DNA of 64,000 nt, from NCBI RefSeq assembly GCF_002278075.1, contig NZ_CP022990.1, positions 2,728,001 through 2,792,000 on the forward strand. The letters are read 5' to 3'. Within the stretch, counting starts at the first letter, position 1. Each line of letters starts with the position of its first letter. A program made the position numbers and the translations under genes. Under the pieces are notes generated by a model, which was not told the DNA's origin, ran no database searches, and worked only from the letters and a program-made list of their open reading frames with translations. Shown here piece by piece: positions 1 to 64,000 of the stretch. This DNA comes from Paraburkholderia aromaticivorans (GTDB lineage Bacteria > Pseudomonadota > Gammaproteobacteria > Burkholderiales > Burkholderiaceae).

Positions 1-411
1 CGCGTAGGTGCGCACGAGTACGCTGGTCCAGAACGGCAGGATCACCATGCCGAGCACGAGCGCGCTCAGTTTGGGCGGCAACGCGGCGGCGAAGTAGGCG
101 ACCGGATAGCCCAGCAGCAGCGTGATGACGGTCACGACGATGCTCAGCTTGAAGGTCAGCAGAAAGGTTTCGAGGTAAGCGCCGGTGAACATGCGCCGGT
201 AGTTCTCGAGCGTGAAGCCGTCGTGATAGATGGACTGCCACGACAGCCACGCAAGCGGCACGACCAGCAGCACGACGATCACGAGGAGCGCCGGCGTCAT
301 CAGGAGAAGCATCGTGCGATCCTCACGGCGCTGATAGCGCACGGCGGGATCGGACTCGGTGGCCTGCATCAAGGTGGTTCCCTGGAGCATCCGTTTGGCG
401 GTTGTCATCAT
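1..411 (-). CDS. ABC transporter permease, PotB/PotH type (partial, cut by left edge)
   Basis: These are the first 137 codons of an inner-membrane permease; the gene continues beyond base 1. A charged N-terminus is followed by a hydrophobic segment at about residues 34-56, then the stretch GFTLENYRRMF, a second segment at about 83-107 and a third ending in FWTSVLVRTYA. That last motif is typical of PotB-like polyamine/spermidine-type permeases. ATG at 411-409 overlaps the TGA of the FAD oxidase (410-408) as ATGA, so the two are probably translationally coupled. With the PotA-like ATPase at the head of the operon it should form one importer; the second permease and binding protein would lie further left. 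Substrate not visible; a polyamine or similar amine is the likely class. Confidence 0.88.
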   Translation of the reverse strand, partial: MMTTAKRMLQGTTLMQATESDPAVRYQRREDRTMLLLMTPALLVIVVLLVVPLAWLSWQSIYHDGFTLENYRRMFTGAYLETFLLTFKLSIVVTVITLLLGYPVAYFAAALPPKLSALVLGMVILPFWTSVLVRTYA

Positions 412-1745
412 GCACCTACGGCGTCGAGAAACTGATACCACGCCGCGACGAGTCTCACACCCGGCGCGCGCAGCGAATGAAAGGGCACGGGCCGCAGGCC
501 GGGCGCGCCGAGCAGCGAGAGCTCGGGCGTTTCGCCGAGCGCGAGCGCGGCGGCATGCTGGCCGAGCAGGCTCGCCATCGCGACCCCTGCTCCGTTATAC
601 CCCAGACAAAAGGTCGTGGCGTCGTCGCTGCGTCCCACATGCGGCAGCGAATTGAACGTCATGCCCACATAGCCCGACCAGCGGTATTCCACGCGCAGGT
701 CCGCGAGATCGGGAAAGAGCGCGATCATCGCGCGCCGCAGCGCTTCGAAGCCGGTGGTCTGGCCTTCCTTGCCGAACGCGTCGCGTCCGCCGAACAGCAT
801 GCGGCCGTCCACTTTGCGGAACCACTTCATCATGCGCCGGGTTTCGGTGTAGCTGCGGCGCTCGACCATCAGGCGCGCATCGAGCTCGGCGGGCAGGCGC
901 TCGGTGGCGATCATCGCGCTGCGAAACGGTACGAGTTCGCGCTGATACGCAGCGGTCGCCGTGGTGAGGTCCGAATATGCATTGGTCGCGACAATGACCT
1001 GCCTCGCGCGCACCGTGCCGCCGGGCGTGCGCAGCGTCACGCGCGTCTCGCCGGACGCGCGTTGCATCTGCTGCACCGGCGTCGATTCGTAGATCGGCAC
1101 GCCGCGCAGCGTGAGGCCGCGCGCCAGTCCGCGCACATATTCGAGCGGCAGGATCGTGCCGGCGTCCGCGCTCAGCACGCCGCCGACAAAGCCCTTCGAA
1201 CCGGTCTCGTGCTCGATGCCCGCGCGCGAGAGCGCGGTCATCGTGGTATCGCCGAGTTGCGTGCGCACCCAGTCGGCTTCGGCGCGAATCGCGGCCAATG
1301 CCGCTTCGGTGTGAGCGCAGCGCAAGCTGCCGGTCGGTTCGAAACGGGCGCGCGCCAGCTGGAACTCGTCGACCAGCGCTTCGACGACCCGCACGCCTTC
1401 ATGCGCGAGACGATGCATGCGCTTCGCGGTGTCGAGGCCGTGCAACCTGTCGATGGTGGGAAACGACAGTCTGAACTTCGACGACACCACGCCGCCGTTG
1501 CGGCCGCTCGCGCCCCAGCCGACCGGGTTCGCATCGACCACCACGCAGTCCACGCCGCGCTTTTGCAGCGCATAAGCGGCGGCAAGACCCGAGTAGCCCG
1601 CGCCGATCACGGCGACTTGGGTGTCCAGATCGCGCGCGAGCGGCGCGCCGGTGCTCACGGCCGCGCCCGCGTCGGGCGAGGCGGCAGCGAGCGCTTGCCA
1701 GAGCGAGTCGGGCTGGGGCATGGGGCGTGCCGTCGGCGCGAGCAT
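408..1745 (-). CDS. FAD-dependent amine oxidoreductase, DAO superfamily (PuuB-like)
   Basis: The 445-aa protein has a long N-terminal extension, then a dinucleotide-binding motif GAGYSG (G48-G53) in beta-alpha-beta context and the signature GASGRNGG about 35 residues later, as in gamma-glutamylputrescine oxidase and related DAO-family enzymes. These enzymes oxidise a C-N bond using FAD and release an aldehyde or keto product plus an amine. The C-terminal part carries GYVGMTFNSLPHVG and GYNGAGVAMA, which resemble the family's FAD/substrate region. It lies 4 bp after the HAD gene and overlaps the permease gene by an ATGA. No clear Shine-Dalgarno precedes either ATG (1745 or 1721), consistent with coupling. 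The exact amine substrate cannot be read from sequence. Confidence 0.87.
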   Translation of the reverse strand: MLAPTARPMPQPDSLWQALAAASPDAGAAVSTGAPLARDLDTQVAVIGAGYSGLAAAYALQKRGVDCVVVDANPVGWGASGRNGGVVSSKFRLSFPTIDRLHGLDTAKRMHRLAHEGVRVVEALVDEFQLARARFEPTGSLRCAHTEAALAAIRAEADWVRTQLGDTTMTALSRAGIEHETGSKGFVGGVLSADAGTILPLEYVRGLARGLTLRGVPIYESTPVQQMQRASGETRVTLRTPGGTVRARQVIVATNAYSDLTTATAAYQRELVPFRSAMIATERLPAELDARLMVERRSYTETRRMMKWFRKVDGRMLFGGRDAFGKEGQTTGFEALRRAMIALFPDLADLRVEYRWSGYVGMTFNSLPHVGRSDDATTFCLGYNGAGVAMASLLGQHAAALALGETPELSLLGAPGLRPVPFHSLRAPGVRLVAAWYQFLDAVGA

Positions 1746-1749
1746 CGGA

Positions 1750-2463
1750 TCAGGCGGCCAGACGTGCTTCGGCTTCGACGGCGTCGGCGAGCGCGCCGAG
1801 CGTCGCGAACTTGAAGGTCGGCGTGGTCACGGCTTCCGGCACCGGCGTGGCGCCGAAACCCTTCGCGCCCTGACGGCGTTCGATCCAGCAGGTCGCGTAG
1901 CCGAGCTTCGTGGCGATGCCGATGTCGTGATACTGGCTTTGCGCGGTGTGCAGGATCTCGCCGAACTTGTAGCCGAACGCCGCCTGACGGCCGCGGTTGT
2001 ACGCGAAGAATTGCGGGTCGGGCTTGGCGACGCCGGTTTCGTCGCAGCAGACGGTGTCGTCGAACGGATCGCCGAGCGTGTGTGCGTAGGCCGAAAGCGC
2101 CACGCGGTCCGCGTTCGTCATGGCCACCAGGCGGAAGTGCTTGCGCAGACGCTTGAGCGCGGCCACCGAATCCGCGAACGCCGGCCATTCGAGCACGTCG
2201 CGCTGGAAGGCGGCGGCCGATTGCGCGTCGTCGGGCAGGCCGAGTTCTTTCGCGAGCGAGAGATAGACGTTCGCCATTTCGTGGCTCGAACGGCCCGGAT
2301 AGGTGGCGCGGCCGCGCATGTACGGCTCGAAGATCTGGTCGTCGGTCAGGTCCTTCGCCGCCGGGCCGCCAATGCGCCGCACGGAGGCGAGCACGCCGCG
2401 CTCGAAGTCGATGAGTGTGCCGACGACGTCGAACGTCAGGACCTTGAAATCGGTGAGCTTCAT
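1750..2463 (-). CDS. HAD superfamily hydrolase, haloacid dehalogenase type II-like
   Basis: The 237-aa protein has the HAD layout: nucleophile motif FDVVGTL (D12), motif II TNADR, the conserved Lys in KPDPQFF and the late acidic region HTAQSQYHDIG. Length fits the (S)-2-haloacid dehalogenase type II family. Its motif I lacks the Tyr found in L-2-haloacid dehalogenases (normally DxYGT), having Val instead, so true dehalogenation is doubtful. I start it at MKLTDFK because AAAGGATG precedes that ATG; the reading frame is open upstream but codes nothing HAD-like there. It sits between the ATPase and amine oxidase genes of an uptake operon. Related HAD genes at 29630 and 54337 occur in other contexts in this window. 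Substrate unknown. Confidence 0.85.
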   Translation of the reverse strand: MKLTDFKVLTFDVVGTLIDFERGVLASVRRIGGPAAKDLTDDQIFEPYMRGRATYPGRSSHEMANVYLSLAKELGLPDDAQSAAAFQRDVLEWPAFADSVAALKRLRKHFRLVAMTNADRVALSAYAHTLGDPFDDTVCCDETGVAKPDPQFFAYNRGRQAAFGYKFGEILHTAQSQYHDIGIATKLGYATCWIERRQGAKGFGATPVPEAVTTPTFKFATLGALADAVEAEARLAA

Positions 2464-2528
2464 GAAATCATCCTTTTGCAATGTGCGGTAAGTCGGAGAG
2501 GGAGTGCCCCACGCGTGGGCGGAGAAAA

Positions 2529-3608
2529 TCAGGCGGGCACGACGATCGTGTCCTGCGGGTCGAGCATCACGCTCATCGGTGCGCCCGGTTGCGGAATGCG
2601 GCGGCGCGCGTCGTAGCCGCCGGGTTGCCGCAGACTGATCGCGGTGCCGTCGGCGAGTTCGGCGAACACGCGCAGGCTCTCGCCCTGGTACAGCACCTCG
2701 GTGACGCGGCACGACAGACGGTTCACGCCGTCATGCCGGCCGTCGCCGCCGTCGATCACGAGCTTTTCGGTCTGTACCGCGAGCAGCAGTTTGTTGCCGT
2801 GCGGCAGCGGATGCGCGGTGCGCAGCACGGTATCGCCGAGACGCACGGCGTCGTCGCCGGCGCGCGTCACGTCGAGCAGCGTCGCCTCGCCGATGAAACT
2901 CGCCACGAACGCATCGCACGGTCGGTCGTAGAGCCGCTCGGGCGTGTCGATCTGCACCAGCCGGCCGTTCTTCAGCACGGCCACGCGGTCGCTCATGGTG
3001 AGCGCCTCGCGCTGATCGTGCGTCACATAGACGATCGTCGCGCCGAGCTTGCGATGCAGCCGCCGCAGTTCGATCTGCATGGTTTCGCGCAGTTGCTTGT
3101 CGAGCGCGGAGAGCGGCTCGTCCATCAGGATCAGTTGCGGTTCGAACACCATCGCGCGGGCGAGCGCCACGCGCTGGCGCTGGCCGCCGGACAGTTGGCC
3201 GATGCCGCGGCTTTCGTAACCGGAGAGTTCGACCATCGCGAGCGCGTCGGCGACTTTCTTCGCCCACGTCGCTTTCGGCAGACGGCGCGCGCGCAACGGA
3301 AACGCCACGTTCTCCCCCACCGTCATATGCGGAAACAGCGCGTAGTTCTGAAACACGATGCCGATGTCGCGTTTATGCGGCGGCGCAAATGTAATGTCGC
3401 GTTCGCCGACCCAGACCGCGCCCGAACTCGGCTGCACGAAGCCGCCGAGAATGCCGAGCAGGGTGGTCTTGCCCGAGCCCGAGGGGCCGAGCAGCGAGAC
3501 GAATTCGCCGGGGGCGATGTCGAGCGAAATGTCGTCGAGAGCCACTACATGGCCATAACGTTTCGCTGCCGATCGGATCGAAACACCTGTTTTCGCTCGT
3601 GCGTCCAT
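2529..3608 (-). CDS. ABC transporter ATP-binding protein, PotA-like
   Basis: This 359-aa ATPase has Walker A GPSGSGKTT, signature [14 protein letters not shown], Walker B LILMDEPLSALD and switch His in VTHDQREA, followed by a C-terminal TOBE-type regulatory domain of about 120 residues. That architecture is PotA/FbpC-like and matches the downstream PotB-like permease. It heads the leftward operon and is divergent from the LysR gene at 3710. The start is uncertain: ATG at 3608 gives a family-typical length, whereas in-frame ATGs at 3662 and 3698 would add 18 or 30 residues without similarity and would leave almost no room for promoters. The domain call is firm; the substrate is inferred to be an amine from the operon. 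Confidence 0.92.
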   Translation of the reverse strand: MDARAKTGVSIRSAAKRYGHVVALDDISLDIAPGEFVSLLGPSGSGKTTLLGILGGFVQPSSGAVWVGERDITFAPPHKRDIGIVFQNYALFPHMTVGENVAFPLRARRLPKATWAKKVADALAMVELSGYESRGIGQLSGGQRQRVALARAMVFEPQLILMDEPLSALDKQLRETMQIELRRLHRKLGATIVYVTHDQREALTMSDRVAVLKNGRLVQIDTPERLYDRPCDAFVASFIGEATLLDVTRAGDDAVRLGDTVLRTAHPLPHGNKLLLAVQTEKLVIDGGDGRHDGVNRLSCRVTEVLYQGESLRVFAELADGTAISLRQPGGYDARRRIPQPGAPMSVMLDPQDTIVVPA

Positions 3609-3671
3609 TGCGTTCTGTCTCGCTGAAGAGGCCTGCGTCAGGGAAAATATAGGCCGTGCCATTTTTGGCGG

Positions 3672-3685
3672 CAATTCCCAAATTG
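3672..3685. promoter_or_regulatory. Inverted repeat in LysR/ABC intergenic region
   Basis: CAATT (3672-3676) and AATTG (3681-3685) form a perfect 5-bp inverted repeat with a 4-bp spacer in the roughly 100-bp divergent promoter region. Size and AT-richness are compatible with a LysR operator, but no experimental motif is known for this regulator. Confidence 0.3.
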
Positions 3686-3709
3686 TTGGAGAAGGCATAA
3701 CATCAGGTC

Positions 3710-4681
3710 ATGCCCAACCTTCGCAAGAAACTGCCGAGCGCCAATGCGCTGTTCGTGTTCGAAGCCGCCGCGCGCTGCGGCAACTTCACGCGCGCGGCGC
3801 AGGAGTTATATGTGAGCCAGCCCGCGGTGAGCCGCATGCTGGCGCGCATGGAAGACCACCTCGGCGTGCGGCTGTTCGAGCGCGTGCGCGGCGGCATCGA
3901 GTTGACCGAGAACGGCAAGATCCTTTACCGGAAGATCTCCGAGGGCTTCAACGGCATTGAAGGCGCCATCCGCGAGATCGAGGCGCGCGCCACCGGCGTC
4001 GAGTCGGTCACGCTGTCGGTGTCCACGGCCTTCACCACGCACTGGCTGATGCCGCGCATGAACCGGCTGAATCAGGCGTTTCCGAACGTCGACTTGCGGT
4101 TTCAGCTGATCTCGGGGCGCATCGGCGGGCCGCTCGTCGACGTGGACCTCGGCATGCGCTTTCGGCGTGAGGACGAGATCGGCGAGCACAGCGTGCTGGT
4201 CATGCCGGAGACGCTGCTGCCGGTGTGCAACCGGCGTTATCACGAGACCGCGGCCACCGAGGCGGGGCGCGCGCATGGCGACACGGTGATCGTCATGGAC
4301 GACGGCGAACGCGGCTGGCATGAGCGCTTCGAAGCGTTCGCCGCACACGGGCGGCACGCCGCGAGCATGCTGAGCTTCAACGACTACGCGATCGTCGTGC
4401 AGGCCGCGTTGCTCGGCCAGGGGGTCGCGCTCGGCTGGCTCAACGTGGTGTCGCACTGGCTGCTGGAAGGCGCGCTCCAGCCGGCCGAACAGGAGCTGAT
4501 CGTCACGAACCGGCGCTGCTGTCTGGTATGGCCGGAGAGCCGCCCACTGCGGCCGGCCGCGGCCGACGTGCGCGACTGGATCATCGAGGAAACGCGCGCC
4601 GATGTGCGCGCGGTCGATCGCGCCTATCCGAAGCTCGGCTTGCGGCGCTCGCTGAGCGAGGCGGGATTGGCGATAGGGTAG
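3710..4681 (+). CDS. LysR family transcriptional regulator (GcvA-like)
   Basis: The 323-aa protein has an N-terminal winged helix-turn-helix (about residues 10-68; NFTRAAQELYVSQPAVSRML is the HTH) and a type 2 periplasmic-binding-like effector domain beginning near residue 95 (VTLSVSTAFTTHWLMPRM). The FTTHWLMPR pattern is usual in the GcvA subgroup. It is divergent from the PotA/HAD/oxidase/permease operon, so it most likely controls that operon in response to the imported amine or its product. The C-terminus is about 20 residues longer than the usual 300. GGAGAAGG lies 14 bp before the ATG, slightly far; no better start is visible. Confidence 0.9.
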   Translation: MPNLRKKLPSANALFVFEAAARCGNFTRAAQELYVSQPAVSRMLARMEDHLGVRLFERVRGGIELTENGKILYRKISEGFNGIEGAIREIEARATGVESVTLSVSTAFTTHWLMPRMNRLNQAFPNVDLRFQLISGRIGGPLVDVDLGMRFRREDEIGEHSVLVMPETLLPVCNRRYHETAATEAGRAHGDTVIVMDDGERGWHERFEAFAAHGRHAASMLSFNDYAIVVQAALLGQGVALGWLNVVSHWLLEGALQPAEQELIVTNRRCCLVWPESRPLRPAAADVRDWIIEETRADVRAVDRAYPKLGLRRSLSEAGLAIG

Positions 4682-4690
4682 GGCGCGTTC

Positions 4691-4731
4691 ATCCACTTTC
4701 AGGTGGATCGCTGCAGCGTGCAACGCGCTGC
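4691..4731 (+). terminator. Two tandem small hairpins after LysR gene
   Basis: ATCCAC/GTGGAT (4691-4696 and 4703-4708) and GCAGCG/CGCTGC (4713-4718 and 4726-4731) are perfect 6-bp inverted repeats starting 9 bases after the LysR stop. No T-run follows, so this is at best a weak or Rho-assisted terminator. Confidence 0.3.
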
Positions 4732-4922
4732 CGCCGCCGCCGGTTACCGACGTCATTAATCGGTCACGAACCTCACGCAGTATTACCGGCGGCCTTCAAT
4801 CGGCCAACGAGCCGCGGGCCGGCCCCTTTCACGTCTTTCACCCAGCCACGCGGGCGCGGCGCCCATGGACGACGCTGGGCGCCCGGTCCGTCGATAACAA
4901 GCATTCCACTCAGGGAGACACC

Positions 4923-6407
4923 GTGTCTCGTTCAAGAATCCTTGCTCTGACGGCGATCGCTTCGGCGCTGTTCGTCACGACCGTCGCGCACGCCGGCGTC
5001 GATCTCATCGCGGTCGGTCAATTAAGCGGCCTTACCGGCGATCTGTCGAAGGAAACCGCCGCGCCGCTGGAGAACGGCGTGGCGGGCAATCTGCTCGGCG
5101 GCCTCGGTTCAGGCATCGCTTACGCGGGATGCCACACGTTTGTCGCCGTGCCGGACCGCGGCCCGAATGCCGTGTCGTATAACGCCGCAATCGACGACAC
5201 CGCCTCGTATATCAACCGTTTCCAGACCCTGCGCCTGCGCCTGAAACCCGGCGCGGCGGGCGCCTCGCTGCCGTACACGATGACGCCGGCCCTGCTCGCC
5301 ACCACGCTGCTCCACACCAGCGACACGCTGGTCTACGGCACGGGCGCCGCCGCGGGCGTGCCCAACGGCGCACCGGCGCTCAACCGCCGCAATCGCACCC
5401 ACTACTTCACCGGCCGCTCGGACAACTTCGATCCGGCACACCTGTCCACGGACGACCGCGACGCGCGCTTCGATCCGGAAAGCGTGCGTGTGAGCAACGA
5501 CGGCCAGAGCGTCTTCATCTCGGATGAGTACGGCCCTTACGTCTACCGTTTCGATCGCCGCAGCGGCCGTCGCATCGACACGTACAAGCTGCCGGACGCG
5601 TTCGCGGTCGCCACGCTGAGCTCGGTCGGCAACGACGAAATATCGCAGAACACCGCGGGCCGCGTCGCCAATAAGGGCATGGAAGGTCTCGCGATCTCGC
5701 CGGACGGCAACACGCTGTTCGGCGCGATGCAAAGCCCGCTGATCCAGGATGGCGGCACGAACGGCGGGTATACGCGCATCGTCAGGATCGACGTGCGCAC
5801 CGGCAGGACGACCCAGTTCGCGTATCCGCTGACGAACATCGGCACGGCGGCCAAGCCCAAGTATCCGACCATCAGCGACGTGCTCGCCGTCAACGATCAC
5901 GAACTGCTGATGGACGAGCGGGACGGCAAGGGGCTGGGCGACGATTCGACGGCCGCGTTCAAGAAGGTGTTCCATATCGACCTGAACGGCGCTCAGGACG
6001 TGAGCAACGCGAGCGGCGAGGCCGGCCTCGCGCCTTACGCGGTGCAGAAGACGCTGTTTCTGGATGTGGTCGCCACGCTCGTCGCGCACGGCTACAACGC
6101 GAACGATATTCCGGCGAAGCTGGAGGGTCTCGCGTTCGGTCCGGATGTCGTGGTCGGCGGCGTGAAAAAGCACACGCTGTTTGTGGCCAACGACAACGAC
6201 TTTCTGGGCACGATCACCGATACCCACCATCCGGCCGGCATCGCGAACCCGAATCAGTTTTTCGCCTTCGCGTGGGACCCGAGCGACTTGCCGGCGTATG
6301 TTGCGCAAAAACTGCCCGGCGTGGATGACGCGCATCACGGCGATCACCGCCGTGACCACGGCGAGTCGGGGGAGACGTGCGGTCCTGATCGCGACGACGA
6401 TCATTGA
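4923..6407 (+). CDS. Exported esterase-like/phytase-like beta-propeller protein
   Basis: The 494-aa protein begins with a Sec signal peptide (hydrophobic ILALTAIASALFVTTVAHA, cleavage near residue 25) and matches the 'esterase-like activity of phytase' family in its blocks: GVDLIAVGQLSGLTGD, NRTHYFTGRSDNF, RVSNDGQSVFISDEYGPYVYRF, GMEGLAISPDGNTLFGAMQSPL and KLEGLAFGPD. The fold in this family is a periplasmic beta-propeller; actual substrates are mostly unproven. Start is GTG at 4923 with CAGGGAGA upstream; the next in-frame Met would remove the signal. The last 25 residues are unusually rich in His, Asp and Arg, suggesting metal binding. It appears monocistronic, with about 240 bp upstream. 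Confidence 0.87.
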   Translation: MSRSRILALTAIASALFVTTVAHAGVDLIAVGQLSGLTGDLSKETAAPLENGVAGNLLGGLGSGIAYAGCHTFVAVPDRGPNAVSYNAAIDDTASYINRFQTLRLRLKPGAAGASLPYTMTPALLATTLLHTSDTLVYGTGAAAGVPNGAPALNRRNRTHYFTGRSDNFDPAHLSTDDRDARFDPESVRVSNDGQSVFISDEYGPYVYRFDRRSGRRIDTYKLPDAFAVATLSSVGNDEISQNTAGRVANKGMEGLAISPDGNTLFGAMQSPLIQDGGTNGGYTRIVRIDVRTGRTTQFAYPLTNIGTAAKPKYPTISDVLAVNDHELLMDERDGKGLGDDSTAAFKKVFHIDLNGAQDVSNASGEAGLAPYAVQKTLFLDVVATLVAHGYNANDIPAKLEGLAFGPDVVVGGVKKHTLFVANDNDFLGTITDTHHPAGIANPNQFFAFAWDPSDLPAYVAQKLPGVDDAHHGDHRRDHGESGETCGPDRDDDH

Positions 6408-6491
6408 GCCGCCGACGCGCGCCGGTTAGCGCCCCGCGCGCGTTGAAGCCACAGTCGCGGGGCCGGCTTCTACCGGCGCCGCCGCATTGAG

Positions 6492-7079
6492 CTAGGCGTC
6501 AGCGCCTTGCGCGACGATCAGATCGAGCGAGCCGGCAAGGATCGATCTAGCGAGTTCAGGGTCGTCGACGGCACGCGCCAGCGTCACCGCGCCGACGATG
6601 GTCGCGACGATCCCGAGCGCCAGATTTTCGCTGTCGCCCGCCAAGGTCTGCGCGATTCGCGATGCCAGCGTGTGCACATATTGCGTCAGCCGCTCGCGCA
6701 CTTCCGGCGCCGCGTGGCGTGCCTCGCCGGCAAGCGCGCACAACGCGCAGCCGGTGCCCGGATTTCTGATGTGTTTCTCGCTGAGGAACATCTCGGCAAT
6801 CGTGCGCAACGGTTCCTTGTTTGCAGACCCGTTCGCATTCGCCGCCGCGAGTGTGGCGGCGATCCGTTTCTCGCTCTGCGCGACCGCGTATTCCAGCGCC
6901 TCGACGATCAGCGCGTCACGCGACTCGAAGTGGCCGTAAAACGCGCCATGCGTGAGACCCGCGCGCCGCATGCAGTCCGCCACGCCGAGCGCCTCGATCC
7001 CGTCTTCCCGAATCTGCCGCGCCGCGGTTTCCAGCACACGCTGACGGCTTTCTGCTTTTTGCGCCTGCGAGTAGCCCAT
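6492..7079 (-). CDS. TetR/AcrR family transcriptional regulator
   Basis: The 195-aa protein has an N-terminal TetR HTH (ARQIREDGIEALGVADCM then GLTHGAFYGHFESRDAL, about residues 17-60) and a C-terminal helical ligand domain with two Cys (CALCALAGEA). The THGAFYxHF form is common in TetR proteins controlling SDR or reductase genes. I start at MGYSQAQ (7079) because GAGGGGGG precedes it; an in-frame ATG 21 bases upstream lacks such a site. It is divergent from the SDR gene at 7274, and a near-perfect 20-bp palindrome lies between them. Likely represses both itself and the SDR; the inducer is unknown, possibly a reactive aldehyde or quinone. Confidence 0.92.
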   Translation of the reverse strand: MGYSQAQKAESRQRVLETAARQIREDGIEALGVADCMRRAGLTHGAFYGHFESRDALIVEALEYAVAQSEKRIAATLAAANANGSANKEPLRTIAEMFLSEKHIRNPGTGCALCALAGEARHAAPEVRERLTQYVHTLASRIAQTLAGDSENLALGIVATIVGAVTLARAVDDPELARSILAGSLDLIVAQGADA

Positions 7080-7093
7080 TTCCGTCCCCCCTC

Positions 7094-7121
7094 TTGACAA
7101 TCTGCATGACGGGCATAATAC
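7094..7121 (+). promoter_or_regulatory. Candidate sigma-70 promoter for SDR gene
   Basis: TTGACA (7094-7099) matches the -35 consensus exactly; TAATAC at 7116-7121 gives a 16-bp spacer. The predicted transcript would start just before the 7130-7149 palindrome, a position where a TetR repressor would block it. Inference from sequence only. Confidence 0.45.
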
Positions 7122-7129
7122 TGAAAATG

Positions 7130-7149
7130 TGCATGATGATCAACATGCA
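7130..7149. promoter_or_regulatory. Candidate TetR operator palindrome
   Basis: TGCATGATGA followed directly by TCAACATGCA forms a 20-bp palindrome in which nine of ten base pairs are symmetric. It lies between the divergent TetR and SDR genes, as expected for an autoregulated TetR repressor, and it is the strongest dyad in the interval. Confidence 0.65.
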
Positions 7150-7273
7150 GATTGCTGGATGACGGCATCTTTCGCGGATGCCCGTTTGCGGCGGCGCCGA
7201 TGGGCCGCTTAACCGTTACCGGCGTCGCACGGCCGTGATTTCCGGCCCGTTGGCGGCGCGCTGAAGGAGAGAG

Positions 7274-8053
7274 ATGATGCGTTTCAATGGAAAAACCGCG
7301 TTGATTACCGGCGGAAATAGCGGCATTGGTTTCGTCACGGCCAAGCGGCTGATTGCCGAAGGCGCGCAGGTGGTGATCACCGGCCGCGACAGTGCGAAGC
7401 TGGATCAGGCCGTGTCCGAACTCGGCGAAAACGCGCTGGGCGTGCAGGCCAATCTGGATAACGAAGCGGATATCGGCGCGCTGTTCGAACAGATCAAGAG
7501 CCGGTTCGGGTCGCTGGATATCGTGTTCGCCAACGCCGGGATCTCCGGTCCGACGCCGCTCGGCGGCACCACGGCCGCGGCGTTCGAGGCCATTCTTCGC
7601 ACCAATCTGACGGCGGTCTTTCTGACGGTGCAAGCCGCATTGCCGTTGATGGGCGAGGGTGGCGCGGTCGTGTTGAACGGTTCGGTGATGCGCGAACTCG
7701 GTTCGCCGGGCTCGGCGGCGTATTCGGCCACCAAGGCCGGCATCACAGGCATGGCGAAGGTCTTCGCATCGGAACTGGTGCAGCGCGGCATTCGCGTGAA
7801 TACCGTGATCCCCGGCGGCACGCGCACGCCGATCTGGACTCGCGGCGCACGCGCGGGCGCCACGCTCGACGGAACCGAGCAGGCGCTGGCTCCGCGCGTG
7901 CCGATGGCGCGCCTCGCCGCGCCGGAAGAAGTCGCGGCAGCGGTGCTGTTCCTGGCTTCCGGCGACGCCTCGGGAATGACCGGCGCGGAGATCGTGGTGG
8001 ATGGCGGCACGACTGGCGCACCGTGGGGCGCGCCGATTTTCCGTCAGGGTTGA
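7274..8053 (+). CDS. SDR family oxidoreductase
   Basis: The 259-aa classical short-chain dehydrogenase has the NAD(P)-binding TGGNSGIG motif near residues 11-18, NAG at about 88-90, the catalytic Ser region LNGSVM, and YSATK (YxxxK) near residue 154. The N-terminal TGRDS suggests an NADP preference, because Arg after the second strand neutralises the 2'-phosphate. AAGGAGAGAG precedes a double ATG. It is divergent from the TetR gene and probably repressed by it. TetR-SDR pairs of this type often belong to xenobiotic or carbonyl stress responses, but no specific substrate can be assigned. Confidence 0.9.
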   Translation: MMRFNGKTALITGGNSGIGFVTAKRLIAEGAQVVITGRDSAKLDQAVSELGENALGVQANLDNEADIGALFEQIKSRFGSLDIVFANAGISGPTPLGGTTAAAFEAILRTNLTAVFLTVQAALPLMGEGGAVVLNGSVMRELGSPGSAAYSATKAGITGMAKVFASELVQRGIRVNTVIPGGTRTPIWTRGARAGATLDGTEQALAPRVPMARLAAPEEVAAAVLFLASGDASGMTGAEIVVDGGTTGAPWGAPIFRQG

Positions 8054-8110
8054 GGCAACGTCGCAGGTGAGTCGCCGCGCCGCACGATTAATCGGCGGCG
8101 TGGCCGGGGC

Positions 8111-9076
8111 TCAATACGCGCCGCTCACCAGATTCGTCGGCGCACCGCTCACGAAGTTCTCGATGTTGTCCATCAACTGATTCGCCAAACTCTGCTGTGC
8201 CTCATCCGACGCCCATGCCACATGCGGCGTCAGAATCACGTTTGGCCGGCTGGCCGCGCGCAGTAGCGGGTTGTCGTCGGCGGGCGGCTCGCCCGCGGTC
8301 ACGTCGAAACCCGCGCCGCTGATCAGCTCTTCGTCGAGCGCCTGCACGAGCGCGGCTTCATCCACGAGGCCGCCGCGCGCCGTGTTGATGATCAGCGGCC
8401 GGCGCTTCATCGCGCGAAACTCGGGCATGGCGAGCATGTTGCGCGTGTGCGGCGTGAGCGGGCTGTGCACGGTGATGATGTCGCTGCTCGCGAGCACCTC
8501 GTCCCATGGCGTGTAAAGCGGGCCGAGACCTTCGCGGCCCTTGTGCGCGGCGAACATCGGCTGCATGCCGAAGGCTTTGCCCAACTCCGCCACGCGCTGC
8601 CCAAGCACCCCTTCGCCGATGATGCCCAGGCGCGCACCGGCCAGATCGTGGATAGCGTGCGTGAAGAAACAGAATTGCCCGGATTTTTGCCACTCGCCGG
8701 CGAGCACATCGTCGCGATAGGCGACCAGATTGCGCCGCAGCGCGAGGATCAGCGCGAACGTATGCTCGGGCACCGTGTTGATCGCATAGCCGCGAATGTT
8801 GCTCACGGCAATGCCGAGCCGCTGGGCGGCCGCCTTGTCGACGCAGTCCGTGCCGGTCGCGGCCACCGCGACGAGTTTCAGCGCCGGCAATTGCTCCAGC
8901 ACCTCACTTGTCAGCGGCACTTTGTTGGTGATCGCGATCGACGCGCCGGCGAGCCGCTCGAGCAATTGATCCGGAGTGGTGCGCTCGTGCTCGATCAACT
9001 GATGCTCGAAGCGCGGCTCGCGCAGCACGATCTGCGGCGCGAGGGTCGCGCGGTCCAGAAAAACGATCTTATGCAT
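8111..9076 (-). CDS. D-2-hydroxyacid dehydrogenase (hydroxypyruvate/glyoxylate reductase-like)
   Basis: The 321-aa NAD(P)-dependent enzyme has the D-isomer-specific dehydrogenase layout: split catalytic domain, nucleotide motif GIIGEGVLGQRVAELG (the glycine pattern is GEGVLG), the catalytic Arg in INTARGGLVDE, a Glu in DVTAGEPPA and the catalytic His in LTPHVAW. It interconverts a D-2-hydroxyacid and a 2-oxoacid; glycerate/hydroxypyruvate is the best guess from similarity to glycerate dehydrogenase. It is the last gene of the transketolase/TRAP operon, 18 bp after the transketolase stop. Hydroxypyruvate is also a classic ketol donor for transketolase, which would link the two enzymes. Substrate identity is inferred. 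Confidence 0.88.
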   Translation of the reverse strand: MHKIVFLDRATLAPQIVLREPRFEHQLIEHERTTPDQLLERLAGASIAITNKVPLTSEVLEQLPALKLVAVAATGTDCVDKAAAQRLGIAVSNIRGYAINTVPEHTFALILALRRNLVAYRDDVLAGEWQKSGQFCFFTHAIHDLAGARLGIIGEGVLGQRVAELGKAFGMQPMFAAHKGREGLGPLYTPWDEVLASSDIITVHSPLTPHTRNMLAMPEFRAMKRRPLIINTARGGLVDEAALVQALDEELISGAGFDVTAGEPPADDNPLLRAASRPNVILTPHVAWASDEAQQSLANQLMDNIENFVSGAPTNLVSGAY

Positions 9077-9094
9077 GGTTAGGTATCCGATAAT

Positions 9095-11170
9095 TTACAG
9101 ATGCCGCTTCGCTTCAGCGACGATATGCTGCGCGGTGATGCCGAAATGCTCGTACAGCGTCTCCGCCGAGGCGGACGCGCCGAAGCCCGTCATGCCGACA
9201 AAGCCGCCGCGTTCGCCGAGATAGCGGTCCCAGCCGAAACGCAACGCCGCTTCCACGCCGATTCGCACGGTGCCCGAGCCGAGCACCGCGGCGCGATAGG
9301 CGTCGTCCTGTTCGTCGAAAATCTCCCAGCACGGCATGGACACGACTGCTGTCGCAATGCCCTCGTCCTGCAACTGGCGGCGTGCCTGCAAGGTCAGCGC
9401 GACTTCGGAGCCGGTTGCGAGCAGCGTCACGGCGCGCGCTCCGCCTTCGGCCTCGGCCAGCACGTAGGCGCCGCGTTGCGACAACGGTTCGGCGCTATGT
9501 GCGTGGCGCACCAGCGGCAGCGCCTGGCGCGCGAACACCAGCGTGCTCGGCCCGCGCCGATGCCCGAGCGCGAGCGCCCAGCACTCTGCGGCCTCGACGG
9601 CATCGGCGGGACGCAGCACGCGCATGTTCGGCATCGCGCGCAGCGAGGCGAGAATCTCGACGGGCTGATGCGTCGGACCGTTCTTGCCGACGCCGATCGA
9701 ATCGTGACTGAATACGAAGTGCACCGGCAGGCCCATCAGCGCGGCCATGCGCATGGCGGGGCGCTGATAGTCCGAGAACGCCAGATAGGTGACGCTCGTC
9801 GCGATCACGCCGCCATGCGCCGCCATGCCGTTGGCCATCGCGCCCATCAGGTGTTCGCGCACGCCGCAGTGGACGTAGGCGCCGCTGCGGTCGGCGGCGG
9901 TGAAGGCGTGCAACTGGCGCTTATGGCCCGTCGGCGCTTCGAGATCGGCGCAGCCGACCATGCGTTCCGGCAACAGCGGCGCGAGCAGATCGCTGATCTC
10001 GCCCGAGACGGTGATGCCGGGCTGCGGCTCGTCACGCTCCACGGCGCGTTTGCGGTAGTCGTCCAGCACGCCGCGCCAGCCAGGCGGCAGGTGGCCTGAA
10101 AGAACCCGTTCGAACTCGTCCCGCTGTGCGGCTGGCAAGGCGGCGAGACGTTCGTGCCATGCGTAATACTGCCGCTCGCTGCGCCGTCCTGCCGCGCGCC
10201 ATGCGTCGAGAGTCTGCGCGGGTATCTCGAACGGCGCGTGCGGCCAGCCGAGCGCGTCGCGCGCCGCGTCGGCGTCCGCCTGAAACAGCTTGCCGCTATG
10301 GCCGCCGCGCTGTCCCTGCAGACGCGCAATCCCGCGGCCGATCACGGTCCTGCACGCGATCATCGACGGGCGCGGGTCCGCGCGGGCGATCGTCAGCGCG
10401 GCCGACACCGCTTCGAGATCGTGCCCGTCGACTTCGACGACATGCCAGCCGCCCACGCGAAAGCGCGCGCAGACATCCTCGCTGATCGAGAGGGACGTGC
10501 TGCCGTCGTCGGTGATCTGGTTGTCGTCCCAGCAGAGAATCAGCTTGCCCAGTTGCAGATGCCCGGCGAGCGAAATCATCTCCTGGCCAATGCCTTCCTG
10601 CAGACAGCCGTCGCCGACGAACGCATAGGTGTAGTGGTCGACGAGGTCGCTGCCGAATTTCGCCGCGAGATACGTTTCGGCGATGGCCATGCCGAACGCG
10701 TTGGCGATCCCCTGGCCGAGCGGGCCGGTGGTGGCCTCGATACCGTGCGCCGGCTCGAACTCGGGATGGCCGGCGCAATGCGAGCCGAGCTCGCGGAAGG
10801 TCTTGATCTGCTCGAGTCCGATGGCGTCATAGCCGGTCAGATACAACAGCGAATAGAGCAGCAGCGAGCCGTGGCCGTTCGACAGCACGAAGCGGTCGCG
10901 ATCAGGCCAGGTCGGATCGGCGGGATTGAACTTCAGGTGACGGGTGAAGAGCGCGGTGGCGATTTCGGCCATGCCGAGCGGCACGCCCTGGTGGCCTTCG
11001 CCGGCACGCAGAATCGCGTCGATCGAAAGGAAGCGGATCGCGTCGGCCAACGGCAAGGGCGCGGCCTGAGTGACGGCGGGCACGTCGGCGGCGGGCGCCA
11101 TGCGCGGCAACGGCGTGATTGATGCGGGCGAAGCGTTCGGTGCGGCAGACGGGGCTTCGGTGGTGGACAT
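9095..11170 (-). CDS. tkt: Transketolase, full length
   Basis: The 691-aa thiamine diphosphate enzyme shows an N-terminal TPP domain (GHGSLLLYSLLY, GPLGQG, GDGCLQEG followed about 25 residues later by DDNQITDDG), a pyrimidine-binding domain with the catalytic Glu in VHCGVREHLMGAMANG and the loop HDSIGVGKNGPTHQP, and a C-terminal transketolase domain. It transfers a two-carbon ketol unit from ketose to aldose. The first about 35 residues are Ala/Pro-rich and variable, so a later Met is possible. It sits inside a catabolic operon together with a separate split transketolase, which is unusual for a housekeeping copy and suggests a dedicated, perhaps non-canonical, ketol donor or acceptor. Confidence 0.93.
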   Translation of the reverse strand: MSTTEAPSAAPNASPASITPLPRMAPAADVPAVTQAAPLPLADAIRFLSIDAILRAGEGHQGVPLGMAEIATALFTRHLKFNPADPTWPDRDRFVLSNGHGSLLLYSLLYLTGYDAIGLEQIKTFRELGSHCAGHPEFEPAHGIEATTGPLGQGIANAFGMAIAETYLAAKFGSDLVDHYTYAFVGDGCLQEGIGQEMISLAGHLQLGKLILCWDDNQITDDGSTSLSISEDVCARFRVGGWHVVEVDGHDLEAVSAALTIARADPRPSMIACRTVIGRGIARLQGQRGGHSGKLFQADADAARDALGWPHAPFEIPAQTLDAWRAAGRRSERQYYAWHERLAALPAAQRDEFERVLSGHLPPGWRGVLDDYRKRAVERDEPQPGITVSGEISDLLAPLLPERMVGCADLEAPTGHKRQLHAFTAADRSGAYVHCGVREHLMGAMANGMAAHGGVIATSVTYLAFSDYQRPAMRMAALMGLPVHFVFSHDSIGVGKNGPTHQPVEILASLRAMPNMRVLRPADAVEAAECWALALGHRRGPSTLVFARQALPLVRHAHSAEPLSQRGAYVLAEAEGGARAVTLLATGSEVALTLQARRQLQDEGIATAVVSMPCWEIFDEQDDAYRAAVLGSGTVRIGVEAALRFGWDRYLGERGGFVGMTGFGASASAETLYEHFGITAQHIVAEAKRHL

Positions 11171-11305
11171 GGCAAAAGGCTCCTCTACGCCGCTGCGTCA
11201 TGCGCAGCGGGCGGCAATAGACAAATCTGACGAACCGGCCCGACGTTGCGGGCGGAAGGACATCGCGCGAGGCGGCGCATGCCTCGCGCTTCACGGATCA
11301 ACGGC

Positions 11306-13165
11306 TCAATGCAGGAAGCCCGTCGAAATCCACGGTACGGCGGCCACGATGATCAGGCCGACCATCAACGCGGCGATGTAGCCGAGAATCGGCTTCATGC
11401 CTTCGTCGGGATGGATGCGGCTCACCGCGCACGCGGAGTAGTAGCCCACGCCGAACGGCGGCGCGAAGAGGCCCACACCCATCGAGAGGATCACGACCAT
11501 CGCGTAATGCACGTCGTGGATATGCATGGCGCGCGCGATCGGGAACATCAGCGGGCCGAACAGCACGATGGCCGGAATGCCTTCGAGCACGCTGCCGAGA
11601 ATCACGAACACGCAGATCGAGGCCGCCATGAACATTGCCGCACCGCCCGGCAAGGCGCCCAGGGTCTGCGCGAGCTGGCCCGAGAAGCCGGATTGCGTCA
11701 ACGCCCACGCCATCGCGGTGGCCGAGCCGATGATCAGCAGGATCGCGCCTGACAATGTGGCCGTGTCGATCAGCATCGGCTTCAGGCGTTTCCACTCGAA
11801 ACGGCGATAGATCAGCAGGCCGGCCAGCACCGCATACGCAATGCCGATGGTGGAGACTTCGGTCGCCGTCGCGATGCCTTCGACCACCGCCGCGCGAATC
11901 ACGAACGGCAGGGCGAGCGCCGGAAACGCGATCACCAGTTTGCGCAGAATCTCGCCGCGCGTTGCACGTTTGACGTTCGACATGTCCTCGCGCCGATAAC
12001 GCCACTGCACGACGATGCACAGCGTAATCGCCAGCACGATGCCCGGCAGCATGCCGCCCGTGAAGAGCGCCGAGATCGACACGCCGGTCACCGAGCCGAG
12101 CGTGATCAGCACGAGGCTCGGCGGAATCGTTTCGGTCTGCGCGCCGGTCGCGGCGAGCAGCGCGACCAGGTCGCCCGGTTTCGCCCCACGCGCTTTCATC
12201 TCCGGAAACAGCACCGGAGCGACCGCCGCCATGTCGGCGGCTTTCGATCCCGAGATGCCGGACACCAGATACATGGCGCCGACCAGCACGTACGAAAGGC
12301 CGCCGCGAACGTGACCCAGCAGGCTCGCGAGAAACGCGATCATTGCCGCGGCCATGCCGGTCATTTCGATCAACTGGCCGAGGAACACGAAGAGCGGCAC
12401 GGACAGCAGGATCAGATGCGACATGCCTTCGTCCATCCGGCCGACCACCACCGGCATCGGTGTGTTCGTGGTCAGCGCGAGATAGCCGAAGGTCGCGAGT
12501 CCGAACGAGAACGCGATGGGCACGCCGCTCAGCACGCCGAGCGCCACGAGGCCGACGAAGAAGATCAGCAGGTTCACATTGCCGAGCTCACGCAGCACCG
12601 GCCCGAGCGCGATGAAGGCGCCGACCAGCGCGCCGACTGTTGCGAGCGCACCCAGTACGAGACGCCAGTCGCCGAGGCGCGCGAGCCGCACCACGGCGAC
12701 CAGCAGCATCAGCGCCGAGCCGATCGGCAGCGCGGCGGCGCGCCACGAATTCGACAGTTCGAGCGCGGGGGTGGTGATGAACGACTCGTCCTGCGCGAAG
12801 CTGATCGCCGGGCCGATCACCATCGCGAGAAACGCGATGGGCGCGGCGATCGCCACCACGTCGAGAAACGCGCGCACACCCGGCGGCGCCATTCCGACCA
12901 GCGCCGTCATGCGCATATGCTCGCCGCGCCGCAACGCGATCACGGCGCCGAGCATGGCGAGCCAGAGGAACAGCATGGAGGCGAGCTCGTCGGACCAGAC
13001 GAGCGGCGCGTGCAGGATATAGCGGCTCGCCACGCCGGCCAGCAGCACGACGATTTCCGCCAGCACGAGCAAGGCGGCGGGAATTTCCACCAGGTGCCCG
13101 AGCGCTGAATCGAGCGCACAGGCGAAGCGGTGCTGCCGCTCGTGCGAATAAGAGATCGAGATCAT
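11306..13165 (-). CDS. dctQM: TRAP transporter fused permease (DctQM)
   Basis: The 619-aa membrane protein fuses the small DctQ subunit (about residues 1-190; four helices, with the family stretch RYILHAPLVWSDELASMLF) to the large DctM subunit (about 195-619; many helices, with GLATFGYLAL, PLFVFLGQLIEMTG, GISGSKAADMAAVAP and the C-terminal PPFGVGYY). DctM drives secondary, ion-coupled import of carboxylated substrates delivered by DctP. The start MISISYS lies 4 bp after the dctP stop; upstream open frame is not homologous. The next gene (transketolase) begins about 135 bp downstream. Import of a sugar acid or similar organic acid is expected. Confidence 0.93.
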   Translation of the reverse strand: MISISYSHERQHRFACALDSALGHLVEIPAALLVLAEIVVLLAGVASRYILHAPLVWSDELASMLFLWLAMLGAVIALRRGEHMRMTALVGMAPPGVRAFLDVVAIAAPIAFLAMVIGPAISFAQDESFITTPALELSNSWRAAALPIGSALMLLVAVVRLARLGDWRLVLGALATVGALVGAFIALGPVLRELGNVNLLIFFVGLVALGVLSGVPIAFSFGLATFGYLALTTNTPMPVVVGRMDEGMSHLILLSVPLFVFLGQLIEMTGMAAAMIAFLASLLGHVRGGLSYVLVGAMYLVSGISGSKAADMAAVAPVLFPEMKARGAKPGDLVALLAATGAQTETIPPSLVLITLGSVTGVSISALFTGGMLPGIVLAITLCIVVQWRYRREDMSNVKRATRGEILRKLVIAFPALALPFVIRAAVVEGIATATEVSTIGIAYAVLAGLLIYRRFEWKRLKPMLIDTATLSGAILLIIGSATAMAWALTQSGFSGQLAQTLGALPGGAAMFMAASICVFVILGSVLEGIPAIVLFGPLMFPIARAMHIHDVHYAMVVILSMGVGLFAPPFGVGYYSACAVSRIHPDEGMKPILGYIAALMVGLIIVAAVPWISTGFLH

Positions 13166-13169
13166 CGCA

Positions 13170-14213
13170 TCACCCCAGTTTTCCGACGGACTTCTCCAGC
13201 AGACCCCAGGCTTCGTCGCCGTATTTGCTCTTCCAGTCGTGGTAGAAGCTCGTCTTGGCCAGCGCGCCGCGGAATGCCTCGCGATCCACGTCGATGAAGG
13301 CAATGCCCTTGGTTTTCAGATCGTCGCGCAACGAGCTGCTCAGCTTCGCGATGTCCGCGCGTTGCAGCATCGCGGCCTTTTCGAATTCGCGCGTGACGAT
13401 GGCGCGGATATCCGCGGGCAGCCGTTCCCACGCGGCGCGGTTGCCGAGAATCCAGTAGCCGTCCCACACATGCGAGGTGAGGCTGATGTACTTCTGCACT
13501 TCGTAGAGCTTGGCCGTGGCGATGATCGGCAGCGGATTTTCCTGGCCTTCCACCACGCCCGTTTGCAAGGCCGAATACAGCTCGTTGAAGTTGATCGGCG
13601 CGGGGCCCGCGTCGAGCGCCTTGAATAGCGACGTCAGCATCGGCGCTTGCGGCACGCGGATCTTGAAGCCTTTCAGGTCGGCCGGCGTGCGCAACGCGCG
13701 GGTGGACGAACTGATTTGCCGGAAGCCGTTGTCCCACACCTTGCTGACCGACACGATGCCGGATTTGGCGATCTGCGCGCGGATGTAATTGCCGAGCTCG
13801 CCGTCCATGGCTTTCCACACGGCGTCGTAGTCCTTGAACGCGAAACCGGTGTTGACGATGCCCGCGGCCGGCGTGAGCGTCGCGAGAATCGACGAGGCCT
13901 GGTTGAAGAACTCCACGCCGCCGTTGCGCACCTGCGAGAGCAGGTCTGTGTCGGAGCCCAACTGGTTCTGCGGGAACAGCTTGATGTCGAGGCGGCCGTT
14001 GGTCGCTTCGCGAATGTGGTTGATGGCTTCCTGGGCGCGGATATTCACCGGGTGAGTCGGATCCTGGCCGGTGGCGAGCTTGTACGAAAACTCGGGCGCC
14101 GCCATGGCGCGCCGCGAGATGCTCCACAAAGGCACCGCTGCGGACAAGGTGGCGCCGGCTTTCAGAAAAGTGCGGCGGCTGATGCCCTGCGGGGCGTTCG
14201 AACGGGTAGTCAT
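13170..14213 (-). CDS. dctP: TRAP transporter substrate-binding protein (DctP)
   Basis: The 347-aa periplasmic protein starts with a twin-arginine signal (GISRRTFLKAG, then an Ala-rich hydrophobic core, cleavage after AMA near residue 39). The mature part has the DctP features QNQLGSDTDLLSQVRNGGVEF and FKIRVPQAPM; R186 in the IRVP block is the conserved arginine that clamps the ligand carboxylate in this family. This supports a carboxylated ligand. GGAGGAAG lies just before the ATG at 14213, so I prefer it over the in-frame ATG at 14228. It forms the importer with the fused DctQM gene 4 bp downstream. Confidence 0.93.
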   Translation of the reverse strand: MTTRSNAPQGISRRTFLKAGATLSAAVPLWSISRRAMAAPEFSYKLATGQDPTHPVNIRAQEAINHIREATNGRLDIKLFPQNQLGSDTDLLSQVRNGGVEFFNQASSILATLTPAAGIVNTGFAFKDYDAVWKAMDGELGNYIRAQIAKSGIVSVSKVWDNGFRQISSSTRALRTPADLKGFKIRVPQAPMLTSLFKALDAGPAPINFNELYSALQTGVVEGQENPLPIIATAKLYEVQKYISLTSHVWDGYWILGNRAAWERLPADIRAIVTREFEKAAMLQRADIAKLSSSLRDDLKTKGIAFIDVDREAFRGALAKTSFYHDWKSKYGDEAWGLLEKSVGKLG

Positions 14214-14369
14214 GGTGTCTTCCTCCAATATGGCGTGTCGTTATGGTTATGCTGGAATCTCGAGCGCGGCGGCCGCACGTGTTATGCGCCGCGCCCGTTT
14301 GCCTGGTACTGCTCGGTCTCCATCGCCGCCGCCGGCCTTCTGCCAGACGGCCCGTCCTGCCGGAGCCGA

Positions 14370-15134
14370 TCAGCCGTGAATCAGCATGCCGCCGTTCACG
14401 TCGATCACCGCGCCGGTGATATACGACGACAGGTCCGACGCGAGGAACAGGAATGCGCCGGCCACGTCGTCGGGCACGCCGAGACGATTCAGCGGAATGC
14501 CCGCGAGAATCTCGACGCGCTTGTCGTCGCTGATCTTGCCGGCGTTGATGTCGGTCTGAATCAGGCCCGGTGTCACGCAGTTCACGCGAATGCCGTCGTT
14601 GCCGAGTTCGCGCGCCATCGCTTTCGCCAGGCCGAGCACGCCGGCTTTGGCCGCCGAATAATGCGGGCCGCCGAGAATCCCGCCGCCGCGCTGCGCCGAC
14701 ACCGACGACATGCAGCCGATCGAGCCGCTCTTCTGCTTCTTCATTTGCGGCACGACCGCTTGCGACAGATACAGCACGCCGCGCAGGTTGACGTCCAGAA
14801 TGCGGTCCCAGCTTTGCGGGTCGATATCGAGCAGCTTGGCCGCCTGGGTGATGCCGGCGTTATTGATCAGGATATCGATCGAACCGAAATCGGCCACGGT
14901 ACGTTCAACAGCGGCCTGACAGGCAGCGCGGTCGGTGACATTGCACACATAGCCGCGATGCTCCGGGCCGATCGAAGCGGCGGCTTCTACGGCGGCTTTT
15001 TCGTCGAGATCGAAAATGGCGATGCGCGCGCCATGAGCGGCGAATTTGCGCGCGGTCGCCATACCGATGCCGCGCGGCGAGGCGCCGCCGGAAATGACGG
15101 CGACCTTGCCGTCGAGAAGACGTGACTCTGACAT
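14370..15134 (-). CDS. SDR family oxidoreductase (sugar/sugar-acid dehydrogenase-like)
   Basis: The 254-aa classical SDR has SGGASPRGIG (nucleotide motif, about residues 15-24), an acidic residue in IFDLDE after strand two that predicts NAD preference, NNAG near 90, catalytic Ser in MSSVSAQ and YSAAK. CAGGAGAT precedes the ATG at 15134. It lies between the split transketolase genes and the TRAP importer, so it probably oxidises the imported compound or reduces a transketolase product. The closest functional analogues are polyol and sugar-acid dehydrogenases, but the specific reaction cannot be assigned. Confidence 0.9.
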   Translation of the reverse strand: MSESRLLDGKVAVISGGASPRGIGMATARKFAAHGARIAIFDLDEKAAVEAAASIGPEHRGYVCNVTDRAACQAAVERTVADFGSIDILINNAGITQAAKLLDIDPQSWDRILDVNLRGVLYLSQAVVPQMKKQKSGSIGCMSSVSAQRGGGILGGPHYSAAKAGVLGLAKAMARELGNDGIRVNCVTPGLIQTDINAGKISDDKRVEILAGIPLNRLGVPDDVAGAFLFLASDLSSYITGAVIDVNGGMLIHG

Positions 15135-15216
15135 GATGCGGATCTCCTGAAAGTAATGCTTATGGTTTGCTGCGTCGTTGGCTAACGGTGACTGCGCCTG
15201 CCGGCCCTGGCCGGGT

Positions 15217-16215
15217 CTAGCGCAGCCAGCCTTTGATGGTGTCGCACATCGCTTCGGTGGAAATGCCGTAGCGCTCGTGCAGCGTCGGCAGCGCGCCGGC
15301 GTCGAGAAACGCGTCGGGCAGGCCAATCTGACGGAAGGGCGGCGTGACGCCGTTGGTCAGCAGCACGGTGGCCACCGCCTCGCCGAGCCCGCCGATCACC
15401 GTGTGGTTCTCCGCGACGATCACGAGGCGCCCCGGCCGGCGCGCTTCGCGCAGCAGCGTGACGGCGTCGAGCGGCTTGATGGTCGGCACGTGCAGCACGC
15501 CCACGTCGATGCGGTCGGCGGCGAGCGCCTTGGCCGTTTCGAGCGCACGCATCGTCATGATCCCGGACGAGATGATCAGCACCTCGGTGCCGTCGCGCAG
15601 CAGCTTCGCCTTGCCGAGTTCGAACTGATAGTCGTATTCGTCGAGCACGACCGGCACGTTGCCGCGCAGCAGCCGCGCATACACCGGGCCGCGATGGTCG
15701 GCGATCGCCGGCACCATCTGTTCGATTTCGAGCGCGTCGCACGGGTCGATCACCGTCAGGTTCGGCATCGCGCGGAACAGAGCAAGGTCTTCGGCCGCCT
15801 GGTGGCTCGGACCGTAGCCGGTCGTGAGGCCGGGCAGCGCGCACACGATCTTGACGTCGAGGTTGTCCTCGGCGATGGCCTGGTGGATGAAGTCGTAAGC
15901 GCGGCGCGCGGCGAACACCGCATAGGTGGTGACGAACGGTTGCGCGCCTTCGTGCGCCATGCCGGCCGCGGCGCCCATCAGCAACTGCTCGGCCATGCCC
16001 ATCTGATAGTAGCGCTCGGGGTATTCCTTCGCGAACAGATGCAGGTCGGTGTATTTGCCGAGGTCGGCGGTCATGCCGACCACCTCGGGCCGGTTGCGCG
16101 CGAGTTCCACCAGCGCGTGGCCGAACGGCGCGGAGCGGGTGATCTGGCCTTCACCGGCGATCGAGGCGATCATCGCCGACGTTTTCAGGCGCGGTTTCGG
16201 GGCGGCGGCGCTCAT
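15217..16215 (-). CDS. Transketolase, C-terminal (beta) subunit
   Basis: The 332-aa subunit carries the pyrimidine-binding domain and C-terminal domain of a split transketolase. It has FGHALVELARNRPEVVGMTADLGKYTD, the catalytic-Glu block YYQMGMAEQLLMGAAAGMAHEG, and GLTTGYGPSHQAAEDLALFR. In this family the glutamate of MAEQ activates the thiamine. Its ATG at 16215 overlaps the TGA of the alpha subunit gene (16214-16212) as ATGA, which suggests coupled, equimolar synthesis. Similar split enzymes serve special pathways such as apulose-4-phosphate or sulfo-sugar cleavage; the substrate here is unknown. Confidence 0.91.
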   Translation of the reverse strand: MSAAAPKPRLKTSAMIASIAGEGQITRSAPFGHALVELARNRPEVVGMTADLGKYTDLHLFAKEYPERYYQMGMAEQLLMGAAAGMAHEGAQPFVTTYAVFAARRAYDFIHQAIAEDNLDVKIVCALPGLTTGYGPSHQAAEDLALFRAMPNLTVIDPCDALEIEQMVPAIADHRGPVYARLLRGNVPVVLDEYDYQFELGKAKLLRDGTEVLIISSGIMTMRALETAKALAADRIDVGVLHVPTIKPLDAVTLLREARRPGRLVIVAENHTVIGGLGEAVATVLLTNGVTPPFRQIGLPDAFLDAGALPTLHERYGISTEAMCDTIKGWLR

Positions 16216-17072
16216 ACGGTTCTCCCGCCTTCGAGCGCCTGCAGCGCGAGTTGCCACTCGTGCGCGTCGACGCGGATAAAGTGGTTCTTCTCGCGTGCTT
16301 CGAGGAACGGCACGCCGTACCCCATGCGCGTATCGCAGACGATGATGCGCGGCTGCGCTTCAGGATGGGCGCGGGCCGCATCGAACGCGGCGACCACCGC
16401 CGCGAGATCGTTGCCGTCCACGCGCTGCACGAACCAGCCGAACGCCTGCAGTTTTTCGACCAGCGGCTCGAACGCCATGACCGCTGAAGACGGCCCGTCG
16501 GCCTGCTGGTTGTTGACGTCGACCATCGCGATCAGGTTGTCGAGTTTCCAGTGCGCGGCGGACATCAGTCCTTCCCACACCGCGCCTTCGTCGAGTTCGC
16601 CGTCGGAGAACAGCGTGTAGACGGTGGCGTCCGAACCCTTGCGCTTCAGACCCAGGCAGCGGCCGACCGCGATCGTCAGCCCCTGGCCGAGCGAGCCGCC
16701 GGACATTTCCATGCCGGGCGTGTAGCTCGCCATGCCGGACATCGGCAGGCGGCTGTCGTCGCTGCCGTAGGTCTCCAGTTCTTCGTCGGCGATGATGCCG
16801 GCTTCGATTAGCGCCGCGTACAGCGCGATCGCGTAATGGCCGTTGGAGAGCAGGAAGCGGTCGCGGCCTTCCCAATCGGGATCGTCGGCGCGATAACGCA
16901 TGGCGCGGAAGTAGGCGACCGCCAGCACGTCGGCGATGTCGAGCGCCTGGCCGATATAGCCTTGCCCTTGCACCTCGCCCATGCGCAGCGCGTTGCGGCG
17001 GATCTGGTAGGCGTGCTCCGCGAGTTGCGGATACGGCGCGGTTTCGCTTGTGTTCACTGTTGTCGTCTCCAT
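16212..17072 (-). CDS. Transketolase, N-terminal (alpha) subunit
   Basis: The 286-aa subunit carries the TPP diphosphate-binding domain: GQGYIGQALDIADVLAVAYF, NGHYAIALYAAL, SGGSLGQGLTIAVG and the metal/TPP motif SDGELDEG followed about 25 residues later by VNNQQADG. The usual first residue of the motif is Gly (GDG); here it is Ser. I start at METTTVN (17072); the frame is open further upstream but without similarity and would run over the promoter. It is the first gene of the seven-gene leftward operon and is divergent from a LysR gene, with a perfect palindrome between them. Confidence 0.9.
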   Translation of the reverse strand: METTTVNTSETAPYPQLAEHAYQIRRNALRMGEVQGQGYIGQALDIADVLAVAYFRAMRYRADDPDWEGRDRFLLSNGHYAIALYAALIEAGIIADEELETYGSDDSRLPMSGMASYTPGMEMSGGSLGQGLTIAVGRCLGLKRKGSDATVYTLFSDGELDEGAVWEGLMSAAHWKLDNLIAMVDVNNQQADGPSSAVMAFEPLVEKLQAFGWFVQRVDGNDLAAVVAAFDAARAHPEAQPRIIVCDTRMGYGVPFLEAREKNHFIRVDAHEWQLALQALEGGRTV

Positions 17073-17166
17073 AGGTCTTTTGTGTGCCGCATCGACGCCG
17101 CAGCCAGTGATGACAAGCGTAATCGCCTCCCCAGCAACGCTCAAACGAATTAAGATGGCCGATAGA

Positions 17167-17179
17167 TGAATTGAATTCA
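17167..17179. promoter_or_regulatory. Candidate LysR box upstream of transketolase/TRAP operon
   Basis: TGAATT-G-AATTCA is a perfect 13-bp palindrome with exact T-N11-A geometry, the LysR-type core. It lies 95 bp upstream of the first operon gene and just before the LysR start, so the regulator could control both directions. Confidence 0.6.
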
Positions 17180-17192
17180 CGTGGATGCTGCC

Positions 17193-18083
17193 ATGCACAA
17201 TCGCGTCACGCTCAAGTCGATACAAGCCTTCGAAGCGGCCGCACGGCTTTCGTCATTCGCGCTCGCAGCAGAAGAACTGTTCGTGACGCCCTCGGCGATC
17301 AGCCATCAAATCAAGCTGCTGGAAGAGCAATTAAGCATTCGTCTGTTCCATCGGCTGCATCGCACGGTGCTGTTGACGGACTCGGGTCGGCAATACGCTG
17401 AGGAAATCACCTCGGCGTTCGCGCGCATCGACGCGGCGACGCGCGAGATTGGCCGGGTGGCGAAGAGCGACATCCTCACGATTCACAGCACGCCGAGTTT
17501 CGCGACCCAATGGCTGATGCCGCGCATCGCGCGTTTCAGCGCGGCGCATCCGGATATCGACGTGCGGTTGAATGCGTCGTCGGAAGCGGCGGACCTGATT
17601 TCTGGAGCGGTCGATATCGACATCCGCTACGGTCCGCGCAAGCTGCAGCCGGCCGGCACGCTGGTGCTGGAATTGCCGCCCGAGACGATCGTGCCGCTGT
17701 GCGCGCCGGCGCTCATGAGCGGCGACTACCCGCTGCGCAGCGTCGCGGACTTGCAGCACCATCCGCTGATTCATAGCGAGGGCTGTCTGGTCGGCTGGCG
17801 GGACTGGATGCGTTTGCATCGAAAGACGCGGATCGATATTGGACGCGGGCCGCGCTTTGACCGCTCGTTCATGGCGTTGAGCGCCGCGGTCGACGGCTTG
17901 GGCGTGTGTCTGGAGAGCCTGCTGCTCGCGCAGCGCGAACTGGAAACCGGGCGGCTCGTCGCGCCATTCGGTGTGGACGGACTCAGCGTGAACGGCTATA
18001 CGCTGAATCTGTTGAAGTCGCGTGCGGATTTGCCGAAGCTGCGCAGCTTCCATGATTGGCTGTTTGCCGAATTGGAACGGTGA
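17193..18083 (+). CDS. LysR family transcriptional regulator
   Basis: The roughly 296-aa protein has an N-terminal HTH (SSFALAAEELFVTPSAISHQIKLLEEQL) and an effector-binding domain starting near residue 92 (LTIHSTPSFATQWLMPRI), again of the GcvA-like subgroup. Two starts are possible: GTG at 17181 or ATG at 17193; I use the ATG because MHNRVTLKSIQAFE aligns with the usual N-terminus. The gene is divergent from the transketolase/TRAP operon and has a palindromic T-N11-A site in front of it, so it is the likely activator. The effector is probably the imported acid or a catabolite. Confidence 0.9.
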   Translation: MHNRVTLKSIQAFEAAARLSSFALAAEELFVTPSAISHQIKLLEEQLSIRLFHRLHRTVLLTDSGRQYAEEITSAFARIDAATREIGRVAKSDILTIHSTPSFATQWLMPRIARFSAAHPDIDVRLNASSEAADLISGAVDIDIRYGPRKLQPAGTLVLELPPETIVPLCAPALMSGDYPLRSVADLQHHPLIHSEGCLVGWRDWMRLHRKTRIDIGRGPRFDRSFMALSAAVDGLGVCLESLLLAQRELETGRLVAPFGVDGLSVNGYTLNLLKSRADLPKLRSFHDWLFAELER

Positions 18084-18209
18084 GGCCTTGCATGGCACAA
18101 GGTTTTTCGCTGAAGCGCAGGCCGTCCGGAGGGCATTTTTAACCAAGACGGTCCCGCACGGGACTGGGTATGCTAGGCGAATTCAGTCAATTCCTGCGAG
18201 GACACCAAG

Positions 18210-18923
18210 GTGCCGCACTATCTTTGCCATGAGCAGCCGGACCTGCTGGACTTTGAAACAGCCGTGATCGCGGCGCGGCCGGGCGCGGTCGTGCTGGGCC
18301 GTTCCGCGTTGCATCCGGGCGGTGGCGGCCAGGTGTCGGACGCGGCCACGCTCACGCACGCGAACGGCGCGGTGCGCATCACCGGCGTCGCGACGGAAGG
18401 CGAGATGCTGTGGCATCTGCTCGACGAGCCGCTGGAACTGGCCGGCAACGTGCATGTGGCGATCGACGCGGCGCGCCGCGCCACGGTCGCTCAGCTCCAT
18501 ACCGCAACGCATATTCTCAACGCGCTCGTGTATCAGCGCTTTGCCGGCGCGCTCGTGACCGGCGCGCAGATCAACGCGGACGGCACCGCGCGGATGGATT
18601 TCGATCTGCCCGACGCGGATAACGACGCTCTGCGTTTGCTGGAAGAACCGGCCAACGAAGTGATCCGCGAGGCGATGGAGGTGCGCGCCTACTATGTCAG
18701 CGCCGCGGAAGCGAAGGCGACGCAGGGTCTGATCCGCAGCCTCTCGGTGGCGCCGCCGCCGACGCCGGACGGCACGGTGCGCATCGTCGAGATCGGCGAT
18801 CTGGACCGGCAGGCATGCGGCGGCACGCATCTGACCAATACGGCGCAGTCGCGGCCCATCCGCATCGCGAAGATCGAAAACAAGGGCCGCCGCAATCGCC
18901 GGGTCAGAATCGAGCTGGTGTGA
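18210..18923 (+). CDS. Alanyl-tRNA editing protein, AlaX-M type
   Basis: The 237-aa protein is a free-standing editing domain related to alanyl-tRNA synthetase and hydrolyses mischarged Ser- or Gly-tRNA(Ala). The zinc site is complete: H97 and H101 in HTATH, C203 and H207 in CGGTH. The N-terminal LHPGGGGQ block, which contacts the tRNA in AlaX-M and AlaRS, is also present (about residues 35-41). Start is GTG at 18210, preceded by GCGAGGACA. It is followed 25 bp later by an AraC-type gene in the same direction; no functional tie between the two is apparent. Confidence in family is high; specificity (Ser versus Gly) is not read from sequence. Confidence 0.93.
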   Translation: MPHYLCHEQPDLLDFETAVIAARPGAVVLGRSALHPGGGGQVSDAATLTHANGAVRITGVATEGEMLWHLLDEPLELAGNVHVAIDAARRATVAQLHTATHILNALVYQRFAGALVTGAQINADGTARMDFDLPDADNDALRLLEEPANEVIREAMEVRAYYVSAAEAKATQGLIRSLSVAPPPTPDGTVRIVEIGDLDRQACGGTHLTNTAQSRPIRIAKIENKGRRNRRVRIELV

Positions 18924-18948
18924 AGGGCATTCGGACGGAGCGCGAGCT

Positions 18949-19803
18949 ATGGAGACATCGGATAAAAGCGAGCCGGAAGTGGTCTGCTGGCGCGACGGCG
19001 CGCTCGACGGCGCATGTCTCGCCAGCGCCCGCTACGGCAATCACAAGTTCGACCGGCACCTGCACGACGAACTCGTCATCGTCATGACGGAAGCCGGAGC
19101 GGGCCAATGCCATACGCGCGCGGGCAGCGAGATTGCGGGGCCCGGCAGTGTGCTGGTTTTCGGGCCGGGTGAATACCATAGCGGCGAGGTCTGGGAAGGC
19201 CGCGAATGGATTTATCGCGCGATCTATCTCGACATGGAAGGCATCGGTGCGCTCAGCGCGGTGTTTTCTCCCGACGCGCGCGCCGACAAGCCATTGCTGA
19301 TTCCGCCGGGACTCTATCAGGATCCGCACCTCGCGGGCCTGCTGGTCAAGGCGCATGCAAGCCTGGACGAACGGGGCTGCGTGTCGTTGATGGAGCGTCA
19401 GGCGAACTGGTGGGCCGCGATGGGGATGCTGGTCGGGCGCTATGGCCGCCCAGCCGAAGAGCCGGTCGAAACGCGGCGCGAAGCGCGCAAGATGGAGCAG
19501 GTGCGTGAGTACGTCGCCGCCAATTACGAACGGGATATTTCGGTCGACGAACTGGCGGAGCTGGTGGGACTGAGCCGCTATTACCTCACGCGGGCCTTCT
19601 GCAAGACGTTCGGCCTGCCGCCGCACGCGTACGCGACACAGGTGAGGCTGCTGGCGGCGAAGCGCATGCTCGCGGCCGGCCACACCGCGGCGACGGCTGC
19701 GGCGGCCGTGGGCTTCTACGATCAGAGTCATCTGAACCGGTTGTTCAAGCGCGCATACGGCATTACGCCTGGTGCGTACGCGGCGTTAAAGCCGGGGCAT
19801 TGA
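18949..19803 (+). CDS. AraC family transcriptional regulator
   Basis: The 284-aa protein has an N-terminal cupin-like sensing domain (ARYGNHKFDRHLHDELVIVM, then GPGSVLVFGPGEYHSGE; about residues 20-110) and a C-terminal AraC DNA-binding domain with two HTHs (ISVDELAELVGLSRYYLTRAF and ATAAAAVGFYDQSHLNRLFKR, about 185-280). This fusion is common in AraC proteins that sense amino acids or small metabolites. It follows the AlaX gene by 25 bp and converges with the 19825-20223 gene. The target genes cannot be identified; it could act on a distant transporter. Confidence 0.9.
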   Translation: METSDKSEPEVVCWRDGALDGACLASARYGNHKFDRHLHDELVIVMTEAGAGQCHTRAGSEIAGPGSVLVFGPGEYHSGEVWEGREWIYRAIYLDMEGIGALSAVFSPDARADKPLLIPPGLYQDPHLAGLLVKAHASLDERGCVSLMERQANWWAAMGMLVGRYGRPAEEPVETRREARKMEQVREYVAANYERDISVDELAELVGLSRYYLTRAFCKTFGLPPHAYATQVRLLAAKRMLAAGHTAATAAAAVGFYDQSHLNRLFKRAYGITPGAYAALKPGH

Positions 19804-19824
19804 GCGGCGCATTCGCCGCCGCGC

Positions 19825-20223
19825 TCACGCCGGCAAAGGCACGTCCTCGATCAGCGCCGCCCGCACCGCCCGAATCCTGCGGTCGACGAAATACCCGCCG
19901 CCCTCCACATAACGCAGATAAAGCCGTCCGCACAATGAGCATTGCCACACGGCGCACCGGTTATAGGGAAAGTATCTCGGCGCGATAGGCGCGTCCGCCG
20001 CCCAATAACTGGTCTTGCCCGGCAGATACTCGCTGAACGTCGGCTCCGGATCGTCCTCCGGCAACAGCGTGCCGATTTCCTCGAACTGCGTTTCATCGAG
20101 CGACAACGGTTGCGATTGCCAGCCGTCGAGCGGGGTTTTCGTGCACGAGCAGGGGGCGGTGGCGCGCGCCTGCGCGGCGTGCGCGAGCTCGAGGAGTGTT
20201 GGCGTGTTCAGATATTGCGCCAT
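19825..20223 (-). CDS. Conserved hypothetical protein, 132 aa, Cys-pair
   Basis: I do not recognise this protein. It starts at MAQYLNTPTLLELAH (20223), 11 bp after the RraA-fold gene stop, and continues that operon. Features visible: a Cys-rich APCSCTK segment near residue 24, an acidic central part (LLPEDDPEPTFSEYLPGK), the aromatic block YWAADAPIAPRYFPYNR, a CSLCG Cys-x2-Cys knuckle near residue 94 and a C-terminal GGGYFVDRRIRAVR. This could bind a metal ion or an Fe-S cluster. Position as the last gene of an aromatic-acid type operon suggests a small accessory or scaffold role, but no function is claimed. Confidence 0.72.
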   Translation of the reverse strand: MAQYLNTPTLLELAHAAQARATAPCSCTKTPLDGWQSQPLSLDETQFEEIGTLLPEDDPEPTFSEYLPGKTSYWAADAPIAPRYFPYNRCAVWQCSLCGRLYLRYVEGGGYFVDRRIRAVRAALIEDVPLPA

Positions 20224-20234
20224 GAGGCTCACAA

Positions 20235-20903
20235 TCAGTTGTTCATCATCCGTTCCCGGTGCGGAACGACCCACGAGCGGTCGAAGCTGCCGTCGGCAAT
20301 CGACTTGAGCGCGGCTGTTTCTTTCGCATGCTGGCGACGCGCGCCTTCGATCACGGCTTGCGCGTCGGCGGGTGCGATGGCGAGCAGGCCGTCTTCGTCG
20401 CCGACAATGATATCCCCAGGATGCACCACCATGCCACCGACCGTGACCGGCACGTTGATTTCGCCCGGTCCGTTCTTGTACGGCCCGCGATGCGTCACAC
20501 CGCGCGCGTACACCGGAAAATCGCGCTGGCGCAGCGCGCCGACGTCGCGGATCGCGCCGTCGATCACGAGCCCCTGCACGCCGAGACTTTCCGCAAAGCT
20601 GGCCATGATCTCGCCCATCAGCGCCTGCGTGAGTTCGCCCGCGCCGTCGATGACGAGCACGTCGCCGGGCCGGCAAAAGTCGAACGCGCGATGAATCGCG
20701 AGATTGTCGCCCGGCCGCGTGTGGACCGTAACGGCGGTGCCGGCCATGGGTCTCGGCTGATGGTAGGGCCGCAAGCCCACCATGCCGCTCGCGCGCGCCA
20801 TGTTGTCGCTCAGCAGCGACACGGCCAGCTCACGCAACGCGTCGAGTGTGGCCGCGTTGGCCTGCGGCGCGGACTCGTATTCGCGCCAACCGATTGGATT
20901 CAT
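20235..20903 (-). CDS. RraA-fold aldolase/dehydratase (4-carboxy-4-hydroxy-2-oxoadipate aldolase-like)
   Basis: The 222-aa protein belongs to the RraA/HMG-CHA aldolase family: GTAVTVHTRPGDNLAIHRA, CRPGDVLVIDG, ALMGEIMASFAESLGVQGLVIDGAIRDVGALR (the GxxRD motif that binds Mg2+ and pyruvate) and VHPGDIIVGDEDG. Members of the class II pyruvate aldolase group cleave 4-carboxy-4-hydroxy-2-oxoadipate to pyruvate and oxaloacetate. The partner is the LigJ-like hydratase gene just upstream, whose product would be that substrate. Its ATG overlaps the LigJ stop as ATGA. RraA itself is an RNase E inhibitor, but the operon favours the catabolic role. Confidence 0.82.
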   Translation of the reverse strand: MNPIGWREYESAPQANAATLDALRELAVSLLSDNMARASGMVGLRPYHQPRPMAGTAVTVHTRPGDNLAIHRAFDFCRPGDVLVIDGAGELTQALMGEIMASFAESLGVQGLVIDGAIRDVGALRQRDFPVYARGVTHRGPYKNGPGEINVPVTVGGMVVHPGDIIVGDEDGLLAIAPADAQAVIEGARRQHAKETAALKSIADGSFDRSWVVPHRERMMNN

Positions 20904-21940
20904 GCTGTTGCCCCTTGCGTAGCGAGTTGTCGATCGAGTTGACGCGTGAGCCGGGCATACACGGCGCGCGCGTTGTCTTCGTAGATGCGCTGACGGTCCG
21001 CGTCGCTGAGCCAGTCTATGGCGTCGATATAGCGGCGCGTGTCGTCGTAATAGTGGCCGGTCTCCGGGTCGATACCTTGAACCGCGCCGATGGTTTCCGA
21101 CGCGAACAGGATGTTGCCGACTGGAATGACCTTGGCGAGCAGTTCGGTGCCCGGCTGGTGATAGACGCAGGTGTCGAAGAACACGTTGTTCAGCAGGTAT
21201 TCGCTGAGCAGCGGGCGCTGCATGTCCTGCGCGAGGCCGCGATAGCGTCCCCAGTGATAAGGCACGGCGCCGCCGCCATGAGGAATGATGAAACGCAGCG
21301 TCGGGAAGTCGGCGAACAGATCGCCCTGCAGCAACTGCATGAACGCCGAGGTGTCGCCGTTGATGTAATGCGCGCCCGTCGCGTGGAAATTCGGATTGCA
21401 CGACGACGAGACGTGAATCATCGCGGGCACGTCGAGTTCCACCATCGCTTCATAGAGCGGATACCACGAGCGGTCCGTGAGCGGCAGGCCGGACCAGTGG
21501 CCGCCGGACGGATCCGGATTCAGATTGCAGCCGATAAAACCAAGCTCTTCGACGCAGCGCCGCAATTCGGCGATGCAGTTCGCGGGCGGCACGCCGGGCG
21601 CCTGCGGCAACTGGCACACGCCGACGAAGTTGCGCGGAAACAGCTCGCACACGCGATGCACGAGGTCGTTGCATGCGCTCGACCAGAGCGCGTTGGCGTC
21701 CGCGGCGGCGAGGTGATGGCCCATACCGGCGGCGCGCGGCGAGAAGATCGTGAGGTCGGTCCCGCGCTCGCGCTGAATGCGCAGCTGGCCGGTTTCGATG
21801 CTCTCGCGAATCTCGTCGTCGGTGATGACGGGCCGTGGTGGCGGCGTGCCGCCATCCCTGAGCGCGGCGATCTGCTGGGCGCGCCAGGCTTCGTGCTGGC
21901 GCGGGGCGGTCGTGTAGTGACCGTGGCAATCGATGATCAT
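20900..21940 (-). CDS. ligJ: Amidohydrolase-family 4-oxalomesaconate hydratase (LigJ-like)
   Basis: The 346-aa protein opens with MIIDCHGHYTTAP, the HxH metal motif (H6, H8) in the wording typical of LigJ, and has further metal-site candidates in MIHVSSSC and IIPHGGGA. LigJ hydrates 4-oxalomesaconate to 4-carboxy-4-hydroxy-2-oxoadipate in the protocatechuate 4,5-cleavage and gallate pathways. The next gene encodes a matching RraA-fold aldolase, overlapping as ATGA, and an MFS carrier lies upstream. A related gamma-resorcylate or ACMSD-type decarboxylase is the main alternative, because these share the fold, but the start motif and aldolase neighbour favour LigJ. No ring-cleavage dioxygenase gene is in the window. 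Confidence 0.83.
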   Translation of the reverse strand: MIIDCHGHYTTAPRQHEAWRAQQIAALRDGGTPPPRPVITDDEIRESIETGQLRIQRERGTDLTIFSPRAAGMGHHLAAADANALWSSACNDLVHRVCELFPRNFVGVCQLPQAPGVPPANCIAELRRCVEELGFIGCNLNPDPSGGHWSGLPLTDRSWYPLYEAMVELDVPAMIHVSSSCNPNFHATGAHYINGDTSAFMQLLQGDLFADFPTLRFIIPHGGGAVPYHWGRYRGLAQDMQRPLLSEYLLNNVFFDTCVYHQPGTELLAKVIPVGNILFASETIGAVQGIDPETGHYYDDTRRYIDAIDWLSDADRQRIYEDNARAVYARLTRQLDRQLATQGATA

Positions 21941-22032
21941 GGTAGGCCAATCCTGTGAGTTGTCGCCGCGCGTGCGCGTGGTGTGTCCGCTGATGCGATC
22001 ACTTGTGTTCCATCCGCTCGTTGGGCCGCTTC

Positions 22033-23355
22033 TCAGGCACGCGGGGCGGCCTCGCCGGTGGCGAGCGAGCTTGCTTCGTCCTCTGCCGGCGTGACGCGCA
22101 TGACGAGCGCGATGATCGTCGCGACAACCAGAAAAGCCGCGATCGTCAGCAAGGCCAGCTTGAAGTTGCCGGTTGCATTGCGCACGAGGCCGATGCTCCA
22201 CGGCCCGACCAGGCCGCCGAACTGGGCGATGGTGTTGATCAGCGCGATCGTCGCCGCGCCCGCCGCGCCGGTCCTGAATGAGGACGCGAGACTCCAGAAC
22301 AACGGGTTGCCCGCATAGATGAACAAGCCGGTCACGCACAGCAGCCCATAGGCGACCATGGGGTTCGGTGCGTAGGCGCTGCCGGCAATGGCGGCCGCGC
22401 TCATGCCGTACACGAAGGCGAGGTGTTTTTTGCGGTCGCCGGTGCGATCGGAACTGCGGCTGATCAGGAAGGTGCCCAGCACGCCGAGCAAAGGCGGCGC
22501 GGCTGACAGAAAGCCGACTTCGAGATTGGTCAGATGGCCGAGACTCTTGACGATCTGCGGCAGCCAGAGAAAGAGGCCGTAAATGCCGACCAGCGCGCAC
22601 CCGAACAGGCACGCAAGACTCCAGACGCGGATGTCGGCCGCCACGCGCAACAGCGGGAAATGCGCGTTACCGCCCAGCGTTTCGCGCTCGGCGGCGAGCG
22701 TCGACTCGAGCCAGCGTTTTTCGTCGCCGGACAGCCAGTCGGCGTCGGCGGGACGCTCGGTCATGATGCGCAGCGTCAGCAGGCCGAGCAGCATGGCCGG
22801 CACGCCTTCGAGAATGAACATCCACTGCCAGCCCTGCAAGCCTAGAATGCCGTTCGCGTAGGTCATCAATGCGGTGGAAATGGGACCGCCCAGCACCGCC
22901 GAAAACGAACCGGCGATGATGTAGCCGCCCACCGCGCGTGCGCGATAGCGCACGGGAAACCATTTGGTCAGATAGACCGCGACGCCCGGCAGAAAACCCG
23001 CTTCCATGACGCCGAGCATAAAGCGCAGCGCGTAGAAGCTCGAATCGTTGAATACGAACGCCGTGGCGGCGGCGACCGCGCCCCACGTCAGAAGAATGCG
23101 CGCGATCCAGCGGCGCGCGCCGACGCGATGCAGCAACAGATTGCTCGGCACTTCCAGCAGCATGTAGCCGACGAAGAAGATACTGCCCGCGAATCCGAAC
23201 ACGGCCGGACTGAAACCGAGCTGCTTGTTCATGTCCAGCGCGGCGAAACCGATATTGATCCGGTCGAGATAGTTGAAGAACATCATCGCGAAGAGCAGGG
23301 GCATCAGGCGCCCATAGACTTTTCGCATGGTTGCGGCTTCATTGATCACGCTCAT
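22033..23355 (-). CDS. MFS transporter, ACS (anion:cation symporter) family
   Basis: The 440-aa carrier has about 12 transmembrane helices and the ACS-type wording FFNYLDRINIGFAALDMNKQLGF (helix 1), FVGYMLLEVPSNLLLHRVGARRWIARI (helix 2-3 loop) and RFMLGVMEAGFLPGVAVYLTKWFP. This family imports sugar acids, tartrate, phthalate and aromatic acids with protons. GGAGGAGACAGG lies immediately before the ATG. It is the first gene of the block MFS-LigJ-RraA-132aa (gap to LigJ about 92 bp), and a LysR gene precedes it in the same direction. A hydroxylated aromatic acid or dicarboxylate is the likely cargo. Confidence 0.91.
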   Translation of the reverse strand: MSVINEAATMRKVYGRLMPLLFAMMFFNYLDRINIGFAALDMNKQLGFSPAVFGFAGSIFFVGYMLLEVPSNLLLHRVGARRWIARILLTWGAVAAATAFVFNDSSFYALRFMLGVMEAGFLPGVAVYLTKWFPVRYRARAVGGYIIAGSFSAVLGGPISTALMTYANGILGLQGWQWMFILEGVPAMLLGLLTLRIMTERPADADWLSGDEKRWLESTLAAERETLGGNAHFPLLRVAADIRVWSLACLFGCALVGIYGLFLWLPQIVKSLGHLTNLEVGFLSAAPPLLGVLGTFLISRSSDRTGDRKKHLAFVYGMSAAAIAGSAYAPNPMVAYGLLCVTGLFIYAGNPLFWSLASSFRTGAAGAATIALINTIAQFGGLVGPWSIGLVRNATGNFKLALLTIAAFLVVATIIALVMRVTPAEDEASSLATGEAAPRA

Positions 23356-23455
23356 CCTGTCTCCTCCCTGGCGGCGACGGCCGTAACCGTGGCTGCGTTC
23401 TAATCATGTGTGAGGCAATGATAAGAACGCGCGCGCAGGGAGTCCAAGACTGCTT

Positions 23456-23485
23456 GCTTATGCTTCTATAACTTTCTGCTTATAG
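23456..23485. promoter_or_regulatory. Clustered CTTAT/CTATAA half-sites before MFS-LigJ operon
   Basis: CTTAT (23457-23461), CTATAA (23466-23471) and CTTATAG (23479-23485) are related half-sites; CTATAA and TTATAG form a perfect 6-bp inverted repeat. The cluster overlaps the 3' end of the LysR gene and lies about 100-130 bp upstream of the MFS start, a plausible LysR activation site. Confidence 0.4.
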
Positions 23486-24379
23486 TGTGGTGTCTTTGAG
23501 CGGCGCGGGGAGGCAGGCAAGAAACGCACGCAGATGAGGCGAAGGATCGTCGGTGCGGAAGGTGGCCGCGAGCGTGGAGCGATACGACGAACCCGGGCCG
23601 GTGAGGTGGCGGAACACCACGTCGGTGCGCCCGTGCCGCGCCACCGATTCGCCGATGAACGTCACGCCCAGACCCGCGGCCACCAGGGCAATCGCGGTCT
23701 GGATTTCATAAGCCTCGTGCGCGACGACCGGGGTGATCCCGGCGTCGCGGTAGAGCGACTGCACCGAGCGTTTGAACTGGGCGTTCTGGTGCTTCGGATA
23801 CAGAATCAACGGCGTATCGGCGAGATCGGCCATGCGCACTTTCTTGTGCGCGGCGAGCGGATGGCCCGGCGCGAGCGCGGCCATGACGCGCTCGCGCAGC
23901 AACGGGTACGACGTGCAGCCCTCGACCGTCAGCGGCTGCCGGCCGATGCCGATGTGAATGCGCATGTCGCGCAGCGCATCGGTCTGTTCTTCGGTAAGCA
24001 TCTCGAAGAGTTTGAGTTCGACCTGCGGATACGCCTCGTGGAACGCTTTGAGCGCGGGCGGCAGGATGCTGTACATCGACGAACGCGTGAAGCCGATGCT
24101 TAGCCAGCCACGCCGGCCCACACCGATTTCCTGAGCGGCGAGCGTCATCTGTTCCAGATTGCCGAGTATCTGCCGCGCCTCGCTGCACAGATACTGGCCC
24201 GCCTCGGTCAAGCTCAGCGGACGCCTCGCGCGGTCCACCAGTTGCGTGCCGAGCCGTTCTTCGAGCGAACGGATCTGCTGACTCAACGCGGGCTGCGCGA
24301 TATGCAGGCGCTCGGCGGCGCGGCTGAAATTGAGCTCCTCGGCGAGAATCACGAAGCACTGCAGGGCTCTGAGGTTCAT
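23480..24379 (-). CDS. LysR family transcriptional regulator (BenM/CatR-like subgroup)
   Basis: The 299-aa protein begins MNLRALQCFVILAEELNFSRAAERLHIAQPALSQQIRSLEERL, a typical LysR HTH (residues 1-60) of the CatR/BenM/CbbR type that uses the 'AQPALSQQI' recognition helix, followed by an effector domain starting near residue 90 (GWLSIGFTRSSMYSILPPAL). It precedes the MFS-LigJ-RraA-132aa operon by 125 bp in the same direction, so this operon is the most likely target. The effector would be an aromatic acid or its ring-cleavage product. It is in tandem with a second LysR gene 20 bp upstream. Confidence 0.9.
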   Translation of the reverse strand: MNLRALQCFVILAEELNFSRAAERLHIAQPALSQQIRSLEERLGTQLVDRARRPLSLTEAGQYLCSEARQILGNLEQMTLAAQEIGVGRRGWLSIGFTRSSMYSILPPALKAFHEAYPQVELKLFEMLTEEQTDALRDMRIHIGIGRQPLTVEGCTSYPLLRERVMAALAPGHPLAAHKKVRMADLADTPLILYPKHQNAQFKRSVQSLYRDAGITPVVAHEAYEIQTAIALVAAGLGVTFIGESVARHGRTDVVFRHLTGPGSSYRSTLAATFRTDDPSPHLRAFLACLPAPLKDTTL

Positions 24380-24399
24380 ATCGGTTATTTCCTCCGGGC

Positions 24400-25350
24400 C
24401 TAACGCAGTGCGAGGTCAGGTGTCTGCGCGCCGATCGCCGGTTGGTGGAACATGTCGTAAATCGCGTCGAGCAGCCACGCAATGCCCGGATCCGCGGAAA
24501 ATTGCGAGTGCGAGTGGACCTGAATTTCAATGGGCGGCAGCGCGAACGGCAAAGGCAGGATGCGAAACGCTTTGTTGCGGTTAAAGCGCTGCGCGATACT
24601 GCGCGGGAAAATCACGGCGAGGTCGGTGTGCTGAACGATCTCCGGCGCCACCACGAAATGCGGCAGGCGCAGCACGATATCGCGACGCAGATTCAACTCT
24701 TCCAGCCACTGCTCGACCATCCGGTGGCCGGTCGCGTTGGTGCTGGCATAGACGTAGCGAAGGCTCGCGAGATCTTCCTTGGTCGGCTTCTGTTTGCGCA
24801 GCGGGTGGCCGGCCCGCACCACGCAAACATGTTCGTCGACGAAGAGCGTTCTGCTCACGCAGCCTGGATCGAGACCGGGCACATAGCCGAGCGCGAGATC
24901 GACCTTGCCGCTGCGCATGGCCGCGCTCACCGAGTCGACGGAGACATTCGCAATTTCGAGGCGAATGCCACGCGCGCTGCGATCGAGCATCGACAGGAGG
25001 GGCGGCAGGAAATAGAACTCCGACATATCCGACATGGACACGCGAAACACGCGTTGCGCCGTGGCGGGATCGAACCTGGCGATTTGCTGAACCGCGACGT
25101 TGATGATCCCGAATGCCTGCGTGAGCGGCGCATGCAGGCGCAAGGCGGCGTCGGTGGGAACCATGCCGGCGGGCGTTCGAACGAAGAGCGGGTCGTCGAA
25201 CAGAACGCGCAGCCGGCGCAACGCGTGGCTGACCGCCGGCTGCGTGAGTCCGAGACGCTCCCCGGCGGCGGTCAGGCTGCGCGAATCGGAGATGGCCAGA
25301 AAGACGCGCAGCAGGTTCAAATCCGTAATGCCGGGGTGCGACTTGGTCAT
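24400..25350 (-). CDS. LysR family transcriptional regulator (NahR/DntR-like)
   Basis: The 316-aa protein begins with the wording DLNLLRVFLAISDSRSLTAAGERLGLTQPAVSHALRRLR followed by FDDPLFVRTPAGMVPT, which is characteristic of the NahR/DntR/NodD-like subgroup that senses aromatic acids. The effector domain starts near residue 100. It lies 29 bp downstream of the EthD-like gene and in the same direction as the monooxygenase operon, so it could be the autogenous regulator of that operon; the other LysR gene directly follows it. Different HTH wording shows the two are not recent duplicates. Confidence 0.9.
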   Translation of the reverse strand: MTKSHPGITDLNLLRVFLAISDSRSLTAAGERLGLTQPAVSHALRRLRVLFDDPLFVRTPAGMVPTDAALRLHAPLTQAFGIINVAVQQIARFDPATAQRVFRVSMSDMSEFYFLPPLLSMLDRSARGIRLEIANVSVDSVSAAMRSGKVDLALGYVPGLDPGCVSRTLFVDEHVCVVRAGHPLRKQKPTKEDLASLRYVYASTNATGHRMVEQWLEELNLRRDIVLRLPHFVVAPEIVQHTDLAVIFPRSIAQRFNRNKAFRILPLPFALPPIEIQVHSHSQFSADPGIAWLLDAIYDMFHQPAIGAQTPDLALR

Positions 25351-25379
25351 GACGTTCGGATCGCGGCGAGGAAGGGCAT

Positions 25380-26093
25380 TTATTTGGGTTTCAGATTACC
25401 GTAAATGCTGCGCATAGGGAAATGCAGCGTCGCGCCGCTGTAAGGCGGAAAGGCGTCGAAGTCCCGCTTCATGCTGGCCCGAACGGGCGACGCGAGAGCA
25501 GCGGCCAGCGACGCGGGATCGTCGAAGACCACCTTGTTGCGTTGCATGGCCATGGCGCGCTCGGCGCGCAGACCCGAGCGGCAATCGAGCCGCGTGTAGA
25601 TTTCGAGCTCGCGAATGCCGGGCAGTTGCGCCATCAGCGGTGGATGGTGCGCGAGGTAATGCGTAAGCCACGCGTTGAAGTCCCGCGCTTCGCCTTCGTA
25701 GCTGACGAGATACGTGCAGCGTTCGACGCGAGCGGCAGGAACGCCGGGATCCCGGGTGGCGTATTTCCTGACCGCCATGGTCTGCTGGGTGAAGGTAAGA
25801 CCCGTGTTCGACGAGCCGTCCGTTATATCGTGCATCGCGCTCCCGGGGCGAAGCGCCTGTTCAAGCAGTTCGAGTTCGTCGAAATACCATTGCAGCACGC
25901 AGCGGGGGCGCGCGGCAGCGTTGGTCTTCGACAAAGGATCGCAGTCGTGCGATTCCGCAGGCACGTGGATCGCGAAACGGCGCAATCCCTCCGTGTCCTG
26001 CGATGCCGCTTCGAGGCGCGCCAGATCGGCGTGCTGTGCGTCGCGCGCGGGCGCCCCGTGGCCAATCAGAAAGAAACAGACTTCCACGTTCAC
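25380..26093 (-). CDS. EthD-domain-like protein, 237 aa, function unknown
   Basis: I infer an EthD/dimeric alpha-beta-barrel relationship from NAWLTHYLAHHPPLMAQLPGIRELEIYTRLD (about residues 140-170), which has the spacing of EthD domains; the rest is unfamiliar. A region with a Cys, His and Asp (HDCDPLSKTN), then RCVLQWYFDELELLE, suggests that the first half may be a second, divergent copy of the fold. Start is GTG at 26093 overlapping the flavin reductase TGA as GTGA; another GTG lies two codons later. The gene closes the monooxygenase operon. Proteins of this fold include small monooxygenases and cyclases, so it may act on a product of the flavin monooxygenase. Confidence 0.65.
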   Translation of the reverse strand: MNVEVCFFLIGHGAPARDAQHADLARLEAASQDTEGLRRFAIHVPAESHDCDPLSKTNAAARPRCVLQWYFDELELLEQALRPGSAMHDITDGSSNTGLTFTQQTMAVRKYATRDPGVPAARVERCTYLVSYEGEARDFNAWLTHYLAHHPPLMAQLPGIRELEIYTRLDCRSGLRAERAMAMQRNKVVFDDPASLAAALASPVRASMKRDFDAFPPYSGATLHFPMRSIYGNLKPK

Positions 26094-26623
26094 CTCGTGG
26101 CTTGCGCGGCAACCGGCGCCGCTGCTGGCGGCCGCGCCAGGCGATGAAACTGCCGCCCGAAGTAGATCAGGCCGTCGCCATCCTGGCGCAGCGCGATATG
26201 GCGGATCTGGGCGAACATCACGGAGTGCGACCCGACCGTTTTGATGTCGACGATCGCGCCTTCGAGACTGACGATCGCATCCGCGAGCACCGGCGCCGAC
26301 GACGCGCCCCCCGTCCATGCGTGGCGTTCGAAGCGCTCGTCCATCGAGCACGCCGTCATGCCGGCAAAATCGCGCGCGAGCTCCTGGCATTCCGCGGCGA
26401 GCACGTTGATGCACACGCTGCGGTTGCGATGCAGTACGTCATGTACATAGCTGGCCTGATTGATACAGACGAGCATGGTAGGCGGCGCGTCCGTCACCGA
26501 GCACACCGCGCTCGCGGTGATGCCGCAGCGGCCGCCCGGTCCATTCGTGGTGATGATGTTGACGGCGGCTGGCAGGCAAGCCATCGCGTCGCGGAAACGC
26601 TTTCGGGTGTCGTCGATCGTCAC
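26090..26623 (-). CDS. Flavin reductase, HpaC-like (small component of a two-component monooxygenase)
   Basis: The 177-aa flavin reductase-like protein has RKRFRDAMACLPAAVNIITTNG, GITASAVCSVTDAPPTMLVCINQ and the C-terminal VMFAQIRHIALRQDGDGLIYFGRQFHRL. These match HpaC of the 4-hydroxyphenylacetate 3-monooxygenase, which reduces FMN/FAD with NADH and passes the free reduced flavin to the oxygenase. I choose GTG at 26623: AAGGAAGAG sits just upstream, and translation from there gives (M)TIDDTRKRFRDAM, which lines up with the start of HpaC. An ATG at 26641 is the alternative. The oxygenase component is the gene immediately upstream. Confidence 0.88.
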   Translation of the reverse strand: MTIDDTRKRFRDAMACLPAAVNIITTNGPGGRCGITASAVCSVTDAPPTMLVCINQASYVHDVLHRNRSVCINVLAAECQELARDFAGMTACSMDERFERHAWTGGASSAPVLADAIVSLEGAIVDIKTVGSHSVMFAQIRHIALRQDGDGLIYFGRQFHRLARPPAAAPVAAQATR

Positions 26624-26663
26624 GTTCTCTTCCTTTTGCATGGCGTGAGGCGGGGCGCACCGC

Positions 26664-27881
26664 TTACGGATACGGCGTGACCGGCGGCACGCCGGCGAAC
26701 AATGCGCCGGATGCGTCGTACGTGCCTTCGCCCAGGAACGCATGCTGTGTCACGACAATCGAATCCCGCACCAGACGCTGCAAGCGATTCTCGCGATAGA
26801 TCGCGGCGACGCCCGCCATCTGATAGGCCTGCATCACCACGTCGGCGCCCGTCTGCGCGGCGTGGGTCGCGCTGAGGCGCAACAGATTCGCCTGTTCCTG
26901 CGAGACGGTATCGCCGTCGATAATCGTCCGCCATGCGGCCTCGGCGGATTCGTAGAAGAACGCGCGCGCGCTGCGCCAGCTGGCCTCCGCTTTCGCGAGG
27001 CCCGAGCGGTAATAGCCACGGTCGGCGAGGCGCGGCGCGCCGGTGGTGGTTCTGGTCGAGCCGGACATGCCCGTGAGCAGATCGAGCGCCGCTCGCGCAA
27101 GCCCGATGTTGACGGCGGCATGCACCTGCGCCTGATAGGCGACCGCGGGGTAGCGGTAGAGCGGTTCGTCGATCAGCGCCGCGCCGCCGCGCACGAAGGT
27201 CCATTGCGCGGGGACGAATTTCTCGCGCAGCCGTAAATCGTGGCTGCCGGTTCCCTGCATGCCGACCACGTTCCAGTTTTCGACGATCTCGACCTCACGC
27301 GCGGGCAACACCGCGGTGAACGGCTTGCCCGCGCCCGCCTCGCCGGCATTGGCGGGCGCGCCGCCGATGCCGACGCCGATCCAGTCCGCGCCCTTGCAGC
27401 CGCTCGCGAAGCGCCACTGCCCGCTGACCAGGAAGCCGCCTGGCGCCTGGGTGGCCGGTTGCAGCGGATAGAGGCCGCCAGCGAACACCTGATCGGGGCC
27501 GGTGGCGTAAATCCGCTGCTGGGTTTCGATCGGCAAGGCGGCGAGATACGTGTTCGCCGAGCCGAACGCGGCCACCCAGGCAGCGGAGCCGTCGGCGATC
27601 GCAACGCGCTCGAGCATCCGCAGAAATTGCGCGGGCGGCAGGGCGTCGCCGCCGAAGCGTTGCGGCGTGCTCGCGCGAAAGATACCGGCGCGCTTCATCT
27701 TCGCAATCATGTCGCGCGGGACATGCGAGAGTTGATCGAACTCGTCGCGACGGCGTTCGATCTCGCTGATCAGCGCGTCGAGTGTGATCGGGCCCGCGTA
27801 CTCGGGATACGGCTCCGCGTGATCGATCGCGCGAGGTTCGTTGGTGTAGGTCGAAAGACTGCTCATCTGAAGGCTTTGCAT
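26664..27881 (-). CDS. Flavin-dependent monooxygenase, acyl-CoA dehydrogenase fold (group D)
   Basis: The 405-aa protein has the acyl-CoA dehydrogenase fold used by group D monooxygenases such as the C2 component of 4-hydroxyphenylacetate hydroxylase, HsaA and DszC. Visible blocks are MIAKMKRAGIFRASTPQRFGG, VAIADGSAAWVAAFGSANTYLA, WRFASGCKGADWIGVG (flavin-facing) and NWNVVGMQGTGSHDLRL. A typical acyl-CoA dehydrogenase would have a catalytic Glu and an acyl-CoA pocket; the flavin reductase gene next door instead points to O2 activation with reduced flavin. It probably hydroxylates an aromatic ring imported by the neighbouring MHS carrier. Another in-frame Met lies 5 codons in (27866). Substrate unknown. 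Confidence 0.85.
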   Translation of the reverse strand: MQSLQMSSLSTYTNEPRAIDHAEPYPEYAGPITLDALISEIERRRDEFDQLSHVPRDMIAKMKRAGIFRASTPQRFGGDALPPAQFLRMLERVAIADGSAAWVAAFGSANTYLAALPIETQQRIYATGPDQVFAGGLYPLQPATQAPGGFLVSGQWRFASGCKGADWIGVGIGGAPANAGEAGAGKPFTAVLPAREVEIVENWNVVGMQGTGSHDLRLREKFVPAQWTFVRGGAALIDEPLYRYPAVAYQAQVHAAVNIGLARAALDLLTGMSGSTRTTTGAPRLADRGYYRSGLAKAEASWRSARAFFYESAEAAWRTIIDGDTVSQEQANLLRLSATHAAQTGADVVMQAYQMAGVAAIYRENRLQRLVRDSIVVTQHAFLGEGTYDASGALFAGVPPVTPYP

Positions 27882-27938
27882 GATGACGGCTTGAGAATTG
27901 GGGGGAGTGAGATTGGGCGACGTGACGTCGACGCGATA

Positions 27939-29297
27939 TCACGCACTTTCGTGCTCTGCATGCTCTTTGGCCTTCGCCTGAAGCCGCATTGCTTTTGGAA
28001 AGGTCTCCGGTGCGAGGCAGGTGGCGACGACCGTGATCAACCCGAGCACGACGAAATACACGGCTACCGGCGCGGCGCTGCGGTAATGCGCGAGCAGCGC
28101 CGTCGCCACCATCGGCGAGAGTCCGCCGCCGAGTACCGACGAAATCTCGCGGCCGATGCCGAGTCCGGAAAAGCGCAGATGAACGGGCAGCAACTCGCTG
28201 ATGAACGCGGGCTGCGCGCCTTCGAGAATGCCGAGCGTGATGCTGTTGGCGAGCACGAGCGCGGTGATTACTTTCCACAGCACGCCGGAGCCGAGCAGCG
28301 TGAAATACGGGTAGGCCACCAGCACCATCGCCACGGCGCCGGCGAGATAGACCGGCTTGCGGCCGATCCGGTCAGTGAGACGTCCCATCAACAGGGACAC
28401 GGGGATCATCAGCAGCATCGACAACGTCAGGCCGCCGAGCACCCAGCTCGATTTGAGGCCGACGAACTGACCATACGCAATCGAGAACGCGAAGAAGATG
28501 TATGACGCCGCGCCTTCACCGAAGCGTAGGCCGAACACCGTCAGCACCTGGCGCGGGCATTGGCGCAGCACTTCGACGATCGGCATGCGGGCGTCGCGGC
28601 GAGTTGCCTTGACTTCGGCGAACTCCGCGCTTTCGTCGACGCAGCGGCGCATCCACAGGCCGAGCGCGACCAGCACGGCGCTGCAGAGGAACGGCACGCG
28701 CCAGCCCCAGCTATGAAAGTCGGCGGGAGAGAGGGTTTGCACCAGCAGAAACGCGGCGGTGGACAGCACGAATCCGAACGCCGCGCCGCACGGACTCCAG
28801 GCCGCGAGCGCGCCGCGCCGGGAGGCGGGCGCATTTTCGTGAATCAACAGGATGCTGCCGCTCCATTCGCCGCCGGCGGCGAGGCCCTGCAGAATGCGCA
28901 GCAGCACCAGCATGACGGGCGCCGCGAGGCCGATCTGCTGATAGGTCGGCAAAAGACCCATGCAGGCGGTGGCCGTGCCCATGACGAGCAGCGTCAGCAT
29001 CATCACCGTCTTGCGGCCATAGCGGTCGCCGATATGGCCGCACAACACGCCGCCGATGGGCCGCGCGATGAAACCCACGGTAAAGCCGCCGAATGCCGCG
29101 ATCGTGCCCGTGAGCGGATCGCTGCCGACCGGAAAGAACAGCTTGCCGAACACGAGCGCGGCGGCGGTGCCGTAGAGAAAGAAGTCGTACCATTCGAGAA
29201 CCTGGCCGAGCACGGCGGTCGTCACCGCGCGACGAACCTTGCTGGTGGGCCGGATGGCGGGCACGGGTGTCAGAACAGCTGTCGCGTCAGAATTCAT
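27939..29297 (-). CDS. MFS transporter, metabolite:H+ symporter (MHS) family
   Basis: The 452-aa carrier shows the MHS signature: GQVLEWYDFFLYGTAAALVF (helix 1), IARPIGGVLCGHIGDRYGRKTVMM (loop 2-3) and RILQGLAAGGEWSGSILLIHE. Homologues import shikimate, alpha-ketoglutarate, proline betaine or dicarboxylates with protons. I start it at MNSDATAV (29297), because the upstream open frame is not homologous. The flavin monooxygenase begins 57 bp downstream, so it is the first gene of the operon MHS-monooxygenase-reductase-EthD-like. It is divergent from the HAD gene at 29630, with two inverted repeats in between. Confidence 0.92.
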   Translation of the reverse strand: MNSDATAVLTPVPAIRPTSKVRRAVTTAVLGQVLEWYDFFLYGTAAALVFGKLFFPVGSDPLTGTIAAFGGFTVGFIARPIGGVLCGHIGDRYGRKTVMMLTLLVMGTATACMGLLPTYQQIGLAAPVMLVLLRILQGLAAGGEWSGSILLIHENAPASRRGALAAWSPCGAAFGFVLSTAAFLLVQTLSPADFHSWGWRVPFLCSAVLVALGLWMRRCVDESAEFAEVKATRRDARMPIVEVLRQCPRQVLTVFGLRFGEGAASYIFFAFSIAYGQFVGLKSSWVLGGLTLSMLLMIPVSLLMGRLTDRIGRKPVYLAGAVAMVLVAYPYFTLLGSGVLWKVITALVLANSITLGILEGAQPAFISELLPVHLRFSGLGIGREISSVLGGGLSPMVATALLAHYRSAAPVAVYFVVLGLITVVATCLAPETFPKAMRLQAKAKEHAEHESA

Positions 29298-29629
29298 GGC
29301 AGGTGGAGGGTCACGATGTGGAGGGTCGCGCGTTCTCGCCATGTGTTTCGGCAGGAGCGGCGAGACGAGCCCGGCAGGCATGTCGAACGATAGGACCGTG
29401 AAAAAATGCGGTCAAATTCGGGCCAAAAATGGCCGTCATGAATCGCGTGCATGACGGTTGCGCCACTTCGCGCGAAGCCGCCGGGCCGACGGATGCGTTT
29501 GCGTCTGCGTTTGTGTTCGCGTCTGAAACGAAGCACTGTGGGTTTTGCTTCGGGCAACTGAGATTTGGCGAACGGCGCGGCGCGCCTCTACACTGTGGAC
29601 TTATCCCGCGAACCACGGAGAGAACCGCA
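29298..29629. other. 332-bp intergenic region between MHS carrier and HAD gene
   Basis: The divergent spacer contains two inverted repeats at 29421-29457 (annotated separately) and a purine/T-rich quasi-repeat around 29493-29524 (GCGTTTGCGTCTGCGTTTG). The HAD gene has GGAGAGA before its ATG. I see no tRNA, small ORF with a credible ribosome site or mobile element remnant in it. Confidence 0.5.
29421..29457. promoter_or_regulatory. Adjacent inverted repeats in MHS/HAD divergent promoter region
   Basis: GGCCA-AAAA-TGGCC (29421-29434) overlaps the start of CCGTCATG-N9-CATGACGG (29433-29440 and 29450-29457), which has perfect 8-bp arms. The arrangement is centred between the divergent starts (29297 and 29630) and could be an operator for one of the nearby regulators. 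Confidence 0.45.
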
Positions 29630-30355
29630 ATGCGACTGACCGACTTCGATACGCTGACGTTCGATTGCTATGGGACGCTGATCGACTGGGAAACGGGTAT
29701 TTTCGAAGGCTTGCGGCCGCTGCTCGCGCGCGTCGAGCCGCCGTTGACGCGTGACCAGGTGCTCGAAGCGCACGCACGGCACGAGTCGTCGCAGCAGAAG
29801 TACACGCCGGGGCGGCGATATCAGGAGCTTCTACCGATTGTCTACAAGCGCCTTGCGGAGGAGTGGCGGGTGCCGTGTACGCTCGCCGACTGCGTGGCCT
29901 ACGGCAAGTCCATTCAGAACTGGCCTGCGTTCGACGACTCGGCCGCCGCGTTGCACTACCTGAAGCAGCACTACAAACTCGTGATTCTGTCGAACGTCGA
30001 CAACGAAAGCTTTGCTTATAGCAACGCGAAACTGCAGGTCGAATTCGACGCGGTCTTCACGGCCGAAGACATCGGTTCCTACAAGCCGTCGCCGCGCAAT
30101 TTCGAGTACATGCTGGAAAAACTGAGGGAGCGTGGCATCACGAAGGAGACGATTCTGCACACGGCGGAAAGCCTGTTCCACGACCATAAACCGGCGAACG
30201 AATTCGGCCTGGCGTCGTGCTGGATTTATCGCCGGCACGCGAAGCAGGGCTTCGGCGCGACGATGGATCCGGGCTCACAGCCCAGCGTCGATTTTCGCTT
30301 CAATAGCATGGCCGACCTGGTGAAAGCGCATCAGCAGGCTCTGGAGGCAAAGTAG
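29630..30355 (+). CDS. HAD superfamily hydrolase, haloacid dehalogenase type II-like
   Basis: The 241-aa protein has motif I FDCYGTLIDWETG with nucleophile D12 and the dehalogenase-type Tyr14, motif II SNVDNESF, KPSPRNFEYML (Lys) and the late motif HTAESLFHDH. This set fits (S)-2-haloacid dehalogenase type II-like enzymes, although most relatives have no proven dehalogenase activity. Start MRLTDFD (29630) is preceded by GGAGAGA. Its N-terminus MxLTDFxxLTFD is almost the same as that of the HAD protein at 1750, indicating a paralogue pair. It stands alone between an aromatic operon and the succinate-semialdehyde dehydrogenase gene. Confidence 0.88.
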   Translation: MRLTDFDTLTFDCYGTLIDWETGIFEGLRPLLARVEPPLTRDQVLEAHARHESSQQKYTPGRRYQELLPIVYKRLAEEWRVPCTLADCVAYGKSIQNWPAFDDSAAALHYLKQHYKLVILSNVDNESFAYSNAKLQVEFDAVFTAEDIGSYKPSPRNFEYMLEKLRERGITKETILHTAESLFHDHKPANEFGLASCWIYRRHAKQGFGATMDPGSQPSVDFRFNSMADLVKAHQQALEAK

Positions 30356-30369
30356 CGTCTGAACGAAAC

Positions 30370-30425
30370 CTGCCGCCTCGGCGCAGTGCCTCCTTGCAGC
30401 TGGAGGCGATGGCGTTCGGCGGCAG
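30370..30425. terminator. Nested hairpin between convergent genes
   Basis: CTGCCGCC (30370-30377) pairs with GGCGGCAG (30418-30425), enclosing GCCTCC/GGAGGC (30388-30393 and 30402-30407). The long GC stem lies between the convergent HAD and aldehyde dehydrogenase genes and probably serves as a two-way terminator, though without a T-run. Confidence 0.5.
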
Positions 30426-30464
30426 AGCGTTCACGCAGTCAGGTATTCGCTGGATTGCAGCTCG

Positions 30465-31937
30465 TCAATCCAGCCCGCCCTGGCACAGGTACTTGATCGA
30501 CATGTAGTCGTCGAGTCCATACTTCGACCCTTCACGGCCATAGCCCGATTCCTTCACGCCGCCAAACGGCGCCGCTTCGCTCGACACCGCGCCTTCGTTG
30601 ATGCCGATCACCCCCGCTTCGAGCTGCGCGGCCACGCGATTGATACGCCGCACGTCCTGCGTGTAAAAGTAGGCGGCAAGGCCGAACGGCGTGTCGTTGG
30701 CGAGACGGATCGCTTCGGCTTCGTCCTCGAAACGGAAGAGCGGCGCGACCGGGCCGAAGGTTTCTTCGCAGCAGACCAGCATGTCGTCGCGCGCGTCCGC
30801 CAACACGGTCGGCGCATAGTAGTTCGGGCCGAGCTCCGTCAGACGCTTGCCGCCCGTCAGAATCTTTGCACCGTGCTTGACGGCGTCTTCCACGTGACGG
30901 GCGATCTTCTCGATCGCGCGTTCGTTGATCATCGGGCCGATCTGCGCGTCCGGGTCCGTTGCGGGCGCAACCTTCAAGGCAGCGACGCGTCGCGCGAGCA
31001 GCTCGGCAAAGCGCCCATAGACGCCGGCCTGCACATAGACGCGGTTCGGGCATACGCAGGTCTGGCCGCCGTTGCGGAATTTCGCCGCCATCAGGCCGGC
31101 GACGGCGGCGTCGAGGTCGGCGTCGTCGAACACGATGAAGGGCGCGTTGCCGCCCAGTTCCAGTGAGAGCTTCTTCAACGTGCCCGCGGATTCCCGCGCC
31201 AGATGCTTGCCGACCGGCGTGGAGCCGGTGAAGGTGATCTTGCGCACGCGCGCGTCCGCGAGCCAATCGGCAACCGCGGCAATGCCCTGTTCACGCGACG
31301 CCGACAGCATGTTCAGCACGCCGTCCGGCAGGCCGGCTTCCTGCGCGAGCGCGGCGAGGGCGAGCGCGGTGAGCGGCGTGTCCTCGGCGGGCTTGGCGAC
31401 GACGGTGCACCCGGCCGCGAGCGCCGGCGCGATCTTGCGGGCGATCATGGCCAGCGGGAAATTCCACGGTGTGATGGCCGCGACCACGCCGACCGGCTCC
31501 TTCACCGCGCTCATGCGCTTGCCGCGCTGCTGCTGCGGAATCAGGTCGCCGTAGATGCGGGTTGCTTCGTCGGCGAACCATGCCACGTACGACGCGCCGT
31601 AAGCGACCTCGCCGCGGGCTTCCGCGAGCGGCTTTCCCTGTTCCGTCGACATCAGCTTCGCGAGGTCGTCGGTATTGGCAACGATCAGCGCGTGCCAGCG
31701 CCGCAGAATCTCGGCGCGCTCGCGCGGCAGCTTATCGCGCCAGCCGGGAAACGCGCGGGCTGCGGCGTCGGTGGCGGCGCGCGCATCCGCGGCGCCGCTG
31801 TCCGCGACTTCGACGATCGTTTCGCCGGTGGCCGGGTTCGTGACGGCAAAGCGGGCGCCGTCGGCGGCGCCGGTCCATGTTCCGTCGATCAGGTTCTGCG
31901 GGCGAATCAGTTCACTGCGCGTCAATGTGAGAGACAT
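30465..31937 (-). CDS. gabD: NAD(P)+-dependent succinate-semialdehyde dehydrogenase
   Basis: The 490-aa aldehyde dehydrogenase has ITPWNFPLAMIARKIAPALAAG (cofactor cradle), FTGSTPVGKHL, general base Glu in LSLELGGNAPFIVFDDADLD and the nucleophile Cys in GGQTCVCPNRVYVQ. The CVC pair near the catalytic Cys and the wording of the GabD signature favour oxidation of succinate semialdehyde to succinate, feeding the TCA cycle from GABA or putrescine breakdown. It follows the LacI gene at a distance of 190 bp and does not seem to be part of the galactan locus. Related semialdehydes (glutarate, malonate) remain possible. Confidence 0.9.
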   Translation of the reverse strand: MSLTLTRSELIRPQNLIDGTWTGAADGARFAVTNPATGETIVEVADSGAADARAATDAAARAFPGWRDKLPRERAEILRRWHALIVANTDDLAKLMSTEQGKPLAEARGEVAYGASYVAWFADEATRIYGDLIPQQQRGKRMSAVKEPVGVVAAITPWNFPLAMIARKIAPALAAGCTVVAKPAEDTPLTALALAALAQEAGLPDGVLNMLSASREQGIAAVADWLADARVRKITFTGSTPVGKHLARESAGTLKKLSLELGGNAPFIVFDDADLDAAVAGLMAAKFRNGGQTCVCPNRVYVQAGVYGRFAELLARRVAALKVAPATDPDAQIGPMINERAIEKIARHVEDAVKHGAKILTGGKRLTELGPNYYAPTVLADARDDMLVCCEETFGPVAPLFRFEDEAEAIRLANDTPFGLAAYFYTQDVRRINRVAAQLEAGVIGINEGAVSSEAAPFGGVKESGYGREGSKYGLDDYMSIKYLCQGGLD

Positions 31938-32003
31938 CGGGTTGCTCCTTCAGGTTGCCCTTGATGCGGCGAGGCACACGGCGGCGCGGCCGCGTACCGT
32001 GGG

Positions 32004-32019
32004 TCGATTAATGAATCGA
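32004..32019. promoter_or_regulatory. Palindrome upstream of gabD-like gene
   Basis: TCGATT-AATG-AATCGA is a perfect 6-bp inverted repeat, 67 bp upstream of the aldehyde dehydrogenase start. It differs from the LacI operators at 33264 and 33319, so a different regulator would bind it, if any does. Confidence 0.3.
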
Positions 32020-32126
32020 TGCTACGCCTGCGCCGCAATCGACGAAATGGCGAATCGGGGCGTTGGCGGTTTGCACACCGTTTTTTTGCGGCGCTGACAG
32101 CATTTTCTGCTGATTGGCTTGCGAAT

Positions 32127-33143
32127 TCATTTCAGCCGCCGCGGTCCGGTCGACGCGCGCACCACCAGCGTGGGCGGCGGGGCGAGCACCATCGACGGCT
32201 GCTGGTCAGGCATCTGGATCAGCCGGATCAGACTCTCGATCGACAACTCCGCGATCGCGGCGGTCTGGATCGCGACCGTCGTCAGGGCAGGGTGCACCTG
32301 GTGCGCGAGCTGAATGTCCGTAATGCCGATGACCGAAACGTCGTCCGGCACCGCGCGGCCCAGCGTGATCAGAGCCTGTGCCGCGCCGATCGCGAGCAGG
32401 TCGTTGGTCGCGAAGATCGCTGTGAGGTGCGGCCGGTTTGCCATCAACTGCATGCAGGCGGCGTAGCCGGCGTCGATCGAGTCGCGGATCTGCAGCACCG
32501 CCGCCGCATCGGTCTCGATACCGGCCGCGTGCATCGCCGCGCGAAAACCGTTGGAGCGCGCATCCTGCAAGCCGCCGCAACCGTCGCCGATCAGCAGGCC
32601 GATTTCGCGGTGGCCGAGTTCGAGCAGATGCCGCGCGGCCAGCTCGCCCGCGCGAGCGAAATCCACGGCGATGCAGGGCAGCGCGGGCGGCGACTCCGGG
32701 TGCTCCCACATGGCCAGCAGAATGGGCGCACTGTGCATGGCCGAAGCGCACAGGTCGTTGATCGCGATATCCGTGTTCATGACGAGCACGCCGTCGGCCA
32801 GCGTGCCCGCAATCTGGTTCAGATACGCGCGGCCGATCTCGGCATCGTCGTCAGTATTGCAAACCATCAGGAAGTGGCCGGTTTTGCGCGCGGCGCGCTC
32901 GGCGGCCAGCACGAACTCGGGGTAGAACGGGTTCGAGATGTTCGACAGCATCAGGGCGAGCGTGGACGAGCGGCCCTCGGCGAGCGCGCGCGCGTTCAGA
33001 TTGGGCCGGTAGCCGAGATCGGCGATCGCCTTGAGCACGCGTTCAGCCGTTTCCGGGCGCACTTTCTCGCGGTTGCGCAGCACGTTGGAGACGGTGGCGG
33101 CGGTGACGTGAGCGCGTTTCGCGACTTCCGTGAGAGTGACCAT
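32127..33143 (-). CDS. LacI family transcriptional regulator
   Basis: The 338-aa repressor has a textbook N-terminus, VTLTEVAKRAHVTAATVSNVLRNREKVRPETAERVLKAI (HTH and hinge, residues 2-60), then the hinge helix NLNARALAEGRSSTLAL and a periplasmic-binding-like sugar domain. It is divergent from the ABC importer/GH42/GH53 cluster, and two near-perfect LacI-type palindromes lie in the 205-bp gap. By position it is the repressor of the galactan locus, with galactose, galactobiose or an oligomer as likely inducer. Functional analogues are GanR-type regulators; sequence alone does not show the ligand. Confidence 0.92.
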   Translation of the reverse strand: MVTLTEVAKRAHVTAATVSNVLRNREKVRPETAERVLKAIADLGYRPNLNARALAEGRSSTLALMLSNISNPFYPEFVLAAERAARKTGHFLMVCNTDDDAEIGRAYLNQIAGTLADGVLVMNTDIAINDLCASAMHSAPILLAMWEHPESPPALPCIAVDFARAGELAARHLLELGHREIGLLIGDGCGGLQDARSNGFRAAMHAAGIETDAAAVLQIRDSIDAGYAACMQLMANRPHLTAIFATNDLLAIGAAQALITLGRAVPDDVSVIGITDIQLAHQVHPALTTVAIQTAAIAELSIESLIRLIQMPDQQPSMVLAPPPTLVVRASTGPRRLK

Positions 33144-33263
33144 AAGCTCTTTATCCCAGATTCAGGGAATGCGATTCAAATGTTGCAAGCCGTGGGCGAG
33201 GTTGATAACTTGCTGGAAAACACACAGCGGAGACATCAACATGAGTTTTTCCTTCAAACCCGA

Positions 33264-33279
33264 ATTTAAGCGATTAAAT
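33264..33279. promoter_or_regulatory. LacI-type operator 1
   Basis: ATTTAAGCGATTAAAT is a 16-bp near-palindrome with the central CG that LacI/GalR proteins contact. It differs from operator 2 by a single base and lies 55 bp (centre to centre) away, about five helical turns, which suits looping or tandem repression. Confidence 0.75.
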
Positions 33280-33318
33280 GCCTGCCGCACAAGGGTTGGC
33301 CACTTATTTTTCCAGAAA

Positions 33319-33334
33319 ATTTAAGCGGTTAAAT
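33319..33334. promoter_or_regulatory. LacI-type operator 2, overlapping probable -10 of galactan operon
   Basis: ATTTAAGCGGTTAAAT repeats operator 1 with one substitution. It ends 14 bp before the ATP-binding protein ATG, next to GAAGGGGG (ribosome site), so binding here would block transcription initiation or early elongation. Confidence 0.75.
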
Positions 33335-33348
33335 CCGAAGGGGGCAGC

Positions 33349-34488
33349 ATGGCAAGCATTCGTTTGACGGACGTGCAGAAGTCGTATGGTGACCATGCGC
33401 CGGTGATCCGGCGCGTGAATCTGGAGATTGCGCAGCATGAGTTCTGCGTATTCCTGGGCCCATCGGGTTGCGGCAAGTCGACCCTGCTGAGAATGATCGC
33501 CGGACTCGAAGACCTGAGCGAAGGCGAGTTGCACATTGGCGGGCGCCTGATGAACGACGTGCCCGCCGCCGGCCGCGGTGTGGCGATGGTGTTCCAGAGC
33601 TACGCGCTCTTTCCGCACATGACCGTGTTCGACAACATGGCGTTCGGTCTGAAGCTCGCGAAACAGCCCAAGGATGTGATCGACAGCAAGGTGCGCGAAG
33701 CCGCCCGGATTCTGCAACTGGACGATTTTTTGCAGCGCTATCCGAAGGCGCTGTCGGGCGGGCAGCGGCAGCGCGTCGCGATCGGCCGCGCAATCGTGCG
33801 CGAGCCCGGCGTGTTCCTGTTCGACGAGCCGCTCTCGAATCTCGACGCCGCGCTGCGCGGCCAGACGCGGGTCGAAATCGCTCGTCTGCATCAGCGCTTT
33901 GCCAACGCGAGCGTGGTCTACGTCACTCACGATCAGGTCGAAGCCATGACGCTCGCCGACCGGATCGTACTGCTGCACGCCGGCGCGGATGCGGAGCGCT
34001 TCGGCAGCATCGCGCAAAGCGGCGCGCCGCTCGAGCTGTATCACCATCCGAAGTCGCGCTTCGTGGCGGGCTTCATCGGTTCGCCGCGGATGAATTTCAT
34101 CGACGCCGTGGTCGATTCGATCGAGCCGGGCAGCCTGACGGTCACGCTGGCTCAAAGCGGCGAGCGTTTGACCGCGCACGTGGATGGTCAACGTTTGCAG
34201 CGCGGTCAGCCGGTCACGCTCGGCGTGCGGCCGGAGCATCTGCGCCTCGACGGCGGCGGGCAGGTCGTGCAGTGCACGACGGTATTGTCGGAGCGGCTCG
34301 GCGAGCATAGCTATATTCACGCGGATCATGCCGCGGGCACGCTCATCGCCAAGGCGGCGGGTGATACGCCGATCGGCTCCGGCGAGCGTATCGCCATTCA
34401 CGTGCCGCCTTCCGCGTGCCACCTGTTCGACGCGGACGGGCTTGCCTTGCGGCGCAGCGCGTTCGAGCCCGAACGGGCCGCCGCTTGA
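33349..34488 (+). CDS. ABC transporter ATP-binding protein, MalK/UgpC family
   Basis: The 379-aa ATPase has Walker [10 protein letters not shown] (residues 37-45), signature [14 protein letters not shown], Walker [12 protein letters not shown] and switch His VTHDQVEAM, plus a C-terminal regulatory (TOBE/MalK) domain with LGVRPEHL. It energises the carbohydrate importer encoded by the next three genes. GAAGGGGGCAGC precedes the ATG. It is the first gene of the rightward galactan operon under LacI control. MalK-type ATPases usually take regulatory input from carbon catabolite systems; the helical domain here is intact. Confidence 0.94.
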
Positions 34489-34610
34489 GTTTTCGGGCGT
34501 GATCACTCCGGGCAACGACTGATTTCATCAAAGCCGAATTCCGCCACAGAGCGGGTTACATCGCCGGCGGCTGCTCGCTGCCGGCCAACAAGGTATCAAG
34601 GAGACACAAG

Positions 34611-35864
34611 ATGATTGCTCTTCGCCTTCGCCGTCTTGCACACGTGTCGATCGCAGCCGCGCTGGTCGCGGGCTCGCTCTGCTGTGCCGCAGCCGACGCC
34701 GCCACGCTCAACGTCAACGTATCGGCGCGCGGTAATCAGCGCTCCACATGGCAGGACGCGTTCGACAAGTTCAAGAAAGCCAATCCCGATGTCGATCTGA
34801 AGGTGACCTACATCACCGAGGAAGCGTACAAGGTGCAGATGAGCGGCTGGCTCGCCACCGATCCGCCCGACGTCGTCTCGTGGCACGACGGCGAGCGCAT
34901 GGCGTATTACGCGCAACGCGGCCTGCTCGAAGACCTGTCGCCGGATTGGAGCAGGAATGGCTGGTCGCAGCAGTATGCATCGGTGAAGGAGGCGTCGACG
35001 TATAAGGGCAAGCAGTACGCGGCGCCGCTCGGCTACGACGCCTACGGTTTCTTCTATCGCAAGGATCTGTTCGAGAAAGCCGGCATCAGGAGCGAGCCGA
35101 AAACGTGGGATGAATTTCTCGACGCCTGCAAGAAGCTGAAGGCAAGCGGCGTGGCGCCGATCGCCGTGGCCGCGCGCGACAGCTGGACGCTCGCCGCCTG
35201 GTTCGACTACCTGGATCTTCGCATCAACGGCAACGCATTCCACCAGCAATTGATGGCGGGCGACATTCCGTACACCGATGCGCGTGTGAAAAAGGTCTAC
35301 GCCGCGTGGAAAACGCTGATCGACGATCACTACTTCATCGATAACGCGCTCTCCTACGACCTCGATTCGATCGCGCCGTTTCTCGTGAACGGCAAGGCGT
35401 CGATGATGTTGATGGGCACGTTCTTCTCCGCGAGCATTCCGGCGAACCTCAAACCGCAAACCGGCTTCTTCCGCTTCCCGGTGATCGACGCCAATGTGCC
35501 GATGGCCGAAGACGGTCCGGTCAACGTGCTGCTGATTCCTGCGAAAGCGAAGAACAAGGCCGATGCACGCAAGCTGCTCGCTTTCATGGAACAGCCGCAG
35601 ATCAACGCCGATCTCGCGAAAGGTTGGGGCCAGCTGCCGTCGAACAGCCAGTCGGCCGAACCTGAAGACGCGATCTCCAAGGTCGGCTTCCAGACGCTTG
35701 CCAACACCAAGGGCGGCATCGCGCAGTTCTACGATCGCGACATGCAAAAGGAAATGGCCGACGAAGGCATGAAAGCGATGCAGCAGTTCTACAGCGATCC
35801 GTCGCAACTCGACGCCGTGCTCGTGCGTCTGGAAGCGACCCGCAAGCGCATTTACCAGAAGTAG
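34611..35864 (+). CDS. ABC transporter sugar-binding protein (family 1 extracellular solute-binding)
   Basis: The 417-aa protein has a Sec signal peptide (residues 1-30, cleavage near AADAA) and a mature part with the family 1 features: NVSARGNQRSTWQDAFDKFKKANPDVDLKVTYITEE, DPPDVVSWHDGERM, PLGYDAYGFFYRKDLFEKAGI, AWFDYLDLRINGN and the MLMGTFF strand. It captures an oligosaccharide in the periplasm; with GH42 and GH53 next to it, beta-1,4-galacto-oligosaccharides are the expected ligand. There is a 122-bp gap from the ATPase gene. AAGGAGACACAAG is a strong ribosome site. Confidence 0.93.
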   Translation: MIALRLRRLAHVSIAAALVAGSLCCAAADAATLNVNVSARGNQRSTWQDAFDKFKKANPDVDLKVTYITEEAYKVQMSGWLATDPPDVVSWHDGERMAYYAQRGLLEDLSPDWSRNGWSQQYASVKEASTYKGKQYAAPLGYDAYGFFYRKDLFEKAGIRSEPKTWDEFLDACKKLKASGVAPIAVAARDSWTLAAWFDYLDLRINGNAFHQQLMAGDIPYTDARVKKVYAAWKTLIDDHYFIDNALSYDLDSIAPFLVNGKASMMLMGTFFSASIPANLKPQTGFFRFPVIDANVPMAEDGPVNVLLIPAKAKNKADARKLLAFMEQPQINADLAKGWGQLPSNSQSAEPEDAISKVGFQTLANTKGGIAQFYDRDMQKEMADEGMKAMQQFYSDPSQLDAVLVRLEATRKRIYQK

Positions 35865-35948
35865 GAAGCCAGTCACGGAGCGCCGGCGGCATAGCAACGG
35901 CCGGCGCCCGTCTTCGATTCGCCTTCGCTTTTCGACGAGGCCCGATCC

Positions 35949-36854
35949 ATGTCTCATTCCGCAGCGCGCCGCTTACCCGCGGCTTCGCACCGTCGCGTCT
36001 CGACCACGCGCCGTCATCAGCACCGCGCCGCGCTTTTCTTCCTGTTGCCGGGCTGTGCGTTGTTTTGCCTGTGCGTGGTGTATCCGATCATCAGCAGCAT
36101 TTCGCTCAGTTTCTATCACTGGGACGGCATGACGCCGAAGACCTTCGCCGGTTTCGACAACTATGTCGAACTGTTCCATGCCGACACGTTTTATACGGCG
36201 CTCAAGAACAACCTCATCTGGCTTGCGCTGTTTCTGCTGGCGCCGCCGCTCGGCCTGCTGTTCGCGCTGTATCTGAACCAGCATATCCGTGGCATGCGCG
36301 TCGTGAAGTCGCTGTTCTTCGCGCCGTTCGTGCTCTCGGGTGTGGTGGTCGGACTCGTGTTCAGCTGGTTTTACGACCCCGGCTTCGGCTTGCTGCGCCT
36401 GATCGTCGGTCATGGCATTCCCGTGCTCGGCGACCCGCACACCGTGACGTTCGGCATCGTGTTCGCGGCGCTTTGGCCGCAAACGCCGTTCTGCATGGTG
36501 CTGTATCTCACGGGCCTGACCGGCATCAATCCGGAAGTGGTCGAGGCGGCGCGCATGGAAGGCGCGAGCGGCGTGAAGCTGTTGTGGCACGTGATTCTGC
36601 CGCAGCTGCGGCCCGCCACCTTCATGGCCGTGGTGCTGACGGTGATCGGCGCGCTGCGCAGCTTCGACCTGATCGCGGTGATGAGCGGCGGCGGTCCGTT
36701 CGACAGCTCCACCGTGCTCGCCTATTACATGTACGACCAGGCCATCAAGTACTACCGCGAAGGCTATTCCGCGGCGATTGCCGTCGTGCTGTTCGCCATC
36801 ATGCTCGTCTACATCGTGTTCCATTTGCGCCGCATGCTGCGCGAAGAACGCTGA
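35949..36854 (+). CDS. ABC transporter permease, MalF-like
   Basis: The 301-aa inner-membrane protein has six predicted helices: FFLLPGCALFCLCVVYPIISSISLSFYHWDG (helix 1), NNLIWLALFLLAPPLGLLFALYLN, and the EAA loop EAARMEGASGVKLLWHVILPQLRP that contacts the ATPase. It pairs with the MalG-like permease of the next gene. The start at 35949 is the first Met in the frame, about 85 bp after the binding protein; an RNA hairpin there is not evident. Imports the same saccharide as the binding protein. Confidence 0.92.
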   Translation: MSHSAARRLPAASHRRVSTTRRHQHRAALFFLLPGCALFCLCVVYPIISSISLSFYHWDGMTPKTFAGFDNYVELFHADTFYTALKNNLIWLALFLLAPPLGLLFALYLNQHIRGMRVVKSLFFAPFVLSGVVVGLVFSWFYDPGFGLLRLIVGHGIPVLGDPHTVTFGIVFAALWPQTPFCMVLYLTGLTGINPEVVEAARMEGASGVKLLWHVILPQLRPATFMAVVLTVIGALRSFDLIAVMSGGGPFDSSTVLAYYMYDQAIKYYREGYSAAIAVVLFAIMLVYIVFHLRRMLREER

Positions 36855-36873
36855 TCTTCAGGAGTCACGCGTC

Positions 36874-37725
36874 ATGTATCCGCTTCCCGTCGAACGCTGG
36901 AAACCGCTCAATCGCACGCTCTACAAAGCGTCGTTGCCCATCGCGCTGCTGATCTGGCTTCTGCCGATGCTGGCCGTGCTCGTCACGTCGATTCGCTCTT
37001 CGGACGAGCTTTCGCAAGGCGATTACTGGGGTTGGCCGAAACACTTCGCGCTGATCGAAAACTACGGCGCCGCGCTCACGCAAACGCCGATGCTGCATTA
37101 CTTCACCAACAGCGTGCTGATCACGGTGCCTTCGGTGATCGGCGCAGTCGCGCTGGCGTCGATGGCGGGCTTTGCGTTGGCGACATATCGGTTTCCTGGC
37201 AATACGGCGGTGCTGTTCGCGTTCGTCGCCGGCAATTTCGTGCCGATCCAGATCCTGATGATTCCAGTGCGCGACATGGCGCTGAAAGTCGGACTCTTCA
37301 ACAGCGTGTGGGCATTGGTGATTTTCCATGTGTCGTTTCAGACCGGCTTCTGCACGCTGTTTCTGCGCAATTTCATCAAGCAGCTGCCGTTCGAAATGAT
37401 CGAGGCCGCGCGCGTGGAAGGCGCGAGCGAGTGGACCATCTACCTGCGCATCGTGCTGCCGCTGATCCGGCCCGCGCTCGCCGCGCTCGGCATTCTGGTG
37501 TTCACGTTCGTGTGGAACGACTACTTCTGGGCGTTGTGTCTCACGCAAGGCGACGACGCCGCGCCGATCACGGTGGGCGTCGCGGCGCTCAAGGGGCAAT
37601 GGACGACCGCGTGGAACCTGGTCGCCGCGGGCTCGGTGCTGGCCGCATTGCCTTCCGTGCTGATGTTCTTCCTGATGCAGAAGCACTTCGTCGCCGGTCT
37701 GACCTTCGGTGCAAGCAAGGGCTGA
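36874..37725 (+). CDS. ABC transporter permease, MalG-like
   Basis: The 283-aa permease begins MYPLPVERWKPLNRTLYKASLPIALLIWLLPMLAVLVTSIRS and has the EAA loop IEAARVEGASEWTIYLRIVLPLIRPALA. Six helices are predicted, as in MalG. The start at 36874 follows TCAGGAGTCACGC; the upstream in-frame open stretch overlaps MalF and has no homology. It completes the importer of the galactan operon, 19 bp after malF-like and 37 bp before the GH42 gene. Confidence 0.92.
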   Translation: MYPLPVERWKPLNRTLYKASLPIALLIWLLPMLAVLVTSIRSSDELSQGDYWGWPKHFALIENYGAALTQTPMLHYFTNSVLITVPSVIGAVALASMAGFALATYRFPGNTAVLFAFVAGNFVPIQILMIPVRDMALKVGLFNSVWALVIFHVSFQTGFCTLFLRNFIKQLPFEMIEAARVEGASEWTIYLRIVLPLIRPALAALGILVFTFVWNDYFWALCLTQGDDAAPITVGVAALKGQWTTAWNLVAAGSVLAALPSVLMFFLMQKHFVAGLTFGASKG

Positions 37726-37762
37726 GCGCCCGTTCGACGTCATCTAACCACGAGACTTTCTC

Positions 37763-39727
37763 ATGCAACTTGGTGTCTGTTATTACCCGGAACAATGGCC
37801 GCGCACGATGTGGGCCGACGACGCGAAACGAATCGCCGAGCTCGGCATCACGCACGTGCGGATTGCTGAATTCGCGTGGAGCCGGATGGAGCCGCGCGCC
37901 GGCGAATTCGCGTGGGAATGGCTCGATGAAGCCGTCGAAACGCTGGCGGGCGCGGGCTTGAAACTGGTGCTCGGCACCCCGACCGCGTCGCCGCCGAAGT
38001 GGCTGATCGACGCGTATCCGGACGTGCTGCCGGTGCGCGCCGACGGCACGCGCTGGAATTTCGGTTCGCGCCGTCACTACGACATATCCAGCGAAACCTA
38101 TCGGCGCGAGTGCCTGCGGGTCGTCACGGCAATGGCGCAGCGCTACGGCCGGCATCCTTCCATCGTCGCGTGGCAGACCGATAACGAACTCGGCTGTCAC
38201 GATACCGTGCCCAGCTATTCGCCTGCGGCGCTCACCCGTTTTCAGACGTGGCTGCGCCGGCGCCACGAATCCGTCGAGGCGCTCAACGACGCGTGGGGCA
38301 ACGTGTTCTGGAGCATGGAGTATCCGTCGTTCGAGGCAATCGGCTTGCCCAATCTCACGCCCACCGACGCCAATCCGATTCATCTGCTCGACTTCCGCCG
38401 CTTCATGTCTGACGAGGTGGCGCAGTTTCATCGCGAGCAGATCGACGTGTTGCGCGAGCATGCGCCGACTGCGGACTTGCTGCACAACTTCATGGGCTTT
38501 TTCACGACCTTCGACCATTACCGCTTCGCCAAAGACAATGCGATCGACGTCGCCGCATGGGACAGCTATCCGATCGCGCGCACCGAATCGATCGCGCTGC
38601 CCGACGAACAGAAGGCGCGTTACGCGCGCACCGCGCATCCCGATGTCTCCGCATTCGATCACGACCGCTATCGCGCGATCGGCAGCGGGCGTTTCTGGGT
38701 GATGGAGCAGCAGGCCGGGCCGGTCAACTGGGCACCGTGGAATCCGGTGCCGGCCAAAGGCATGGTCCGTCTGTGGGCCTATGAAGCGTTCGCGCACGGC
38801 GCTGAACTGGTGTCGTATTTCCGCTGGCGTCAGTGCCCGTATGCGCAGGAGCAGATGCATTCCGGGCTTAATCTGCCGAACAACGAACTGTCGCCGGGCG
38901 GCCTCGAAGTGCAGCAGGCGGCGCGTGAGATCGCTGCCTGCGCCGCGTTGTCGGCACTCGGCGCGCCCGCGCGGGCAACGGTTGCGGTCGTCTTCGACTA
39001 CGAAACGCAATGGATGTTCGAGATTCAGCGTCACGGCAAGACCTTCGACTATCAGACGCTGGTGTTCGACTACTACGAATCGTTGCGCGAACTCGGGCTC
39101 GACGTGGATATCGTGTCGAGCCGCGTGGATCTATCGGCCTATGCGCTGGTGGTCGTGCCGAGCATCGCCGTGATCGACGACGCCCTCGTGAATCAGATCG
39201 AGCGGAGCGAAGCGCAATGGGTCTTCGGCCCGCGCAGCGGCTCGAAAACCGATAGCTTCGCGATTCCTTCCACGCTGCCGCCCGGCGCCTTGCAACGCGT
39301 TCTGCCGATGCAGGTGCTGGAGGTCGAAACGCTGCGACCCACGCTGGCGCCCGCGCTGTCGATCGACGGCGCGCGGGGTGTGGCAATCCATTGGCGCGAG
39401 CACGTGCGGGCCAACGGCGAGACGCATGTCGACGCGCAATTCGACGACACGTGGCCGGCGGTTCTCTCGCGCGGCAAGGTGCGCTATGTGGCGGGGTGGC
39501 TGTCGCATGCATTGCATCGCACGCTGTTGGAGCAGGCCGCGCGCGATGCCGGCATCGAAACGCAGCGCCTCGCGGAAGGCCTGCGCATCCGGCGGCGCGG
39601 CGATCTGACCTTTGCGTTCAATTTCGGCGCGCAGTCCGTGCACGTGCCGGCGCCGGCCGATGCGACGTTCGTGCTCGGCAATGCGCTGCTGAAAACCGGC
39701 GATGTCTGCGCATGGAAGGACGTCTGA
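37763..39727 (+). CDS. Beta-galactosidase, glycoside hydrolase family 42
   Basis: The 654-aa enzyme lacks a signal peptide and so acts on imported oligosaccharides in the cytoplasm. It has the GH42 TIM-barrel start QLGVCYYPEQWPRTMWADDA, the acid/base E142 in WQTDNELGCH and the nucleophile E315 in GRFWVMEQQAGPVNW, followed by the trimerisation and beta-sandwich domains. Length matches the GH42 family (650-700 aa). It cleaves terminal beta-galactose, releasing galactose from galactobiose or galactan fragments. It sits between the importer genes and the GH53 gene, so a complete extracellular-to-cytoplasmic galactan route is encoded. Confidence 0.95.
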   Translation: MQLGVCYYPEQWPRTMWADDAKRIAELGITHVRIAEFAWSRMEPRAGEFAWEWLDEAVETLAGAGLKLVLGTPTASPPKWLIDAYPDVLPVRADGTRWNFGSRRHYDISSETYRRECLRVVTAMAQRYGRHPSIVAWQTDNELGCHDTVPSYSPAALTRFQTWLRRRHESVEALNDAWGNVFWSMEYPSFEAIGLPNLTPTDANPIHLLDFRRFMSDEVAQFHREQIDVLREHAPTADLLHNFMGFFTTFDHYRFAKDNAIDVAAWDSYPIARTESIALPDEQKARYARTAHPDVSAFDHDRYRAIGSGRFWVMEQQAGPVNWAPWNPVPAKGMVRLWAYEAFAHGAELVSYFRWRQCPYAQEQMHSGLNLPNNELSPGGLEVQQAAREIAACAALSALGAPARATVAVVFDYETQWMFEIQRHGKTFDYQTLVFDYYESLRELGLDVDIVSSRVDLSAYALVVVPSIAVIDDALVNQIERSEAQWVFGPRSGSKTDSFAIPSTLPPGALQRVLPMQVLEVETLRPTLAPALSIDGARGVAIHWREHVRANGETHVDAQFDDTWPAVLSRGKVRYVAGWLSHALHRTLLEQAARDAGIETQRLAEGLRIRRRGDLTFAFNFGAQSVHVPAPADATFVLGNALLKTGDVCAWKDV

Positions 39728-39765
39728 ACCGACGGGCTGTTCGGCGCAATCGCATCCAGCAGTGT

Positions 39766-39830
39766 GTGTCATCGGAGGGTGACACTCAAGCGCTTCAACC
39801 TGGGACCAGGCGGCCTTCAAAAGAGCCGCC
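39766..39830 (+). repeat. Two hairpins between GH42 and GH53 genes
   Basis: GTGTCA/TGACAC (39766-39771 and 39780-39785) and GGCGGC/GCCGCC (39809-39814 and 39825-39830) are perfect inverted repeats in the 126-bp gap. They could protect the 3' end of the upstream message or lower GH53 expression; neither has a T-run, so termination is uncertain. Confidence 0.4.
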
Positions 39831-39853
39831 CATCAATAGATGGAGGATGACAG

Positions 39854-41014
39854 ATGAACAGAAGAGAAATGCTCGGCTGGCTCGCGTCCACGGCGATCGC
39901 GGCCGGCGTCGGCGCAACGGCCGGCGCGCCGGCGCTCGCGGCGCAGTTGCAGGCTTCAGGTCGTGGCGGTCGCTTGGCGAAAGGGGCCGACGTATCGACG
40001 CTGCTCGAACTGGAGGCGAACGGCGCGAAGTTCTATGAGCACGGCGTGCCGCACGACTGTCTGCTGCTGCTGAGAAAACACGGCGTGGATTCGATTCGTA
40101 TCAAGGTCTGGAACGATCCGGGCAACCCGAACTTTTTCCCGGCCGATCAGAGTCCCGCCGCCGGCTACAACAATGCCGAACATGTGCGCATACTCGCGCG
40201 CCGCGCGGCCGCGCTCGGCATGCGCGTGCTGATCGATTTCCATTACAGCGACTGGTGGGCCGATCCGGGCAAGCAGTATCCGCCGCACGCGTGGGCCGGC
40301 AAGGATATCGCGCAGACCTGCGCGTTGCTGTCGGAGTACACGTCGAATGTGCTGAACATGCTCAAGCGCGACGGCGTGCATCCGGAGTGGGTGCAAGTGG
40401 GCAACGAGATCACCGGCGGCATGCTGTGGCCGCTCGGCAAGTACGATCAGTGGGACAACCTCGCCCAATTGCTGAAAGCGGGACACGACGCGGTCAAATC
40501 CGTCGATGAACGCATCAAGGTCATGTTGCATCTCGACAGCGGCGGCAACAACGCGACGAGCCGCTGGTGGTTCGACAGCGCGACCCAGCGCGGCGTCACG
40601 TTCGATGTGATCGGCCTGTCCTATTACCCGCAGTGGCAAGGCTCGCTGAGCGATCTGCAGAACAACGCGAACGATCTCGCGACCCGCTACGACAAGGACG
40701 TGATGGTGGTCGAGACGGCCTATCCATGGACCACCAGCGACGGCGATTCCGAACCGAACGCGATGACCAACGTGGGGTCGGCGACTTATCCGCAGACGCC
40801 GGCGGGCCAGGCGCAGTTTCTCGGCGCGCTGACGGACATCGTCGAGGCGATACCGGACGGCCACGGCAAAGGCGTGTTCTGGTGGGAGCCGGAATGGATT
40901 CCGACGCCCAATGTCGGATGGAAGCTCGGCGCCGGCGATCAGTGGGACAACAACACCCTGTTCGATTTCCACGGCAACGCGCTGACGTCGCTGGATGCCT
41001 TTCGCAAGCGTTAG
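39854..41014 (+). CDS. Arabinogalactan endo-beta-1,4-galactanase, glycoside hydrolase family 53
   Basis: The 386-aa enzyme has a Tat-like signal peptide (MNRREMLGWLAS, then an Ala-rich core to about residue 30) and the GH53 TIM barrel. The catalytic acid/base is E185 in VQVGNEITGG and the nucleophile is E287 in VMVVETAYPW; GADVSTLLELEANGAKF and IRIKVWNDP are family landmarks. It cuts internal beta-1,4-galactosyl links in type I galactan, releasing galacto-oligosaccharides for the ABC importer. GGAGGATGACAG precedes the ATG. It is the last gene of the operon and converges with a small gene at 41038. Confidence 0.94.
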   Translation: MNRREMLGWLASTAIAAGVGATAGAPALAAQLQASGRGGRLAKGADVSTLLELEANGAKFYEHGVPHDCLLLLRKHGVDSIRIKVWNDPGNPNFFPADQSPAAGYNNAEHVRILARRAAALGMRVLIDFHYSDWWADPGKQYPPHAWAGKDIAQTCALLSEYTSNVLNMLKRDGVHPEWVQVGNEITGGMLWPLGKYDQWDNLAQLLKAGHDAVKSVDERIKVMLHLDSGGNNATSRWWFDSATQRGVTFDVIGLSYYPQWQGSLSDLQNNANDLATRYDKDVMVVETAYPWTTSDGDSEPNAMTNVGSATYPQTPAGQAQFLGALTDIVEAIPDGHGKGVFWWEPEWIPTPNVGWKLGAGDQWDNNTLFDFHGNALTSLDAFRKR

Positions 41015-41037
41015 CGGCTAATGGAACGCGGCGGGTG

Positions 41038-41364
41038 CTACTTCGCGGGTGCCTGCGCCTGACGGTTCACGCAGTCCGACGTAAACGCCATGCTGGCCTG
41101 ATCCGGCGTCATGTGCGGCGCGTCGGGACTGTAGATCTTTTCGATAACGGCGCTGACCGCTTGCCGGTCAGCCGCGTTCCTGTAGTACCTGGCTGCCTGG
41201 TCGAGCGCTTGCGCCTTGGTCTTTTTGTGCGCGCGCCACGATGCGACCTGCCCGGCGATATCGCCGATCGCAAAACATTGATCGCTGACGGTTTGTGCAA
41301 CGGCCTGAGCGGCCGTTTGCGCGAGGCACACCGCGAGCAGCGCGGTTACGGCTACGCGTTTCAT
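41038..41364 (-). CDS. Small exported hypothetical protein, 108 aa
   Basis: I do not recognise this protein. It starts with a clear Sec signal (MKRVAVTALLAVCLAQTAAQAVAQ, cleavage near residue 24). The mature 84 residues contain two Cys (QCFAIGDI and SDCVNRQAQA) that could form a disulphide, and a central helical region with AQALDQAARYYRNAADRQAVSAVIEK. There is no lipobox or membrane anchor, so it is probably periplasmic. It lies alone, converging with the GH53 gene; whether it is part of a larger transcript is not visible. Confidence 0.72.
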   Translation of the reverse strand: MKRVAVTALLAVCLAQTAAQAVAQTVSDQCFAIGDIAGQVASWRAHKKTKAQALDQAARYYRNAADRQAVSAVIEKIYSPDAPHMTPDQASMAFTSDCVNRQAQAPAK

Positions 41365-41493
41365 TCCTTGAATCCTGTGGTGAGATGAGCAACGTTGCGA
41401 AAGCGCTGGCATCCGCCACCGCGGCAACCGAACGGGTCAACAAGCGCGTAGTTTATCGGGAAGTGACACGCCGCGTTTTTTCACTCGACGCGC

Positions 41494-41525
41494 CAAAGAG
41501 AAAAGCCGCCCTGCGGGCGGTTTCA
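41494..41525 (-). terminator. Intrinsic terminator of the AAHS carrier gene
   Basis: On the minus strand the stem CCGCCC-GCA-GGGCGG (41520-41506) is followed by TTTTCTCTTT (41504-41495). It lies 70 bp after the carrier stop and is the best intrinsic terminator in the window. The plus-strand side also has an A-rich flank. Confidence 0.75.
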
Positions 41526-41593
41526 AAAAACCATCGGATCATCGGGCGCATCCGCGGCCGGCCGTGCCGCCGCAATGCCGGCACCCCGCAGGT

Positions 41594-42952
41594 TCAGTGC
41601 CCGAACGACTCCGCTTTTGAAGCGCCCGCGTTCGCCACATGCGGCCGCGCCGCCTGCTTGATCAGCAACGCCACGCACGAAATCAGACCGGCCACCGCGA
41701 CCATCGCGAAGATGCCCGCGAACGAGAAGTGGCGGCGCGTCAGTTCGGCCACGAGGAACGAGCCCGCAATCCCGCCGAAGCGCCCAATGCCGAGCATCCA
41801 CGCCACGCCCGTGCCACGGCCTTCGGTCGGGTAGAACGCGGCGGCGAGCGCCGGCATCGACGATTGCGCGGTATTCATCAGCACGCCGGCGACGAACACG
41901 ACGAATACCAGCGCGCCCACGTTGCCCACCGCCTGGCCGATGAAATACACGCTGACGGCCGTCAACGCGTAGCAGGCCGCGATGATGCGGTTCGCGTTGA
42001 AGCGGTCCATCAGCACGCCGCACAGCACGGCGCCCACGCCGCCGAGCGGGAACAGCGCGGAAATCAGCGTCGCGCGTTGCGGCGTGAGTCCGGCGTCCTT
42101 CAGCAGGATCGGCATCCAGTTGATCGACGCGTAGAAGATCACGAGGCCCATGAAATAGGTAATCCACAGCATTACCGAGCCGATGATGTACGAGCGCGAC
42201 AGCACCACGGCCGCGCCCTTGCCGCCGGTTTGCGGCGCGGTTTCGGTCATGATGAAGGTGCCGGCTTGCGCCGCTTCGCTCGAAATGCGCGAGAGCGCCG
42301 CGCGAATCCGTTCGACCGGCTGGCTGTTGGCCACCATGTAGCGAACCGACTCCGGCATCTTGATCATCAGCAGGATCATCAGCAGCAGCGGGGTGATGCC
42401 GCCGAGCAGCAGCACGCTGCGCCAGCCGAAATGCGGAATCATCCACGCGGCGAGAAACCCGCCGAACGCGGCGCCGAGCGGAAAGCCGCAGAACATCAGA
42501 TTGATCACGGTGGCGCGGCGACGATCCGGGCAGTACTCGCCCATCATCGTCACGGCGTTCGGCATGGCCGCGCCGAGGCCGACGCCGGTGATGAAGCGCA
42601 GCGTCGTCAACTGCCCGATGCCGTTCGAGAAGGCCGAGCCGAGACACGCCACGCCGAACAGCAACACCGAGCCGAGCAGCATCGAGCGTCGTCCGAGCCG
42701 GTCGGACAGCGGTCCCGAGCCGAGCGCGCCGCAGGCGAGGCCGAACAACGCGGCGCTCAGCACCGGCGCGAGCGCCGGCTTGGTAATGCCCCATTCGGCG
42801 ATCAGTGACGGCGCAATGAAGCCGATCGCGGCCGTGTCAAAACCGTCCAGCAGGACGATGATGAAGCACATGAAGAAGACCAGCCACTGGAACGGCGAAA
42901 AGGGATGTTCGTTGAGGAAGGTCTGAACGTTCACAGCGTTGCTGCGGCTCAT
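41594..42952 (-). CDS. MFS transporter, aromatic acid:H+ symporter (AAHS) family
   Basis: The 452-aa carrier has LLDGFDTAAIGFIAPSLIAEWGI in helix 1, the DGFD motif that is diagnostic for AAHS carriers such as PcaK and BenK, then GLACGALGSGPLSDRLGRRSMLL in loop 2-3 and GVGLGAAMPNAVTMMGEYCP. In PcaK the Asp residues of DGFD are needed for transport. Cargo is likely 4-hydroxybenzoate, protocatechuate or a related acid. Start at 42952 (MSRSNAV) is chosen because the frame upstream is nonsense. It follows the porin gene by 76 bp in the same direction, giving an outer-plus-inner membrane uptake pair. Confidence 0.92.
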   Translation of the reverse strand: MSRSNAVNVQTFLNEHPFSPFQWLVFFMCFIIVLLDGFDTAAIGFIAPSLIAEWGITKPALAPVLSAALFGLACGALGSGPLSDRLGRRSMLLGSVLLFGVACLGSAFSNGIGQLTTLRFITGVGLGAAMPNAVTMMGEYCPDRRRATVINLMFCGFPLGAAFGGFLAAWMIPHFGWRSVLLLGGITPLLLMILLMIKMPESVRYMVANSQPVERIRAALSRISSEAAQAGTFIMTETAPQTGGKGAAVVLSRSYIIGSVMLWITYFMGLVIFYASINWMPILLKDAGLTPQRATLISALFPLGGVGAVLCGVLMDRFNANRIIAACYALTAVSVYFIGQAVGNVGALVFVVFVAGVLMNTAQSSMPALAAAFYPTEGRGTGVAWMLGIGRFGGIAGSFLVAELTRRHFSFAGIFAMVAVAGLISCVALLIKQAARPHVANAGASKAESFGH

Positions 42953-42980
42953 GATGTGTCTCCTGACTGCGGAATACGGA

Positions 42981-43010
42981 AAGGCCCGCCGTAACGAGCC
43001 TTCCTCTTTT
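42981..43010 (+). terminator. Hairpin with T-tract between porin and carrier genes
   Basis: AAGGC (42981-42985) and GCCTT (42998-43002) flank a GC-rich loop, followed by CCTCTTTTTT on the plus strand. Its strongest T-run serves plus-strand transcription, although both neighbouring genes are on the minus strand; it may partly end the porin message. Confidence 0.35.
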
Positions 43011-43028
43011 TTACTGTCGCGCGCCGTT

Positions 43029-44246
43029 TTAGAAGCGGTGCACGATGCCCACGCCCGCGGCGAACTGGCTACGCGACGACGACGGCGCGCTCTGGAAGCC
43101 GTCGCCGATGGTTGCCGTGGCGCTGATGATATGGCCCGAACCGGCCGTTCCCAGCGTATTGCCGTTGGTGCGCTGGAATGCCTGCAACGCGTAGAGGCCG
43201 GTGCGCTTCGACAATGAATAGTACTCGGACAGATTGACCTGCTGGTACTGCGCCGAACTCGTGATGCCGTTCGCCTTGGTAGCGCGAGTGTAGCTGTAGC
43301 CGGTCGCGAAGTCCCACGAAACAGTCGGCTTCCAGTGCAGCACGACACCGCCTGTATTGAAGATCGCCGTATCGCGGAAGCTCGAGTTGATACCCGGAAT
43401 GTACTGCACATTCGAGTAGGCCGCGGACACGTCCCAGCCGCCGCCGAAGTTGTAGCCGCCGGTCACGGCAAAGCGCTGCTGCGCCTGCGCCGTTTGATAG
43501 CCGTTGGTCACGGCCGACACGCCCGGCTGTGCGCCGTTGTTCGACACGGTCGAATCCGCGCCGTAGGCGCCGCCGCCCAGCGTCGAGTTGTTGATGCGCA
43601 TGAAGCCGACCGCGAGGCCGACCGGGCCGTTGATGTACTGCACCGCGCCGCTCCAGGTCGAACCGCGGTTCAGGCTGCCCGGCACGCCGCCGAGCGCGTA
43701 CGAACCGCTGAACGTGAAGCCATACAGTTTCGGCGACGTATAGACCAGCGAATTGTTCGCGCGGTAAATCGTGTCGAGCGCGTCGACGTCGCCGGGGTGC
43801 GCGCCGTAGTAGCCGGTGAGCCACGTGGTCGGGCTGTACGGCGAGAGCATCGAGTAGTACGCCGTGTACTGGCGGCCGGCCTGCAGCGTGCCGTAGGTCG
43901 GGTTCGTCACGCCGACCCAGGCCTGGCGGCCGAACATCGCGTTCGTGTACTGCTGGGCGCCGGTGCTCGAGTTGAAGCCGGATTCCAGCTGGAAGATGGC
44001 CTTGGTGCCGCCGCCGAGATCTTCGCCGCCCTTCAAGCCGAAGCGGCTGCCGGCCCATACGCCGTTGATCATGTTCACTTTGGACTTGCCGCCGGAGGTC
44101 GAGCCGAGCGAGCTGGCGCTGCTTTGATAGCCGATGCCGGCATCGACGATACCGTACAGCGTGACGCTGCTTTGCGCGAAAACCGGTGCGCTGGCGAGAG
44201 CGGCGATCGCGCAGGCGATCCGGGTCATAGTGATATTGCGATTCAT
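43029..44246 (-). CDS. Outer membrane porin, OmpC-like (Gram-negative general porin)
   Basis: The 405-aa protein has a signal peptide (ITMTRIACAIAALASAPVFAQ, cleavage after AQ near residue 25) and the beta-proteobacterial porin start SSVTLYGIVDAGIGYQSS, followed by many amphipathic beta strands (GSRFGLKGGEDLGGGTKAIFQLESGF and RQAWVGVTNPTYGTLQAGRQYT). The final residues GVGIVHRF end in Phe, as required for outer membrane insertion. GGAGAACAC precedes the ATG at 44246. It pairs with the AAHS carrier gene 76 bp downstream, suggesting aromatic acid passage, and a strong dyad operator lies upstream. Confidence 0.94.
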   Translation of the reverse strand: MNRNITMTRIACAIAALASAPVFAQSSVTLYGIVDAGIGYQSSASSLGSTSGGKSKVNMINGVWAGSRFGLKGGEDLGGGTKAIFQLESGFNSSTGAQQYTNAMFGRQAWVGVTNPTYGTLQAGRQYTAYYSMLSPYSPTTWLTGYYGAHPGDVDALDTIYRANNSLVYTSPKLYGFTFSGSYALGGVPGSLNRGSTWSGAVQYINGPVGLAVGFMRINNSTLGGGAYGADSTVSNNGAQPGVSAVTNGYQTAQAQQRFAVTGGYNFGGGWDVSAAYSNVQYIPGINSSFRDTAIFNTGGVVLHWKPTVSWDFATGYSYTRATKANGITSSAQYQQVNLSEYYSLSKRTGLYALQAFQRTNGNTLGTAGSGHIISATATIGDGFQSAPSSSRSQFAAGVGIVHRF

Positions 44247-44596
44247 GAGGGTGTTCTCCAATTCGACCTGCTTCGACTGACGTGAGAGTTCTTGGCGACC
44301 CGGTCGTCGTTTAATTGTTTGCCTGCTATGTTCGTATATAGAACATCGTTTCTATGTGCGAACAAGGCTGCACTGTAAGTAAGATGACAACGCAGGGTCA
44401 ACGCGGGATTACCCGACTCTGTTGCAGATGCACATCGATTGGAAAAGGCGCTGGACAGCGCGAAGAAACGGCGAGGCCGCGGCTCGGGTCGCGGCGCCGG
44501 GATGATGAGGCGGGGGGAGTGGCAGGAGGGGGAGCGCCGGCCTTGCAGGCGCGGCATGGTGCGGCGCGGCGCTCGGGATAAAACGTGGCGCGGCGC
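44247..44596. other. 350-bp intergenic region between porin and cupin genes
   Basis: The region contains the porin promoter and the 44328-44363 operator. The part from 44380 to 44596 is GC-rich with short G runs and has no open frame with a credible start. The cupin gene ends at 44597. I see no RNA gene or mobile element here. Confidence 0.5.
44328..44363. promoter_or_regulatory. IclR-like operator upstream of porin gene
   Basis: ATGTTC-N7-GAACAT (44328-44346) has perfect 6-bp arms, and a diverged copy in inverted orientation follows (TTTCTATGTGCGAAC, 44349-44363). The GTTCG/CGAAC wording is like that of PcaR/PcaU-type IclR sites. It is about 80-115 bp upstream of the porin start. Confidence 0.55.
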
Positions 44597-44941
44597 TCAG
44601 AAGATGACGTAGACCTTACGCATCGTTTCCTCGACTTCCCAGAGCCCTTCGGTATTGGCTTCGAAGAAGAGCGTGTCGCCGCTCTCGAAGTGAATGGTCT
44701 CCTCGTTATCGGGCGTGAAGCGTCCGCGTCCGGCGATGAAGTGCATCACCTCGGCCTGCTTGACCGAGCGGCGATACGTGCCGGCGGTGCATTCGAAAAT
44801 GCCGGTGTCGACGGATTCGCTGCCCTTGATGACGCATTGCACGCCCGACACCTGAATCGGCGTCGTGCCGGGCAGGCCTGCCTTGCCCCAGTCCTCCAGA
44901 TTCTGCAGATTCACGCTTTGTTTGAGCTGCTGTACCTTCAT
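44597..44941 (-). CDS. Cupin domain protein (DUF861/EutQ-like)
   Basis: The 114-aa single-domain cupin has the first cupin motif in CTAGTYRRSVKQAEVMHFIAGRGRFTP (about residues 48-75) and the second in GDTLFFEANTEGLWEVEETMRKVYVIF (about 88-114). The W-E-V-E-E-T-x-R-K-x-Y end is usual for DUF861 proteins, which include (S)-ureidoglycine aminohydrolase-like and EutQ-like proteins. The usual metal His pair is reduced: MHF is present but later His is absent, so catalysis is uncertain. It is the last gene of the leftward dehydrogenase-aspartoacylase operon, 34 bp after the previous stop. Confidence 0.82.
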   Translation of the reverse strand: MKVQQLKQSVNLQNLEDWGKAGLPGTTPIQVSGVQCVIKGSESVDTGIFECTAGTYRRSVKQAEVMHFIAGRGRFTPDNEETIHFESGDTLFFEANTEGLWEVEETMRKVYVIF

Positions 44942-44974
44942 CTTTACGTTACCTTTGAGTGTGCGTGGGCCGTT

Positions 44975-45964
44975 TCATTGGCCGGGGGTTGCGGTGTTCG
45001 TCACGGTCTGCTCGACCTTGCCCAGCCGTACGACGGTCACGCCGGGCCGCAGTTGCCGCAACGAAGGCATGACGAGCATGCAGTCGTCGTAGGGTGTCGT
45101 GACCGGTTCGCCGTTCGACCAGCCAATCACGGCGCCCGCCTCGGCAAAGATTTCGAGGCCCGTGTACGGCGCCGCGAAACGAAAATCCATGCTGGTGGCC
45201 ACCACCGGCTGCGTCACGCGGACGATATGCTGCACGGGCGGCAACGGCGCGAGCCAGCCGGCCGGCAGATCTGCTTCATCCACCACGCCGGCGAGCAACA
45301 GCAAGCGCGCCGTGGTGTCGCGCGCGACCGCAACCGCGCTGCGTTCCCAATGCTGTCCGCATTCGATCAGGAGCGCGTTCTTCGGGCTGGCGGCCTCGCC
45401 GAAGCCTTCGTAATCGCGCATGCGGCGGCCTTCCGGATGGCCTTCGTCGCAGATCACGGTCGCGGGCGTGCCGAGCCGCACGGCGAGATCGATGCCTTTT
45501 TGCAGCGGCCCCGCCACGATCAGCGGTTTGCTCTTCTCGTGCATGGAATGCAGATCGAGCAGAATGTCGACTGTGTCGATCACGGGGCGCATCACGCGCG
45601 CACGTGCCAGCTCGCTGGAGGTGCGCGAGGTGTCGTCGAGCACCGCGCCAGTCCACACGCGATTGAAATCCTGATCGACGAAGCGGGCCGCGTCCGGCTG
45701 CGCGGAATCGAAGCTCCGATAAGCGTCGACGTTCGCGAACGCCAGCGTGAGCCGCCCGCGCCGCGGCCGCAGCGCGCGCCGCAGCAATTCGTCCACGACG
45801 ATCGCGCCGCACACCTCGTTGCCGTGCGTGAGCGCGTTGATCATCACGTGCGGACCCGGCGCTCCCGAGTCGAACGTATGGACGTAGGCGATACCGGAGG
45901 CCGATTGTTCGTGCGCCGAAATATCGGGGAATTCGACTTCGATGGGATAGGCTTCCAAGCTCAT
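44975..45964 (-). CDS. Succinylglutamate desuccinylase/aspartoacylase family zinc protein
   Basis: The 329-aa protein shows the M14-like AstE/AspA zinc site: NALTHGNEVCGAI (His and Glu ligands, about residues 47-59) and LLDLHSMHEKSKPL (third His). FVDQDFNRVW is the substrate-binding FN(D/R) block. Such enzymes hydrolyse an N-acyl amino acid or related amide. The C-terminal about 90 residues form a barrel-like domain (RVTQPVVATSMDFRF, GLEIFAEAGAVIGW). It is the middle gene of the operon with a tartrate-type dehydrogenase and a cupin. Start MSLEAYP has AGGACA upstream. Substrate unknown. Confidence 0.86.
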   Translation of the reverse strand: MSLEAYPIEVEFPDISAHEQSASGIAYVHTFDSGAPGPHVMINALTHGNEVCGAIVVDELLRRALRPRRGRLTLAFANVDAYRSFDSAQPDAARFVDQDFNRVWTGAVLDDTSRTSSELARARVMRPVIDTVDILLDLHSMHEKSKPLIVAGPLQKGIDLAVRLGTPATVICDEGHPEGRRMRDYEGFGEAASPKNALLIECGQHWERSAVAVARDTTARLLLLAGVVDEADLPAGWLAPLPPVQHIVRVTQPVVATSMDFRFAAPYTGLEIFAEAGAVIGWSNGEPVTTPYDDCMLVMPSLRQLRPGVTVVRLGKVEQTVTNTATPGQ

Positions 45965-46008
45965 GCGAATGTGTCCTGGCAGAGAGTTGAACGGATTGAC
46001 CGGCAAGC

Positions 46009-47091
46009 TCAGGCGAGTTTCGCCGCGATCGCCTGGCCGACTTCGGTCGTGTTCGCCTTGCCGCCGAGGTCGCCGGTGTGCGGGCCTTCCACCAGCGTCG
46101 CCTCGATCGCGGCGAGAATCGCGTCGTGCGCCTCGCGCTCCTTGCCTGCGTGATTGCCGAGGAAGTCGAGCATCATCGCGGCCGACCAGATCATCGCGAT
46201 CGGATTGGCGATGTTCTTGCCCGCGATGTCCGGCGCCGAGCCGTGCACCGGTTCGAACAGCGAGGGAAACTTGCGGTCCGGATTCAGGTTGCCCGACGGC
46301 GCGAGACCGATCGTGCCGGTGCAGGCGGGGCCGAGATCGGACAGGATGTCGCCGAACAGATTGGTGGCGACCACCACGTCGAAGCGGTCCGGGTTCAACA
46401 CGAAGCGCGCGCAGAGAATGTCGATGTGCTGCTTGTCCCACGCCACGTCAGGGTATTGCGCGGCGATGCCGGCCGCGACTTTGTCCCACCACGGCATGCT
46501 GATCGCGATGCCGTTGCTCTTGGTGGCCACCGTGATCTTCTTGCGCTCGCGCCGCTGCGCGAGATCGAACGCGAACTTCAGCACGCGCTCGCTGCCGTGC
46601 CGCGTGAAGACCGATTCCTGCAGCACGAATTCGCGTTCCGTGCCTTCGAACATCACGCCGCCCACCGACGAGTATTCGCCCTCGGTGTTCTCGCGCACGA
46701 TCCAGAAATCGATGTCACCCGCCTTGCGGCCCGCGAGCGGCGAAGGCACGCCGGCAAAGAGGCGCGCGGGGCGCAGGTTGATGTACTGGTCGAATTCGCG
46801 GCGGAACTTCAAGAGCGACCCCCACAGCGAGATATGGTCGGGCACCGTGTCGGGCCAGCCCACCGCGCCGAACAGGATTGCGTCGGCCGACTGCAGTTGC
46901 GCTTTCCAGTCGTCCGGCATCATCTTGCCGTGCTTCGCGTAGTACTCGCAGCTCGCCCATTCGATGTGCTGATACTCCAGCTCGATGCCGAAGCGCGCTT
47001 TCACCGCCTCCAGCACGCGAATGGCTTCCGGCATGACTTCGACACCGATGCCGTCGCCGGGTATGACTGCGATCCGATATTTCTTCGACAT
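46009..47091 (-). CDS. ttuC: Tartrate dehydrogenase/decarboxylase-like (isopropylmalate dehydrogenase family)
   Basis: The 360-aa enzyme belongs to the decarboxylating 3-isopropylmalate/isocitrate dehydrogenase family. It has AVIPGDGIGVEVMPEAIRVLEAV at the N-terminus, LRPARLFAGVPSPL (substrate Arg block), the tartrate-type VRENTEGEYSSVGG, KSNGIAISMPWWD and the late EPVHGSAPDIAGKNIANP. TtuC-type enzymes act on tartrate, D-malate or meso-tartrate with NAD+ and Mn2+. D-malate dehydrogenase (DmlA) is a close alternative. A LysR gene is divergent, with a palindrome in the 156-bp gap. It heads the operon with the aspartoacylase-like and cupin genes. Confidence 0.89.
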   Translation of the reverse strand: MSKKYRIAVIPGDGIGVEVMPEAIRVLEAVKARFGIELEYQHIEWASCEYYAKHGKMMPDDWKAQLQSADAILFGAVGWPDTVPDHISLWGSLLKFRREFDQYINLRPARLFAGVPSPLAGRKAGDIDFWIVRENTEGEYSSVGGVMFEGTEREFVLQESVFTRHGSERVLKFAFDLAQRRERKKITVATKSNGIAISMPWWDKVAAGIAAQYPDVAWDKQHIDILCARFVLNPDRFDVVVATNLFGDILSDLGPACTGTIGLAPSGNLNPDRKFPSLFEPVHGSAPDIAGKNIANPIAMIWSAAMMLDFLGNHAGKEREAHDAILAAIEATLVEGPHTGDLGGKANTTEVGQAIAAKLA

Positions 47092-47177
47092 GTTGTGCTC
47101 CTCCGCTTGAGACTGTTTGGGACTGTTCCGGGGCTGCCGGACGATGCGATGACGGCTATTTTATTCCTGCTGTTTGA

Positions 47178-47190
47178 GACTAAAATAGTC
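47178..47190. promoter_or_regulatory. Palindrome between LysR and ttuC-like operon
   Basis: GACTA-AAA-TAGTC is a perfect 13-bp inverted repeat located 88 bp upstream of the dehydrogenase and 58 bp upstream of the LysR start. It is the most symmetrical element in the divergent promoter region. Confidence 0.5.
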
Positions 47191-47247
47191 GCTTTAGTTA
47201 AGCCACTGTGCACGATTCGTGTACAAACTTATGCCCTCCATTCGCCT

Positions 47248-48207
47248 ATGAACGCCGCCCCATCACCCGATCTCGGCGACTTGCGCGTGTTTTGCGAAGT
47301 CGCGCGCAAGTCCAGTTTCAGTGCGGCGGCGGAGGCCTTGTCGGTGTCCGCGGCGTACGTCAGCAAACGCATCAACGTGCTCGAGACTACGCTCGGTACG
47401 CGTTTATTGCACCGTTCCACGCGCCGCGTCGCGATCACGGAAGCGGGAGAGCGCGTCTACACGTGGGCCGAAAAAATTCTCGACGATGTCGATCAACTGG
47501 TCGAAGACGTCTCCACCACGCGCCGCATTCCCGGCGGCAAGCTGCGCATTTCCAGCAGCTTCGGCTTTGGCCGCCGTTTCGTCGCGCCCGCGCTCGCGCG
47601 CTTTTCCGAGCGCTATCCGCAATTGAGCGTGCGCCTCGACCTGTTCGACCGTCTCGTCGATGTGGGCGGTGAAGGCTTCGATCTGGATGTGCGCATCGGC
47701 GACGAAATCGCGCCGCATCTGATCGCGCGGCGGCTTGCGTCGAATCATCGCGTGCTGTGCGCGTCGCCCGGCTACCTCGCGCGGCATGGCGCGCCGCGCC
47801 AGCTTGCCGAACTGTCCTCGCATGCGTGTCTGGCGATCAAGGAGCGCGACCATCCATTCGGGCTCTGGCGTCTGAGCGTGCGTGGCGAGACGGTCTCGAT
47901 CAAGGTCACGGGACCGTTGTCGACCAATCATGGCGAGGTGGCGGTGCAATGGGCGCTGGCCGGGCGCGGCATCGTGCTGCGTTCCATGTGGGATGTGCGG
48001 CCGCTGCTCGAAAGCGGCCAGTTGCAGCAGGTGCTGCCCGAGGTCACGCAGCCGGCGAATCTGTGGGCGGTGTATCCGGCACGGCTCGCGCAATCGGCGA
48101 AGGTGCGGGTGTGCGTCGACTTTCTGAGCGAGGAGTTTGCGCAGTGGAGTCCGCCGGCCGACGGCGGGGCCGGGGTGGACATAGCCGGATTTGCCGAGCG
48201 TCTCTAA
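47248..48207 (+). CDS. LysR family transcriptional regulator (TtuA/DmlR-like)
   Basis: The 319-aa protein has the HTH LRVFCEVARKSSFSAAAEALSVSAAYVSKRINVLETTLGTRLLHRSTRRVAITEAGERVY, in the wording of the subgroup that contains DmlR and TtuA (AYVSKRI recognition helix). The effector domain begins near residue 90 (GKLRISSSFGFGRRFVAPAL). It is divergent from the tartrate-dehydrogenase-like operon and therefore probably its activator, with D-malate or tartrate as effector. Start at 47248 is chosen because the frame upstream is open but unrelated. Confidence 0.9.
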   Translation: MNAAPSPDLGDLRVFCEVARKSSFSAAAEALSVSAAYVSKRINVLETTLGTRLLHRSTRRVAITEAGERVYTWAEKILDDVDQLVEDVSTTRRIPGGKLRISSSFGFGRRFVAPALARFSERYPQLSVRLDLFDRLVDVGGEGFDLDVRIGDEIAPHLIARRLASNHRVLCASPGYLARHGAPRQLAELSSHACLAIKERDHPFGLWRLSVRGETVSIKVTGPLSTNHGEVAVQWALAGRGIVLRSMWDVRPLLESGQLQQVLPEVTQPANLWAVYPARLAQSAKVRVCVDFLSEEFAQWSPPADGGAGVDIAGFAERL

Positions 48208-48342
48208 TCGCTCGGCGCTTTACGCCTATTTTTCGCGGATCGCGCGCACGATGATCCCGTCTTATCCAAACACGATTTCGTCGTCTTCGACATGCTCATG
48301 TTCGTTCATGCTGAGCCGATCAAGCCAGCTTGCCGATACGGC

Positions 48343-48840
48343 CTAGTGATGATTCTGCGAGAACAGCGTTTCGAGCGGGTAGTGGCTCTTCACGAACGGC
48401 GACTTGATGATCACGTAGCTGAAGTACTTCTCGATACCGATGTCGCGTTCCAGCAGCCCTTCGACGATGCTCTGGTAATGGCTCACGCTGCGCGTGACGA
48501 ACTTCAGCAGATAGTCGTAGCCGCCGCTCGCCAGATGGCACTCGACGATCTCGTCGACGTCGCGGATCGCATTCACGAACTTGATGAAGTCTTCCCGCCG
48601 ATGATCGGCGAGCGTGACTTCGGTGAAAACGATCTGCACGTCGCCGAGCTTTTCGAGCTGGATCTGCGCGCCGTAGCCGATGATGTAGCCGGCTTTCTCC
48701 AGACGCTTGACCCGGATCAGGCAAGGACTGGGCGAAAGGCCGACCGCGTCGGCAAGCTCGACGTTGGTTATGCGGCCTTTCTTCTGCAACTGGGAAAGTA
48801 TGCGCAGGTCAATCCGGTCTAGCTTGCAGTCGCTGCTCAT
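48343..48840 (-). CDS. Lrp/AsnC family transcriptional regulator
   Basis: The 165-aa regulator has an N-terminal HTH (DRIDLRILSQLQKKGRITNVELADAVGLSPSPCLIRVKRLEKAGYI) and a C-terminal RAM/AsnC ligand domain (VQIVFTEVTLADHRREDFIKF, then HLASGGYDYLLKFVTR). The SPSPCLIRVKRLE wording is that of BkdR/Lrp-type regulators of amino-acid catabolism. It lies 53 bp downstream of the aminotransferase gene in the same direction and probably controls it. The amino-acid ligand cannot be read from sequence. Confidence 0.92.
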   Translation of the reverse strand: MSSDCKLDRIDLRILSQLQKKGRITNVELADAVGLSPSPCLIRVKRLEKAGYIIGYGAQIQLEKLGDVQIVFTEVTLADHRREDFIKFVNAIRDVDEIVECHLASGGYDYLLKFVTRSVSHYQSIVEGLLERDIGIEKYFSYVIIKSPFVKSHYPLETLFSQNHH

Positions 48841-48893
48841 CGTAACGTTATCGCTCCGGCGATCAATGTAAGGGGCTCAGGTGGCCCTCTACT

Positions 48894-50291
48894 CTAGCAT
48901 GCGGTGGCATGAGTTTTGGCCTTCAACGCGGCGCGCACGTCGGCTTGTGCGAGAACGTCGTCAAGGGTCTTTTCGAGCCGCTCGAACATCAGATCGAACT
49001 CGGCCTCCGTGTACGAGAGCGCCGGTGCGAAACCGAGAATGTTGTCGCCGAAGGCGCGGAAAATCAGCCGGTTTTCATACGCGGCGGCAGCGATCCGCTC
49101 AGACAGTTTCAAGGCCGGGTCGAAGCCCGCCCTGGTGTCCTTGTCGGCGACGAGTTCGAGCGCGCCGAGCAGGCCACGGTGGCGCGAATCGCCCACCAGC
49201 GGATGCGCGAGCAGCGCGTCGAGCCCGCGCGCGAAACGCGGCGAGCGCGCCACGCCGTTCGCCAGCAACCCGCCTTCGTGATAGAGGCGCAGCACTTCGA
49301 GGCCGATCGCCGCGCTCACCGGATGCGCCGAATACGTATGGCCGTGACCGACCACCGCTTCGGCGTCGCTGTCCGCGATGCCCTGATAGATTTCGTCCGA
49401 CATCAGCACCGCGCCCATCGGCGCATAGCCCGCGGTCAGTCCTTTGGCCACCGTCATCAGATCCGGCTCGACGTTTTCGCCCTGGCAGGCGAACAGCGGA
49501 CCGGTACGGCCGAAGCCGGTGATGACCTCGTCGGCGACGAAGAGAATGCCCAGCTTGCGGCAACTTTCACGCATCGCCGTGAGCCAGCCGACCGGCGGCA
49601 CGATCACGCCGCCCGAGCCCTGGATCGGTTCGCAGAAGAACGCGGCGACGTTATCCGCGCCGAGTTCGGCCACCTTGGCTTCGAGCGCGGCCACCGAGGC
49701 GGCGATCAGCGCCGCGTCGTCGGCGAAATCATTGCGGTAAGCGTAAGGCGACGGCAGATGATGCTGGTTCGGCAGCGGCAGATCGAAGTTGCGATGGAAC
49801 GCGGGCAGGGCGGTCAGGCCGGCGCCGGTCGTCGACGAGCCGTGGTAGCCGCGTTGCAGCGCGATGATGTGCTTCTTCGAAGCGCGCCCCGTCGCATTGA
49901 AGTAATGCGTGATGAAACGCAGTGCCGAATCCACCGCGTCGGAACCGCCGAGCGTGAAGTACACGTGCTGCAGCGAAGCGGGCGACACCTCGACCAGCTT
50001 TTGGGCGAGTTCGATGGCCGGCTCGGAGCCGAAATGGAAATAACCGGTCGCGTAGGGCAGTTTCTGCATCTGCGCGGTGGCGGCCTCGACAATGCTCTGC
50101 TGGCCGTAGCCGACATTCACGCACCAGAGTCCGGAAAACGCATCGAGCAGTTCGTTGCCCGCCGCGTCGCGCAGAAACGCGCCGCTGGCGGACTCGAGGA
50201 CGGTGACGCCGCGTGCTTCGTGCGCGCGGTAGTTGATGACCGGGTGAATCAGATGCTTACGGTCGGCTTCAATGAGCGATTGAATCGGCAT
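48894..50291 (-). CDS. Class III (omega-amino acid:pyruvate) aminotransferase
   Basis: The 465-aa PLP enzyme has LLDAFSGLWCVNVGYGQQSIVEAA near residue 50, YFTLGGSDAVDSALRF, HHLPSPYAYRND, ACKLG-like RESCRKLGILFVADEVITGFGRTG (PLP-binding Asp in ADEV) and the catalytic Lys in MTVAKGLTAGYAPMGAV. Homologues use beta-alanine, putrescine or other terminal amines with pyruvate. The downstream Lrp gene and the nearby aldehyde dehydrogenase gene fit an amine-to-aldehyde-to-acid sequence. The gap to the GhrA-like gene upstream is 180 bp, so it may have its own promoter. The amine specificity is not settled. Confidence 0.9.
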   Translation of the reverse strand: MPIQSLIEADRKHLIHPVINYRAHEARGVTVLESASGAFLRDAAGNELLDAFSGLWCVNVGYGQQSIVEAATAQMQKLPYATGYFHFGSEPAIELAQKLVEVSPASLQHVYFTLGGSDAVDSALRFITHYFNATGRASKKHIIALQRGYHGSSTTGAGLTALPAFHRNFDLPLPNQHHLPSPYAYRNDFADDAALIAASVAALEAKVAELGADNVAAFFCEPIQGSGGVIVPPVGWLTAMRESCRKLGILFVADEVITGFGRTGPLFACQGENVEPDLMTVAKGLTAGYAPMGAVLMSDEIYQGIADSDAEAVVGHGHTYSAHPVSAAIGLEVLRLYHEGGLLANGVARSPRFARGLDALLAHPLVGDSRHRGLLGALELVADKDTRAGFDPALKLSERIAAAAYENRLIFRAFGDNILGFAPALSYTEAEFDLMFERLEKTLDDVLAQADVRAALKAKTHATAC

Positions 50292-50471
50292 GATGGTTTC
50301 TCGTCGCGGAAGGGGCTGTTGACCGTCCCATACTACTGATCAGCGGCGATTGCCTGCTCACCTAAACAATTGCCTGAAAAGCGCGCGCGACGCGTTTTGA
50401 TGCGCAGCCTCAGCATTTTATGCTGCGGCCGCTGAAAAGCCGCGTCGCACGGTGGGCGCCCTGCGCCACGC

Positions 50472-51398
50472 TCAATAGCCTTGAGCGCGGTCGACTTGGC
50501 CGAGCATCGGCAAGCCGGCGCGATGGCGGCGCAGATTCTCCAGCACCACGTCGACAGCGGTGTCGGGGCGCGTCGCGCTCGCGATATGCGGCGTGACGCG
50601 CACGCGCGGGTGCGTCCACAACGCATGGCCGGCGGGCAGCGGCTCGGGATCGGTCACGTCGAGAATGGCGTTGTGCAACTGACCGCTGTCGAGCGCGGCC
50701 AGCAAATCCTGCTGATTCAGATGCGGACCACGCCCGGTTTGAATCAGCGACGCGCCGCGCGGCAGCTTCGCGAACAGCTGCGCGTCGAGCAGCCCGCGGG
50801 TGGCGGGCGTGAGCGGCAACAGGCAGATCAGGATATCGCTGCGCGCGAGAAACGCATCCAGTGCGCCTTCGCCCGCATAACAGTCCACGCCTTCGATGTC
50901 GCGCGCCGAGCGGCTCCATCCCGCGCAAGGAAAGCCGAACAGGCGCAGCCTTTCCAGCACCGCCGTGCCCAATACGCCGAGGCCGAGCACGCCGATGCGA
51001 CGCTGACTGGCCGGCTTGAGCGGCAACTCGCACCAGAGCTGCTGTTGTTGCTGGAGACCGTAATCGAACAGATCGCGATGAATGGTCAGCACAGCCTGCG
51101 TGACGTATTCGACCATGCCTTCCACGATACCCGGTTCGATCATGCGCACCACCGGCACGTGGTCCGGGACGCCCGACAGATCGAACTGATCGATGCCGGC
51201 GCCGACCGAGAACACCACTTCCAGATTAGGGAAGGTGCGGGTCGGATCTTCAGGCGGTTGCCAGGCGGCGAGATAGCGGATCGCGGCCGGGTCTCCGAGA
51301 TCGGGCCAGATATGAAACGGCAATTCCGGCGCTTTCTGCGCGAAGAGGGTCGCCCACTGGGCGCCGCGCGCCGGGTCGGCTTTATAGAGGAAGGCCAT
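50472..51398 (-). CDS. ghrA: 2-hydroxyacid dehydrogenase, GhrA-like (glyoxylate/hydroxypyruvate reductase)
   Basis: The 308-aa NAD(P)H-dependent enzyme has the start typical of GhrA (short catalytic half with NLEVVFSVGAGIDQFD), nucleotide motif IGVLGLGVLGTAVLERL (GLGVLG near residue 138), catalytic Arg in LIQTGRGPHLNQQDL and catalytic His in VRVTPHIASATRP. It reduces glyoxylate or hydroxypyruvate. It is downstream of the GNAT gene with a 5-bp gap, so the two are likely cotranscribed. It differs from the hydroxyacid dehydrogenase at 8111, which belongs to another subfamily. Confidence 0.88.
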   Translation of the reverse strand: MAFLYKADPARGAQWATLFAQKAPELPFHIWPDLGDPAAIRYLAAWQPPEDPTRTFPNLEVVFSVGAGIDQFDLSGVPDHVPVVRMIEPGIVEGMVEYVTQAVLTIHRDLFDYGLQQQQQLWCELPLKPASQRRIGVLGLGVLGTAVLERLRLFGFPCAGWSRSARDIEGVDCYAGEGALDAFLARSDILICLLPLTPATRGLLDAQLFAKLPRGASLIQTGRGPHLNQQDLLAALDSGQLHNAILDVTDPEPLPAGHALWTHPRVRVTPHIASATRPDTAVDVVLENLRRHRAGLPMLGQVDRAQGY

Positions 51399-51403
51399 GA
51401 TGG

Positions 51404-52288
51404 TCAGCAGATTGCCTGGTTGATGATGCCGTATTGCAGGTAATGCGTATCCTGTCCGCCGTTCGCGGGCTCACCGGGCCTGACGGGGCGGACCATTTTG
51501 ACGACCGAGTCCACGCGCGGCAGGCCCAGTTGTTCCAGCCACTCGGTCAGACCGCTGTCGGCCGGGGTGTCGATACGCACGAACACGCCTTCGTTCAGCG
51601 CCAGCCAGTGGCTGATGAGCGCCTTGGCGCGGCTGGAATCTTCCGAGTCCGGCGCGACTACCGGACCGATCGCAAAGCCGCGCCCAAAACGGCGGAACAG
51701 GGCGAAGCCGATCAATTCGCCGTCGCGGTCGAGCGCGATGCCGTCGGCGGCGCCCAGCAGCGCGGGCAACACCTCGCCGCGGTCCAGGCCGCTCGCCCGC
51801 GACGCCAGTTCGACGAGCCGCGCGGTATCGCTCGACCCGAGCGGGCGCAAGCGCTCCCCGGGCGGCAAGGACACGAGCGGCGGCTGGAACGCCGCACCCT
51901 GATGCTGGTCGAGCGTGCCGATCGCGCGAAAACCGAGCTTCTCATAGAGCGGCTGGCCAGCGGGGGTGGCGTGCAGGAAGGTGACACGCCCGTCCAGTTC
52001 TTCCAGCAGCAGTTCCATCAGCGTCCTGCCGATGCCGCGCCCCTGGTGCGCGGGCGACACGATCACCATGCCGAGCGACGCATGCTCCGCGCCGTATTTC
52101 CAGCACAGGGCGGTGCCGATCACGCCGCTCGCGTCTTGCGCGACGAAACCCACGCCCAGCAGCGCCACGAATCTCCAGTCGTCCGCCCGATGCGGCCATT
52201 TGAGTTCGACCGTCAACGCGTGAGCGGCGGCGATGTCCTCGAGGGTGAAGCGTCTATAGGTAATCGAATCGGTAATCGAATCGGACAC
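51404..52288 (-). CDS. GNAT family N-acetyltransferase with C-terminal second domain
   Basis: The 294-aa protein has an N-terminal GNAT domain (FTLEDIAAAHALTVELKWPHRADDW, then acetyl-CoA loop VSPAHQGRGIGRTLMELLLEEL; residues about 10-145) and a second domain with VELASRASGLDRGEVL and GFALFRRFGRGFAIGPVVAPD (about 160-290), which resembles the 'acetyltransferase 18' domain. The RxxGxG/A signature (QGRGIG) is intact, so it should bind acetyl-CoA. It is the first gene of the leftward pair with ghrA-like. The acceptor (amine or amino acid) is unknown. Confidence 0.87.
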   Translation of the reverse strand: MSDSITDSITYRRFTLEDIAAAHALTVELKWPHRADDWRFVALLGVGFVAQDASGVIGTALCWKYGAEHASLGMVIVSPAHQGRGIGRTLMELLLEELDGRVTFLHATPAGQPLYEKLGFRAIGTLDQHQGAAFQPPLVSLPPGERLRPLGSSDTARLVELASRASGLDRGEVLPALLGAADGIALDRDGELIGFALFRRFGRGFAIGPVVAPDSEDSSRAKALISHWLALNEGVFVRIDTPADSGLTEWLEQLGLPRVDSVVKMVRPVRPGEPANGGQDTHYLQYGIINQAIC

Positions 52289-52566
52289 GCCGTACTCCCT
52301 GATTGACTGAAGGCTTACGCCGTCACTTTGTCATCCGGTGCGCGACATGACTAGGACGATCTTTTTATCGCGGGCTCCGGAACGAGCCGCAGCCAGATTC
52401 GATGCAAAACGCCAGGTCTGGGCGCGCATTACAGGTGGGTTCTGCTGCGCGGCGATTTTTGTCGGCGACATATGCCACGCCCCCGGCTCTACGATTTCGT
52501 CATGGCGGCGGCGGTCCAGGCCGCGCCGCACGGGACCCCCAGCCAGTCACACAGGAAACCTCTCTC

Positions 52567-54045
52567 ATGGACAGCTTCAATCCGGACGACGTCGCGATTC
52601 GCAGCGGCCATTACATCGGCGGTGAATATGTCGAGGCGGGCGGGCACCGCATCGAGGTGGCGCGGCCATCGGACGGCGTGGTGTACGCGTCGGTGCCGCT
52701 CGCCGATGCCGCGATGGTGGACCGCGCGGTCGAAAACGCATGGCAGGCATTCAAACGCAGTGGCTGGGCGCGCATGGCGCCGCGCGAACGCGCGAAGATT
52801 CTGCGCCGTTTCGCCGAACTGGTCGAAGCCGACGCGCCGACGCTCGGCCGCCTGGAAGCACTCGGTTCGACGCGTCCGATCGCGCAGGCGATCGGCTGGG
52901 ACGTGCCGTTCACCGCCGAGGGCATCCGCTTTTACGCCGAGTTCGCCGACAAGCTGGGCGGCGACGTGGCGGCCACCGATCACGATCATCTCGGCATGAC
53001 GATCGCCGAGCCCTACGGCGTGATCGGCGCGATCGCGCCATGGAATTTTCCGCTCGTCATGGCGTCGTGGAAGATCGCCCCGGCGCTGGCGGCGGGCAAT
53101 GCGGTGGTGCTCAAGCCGTCGGAGATGACGCCGTTCTCGGTCTTGCGGCTCGCCGAACTCGCCGTGCAGGCGGGCGTGCCCGCGGGCATCTTCAATGTGA
53201 TCCAGGGCGATGGCCGCGTGACCGGCGACGAACTGGTCCGCCATCCGAAGATCAGCAAGGTCACCTTCACGGGCTCCACGCGCACCGGCGCGTCGATCAT
53301 GGCGGCGTGCGCCAACAGCGGCACCAAGCCGGTCACGCTGGAACTGGGCGGCAAGAGCCCGCAAATCGTGTTCGCCGACGCGCCGCGTCTGGACGACGTG
53401 GCGCGCCGCATCGCCGGCGCGATCACGGGCAACGCGGGGCAGGTGTGCGTGGCGGGCTCGCGCCTGCTGGTCGAGCGCAGCCTCGCCGAGCCGCTGGCCG
53501 AACGGATCGGCAAGTTCTTTGCCGAATTGAAGCCCGGCGCGACATGGGCCGCGGGCACGACGCTCTCGCCGATCATCTCGGCGCCGCAGGCGGCGCGCAT
53601 CGAAGGTATCGTCGGACGCACGCTGCAAGCCGGCGCGACGCTGCGCTACGGCGGCGTCAGGGCCGACGGCGGCGCGGACGGCGCGTTCTACGCGCCCACC
53701 TTGCTCACGAACGTCACGGCGCACTCCGAAGCGGTACGCGAAGAAGTCTTCGGGCCCGTGCTGACGCTGCAGACCTTCGATACCGAAGAAGAAGCGCTCG
53801 CGCTCGCACAGCATCCCGAGTACGGCCTCGCGGCCGGCGTGCATACCGCCGACCTTGGCCGCGCGCTGCGTTTCGTGCGCGGGCTCGAGGCGGGCACGGT
53901 GTGGGTCAACCGCTATGGCCGCACCTCGGACTTCATGATCCCCACGGGCGGCTACAAGCGCTCCGGCATCGGCAAGGATCTGGGCCGCCAGGCCTACGAG
54001 GCCAACCTGCGTTTCAAGAGCGTGCTGATCGACCTGCGGCCCTGA
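52567..54045 (+). CDS. Aldehyde dehydrogenase family protein
   Basis: The 492-aa enzyme has IAPWNFPLVMASWKIAPALAAGNAVVLKPSE, FTGSTRTGASIMA, general base Glu in VTLELGGKSPQIVF and nucleophile Cys in GNAGQVCVAGSRLLV. The C-terminal ANLRFKSVLIDL is usual for betaine-aldehyde or gamma-aminobutyraldehyde-type enzymes. It is divergent from the GNAT/GhrA pair and lies downstream of a 278-bp gap. CAGGAAACCTCTCTC precedes the ATG at 52567; the frame is open upstream to about 52402 but without similarity. A role in oxidising aldehydes from the nearby aminotransferase or amine oxidase is plausible. Confidence 0.91.
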   Translation: MDSFNPDDVAIRSGHYIGGEYVEAGGHRIEVARPSDGVVYASVPLADAAMVDRAVENAWQAFKRSGWARMAPRERAKILRRFAELVEADAPTLGRLEALGSTRPIAQAIGWDVPFTAEGIRFYAEFADKLGGDVAATDHDHLGMTIAEPYGVIGAIAPWNFPLVMASWKIAPALAAGNAVVLKPSEMTPFSVLRLAELAVQAGVPAGIFNVIQGDGRVTGDELVRHPKISKVTFTGSTRTGASIMAACANSGTKPVTLELGGKSPQIVFADAPRLDDVARRIAGAITGNAGQVCVAGSRLLVERSLAEPLAERIGKFFAELKPGATWAAGTTLSPIISAPQAARIEGIVGRTLQAGATLRYGGVRADGGADGAFYAPTLLTNVTAHSEAVREEVFGPVLTLQTFDTEEEALALAQHPEYGLAAGVHTADLGRALRFVRGLEAGTVWVNRYGRTSDFMIPTGGYKRSGIGKDLGRQAYEANLRFKSVLIDLRP

Positions 54046-54169
54046 GCAGGCCCCGGCCGCCGCGTGTGAACGGCCGCAAACCCAACAGGGATAAGGGTTA
54101 CGCCTGATCGCCGCATTCTGTGCTGTCAGCGGCCTCAAAAACGCATTGTTTGTGTCACCGGCAGCGCCC

Positions 54170-54265
54170 TAATCAGGAACATCTATGTTTTTGCGCTGAT
54201 TAAATCTTTCACAGGAATGCGCTTTTCCTGTCGATCGGAGTGGCTGCAAAACACTGACTCCGATC
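54170..54265 (+). repeat. Three consecutive perfect inverted repeats (structured leader candidate)
   Basis: TAATCAG/CTGATTA (54170-54176 and 54196-54202), ACAGGAA/TTCCTGT (54211-54217 and 54225-54231) and GATCGGAGT/ACTCCGATC (54233-54241 and 54257-54265) are all perfect, 7 to 9 bp. They lie 72-167 bp upstream of the HAD gene that opens the last operon. They could be operator sites or stems of a structured 5' leader; no known riboswitch family is recognised. Confidence 0.55.
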
Positions 54266-54336
54266 CCAAGCACGATAGCTGCTGTTTTTGCCAATGAGCT
54301 CCGACAGCGGGCTCACCATCACGATAGGACTGCACC

Positions 54337-55005
54337 ATGATCGAATTCGAACCGAAATACATCACCTTCGACTGCTACGGCACGCTGACCAAATTCCACA
54401 TGGCCGACATGACGCGCGAACAGTACGGCCACCTGCTGAACGGCGAAGACCTGGAAAAGCTCGTCGCGTTTTACTCGGGCTATCGTCGCGACGAAGTGCT
54501 CGGTGCATGGAAGCCGTACCGCGATGTGGTGGTCAACGCGCTGCGCCGCGCCTGCAAGCGTATGAACGTCGAATTCAACGAAGCGGGTGCCCAAAGCATC
54601 TATGAAGCCGTGCCGACCTGGGGTCCGCATCCGGACGTGCCGGAAGGCGTCGCCCGTCTGGCGAAGAAGTACAAGCTGGTGATTCTCTCGAACGCTTCGA
54701 ACAACCAGATCCAGAGCAACGTCGACAAGCTCGGCGCGCCGTTCTACAAGGTCTTCACGGCCGAGCAGGCACAGTCGTACAAGCCGCGCATGCAAGGCTT
54801 CGAATACATGTTCGACCAGCTCAACTGCAACCCGGAAGACGTGCTGCACGTGTCGTCGAGCCTGCGCTACGACCTGATGACCGCGCACGACCTGGGCATC
54901 AAGCACAAGGTTTTCGTCAAGCGCGGCCACGAACCGTCGACGCCGTACTACCAGTACTACGAGGTCAACGACATTCCGCATCTGGCTTCGGAACTCGGCC
55001 TGTAA
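54337..55005 (+). CDS. HAD superfamily hydrolase, haloacid dehalogenase type II-like
   Basis: The 222-aa protein has motif I ITFDCYGTLTKFHMADM with D12 and Tyr14, the Lys in YKPRMQGFEYMF and the late motif HVSSSLRYDLMTAHDLG, which resembles the active SSxxxDxxGA block of L-2-haloacid dehalogenase. Motif II SNASNNQI is also usual. Of the three related proteins in this window it is the closest to a true type II dehalogenase in the acidic motif, but dehalogenation is unproven. Start MIEFEPK follows ACGATAGGACTGC. It opens the rightward operon with a FAD amine oxidase and a dipeptide-type ABC transporter. Confidence 0.88.
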   Translation: MIEFEPKYITFDCYGTLTKFHMADMTREQYGHLLNGEDLEKLVAFYSGYRRDEVLGAWKPYRDVVVNALRRACKRMNVEFNEAGAQSIYEAVPTWGPHPDVPEGVARLAKKYKLVILSNASNNQIQSNVDKLGAPFYKVFTAEQAQSYKPRMQGFEYMFDQLNCNPEDVLHVSSSLRYDLMTAHDLGIKHKVFVKRGHEPSTPYYQYYEVNDIPHLASELGL

Positions 55006-55073
55006 GCGCGGGTTCGTTCACGCGCTAACGCTGCCCGCCGCCTCGCTCATTGCCCATCACAAGGACCCACCGG

Positions 55074-56348
55074 ATGAAGCTCGATTCCTATTGGCTCGAC
55101 ACCGCGCCGCCCCTGCTTTCGGCGTGCGAGGGTCCGGTCGACGGCCAGACCGATGTGGTGGTGATCGGCGGCGGCTTTACCGGGTTGTCGGCGGCGCAGG
55201 CGTTGGGCAAGCGCGGCGCCGCGGTGAGCGTGCTCGACGCGGGCCGCATCGGCGGCGGCGCGTCCGGGCGCAACGGCGGGCAGGTCAATACCGGGGTCGC
55301 GCAGGACTTCGCCGCGCTGGTCGCGCAACTCGGTGTGGAGCGGGCGAGCGCCTGCTACCGCGCGTTCTCGGATGCGGTCGATACGGTCGAGCGCCTGATT
55401 CGCGAGGAAAACATCGACTGCAACTACATGGCGACCGGCAAGCTGAAACTCGCGTCCAAGCCGCATCACCTCGCGCATCTGGAGAAGACGGCTGAAGCGA
55501 TTCGCCGTGCGGTCGATACGGATATCGAACTGATCGACCGCAGCCGTATCCGCAGCGAAATCCAGTCCGACAGTTTTTACGGCGGACTGCTGCAACGGCA
55601 CGGCGGTCAGATGCATATGGGCAAGTTCACGGTCGGCCTCGCGGAGGCGGCGGTGCGCCGCGGCGCGAAGCTGTACGAGAACGCGGCCGTCACCGCCATT
55701 GCGAAAGACGGCGGCGGCTTCCGGATCACCACGGCGCGCGGCGAAGTGCGCGCGAAGCAGGTGCTGATCGCAACCGGCCCGTCGCGGCATGGCCCGTTCG
55801 GCTGGTATCGCAGGCGCCTCGCACCGGTCGGTTCGTTCATCGTCGTGACGGAACCCGTCGCCCCGGCCTTGCTGGCGCAAGTGTTTCCGAACCGGCGCGC
55901 GTACACCACCACGCGTTTGATGCACAACTACTTCCGCGTGACGCCCGATTCGCGCTTGCTGTTCGGCGGCCGCGCGCGCTTCACGGCGTCCGAACGGCCG
56001 TCCGATGCGAAGAGCGGACGCATCCTGCAGGAAGGGCTCGCTTCGATGTTCCCGATGCTCGCGAGCGCGCGCATCGACTATTGCTGGGGCGGTCTGGTGG
56101 ATATGAGCGCCGACCGTCTGCCGCATGCCGGGCAGCACGACGGCGTCTATTTCTCGATGGGCTACAGCGGCCACGGCACGCAGATGTCGACGCACATGGG
56201 CCAGGTGATGGCCGACGTGATGGACGGCCGCGAAGACCGCAATCCGTGGCGCGAGTCCGAGTGGCCCGCGATTCCCGGCCACACCGGCAAGCCGTGGTTC
56301 CTGCCGCTGGTGGGGACGTACTACCGCATCAAAGACATTTTTTATTGA
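55074..56348 (+). CDS. FAD-dependent amine oxidoreductase, DAO superfamily (PuuB-like)
   Basis: The 424-aa protein has TDVVVIGGGFTGLSAAQALGKRG (FAD motif), GGGASGRNGGQVNTGVAQ, and a C-terminal SADRLPHAGQHDGVYFSMGYSGHG as in gamma-glutamylputrescine oxidase-type enzymes. It resembles the oxidase at 408 in architecture but is a distinct subtype. It oxidises an amine or N-substituted amino acid to an aldehyde and ammonia or smaller amine. CAAGGACCCACCGG precedes the ATG at 55074; an ATG 24 bases upstream lacks one. HAD gene upstream and ABC importer genes downstream form the same operon. Confidence 0.88.
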   Translation: MKLDSYWLDTAPPLLSACEGPVDGQTDVVVIGGGFTGLSAAQALGKRGAAVSVLDAGRIGGGASGRNGGQVNTGVAQDFAALVAQLGVERASACYRAFSDAVDTVERLIREENIDCNYMATGKLKLASKPHHLAHLEKTAEAIRRAVDTDIELIDRSRIRSEIQSDSFYGGLLQRHGGQMHMGKFTVGLAEAAVRRGAKLYENAAVTAIAKDGGGFRITTARGEVRAKQVLIATGPSRHGPFGWYRRRLAPVGSFIVVTEPVAPALLAQVFPNRRAYTTTRLMHNYFRVTPDSRLLFGGRARFTASERPSDAKSGRILQEGLASMFPMLASARIDYCWGGLVDMSADRLPHAGQHDGVYFSMGYSGHGTQMSTHMGQVMADVMDGREDRNPWRESEWPAIPGHTGKPWFLPLVGTYYRIKDIFY

Positions 56349-56427
56349 TCGTTCGTTGTTCGATTGGCAGTTAAAACCACGCAGCCATGCCTGCTTAACC
56401 TCGTTGCTCACCTCGCGGAGAAGTTCG

Positions 56428-58044
56428 ATGAATAAGGAAAACTCGCAACATGGCGCTCTTGGACTCGGAAGCGAGCTGGAGCGATTGACTGCCAAAGGCG
56501 CGTCGCGTCGCGGCGTGCTGCGCGCGATGGCCGCGGCCGGCATGATGTCGGTCACGGGCGCCGGCTTGCTCACCGCAAGCGGCGCGGCGCTCGCGCAGGC
56601 CAAACCGAAGCAGGGCGGCAGGATCCGTGTGGCGACGCAATCCGCTTCCGCGGCCGACACGCTCGACCCCGCGAAGGGCGCGCTCGGTACGGACTATGTC
56701 CGTGGCTTCATGTTCTACAACTGCCTGACCGAACTCGATTCGCATCTCGGCGCGAAGATGTCGCTGGCGACGTCGCTGGATACAAAAGACGCCACCGTGT
56801 GGGTCGTCAAGCTGCGCAGCGGCGTGCAGTTCCACGACGGCAAAGCGCTCGCGCCGGCCGACGTGGTGTATTCGATCATGCGCCACAAGGACCCGGCCAC
56901 CGCCTCCAAAGCGAAGACGCTGGCCGACCAGATCAAGGAAGTGAAGGCCACGGGCCCGAACGAAGTGACGATCACGCTCGAAGGTCCGAACGCCGATCTG
57001 CCGGTGATTCTCGCCACCTCGCATTTCCAGATCATCAAGGACGGCACCAAGGACTTCAAAACGGCGATCGGCACCGGCCCGTTCAAGGTCAAGGAATTCT
57101 CCCCGGGCGTGCGCACGGTCGGCGTGCGAAACGAGAAGTACTGGAAGCCGGGCATGCCGCACCTCGACGAAATCGAACTGATCGGCATCGGCGACGAATC
57201 GGCGCGCGTGAACGCGCTGCTCTCCGGCGACGTGCAACTGATCAACGCGGTGAGCCCGCGTTCCACGACCCAGATCAAGGGCGCGGGCGGCTTCTCGGTG
57301 CTGGAAACGAAGACCGGCCTGTACACCGACCTCGTAGTGCGCGACGAAGGCGGCATTACCGGCAACGACGATTTCCGGCGTGGCATGATGTACCTGCAGG
57401 ACCGCGAGCAGATGCGCCGCGCGATCTTCCAGGGTTACGGCACCATCGGCAACGACCAGCCGATCGATCCGACCAACAAGTACTACCTGGCCGGCTTGCC
57501 GCAACGCGCCTTCGATCCGGACAAGGCGAAGTTCCATTTCCAGAAGGCGAAGGTGGGCAGCGCGCCGATCCAGATTTTCGCGTCGCCGGCGGCCGAAGGC
57601 TCGGTTGAAATGGCGATGTTCCTGCAGCAGGTCGCGCCGCAAGCCGGTCTGAATCTGCAAGTGTCGCGCGTGCCGGCCGACGGCTACTGGTCGAACCACT
57701 GGATGAAGCATCCGCTGGGTTTCGGCAACGTCAATGCGCGTCCGAGCGCCGACGTGATCTTCACGCAGTTCTTCAAGTCGGACGCACCGTGGAACGAAGC
57801 GAACTGGAAAAGCCCGAAGTTCGACCAACTGCTGATTCAGGCGCGCGGCGAACCGGACGACGCCAAACGCAAAAAAATCTACGGCGACATGCAGGTGCTG
57901 GTGCATGAAACCGGCGGCGTCGGTATTCCTCTGTTCCAGAGTTCGCTCGACGCGTACACGGACAAGCTCAAGGGCCTCGGCTCGATTCCGCTCGCCGGCC
58001 TGATGGGCTTCATGTTCGCGGAGAACGTCTGGCTCGAAACCTGA
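56428..58044 (+). CDS. ABC transporter substrate-binding protein, family 5 (dipeptide/opine type)
   Basis: The 538-aa protein has a twin-arginine signal (GASRRGVLRAMAAAGMMSVTGAG, cleavage near ALAQ at about residue 57) and the family 5 mature sequence: QGGRIRVATQSASAADTLDP, VVKLRSGVQFHDGKALAPADVVYSI and GTGPFKVKEFSPG. These bind oligopeptides, opines or amino-acid derivatives in the periplasm. The first 29 residues before RR make this a long n-region. Start at 56428 (MNKENSQ) follows CGGAGAAGTTCG. It leads the transporter genes (two permeases and a fused ATPase) of the operon. Confidence 0.92.
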   Translation: MNKENSQHGALGLGSELERLTAKGASRRGVLRAMAAAGMMSVTGAGLLTASGAALAQAKPKQGGRIRVATQSASAADTLDPAKGALGTDYVRGFMFYNCLTELDSHLGAKMSLATSLDTKDATVWVVKLRSGVQFHDGKALAPADVVYSIMRHKDPATASKAKTLADQIKEVKATGPNEVTITLEGPNADLPVILATSHFQIIKDGTKDFKTAIGTGPFKVKEFSPGVRTVGVRNEKYWKPGMPHLDEIELIGIGDESARVNALLSGDVQLINAVSPRSTTQIKGAGGFSVLETKTGLYTDLVVRDEGGITGNDDFRRGMMYLQDREQMRRAIFQGYGTIGNDQPIDPTNKYYLAGLPQRAFDPDKAKFHFQKAKVGSAPIQIFASPAAEGSVEMAMFLQQVAPQAGLNLQVSRVPADGYWSNHWMKHPLGFGNVNARPSADVIFTQFFKSDAPWNEANWKSPKFDQLLIQARGEPDDAKRKKIYGDMQVLVHETGGVGIPLFQSSLDAYTDKLKGLGSIPLAGLMGFMFAENVWLET

Positions 58045-58123
58045 GCCGGATTCAGGGCACACCCCGCAACACGCGCGCCGCTGCTCGAGCGGCGCGCAGC
58101 TTCAACTGAGGAGGCGACTCTCG

Positions 58124-59077
58124 ATGAAAGCCCATGCGCAACGTCTCATCGCCGCGCGCCTCGGCCTCGCGCTGCTCACACTGCTGCTGGTGTCGGCAGT
58201 CGTGTTCGCCATCACCGGGCTGCTGCCCGGCGATGCGGCCCAGCAGGCGCTCGGCCAGGCGGCGACCCCCGAAGCCGTCGCCGCCTTGCGGCATCAGTTC
58301 GGCCTCGACCAGCCGGCGCTGCAACGCTACTTCGTGTGGCTCCTGCATGTGGTCAGCGGCAACTTCGGCACCTCTTTGTCTAACAATCTGCCGGTCAGCC
58401 ACCTGATTGCGACGCGCCTGCCGAACTCGCTGGTGCTGGCCGGTCTGACGGCGCTGGTCTCGGTGCCCGTGGCGCTGACGATCGGCATTTCGTCGGCGAT
58501 GTTTCGCGGCTCGCTGCTCGACCGTACGCTCAACGTGCTCACGCTCTCGACCGTCGCCGTGCCGGAATTCCTCATCGCGACGATCGCCGTGCTGATCTTC
58601 GCCGTGAAGCTGCGCTGGCTGCCGGCACTGTCGTATCTGTCCGAAGTGCATTCGTTCGGCGCGCTGCTGCGCATCTACGCGATGCCGGTGATGACGCTGT
58701 GCTGCGTGCTGGTCGCGCAGATGGCGCGCATGACGCGCGCCGCGGTGCTCGATCAGCTCAATTCGTCGTACGTGGAAATGGCCCTGCTCAAGGGCGCCTC
58801 GCCGGTGCGCGTGGTGTGGCGGCACGTGTTGCCGAACACCATCGGGCCGATTGCCAACGCGGTCGCGCTGAGCCTCTCGTACCTGTTCGGCGGCGTGGTG
58901 ATCGTCGAATCGATTTTCAACTATCCGGGCCTCGCGAGCCTGATGGTGGACGCGGTGACCAACCGCGACATGCCGCTCGTGCAAGGCTGCGTGATGGTCT
59001 TCTGCGCGGCGTATCTGGCGCTCGTGCTGATCGCCGACCTGTGTCAAATCGTCTCCAACCCGAGGCTGCGTCGATGA
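58124..59077 (+). CDS. ABC transporter permease, DppB/OppB-like
   Basis: The 317-aa protein has six helices with the DppB features LLLVSAVVFAITGLLPGDAAQQALG (helix 1), DQPALQRYFVWLLHVVSGNFGTSL (periplasmic loop with conserved FGTS) and the EAA loop LLKGASPVRVVWRHVLPNTIGPI. GAGGAGGCGACTCTCG precedes the ATG. The stop codon overlaps the next start as ATGA. It forms the translocation pore with the DppC-like partner. Confidence 0.92.
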   Translation: MKAHAQRLIAARLGLALLTLLLVSAVVFAITGLLPGDAAQQALGQAATPEAVAALRHQFGLDQPALQRYFVWLLHVVSGNFGTSLSNNLPVSHLIATRLPNSLVLAGLTALVSVPVALTIGISSAMFRGSLLDRTLNVLTLSTVAVPEFLIATIAVLIFAVKLRWLPALSYLSEVHSFGALLRIYAMPVMTLCCVLVAQMARMTRAAVLDQLNSSYVEMALLKGASPVRVVWRHVLPNTIGPIANAVALSLSYLFGGVVIVESIFNYPGLASLMVDAVTNRDMPLVQGCVMVFCAAYLALVLIADLCQIVSNPRLRR

Positions 59078-60024
59078 TGAGCCAACCTACCAATCCCCAC
59101 CATATTCCTCACGCCGGCACGGAGCTGTATGACGTGCGCCGTGACGAACTGGTCGTCGAGCCCGCGCCTGTAGAAGCGCAGGCGCTGAAACACGGCGTGT
59201 TCAAACGCCTCGTGCACCGCTTCTCGATACTCGGCCTGATCGGCCTGCTGATGGTGTCGTTCTGGCTGCTGGTCGCGTTCATCGGGCCGCTCGTCGCACC
59301 GTACAAGGGCGGCGCGCTGACCTCGACGGAAATTTTCGGCCGCTATAGCGCGGCGTATCCGCTCGGCACCGACTATCTCGGCCGCGACATGCTCAGCCGG
59401 ATTCTCTACGGCGCGCGCTACACGGTCGGCCTCGCGCTGGCCGCGGCGGTCCTTGCCAGTGTGATCGGCACGTTCTTCGGCCTGCTCGCGGCGGTGTCGG
59501 GGCGCTGGGTCGATGAAACCCTGAGCCGTCTGTTCGACGCGCTGATTTCGATTCCGAGCAAGGTGCTCGCGCTCGTCGTGATCGCCGCGTTCGGTTCGTC
59601 GATTCCGATGCTGACCACGGTGGCAGCGCTCGCCTACATTCCCGGCGCGTTCCGGATCTCGCGCTCGCTCGCGGTGAACCTGATGGGCCTCGAATACGTG
59701 CAGGTGGCGCGGGCGCGCGGCGAAGGCATTTTCTATATCGCGCGGGTCGAAGTGCTGCCCAACATGATTCATCCGATGCTTGCCGATTTCGGCCTGCGCT
59801 TCGTGTTCATCGTGCTGCTGCTAAGCGGGCTCTCCTTCCTGGGTCTGGGCGTGCAGCCGCCGAACGCCGATTGGGGTTCGCTCGTGCGCGAGAACATCGG
59901 CGGCCTGTCGGAAGGCGCGCCCGCCGTGCTGATGCCCGCCGTCGCGATTGCGACGCTGACCATCGGCATGAATCTGCTGATCGACAACCTGCGGCGTCGC
60001 GGCCGTAGCCACGGAGGTGCGTGA
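59074..60024 (+). CDS. ABC transporter permease, DppC/OppC-like
   Basis: The 316-aa protein has an N-terminal His/Pro-rich extension of about 40 residues, then LGLIGLLMVSFWLLVAFIGPLVAPY (helix 1), AYPLGTDYLGRDMLSRILYGAR (the GTDxxGRDxxSR block diagnostic of DppC) and the EAA loop RARGEGIFYIARVEVLPNMIHPML. Its ATG overlaps the TGA of the DppB-like gene; the frame further upstream is open but unrelated. GGAGG at 60013-60017, within its 3' end, serves the following ATPase gene. Confidence 0.92.
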   Translation: MMSQPTNPHHIPHAGTELYDVRRDELVVEPAPVEAQALKHGVFKRLVHRFSILGLIGLLMVSFWLLVAFIGPLVAPYKGGALTSTEIFGRYSAAYPLGTDYLGRDMLSRILYGARYTVGLALAAAVLASVIGTFFGLLAAVSGRWVDETLSRLFDALISIPSKVLALVVIAAFGSSIPMLTTVAALAYIPGAFRISRSLAVNLMGLEYVQVARARGEGIFYIARVEVLPNMIHPMLADFGLRFVFIVLLLSGLSFLGLGVQPPNADWGSLVRENIGGLSEGAPAVLMPAVAIATLTIGMNLLIDNLRRRGRSHGGA

Positions 60025-61868
60025 TGGCTGAGCGGGACATGATCGAAGTGAGGGGCCTGAGAGTCGTCGCGGGTGCGGCGCCGGGGCCGGTGACGGAGAT
60101 CGTCAAGGGTGTCGATTTTTCGGTGAAGAAGGGCGAAGTGCTCGCGCTGATCGGCGAGTCCGGTTCGGGCAAGACCACCATCGCGTTGTCGCTGCTCGGC
60201 TATGCGCGCTCGGGCTGTGCGATCAGCGGCGGGTCGGTGCGCATCGGCGAGGTCGAGGTGTTGTCGCTCGACGCGAAGGGCCGCCGCGCGTTGCGCGCGC
60301 GCACCGTCGCCTATGTCGCGCAGAGCGCGGCGGCCGGTTTCAATCCGGCGCGCACGATCATGGATCAGGTCACCGAGCCGGCGCTGCTGCATCACCTGAT
60401 GACGAAAGAGGCGGCGCGCCTCAAAGCGATCGGGCTGTTCCGCTCGCTCGCGCTGCCCGCGCCGGAAACCATCGGCGAGCGCTATCCGCACCAGGTGTCC
60501 GGCGGCCAGTTGCAGCGTTTGATGGCGGCCATGGCGTTGATCACCGATCCGGCCGTCGTCGTGTTCGACGAGCCGACCACGGCGCTCGACGTCACCACGC
60601 AGATCGAAGTGCTCGCGGCCTTCAAGAAGGTGATTCGCGAACTCGGCACCACGGCCGTCTACGTCTCGCACGATCTGGCGGTGGTCGCGCAGATGGCGGA
60701 CCGCATCGTCGTCCTGAACGGCGGCGCGGTGAAAGAAAACGGCGCGGTCGCGCAAGTGCTCGACGCGCCCGTGGACGCCTACACGCGCCAGCTGCTGGCC
60801 GCCACGCGCCGTCCGGAAGCGGTGCTGGAGTTGCCGAAGAACCTCGGCAAACACGTGCCGCCGCTGCTGGAGATTCGCGGACTGTCCGCGGGCTATGGCC
60901 GCGTCGACCGCGACGGCGTGCCCGCCGTGCGCGTGCTGGACGACGTCAGTCTGTCGATCCCGCGCGGCAGCACGCTCGGCGTGATCGGCGAATCCGGCTC
61001 CGGCAAGACCACGCTCGCGCGCGTGGTGGCGGGTCTCGTCGACCGGGCGCGCGGCGAGGTGCTGTTCAACGGCCAGCCGCTGCCGGCGCAACTCTCGCGC
61101 CGCACGCCGGAGCAGTACCGGCAGATCCAGATCGTGTTCCAGAACGCCGACACGGCGTTGAACCCGAGCCACCCCATCGCCGATATCCTCGCCCGGCCGC
61201 TCGCGTTCTATCACCATCTGCGTGGGTCGGCGGCGAAAAAGCGCATGCTGGAACTGCTCGATCTGGTGAAGCTGCCGGCCGCCATCGCCACCCGCACGCC
61301 GGCCGGTCTCTCCGGTGGGCAGAAGCAGCGTGTGAATCTGGCGCGCGCGCTCGCCGCCGATCCCGCCTTGATTCTGTGCGACGAGGTGACCTCCGCGCTC
61401 GACACGGTGGTCGGCGCGGCGATCCTCGATCTGCTCGCCGAACTGCGGCGCGAACTGGGCGTGTCGTACATGTTCATCAGCCACGATATTTCGACGGTGC
61501 GCGCGATCTGCGACGAAGTGATCGTGCTGTATGCGGGGCATCGCGTGGAAGCAGGGCAGCGCGACGTGCTCGCCGCGCCGCCGTATCACCCGTACACGGG
61601 TCTGCTGGTGGATTCGGTGCCGGCGCTCAAACCCGGCTGGCTCGACGCGCGCCGTGACATCGTCGCCACCGCCTTGCCGGCGATGGGCGAGAGCGCGGAC
61701 ATTGCCGAGCTGTGCTCGTTTCGCGCGCGCTGTCCGGTGCGGATCGACGGCAAGTGCAACGTGACGCCGCCCTCGCTGAAGAAGCTGCCGTCGGGCGCGG
61801 AGATTCTGTGCCACCATCCGGCCGCCGAACTGAACCGTCTGCAGAGCGTGGAGGCGACACCGGCATGA
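60024..61868 (+). CDS. ABC transporter ATP-binding protein, fused DppD-DppF (two NBDs)
   Basis: The 614-aa protein carries two complete ATPase domains. The first has Walker A GESGSGKTTI, signature VSGGQLQRL and FDEPTTALD; the second, from about residue 285, has Walker A GESGSGKTTL, signature LSGGQKQRVNLARAL and CDEVTSALD. Both have the oligopeptide-type C-terminal extension with a Cys-rich stretch near the end of the second domain (LCSFRARCPVRIDGKC). Fusion of DppD and DppF into one chain occurs in some bacterial opine/peptide transporters. ATG at 60024 follows GGAGG by 6 bases; a GTG at 60021 overlaps the previous stop. It energises the importer. Confidence 0.93.
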   Translation: MAERDMIEVRGLRVVAGAAPGPVTEIVKGVDFSVKKGEVLALIGESGSGKTTIALSLLGYARSGCAISGGSVRIGEVEVLSLDAKGRRALRARTVAYVAQSAAAGFNPARTIMDQVTEPALLHHLMTKEAARLKAIGLFRSLALPAPETIGERYPHQVSGGQLQRLMAAMALITDPAVVVFDEPTTALDVTTQIEVLAAFKKVIRELGTTAVYVSHDLAVVAQMADRIVVLNGGAVKENGAVAQVLDAPVDAYTRQLLAATRRPEAVLELPKNLGKHVPPLLEIRGLSAGYGRVDRDGVPAVRVLDDVSLSIPRGSTLGVIGESGSGKTTLARVVAGLVDRARGEVLFNGQPLPAQLSRRTPEQYRQIQIVFQNADTALNPSHPIADILARPLAFYHHLRGSAAKKRMLELLDLVKLPAAIATRTPAGLSGGQKQRVNLARALAADPALILCDEVTSALDTVVGAAILDLLAELRRELGVSYMFISHDISTVRAICDEVIVLYAGHRVEAGQRDVLAAPPYHPYTGLLVDSVPALKPGWLDARRDIVATALPAMGESADIAELCSFRARCPVRIDGKCNVTPPSLKKLPSGAEILCHHPAAELNRLQSVEATPA

Positions 61869-62179
61869 GCGGACGATTTGTGCGCGTCGCGGAAGCCGGC
61901 CGCAAAACCTTTCCGATTACCGTGGACGGAGTGGTGCGCGAAGCCGCCGAAGGCGACACGCTGATGGTCGCGCTGCTCACCGGCGTGGGCGCGCTGCGCG
62001 ATTCCGAATTCGGCGACGGCCGGCGCGCGGGCTTCTGCCTGATGGGCGCCTGCCAGGACTGCTGGGTGTGGACCGCGCAAGGCGAGCGCCTGCGTGCCTG
62101 CAGTACGCCCGCCATGCCCGGCATGTCGATCGTCACCAGTCTGGCGCAAGCCGCGGAGGGTGTATGGCCCCGCGTGTAG
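61865..62179 (+). CDS. [2Fe-2S]-binding small subunit (HcnA/opine-oxidase gamma-like)
   Basis: The 104-aa protein has four Cys in the plant-type ferredoxin spacing: C58, C63 and C66 (CLMGACQDC) and C79 (RACSTP). This pattern and size match the small subunit HcnA of hydrogen cyanide synthase and the homologous subunit of opine/sarcosine/D-hydroxyproline oxidases. Its ATG overlaps the TGA of the ATPase gene, and its own end overlaps the next gene by 16 bp, so translation is coupled. It would transfer electrons from the FAD subunits. I prefer an amine/opine dehydrogenase over a cyanide synthase because of the peptide/opine transporter context. Confidence 0.88.
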   Translation: MSGRFVRVAEAGRKTFPITVDGVVREAAEGDTLMVALLTGVGALRDSEFGDGRRAGFCLMGACQDCWVWTAQGERLRACSTPAMPGMSIVTSLAQAAEGVWPRV

Positions 62180-63570
62180 CCATCATCGGGGCCGGGCCGG
62201 CGGGCGTACGCGCGGCTGAGGCGCTGGTCGAAACGGGGCTGCGGCCCGTGGTGGTCGACGAAGGGCGGCGCGACGGCGGGCAGATTTATCGACGTCAGCC
62301 GGACGGGTTTTCGCGCAGCTACGAGACGCTCTATGGCACCGAGGCCGCGCGCGCCGAGTCGTTGCATCAGAGCTTCGACGCGTTGAAAAGCAAAATCGAC
62401 TATCTGCCGGAAACGCTGGTCTGGAACATCTCGCCGAACACCTTGCATCTGGTGAGCGGCACGCGTTACCGCACGCTCGTATTCGACGCGCTGATCGTCT
62501 GCAGCGGCGCGACGGACCGGCTGATGCCCGTCAAGGGCTGGCACCAGGCCGGCGCCTATAGCCTCGGCGGCGCGCAGGTCGCGCTGAAATCGCAAGGCTG
62601 CGCGATCGGCTCGCGCGTCGTGATGATGGGCAGCGGTCCGCTGCTGTACCTCGTGGCCGCGCAGTACGTGAAGGCGGGCGCGCAGGTGGCGGCGGTGCTC
62701 GATACGTCGACTTTCATACAGCGCGTGGCCGCGTTGCCGCGCCTGCTGGCGATTCCCGCCGCGCTCAGAAAAGGTATCGCGTTGACGCGCGTGCTGGCCG
62801 CGGCGCGTGTACCGGTTCATCGCGGCGTGCAGCCCCTGGAGATCAAAGGCTCGCCGCAAGACGGCGTGAGCGCGGTCGAGTTCGCGCTGCCCGGCGGCAA
62901 GCGTCTCGAACTGGCTTGCGATGCCGTTGCGCTCGGCTATCACCTGCGTCCCGAGACGCAACTCGCGGACCTCGCGGGTTGCCGCTTCCTGTTCGACGAG
63001 GACGCCCGGCAGTGGCTGCCGCAAATCGACGCCGACGGCCGCAGCAGCATCAAGGGCGTCTATCTGGCGGGCGATGGCGCCAGGGTGCGCGGCGCCGACG
63101 CGGCGGAACGCTCGGGCCGTCTCGCCGCGCTGGCCGCGATGCAGGATCACGGCATGGCGGTCGACGGCGTGGAACCCTTGCGTGCCGAACTCGTGCGCTT
63201 CTCGCGGTTTGCCGCGGGCTTGCGCGAAGCCTTCCCGTGGCCGGCGAAATTCGCCGCGTCGCTGCCGGACGAAACGATCGTCTGCCGTTGCGAAGCGATC
63301 ACCGCTGGCGAATTGCGCCGCGTGGTGAGCGCGACCGGCGCGCGGGAAGCCAATCGCGCGAAGGCGTTTTCGCGCGTCGGCATGGGCCGCTGCCAGGGGC
63401 GCTATTGCGGCCACGCCGGGGCGGAAATCATCGCGGCCGCGGCATGCGTGCCGCTGGCGTCGGTGGGACGGCTGCGCGGCCAGGCGCCGGTCAAACCGCT
63501 GCCGGTGGCGCTGACCGAAGAGGCGGGCGCTGAAGTGATGGGCGAGGTGAGCAGCGAGGTGAGGGAATGA
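62164..63570 (+). CDS. FAD/NAD(P)-binding oxidoreductase, large subunit (HcnB/OoxA-like)
   Basis: The 468-aa protein begins RVAIIGAGPAGVRAAEAL (FAD/NAD motif near residues 4-21), has a second nucleotide motif at MMGSGPLLYLVAAQYV and ends with a bfd-type [2Fe-2S] domain: C374 and C376 (CRC) and C410 and C415 (CQGRYC). This is the domain order of HcnB, OoxA/NoxA (octopine/nopaline oxidase) and the alpha subunit of D-hydroxyproline dehydrogenase. GGAGGG lies just before ATG at 62164. It overlaps both neighbours (16 bp upstream, ATGA downstream). It likely forms a three-subunit complex with the small ferredoxin and the DAO-type subunit. Confidence 0.9.
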   Translation: MAPRVAIIGAGPAGVRAAEALVETGLRPVVVDEGRRDGGQIYRRQPDGFSRSYETLYGTEAARAESLHQSFDALKSKIDYLPETLVWNISPNTLHLVSGTRYRTLVFDALIVCSGATDRLMPVKGWHQAGAYSLGGAQVALKSQGCAIGSRVVMMGSGPLLYLVAAQYVKAGAQVAAVLDTSTFIQRVAALPRLLAIPAALRKGIALTRVLAAARVPVHRGVQPLEIKGSPQDGVSAVEFALPGGKRLELACDAVALGYHLRPETQLADLAGCRFLFDEDARQWLPQIDADGRSSIKGVYLAGDGARVRGADAAERSGRLAALAAMQDHGMAVDGVEPLRAELVRFSRFAAGLREAFPWPAKFAASLPDETIVCRCEAITAGELRRVVSATGAREANRAKAFSRVGMGRCQGRYCGHAGAEIIAAAACVPLASVGRLRGQAPVKPLPVALTEEAGAEVMGEVSSEVRE

Positions 63571-64000
63571 GCGCGACGACCCGCAACGAAGCCGATGTGA
63601 TCGTGATCGGCGGCGGCATCATGGGAACCACGACGGCGTTCTTCCTGCGTCAGCGCAACCGCTCGGTGATTCTGCTCGAACGCGGGCTGACCGGCCAGCA
63701 GGCTAGCGGCGTGAACTTCGGTGGCATTCGCCGGCAAGGCCGCGCGCTGCCGCAACTGGCGATGGCCAACCGGGCGCTGCGCACATGGCAACGCGCGGCG
63801 GAACTGCTCGGCGAGGACGTCGAGTTTCTGCCGTCGGGTCACACGCGTGTGTGCTACCACGAGAAAGATGTCGAGAATTTCGATCAATACGCAATCGACG
63901 CGCGCGCCTACGGTCTCGAACTCGACGTGCTGCACGGCGAAGCCATGTTCAGGCGATTCCCGTTTCTGGGCCGCGAGGTGCTGGCGGCCTCGATCTCGCC
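63567..64000 (+). CDS. FAD-dependent oxidoreductase, DAO superfamily (HcnC/OoxB-like), partial
   Basis: The first 144 codons of the catalytic FAD subunit are present before the right edge. ADVIVIGGGIMGTTTAFFLRQRN is the FAD-binding motif, and QASGVNFGGIRRQGR is the ASxxxxGG-like block with the R that contacts the flavin in HcnC/sarcosine-oxidase-type proteins. ATG at 63567 overlaps the TGA of the previous gene as ATGA. Together with the two preceding genes it gives the order small Fe-S, HcnB-like, HcnC-like, as in hcnABC and opine oxidase operons. The substrate-determining part is outside the window. Confidence 0.86.
   Translation, partial: MSATTRNEADVIVIGGGIMGTTTAFFLRQRNRSVILLERGLTGQQASGVNFGGIRRQGRALPQLAMANRALRTWQRAAELLGEDVEFLPSGHTRVCYHEKDVENFDQYAIDARAYGLELDVLHGEAMFRRFPFLGREVLAASIS

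Follow-up and report, generated by a model that had tools for sequence, protein, structure and literature searches.

Seven genes read leftward and a LysR-type regulator read in the opposite direction lie side by side in the window, as we call the whole stretch of 64,000 nucleotides that was analysed, which belongs to contig C2 of a genome of 8.9 Mb. The seven genes encode the two subunits of a split transketolase (TK), an SDR oxidoreductase, the solute-binding protein and the fused permease of a TRAP transporter, a full-length TK, and a D-2-hydroxyacid dehydrogenase (Table 1). This layout had been given in a preliminary description of the sequence and is borne out, the families being confirmed by Pfam and NCBIfam.

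Table 1. The operon and its divergent regulator, with positions in the window.
Name	Positions	Strand	Product	Basis and remarks
HADH	8111..9076	-	D-2-hydroxyacid dehydrogenase	Pfam 2-Hacid_dh
TKF	9095..11170	-	Full-length TK, altered acceptor pocket	Pfam; TIGR00232
DctQM	11306..13165	-	Fused TRAP permease	Pfam DctQ + DctM; start MISISYSHE
DctP	13170..14228	-	TRAP solute-binding protein	Pfam DctP; alternative ATG at 14213
SDR	14370..15134	-	SDR oxidoreductase	Pfam adh_short_C2; start MSESRLLDG
TKC	15217..16215	-	Pyrimidine and C-terminal subunit of split TK	Pfam Transket_pyr + Transketolase_C
TKN	16212..17072	-	N-terminal, ThDP-binding subunit of split TK	Pfam Transketolase_N
LysR	17181..18083	+	LysR-type regulator, GcvA-like, divergent	Pfam HTH_1 + LysR_substrate

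TKN and TKC overlap by 4 bases, DctP and DctQM are 4 bases apart, and TKF and HADH 18 bases apart. From the common strand, this spacing, and the conservation described below, we infer that the seven genes are cotranscribed. A crude sigma-70 scan of positions 7900-18300, which carries little weight for this organism, found no promoter-like site against 1.2 expected by chance. The best solved relatives of TKN and TKC are 6yak, the split TK of Carboxydothermus, and 6yaj, respectively, and that of the SDR is 7krk. TKF scores 702.9 bits with the NCBIfam model TIGR00232, above its cut-off of 682.25, and the regulator 303.2 bits with NF008352, above its cut-off of 288. TKC scores 196 bits with TIGR00204, below the cut-off of 466, and the split enzyme is made of two chains. 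Elsewhere in the window, positions 4923-6407 encode a protein with a phytase-like esterase domain, and a separate minus-strand group at 20235-25350 comprises RraA-like, Amidohydro_2, and MFS transporter genes together with two LysR regulators.

DctP was used as the query against 84,980 named genomes, which gave 250 stretches encoding relatives, and the best 80 were taken as loci. The nearest named matches belong to Paraburkholderia and Caballeronia, records of the source genome being possibly excluded from the lists. The order LysR, TKN, TKC, SDR, DctP, DctQM, TKF, HADH, as read from Blast searches against the open reading frames (ORFs) of the loci, is kept in Paraburkholderia, Caballeronia, Trinickia, Pandoraea, and Azospirillum. 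A chance arrangement could be rejected, since the gene set recurs in order in other genomes. Bradyrhizobium and two Methylobacterium loci have SDR, TKN, TKC, DctP, and DctQM, with TKF and HADH absent from the stretch searched, and in a Microvirga locus (L063) TKF and HADH lie on the opposite strand. The neighbourhood search that had been proposed for these families thus finds them together in other Burkholderiales and in Azospirillum, and a core of SDR, split TK, and transporter more widely across Pseudomonadota, with the transporters swapped. The operon is a real, conserved catabolic module. It is apparently uncharacterised: no publication on it is among the best-ranked full-text matches, in a search that left most subscription journals outside, such that earlier work is possible.

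The 77 named-genome loci with a TKN at least 63% identical to that of the window all have TKC, SDR, and DctP, the count for DctP being circular because these loci come from the best 80 of the 250 found via DctP; TKF is present in 48 of them and HADH in 47. We also hand-picked 100 survey stretches, a subset of the TKN matches, of which 87 have a TKN at this level of identity. Among these 87 loci, the SDR (at least 55% identity) is present in 71, TKF in 17, and HADH in 15. Hence, the SDR that had been described beside the split TK accompanies it in 77/77 named loci and 71/87 survey loci, and at least 7 of the 16 survey loci without it have an LtnD-like gene instead (L101-L103, L105-L107, L177). 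The two sets overlap, six pairs of loci having an identical TKN (e.g. L026/L104 and L033/L123). Features around TKN were counted within 9.5 kb, and the glycerate kinases of L056 and L057 (see below) therefore score 0 there. At the genome level, TKN (E <= 1e-60) was found in 68 of 200 genomes of the family of the window, 8 of 300 in its order, 2 of 369 in its class, 24 of 398 in its phylum, and 55 of 347 in the order of another genome, G882. The genome surveys of TKN and TKF scored up to 12 and 5 candidates per genome, respectively, and misses are possible.

The transporter varies between loci, which have TRAP systems of the window type, other TRAPs (DctP near 33%), MFS, or ABC systems, with TTT genes nearby in some cases. 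An MFS protein replacing TRAP best matches the D-galactonate transporter model, below its cut-off. A second copy of the core is found in the same genome as the window (L100, C2:2524000-2543000), with LysR, SDR, MFS, TKN (84%), and TKC (85%); divergent sugar ABC genes and an Amidohydro_2 gene lie alongside it, and past TKC there are two inverted ORFs of 418 residues, alike in the letters shown, that are probably an insertion sequence. A second LysR and split TK (TKN 69-71%) come after the full operon in the Caballeronia loci L026 (TKN same as in L104), L034, L039, and L046. A TKN relative of 62% identity occurs outside Pseudomonadota, on an Arthrobacter plasmid (L219). Dihydroxyacetone-kinase-like (DhaK) genes are located near the split-TK module in L099, L151, and L152, the Dak1 domain being confirmed for L099. 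We excluded a group of split TKs at 49-56% identity (L158-159, L191-199), which probably represents another system; many of its members lie with mandelate-racemase-type genes and SDRs of another kind.

The presence of two TKs of different architecture in one operon had been singled out as unusual, and we find the two linked in many genomes. Orthologues of TKF (E <= 1e-235) are present in 17 of the 200 genomes of the family, and all 17 also have TKN. Given the 68 TKN genomes, random placement would produce this co-occurrence with a probability of 2.5e-9, uncorrected for kinship. Sixteen of the 18 TKF copies lie 2.1-5.2 kb from TKN, one lies at 12.8 kb, and one is on another contig, in a genome whose two TKN matches sit at contig ends. 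In other orders, TKF and/or HADH occur with the split TK in L112, L113, L147, L165, L173, L175, L177, L179, L183-L185, and L187; Skermanella has TKF and/or HADH with it, and Hartmannibacter TKF alone. Among plasmid records with TKF, 12 of 15 also carry TKN. The exceptions are two Azospirillum records, for which a different plasmid of the species or strain bears TKN, and Methylobacterium aquaticum, with no TKN within the 20 kb stretch that was examined. We count both TKF and HADH as parts of the system.

Active-site residues of both TKs were read from alignments with E. coli TktA and follow the E. coli numbering. Over-long ORFs and unpaired genes among 191 loci were dropped. Of the 140 locus-derived TKN and TKC pairs that remained, 133 reach 63% identity and 7 fall short of it; of the 70 TKF-like proteins, 69 reach 55%, and the last, at 49%, has canonical residues. 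The catalytic Glu411 and His473 are present in both enzymes (133/133 split TKs and 69/69 TKFs), and the split TK also keeps H66, H261, and R520 in 133/133. It is devoid of all five canonical ligands H26, H100, S385, H461, and D469: Y26, S100, and L461 are found in 133/133, Y385 in 132/133, and Asp469 in 0/133. The deletion near Asp469 shifts with the alignment, with a gap in one and Tyr in another, and Asp in none, and R358 is ambiguous, with an Arg one column away (TR motif) in the protein of the window. These changes are also seen in HMMER alignments with the solved split TK 6yak/6yaj. TKF keeps H26 (68/69), H66, H100, H261, H461, and H473, and lacks S385 and D469, with D469N in 69/69, R358I in 67/69, S385P in 66/69, and Asp189 in 69/69. 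Counting identical sequences once (128 distinct split TKs and 63 distinct TKFs) gave the same result. Among the 7 more distant split TKs, Y26 is found in 7/7 and S100 in 6/7; as these seven have most of the changes of the split TK, the changes mark a wider clade, beyond the operon alone.

The phosphate pocket is thus altered in both enzymes, which makes it likely that they act on non-phosphorylated substrates, a possibility raised in the preliminary description. The alternative is ordinary pentose-phosphate or apulose-type chemistry, with redundant TKs recruited beside a TRAP importer. TKF does exceed the cut-off of the general bacterial TK model, the genome holds four further full-length TKs besides it, and TK duplication is frequent here. 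But the loss of phosphate and substrate ligands is fixed and Pfam reveals no sugar kinase, of the FGGY type or any other, among the eight genes, which renders this alternative highly improbable.

Some of the altered positions have been engineered in other TKs. Passages of one study describe pyruvate use by a stabilised E. coli TK with H100L and D469T, a higher kcat with pyruvate when S385Y is added to them, and a loss of activity when S385Y is placed in another background (PMC10787763). Passages of a second study present His100 as a difference between TK and DXS, where it is replaced by Phe, and report that another TK uses pyruvate better with H100F/L (PMC7661550). The residue at this position in the split TK is Ser throughout the 133, and our own alignment gives Arg in E. 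coli DXS, in a stretch that is poorly aligned.

HADH belongs to the broad family of 2-hydroxyacid dehydrogenases, which includes glyoxylate and hydroxypyruvate reductases. Its nearest solved chain is 5tx7, which has an unspecific name, followed by glyoxylate reductases, and every NCBIfam match is below the cut-off. We predict that it is a hydroxypyruvate/glyoxylate reductase. A glycerate kinase gene is located directly after HADH in L056, L057, and L212 (Azospirillum) and in L214 (Allorhizobium), the only four such matches among the loci searched (L009-L216 and the window). L056 and L057 have the gene run TKN, TKC, SDR, LtnD-like, DctP, DctQM, TKF, HADH, glycerate kinase. A. ramasamyi (L212) has TKF, HADH, and glycerate kinase after an SDR that shares 83% identity with that of the window, with no TKN within the stretch, and in Allorhizobium the order is TKF, HADH, glycerate kinase, LysR, TKN, TKC, SDR, DctP. 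DUF4147 and MOFRL domains are shown for two of the four kinases, and glycerate 2-kinase models are the best matches of three, with scores that all stay under the curated cut-offs. The genome of the window has one MOFRL-type gene, outside the operon. Hence, the earlier statement that a kinase is missing holds for the eight genes of the window and fails for these four loci, in which HADH most likely makes D-glycerate. Hydroxypyruvate had been proposed as a ketol donor; given the glycerate kinase following HADH in the four loci, and the family of HADH, it looks more like a product.

The view of the transporter as a carboxylate importer is supported by DctP, DctQ, and DctM matches above the Pfam cut-offs and by the conserved carboxylate-binding residue R186, which is indeed present as the Arg of a KIRVP motif, counted from the ATG, and is shared with 4oan. 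The latter is the solved chain nearest to DctP (61.5% identical over 312 residues). We take it to be modelled with (S)-2-acetolactate, a ligand reportedly from Vetting 2015. The two nearest relatives of 4oan in our set, at 74-75%, are the DctPs of L093 and L095, from loci without TK, and the next, at 66-67%, are those of L186 and L189, with TK, and L094, without. As 4oan is closer to DctPs of loci without TK, acetolactate may not carry over to DctP, and the case for it as the ligand of DctP is weakened. Two DctPs of other types that were searched are nearest to 4p9k/4pak and 4p47. In the loci L093, L094, and L095, DctPs close to 4oan are accompanied by genes for acyl-CoA synthetase, SDR, and DUF296/PPC, and in L094 and L095 also for a thiolase; these loci are possibly a sister route for short oxo acids. 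L186 and L189 have a 4oan-like DctP (67%) with a split TK, another SDR, and an acyl-CoA-synthetase-like gene, and possibly link the 4oan-type and split-TK systems.

The genes surrounding the core bear on the nature of the substrate. Of 121 loci, 12 have Amidohydro_2 lactonase-like genes near it; the strand is the same in 6 of these, and sugar ABC genes are also present in 9. One ABC binding protein that was searched is nearest to ribose-binding proteins, and on one Rhizobium plasmid ABC genes and an amidohydrolase come directly after SDR, split TK, and TRAP. An SMP-30-like lactonase cluster is found in 4 of the 121 loci, once on the same strand, inside the operon of L170. LtnD-like genes are present in 15 loci, 14 of them on the same strand, and one of four that were scanned exceeds the L-threonate dehydrogenase cut-off. 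The lactonase families near the core and the galactonate-type MFS in place of TRAP point to an acid substrate, and the context of importer, lactonase, ABC, and LtnD-like genes is compatible with a C4 to C6 sugar acid.

Our best explanation, which we hold tentatively and at slightly less than even likelihood, is an undescribed kinase-free route. The TRAP importer would take up a sugar acid, and the SDR, predicted to turn the imported acid into an oxo acid, would oxidise the hydroxyl beside the future cleavage site to give an alpha-hydroxy-oxo acid. The split TK, with ThDP, would attack the carbonyl, retain C2, and free a C3 keto acid or semialdehyde, after which HADH, placed here at the family level, would reduce hydroxypyruvate to D-glycerate, and glycerate kinase would give 2-phosphoglycerate. 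TKF has intact ketol-binding histidines and a changed acceptor pocket, from which its role would most likely be to cut a hydroxymethyl-ketone version of the substrate or to pass the C2 unit on. The biochemical class of the module is moderately supported. As for the substrate, a C5, possibly branched, sugar acid is our best guess, because HADH is assumed to make glycerate from a C3 product and TK to keep C2. One reason for favouring a branched donor is that TKs of the apulose type act on a branched sugar, from which a ketone is released. At a guess, the preferred compound would read HOCH2-CO-C(OH)(CH2OH)-COO- once oxidised and free hydroxypyruvate directly, the alternative C5 substrate being a linear pentonate.

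Several observations count against this explanation. Glycerate kinase is found in only four loci and is absent from the operon of the window, 16 of the 87 survey loci have no SDR, HADH is below all NCBIfam cut-offs, and 4oan is nearest to DctPs of loci without TK. Most of the active-site changes are shared by the 7 more distant split TKs, which speaks against an operon-specific reading. The LtnD-like genes could mean a C4 acid. Threonate or erythronate would then be oxidised at C3, TK would give glyoxylate and a ketol, and HADH would reduce glyoxylate to glycolate, in line with the glyoxylate reductases among the nearest named solved relatives of HADH. Passages of a review list pantoate/D-erythronate, together with 2-acetolactate, among newly found TRAP ligands (PMC5812351). 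We nevertheless consider such a tetronate route unlikely: the glycerate kinase adjoining HADH in four loci points to D-glycerate, the genome already has an LtnD above the cut-off elsewhere, and lactonase-like genes and sugar ABC transporters suggest longer chains, though tetronates form lactones too.

The loss of H100 suggests a methyl-ketone donor, with which the CH2OH ketol of the kinase-free route fits less well. The split TK might thus be an acetyl-transferring enzyme that cuts CH3-CO-C(OH) compounds, acetolactate-like or derived from 5-/6-deoxy sugar acids, in a route for methyl-ended acids. Both H100 and H26 are lost in 133/133, the acetolactate reportedly modelled in 4oan would agree with such a donor, and the one lactonase scanned with NCBIfam matches L-fucono-1,5-lactonase only, below the cut-off. 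The joint effect of H100L, D469T, and S385Y on pyruvate use, as given in passages of the engineering study, argues in the same direction (PMC10787763). On the other hand, binding of a hydroxyl by Ser and Tyr is still conceivable, and TKF, which is linked to the split TK, retains the full ketol site, so that we assign this reading a low probability. Returning to the kinase-free route, a bolder version of it, which we regard as doubtful, is that the split TK is a natural carboxylate-specific TK that would cleave a 2-hydroxy-3-oxo acid, either acetolactate-like or the branched oxo acid from 2-hydroxymethyl tetronate. This would in effect be an acetolactate-synthase-like reaction reversed, within a widespread kinase-free route from branched/deoxy C5 sugar acids to D-glycerate.

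If true, the proposed route would mean that many proteobacteria associated with soil and plants possess a TK-based pathway for sugar acids; among the matches listed, their two-subunit TKs bear only generic or 'uncharacterized' names. The names of the 120 TKC matches listed are all variants of 'transketolase'. One of these, P0204 of Paraburkholderia piptadeniae, is 86% identical to TKC and is named 'putative uncharacterized transketolase family protein y4mN', i.e. it is of the same subunit family, under a name that gives no function. A Sinorhizobium plasmid carries LysR, SDR, split TK, and TRAP together, with TKF and HADH absent from that stretch. LysR, SDR, split TK, and transporter are thus common to this set and the window, in which TKF and HADH are extra. 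The y4m genes are presumably those of plasmid pNGR234a, and we take the Sinorhizobium-type set to be the y4m set.

Known pathways differ from the module in their enzymes or gene content. The preliminary description had set it apart from the apulose and sulfo-sugar systems, and our results agree. The apulose pathway was reportedly described by Carter in 2018, and the split TKs beside an FGGY kinase in L221, L224, and L225 are, we assume, of the apulose-4-phosphate transketolase (AptAB) type. Like the enzyme of the window, these three are two-subunit TKs in a sugar catabolic locus and have lost Asp469 and His461; unlike it, they keep H26, H100, R358, and S385 and have a sugar kinase in the locus. 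With Tyr26, Ser100, and Tyr385 in the window and the missing FGGY kinase, an apulose-type TK was rejected. A sulfo-sugar TK was rejected on gene content, the only feature compared, as Pfam finds no sulfonate genes among the eight. The genes of the L-threonate/D-erythronate pathway are LtnD/DenD-OtnI-OtnK-OtnC, this Otn pathway being reportedly that of Zhang 2016; as to its signature, positions 8111-18083 contain no kinase or aldolase Pfam domain.

The split TK of Carboxydothermus hydrogenoformans (6yaj/6yak) has the same subunit architecture as that of the window. It differs in keeping the His/Asp/Ser set, including His100, and passages of its description state that it does not accept pyruvate (PMC7661550). 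A parallel in the positions changed lies with engineered E. coli TKs, in which passages of two studies place changes at 385 and 469 (3M), 100 and 469 (6M), or all three (TK-1), these enzymes being man-made and having other residues at 100 and 469 (PMC5073344, PMC10787763). If our reading is true, the split TK and TKF would be natural enzymes altered where biocatalysis groups mutate TK active sites by hand.
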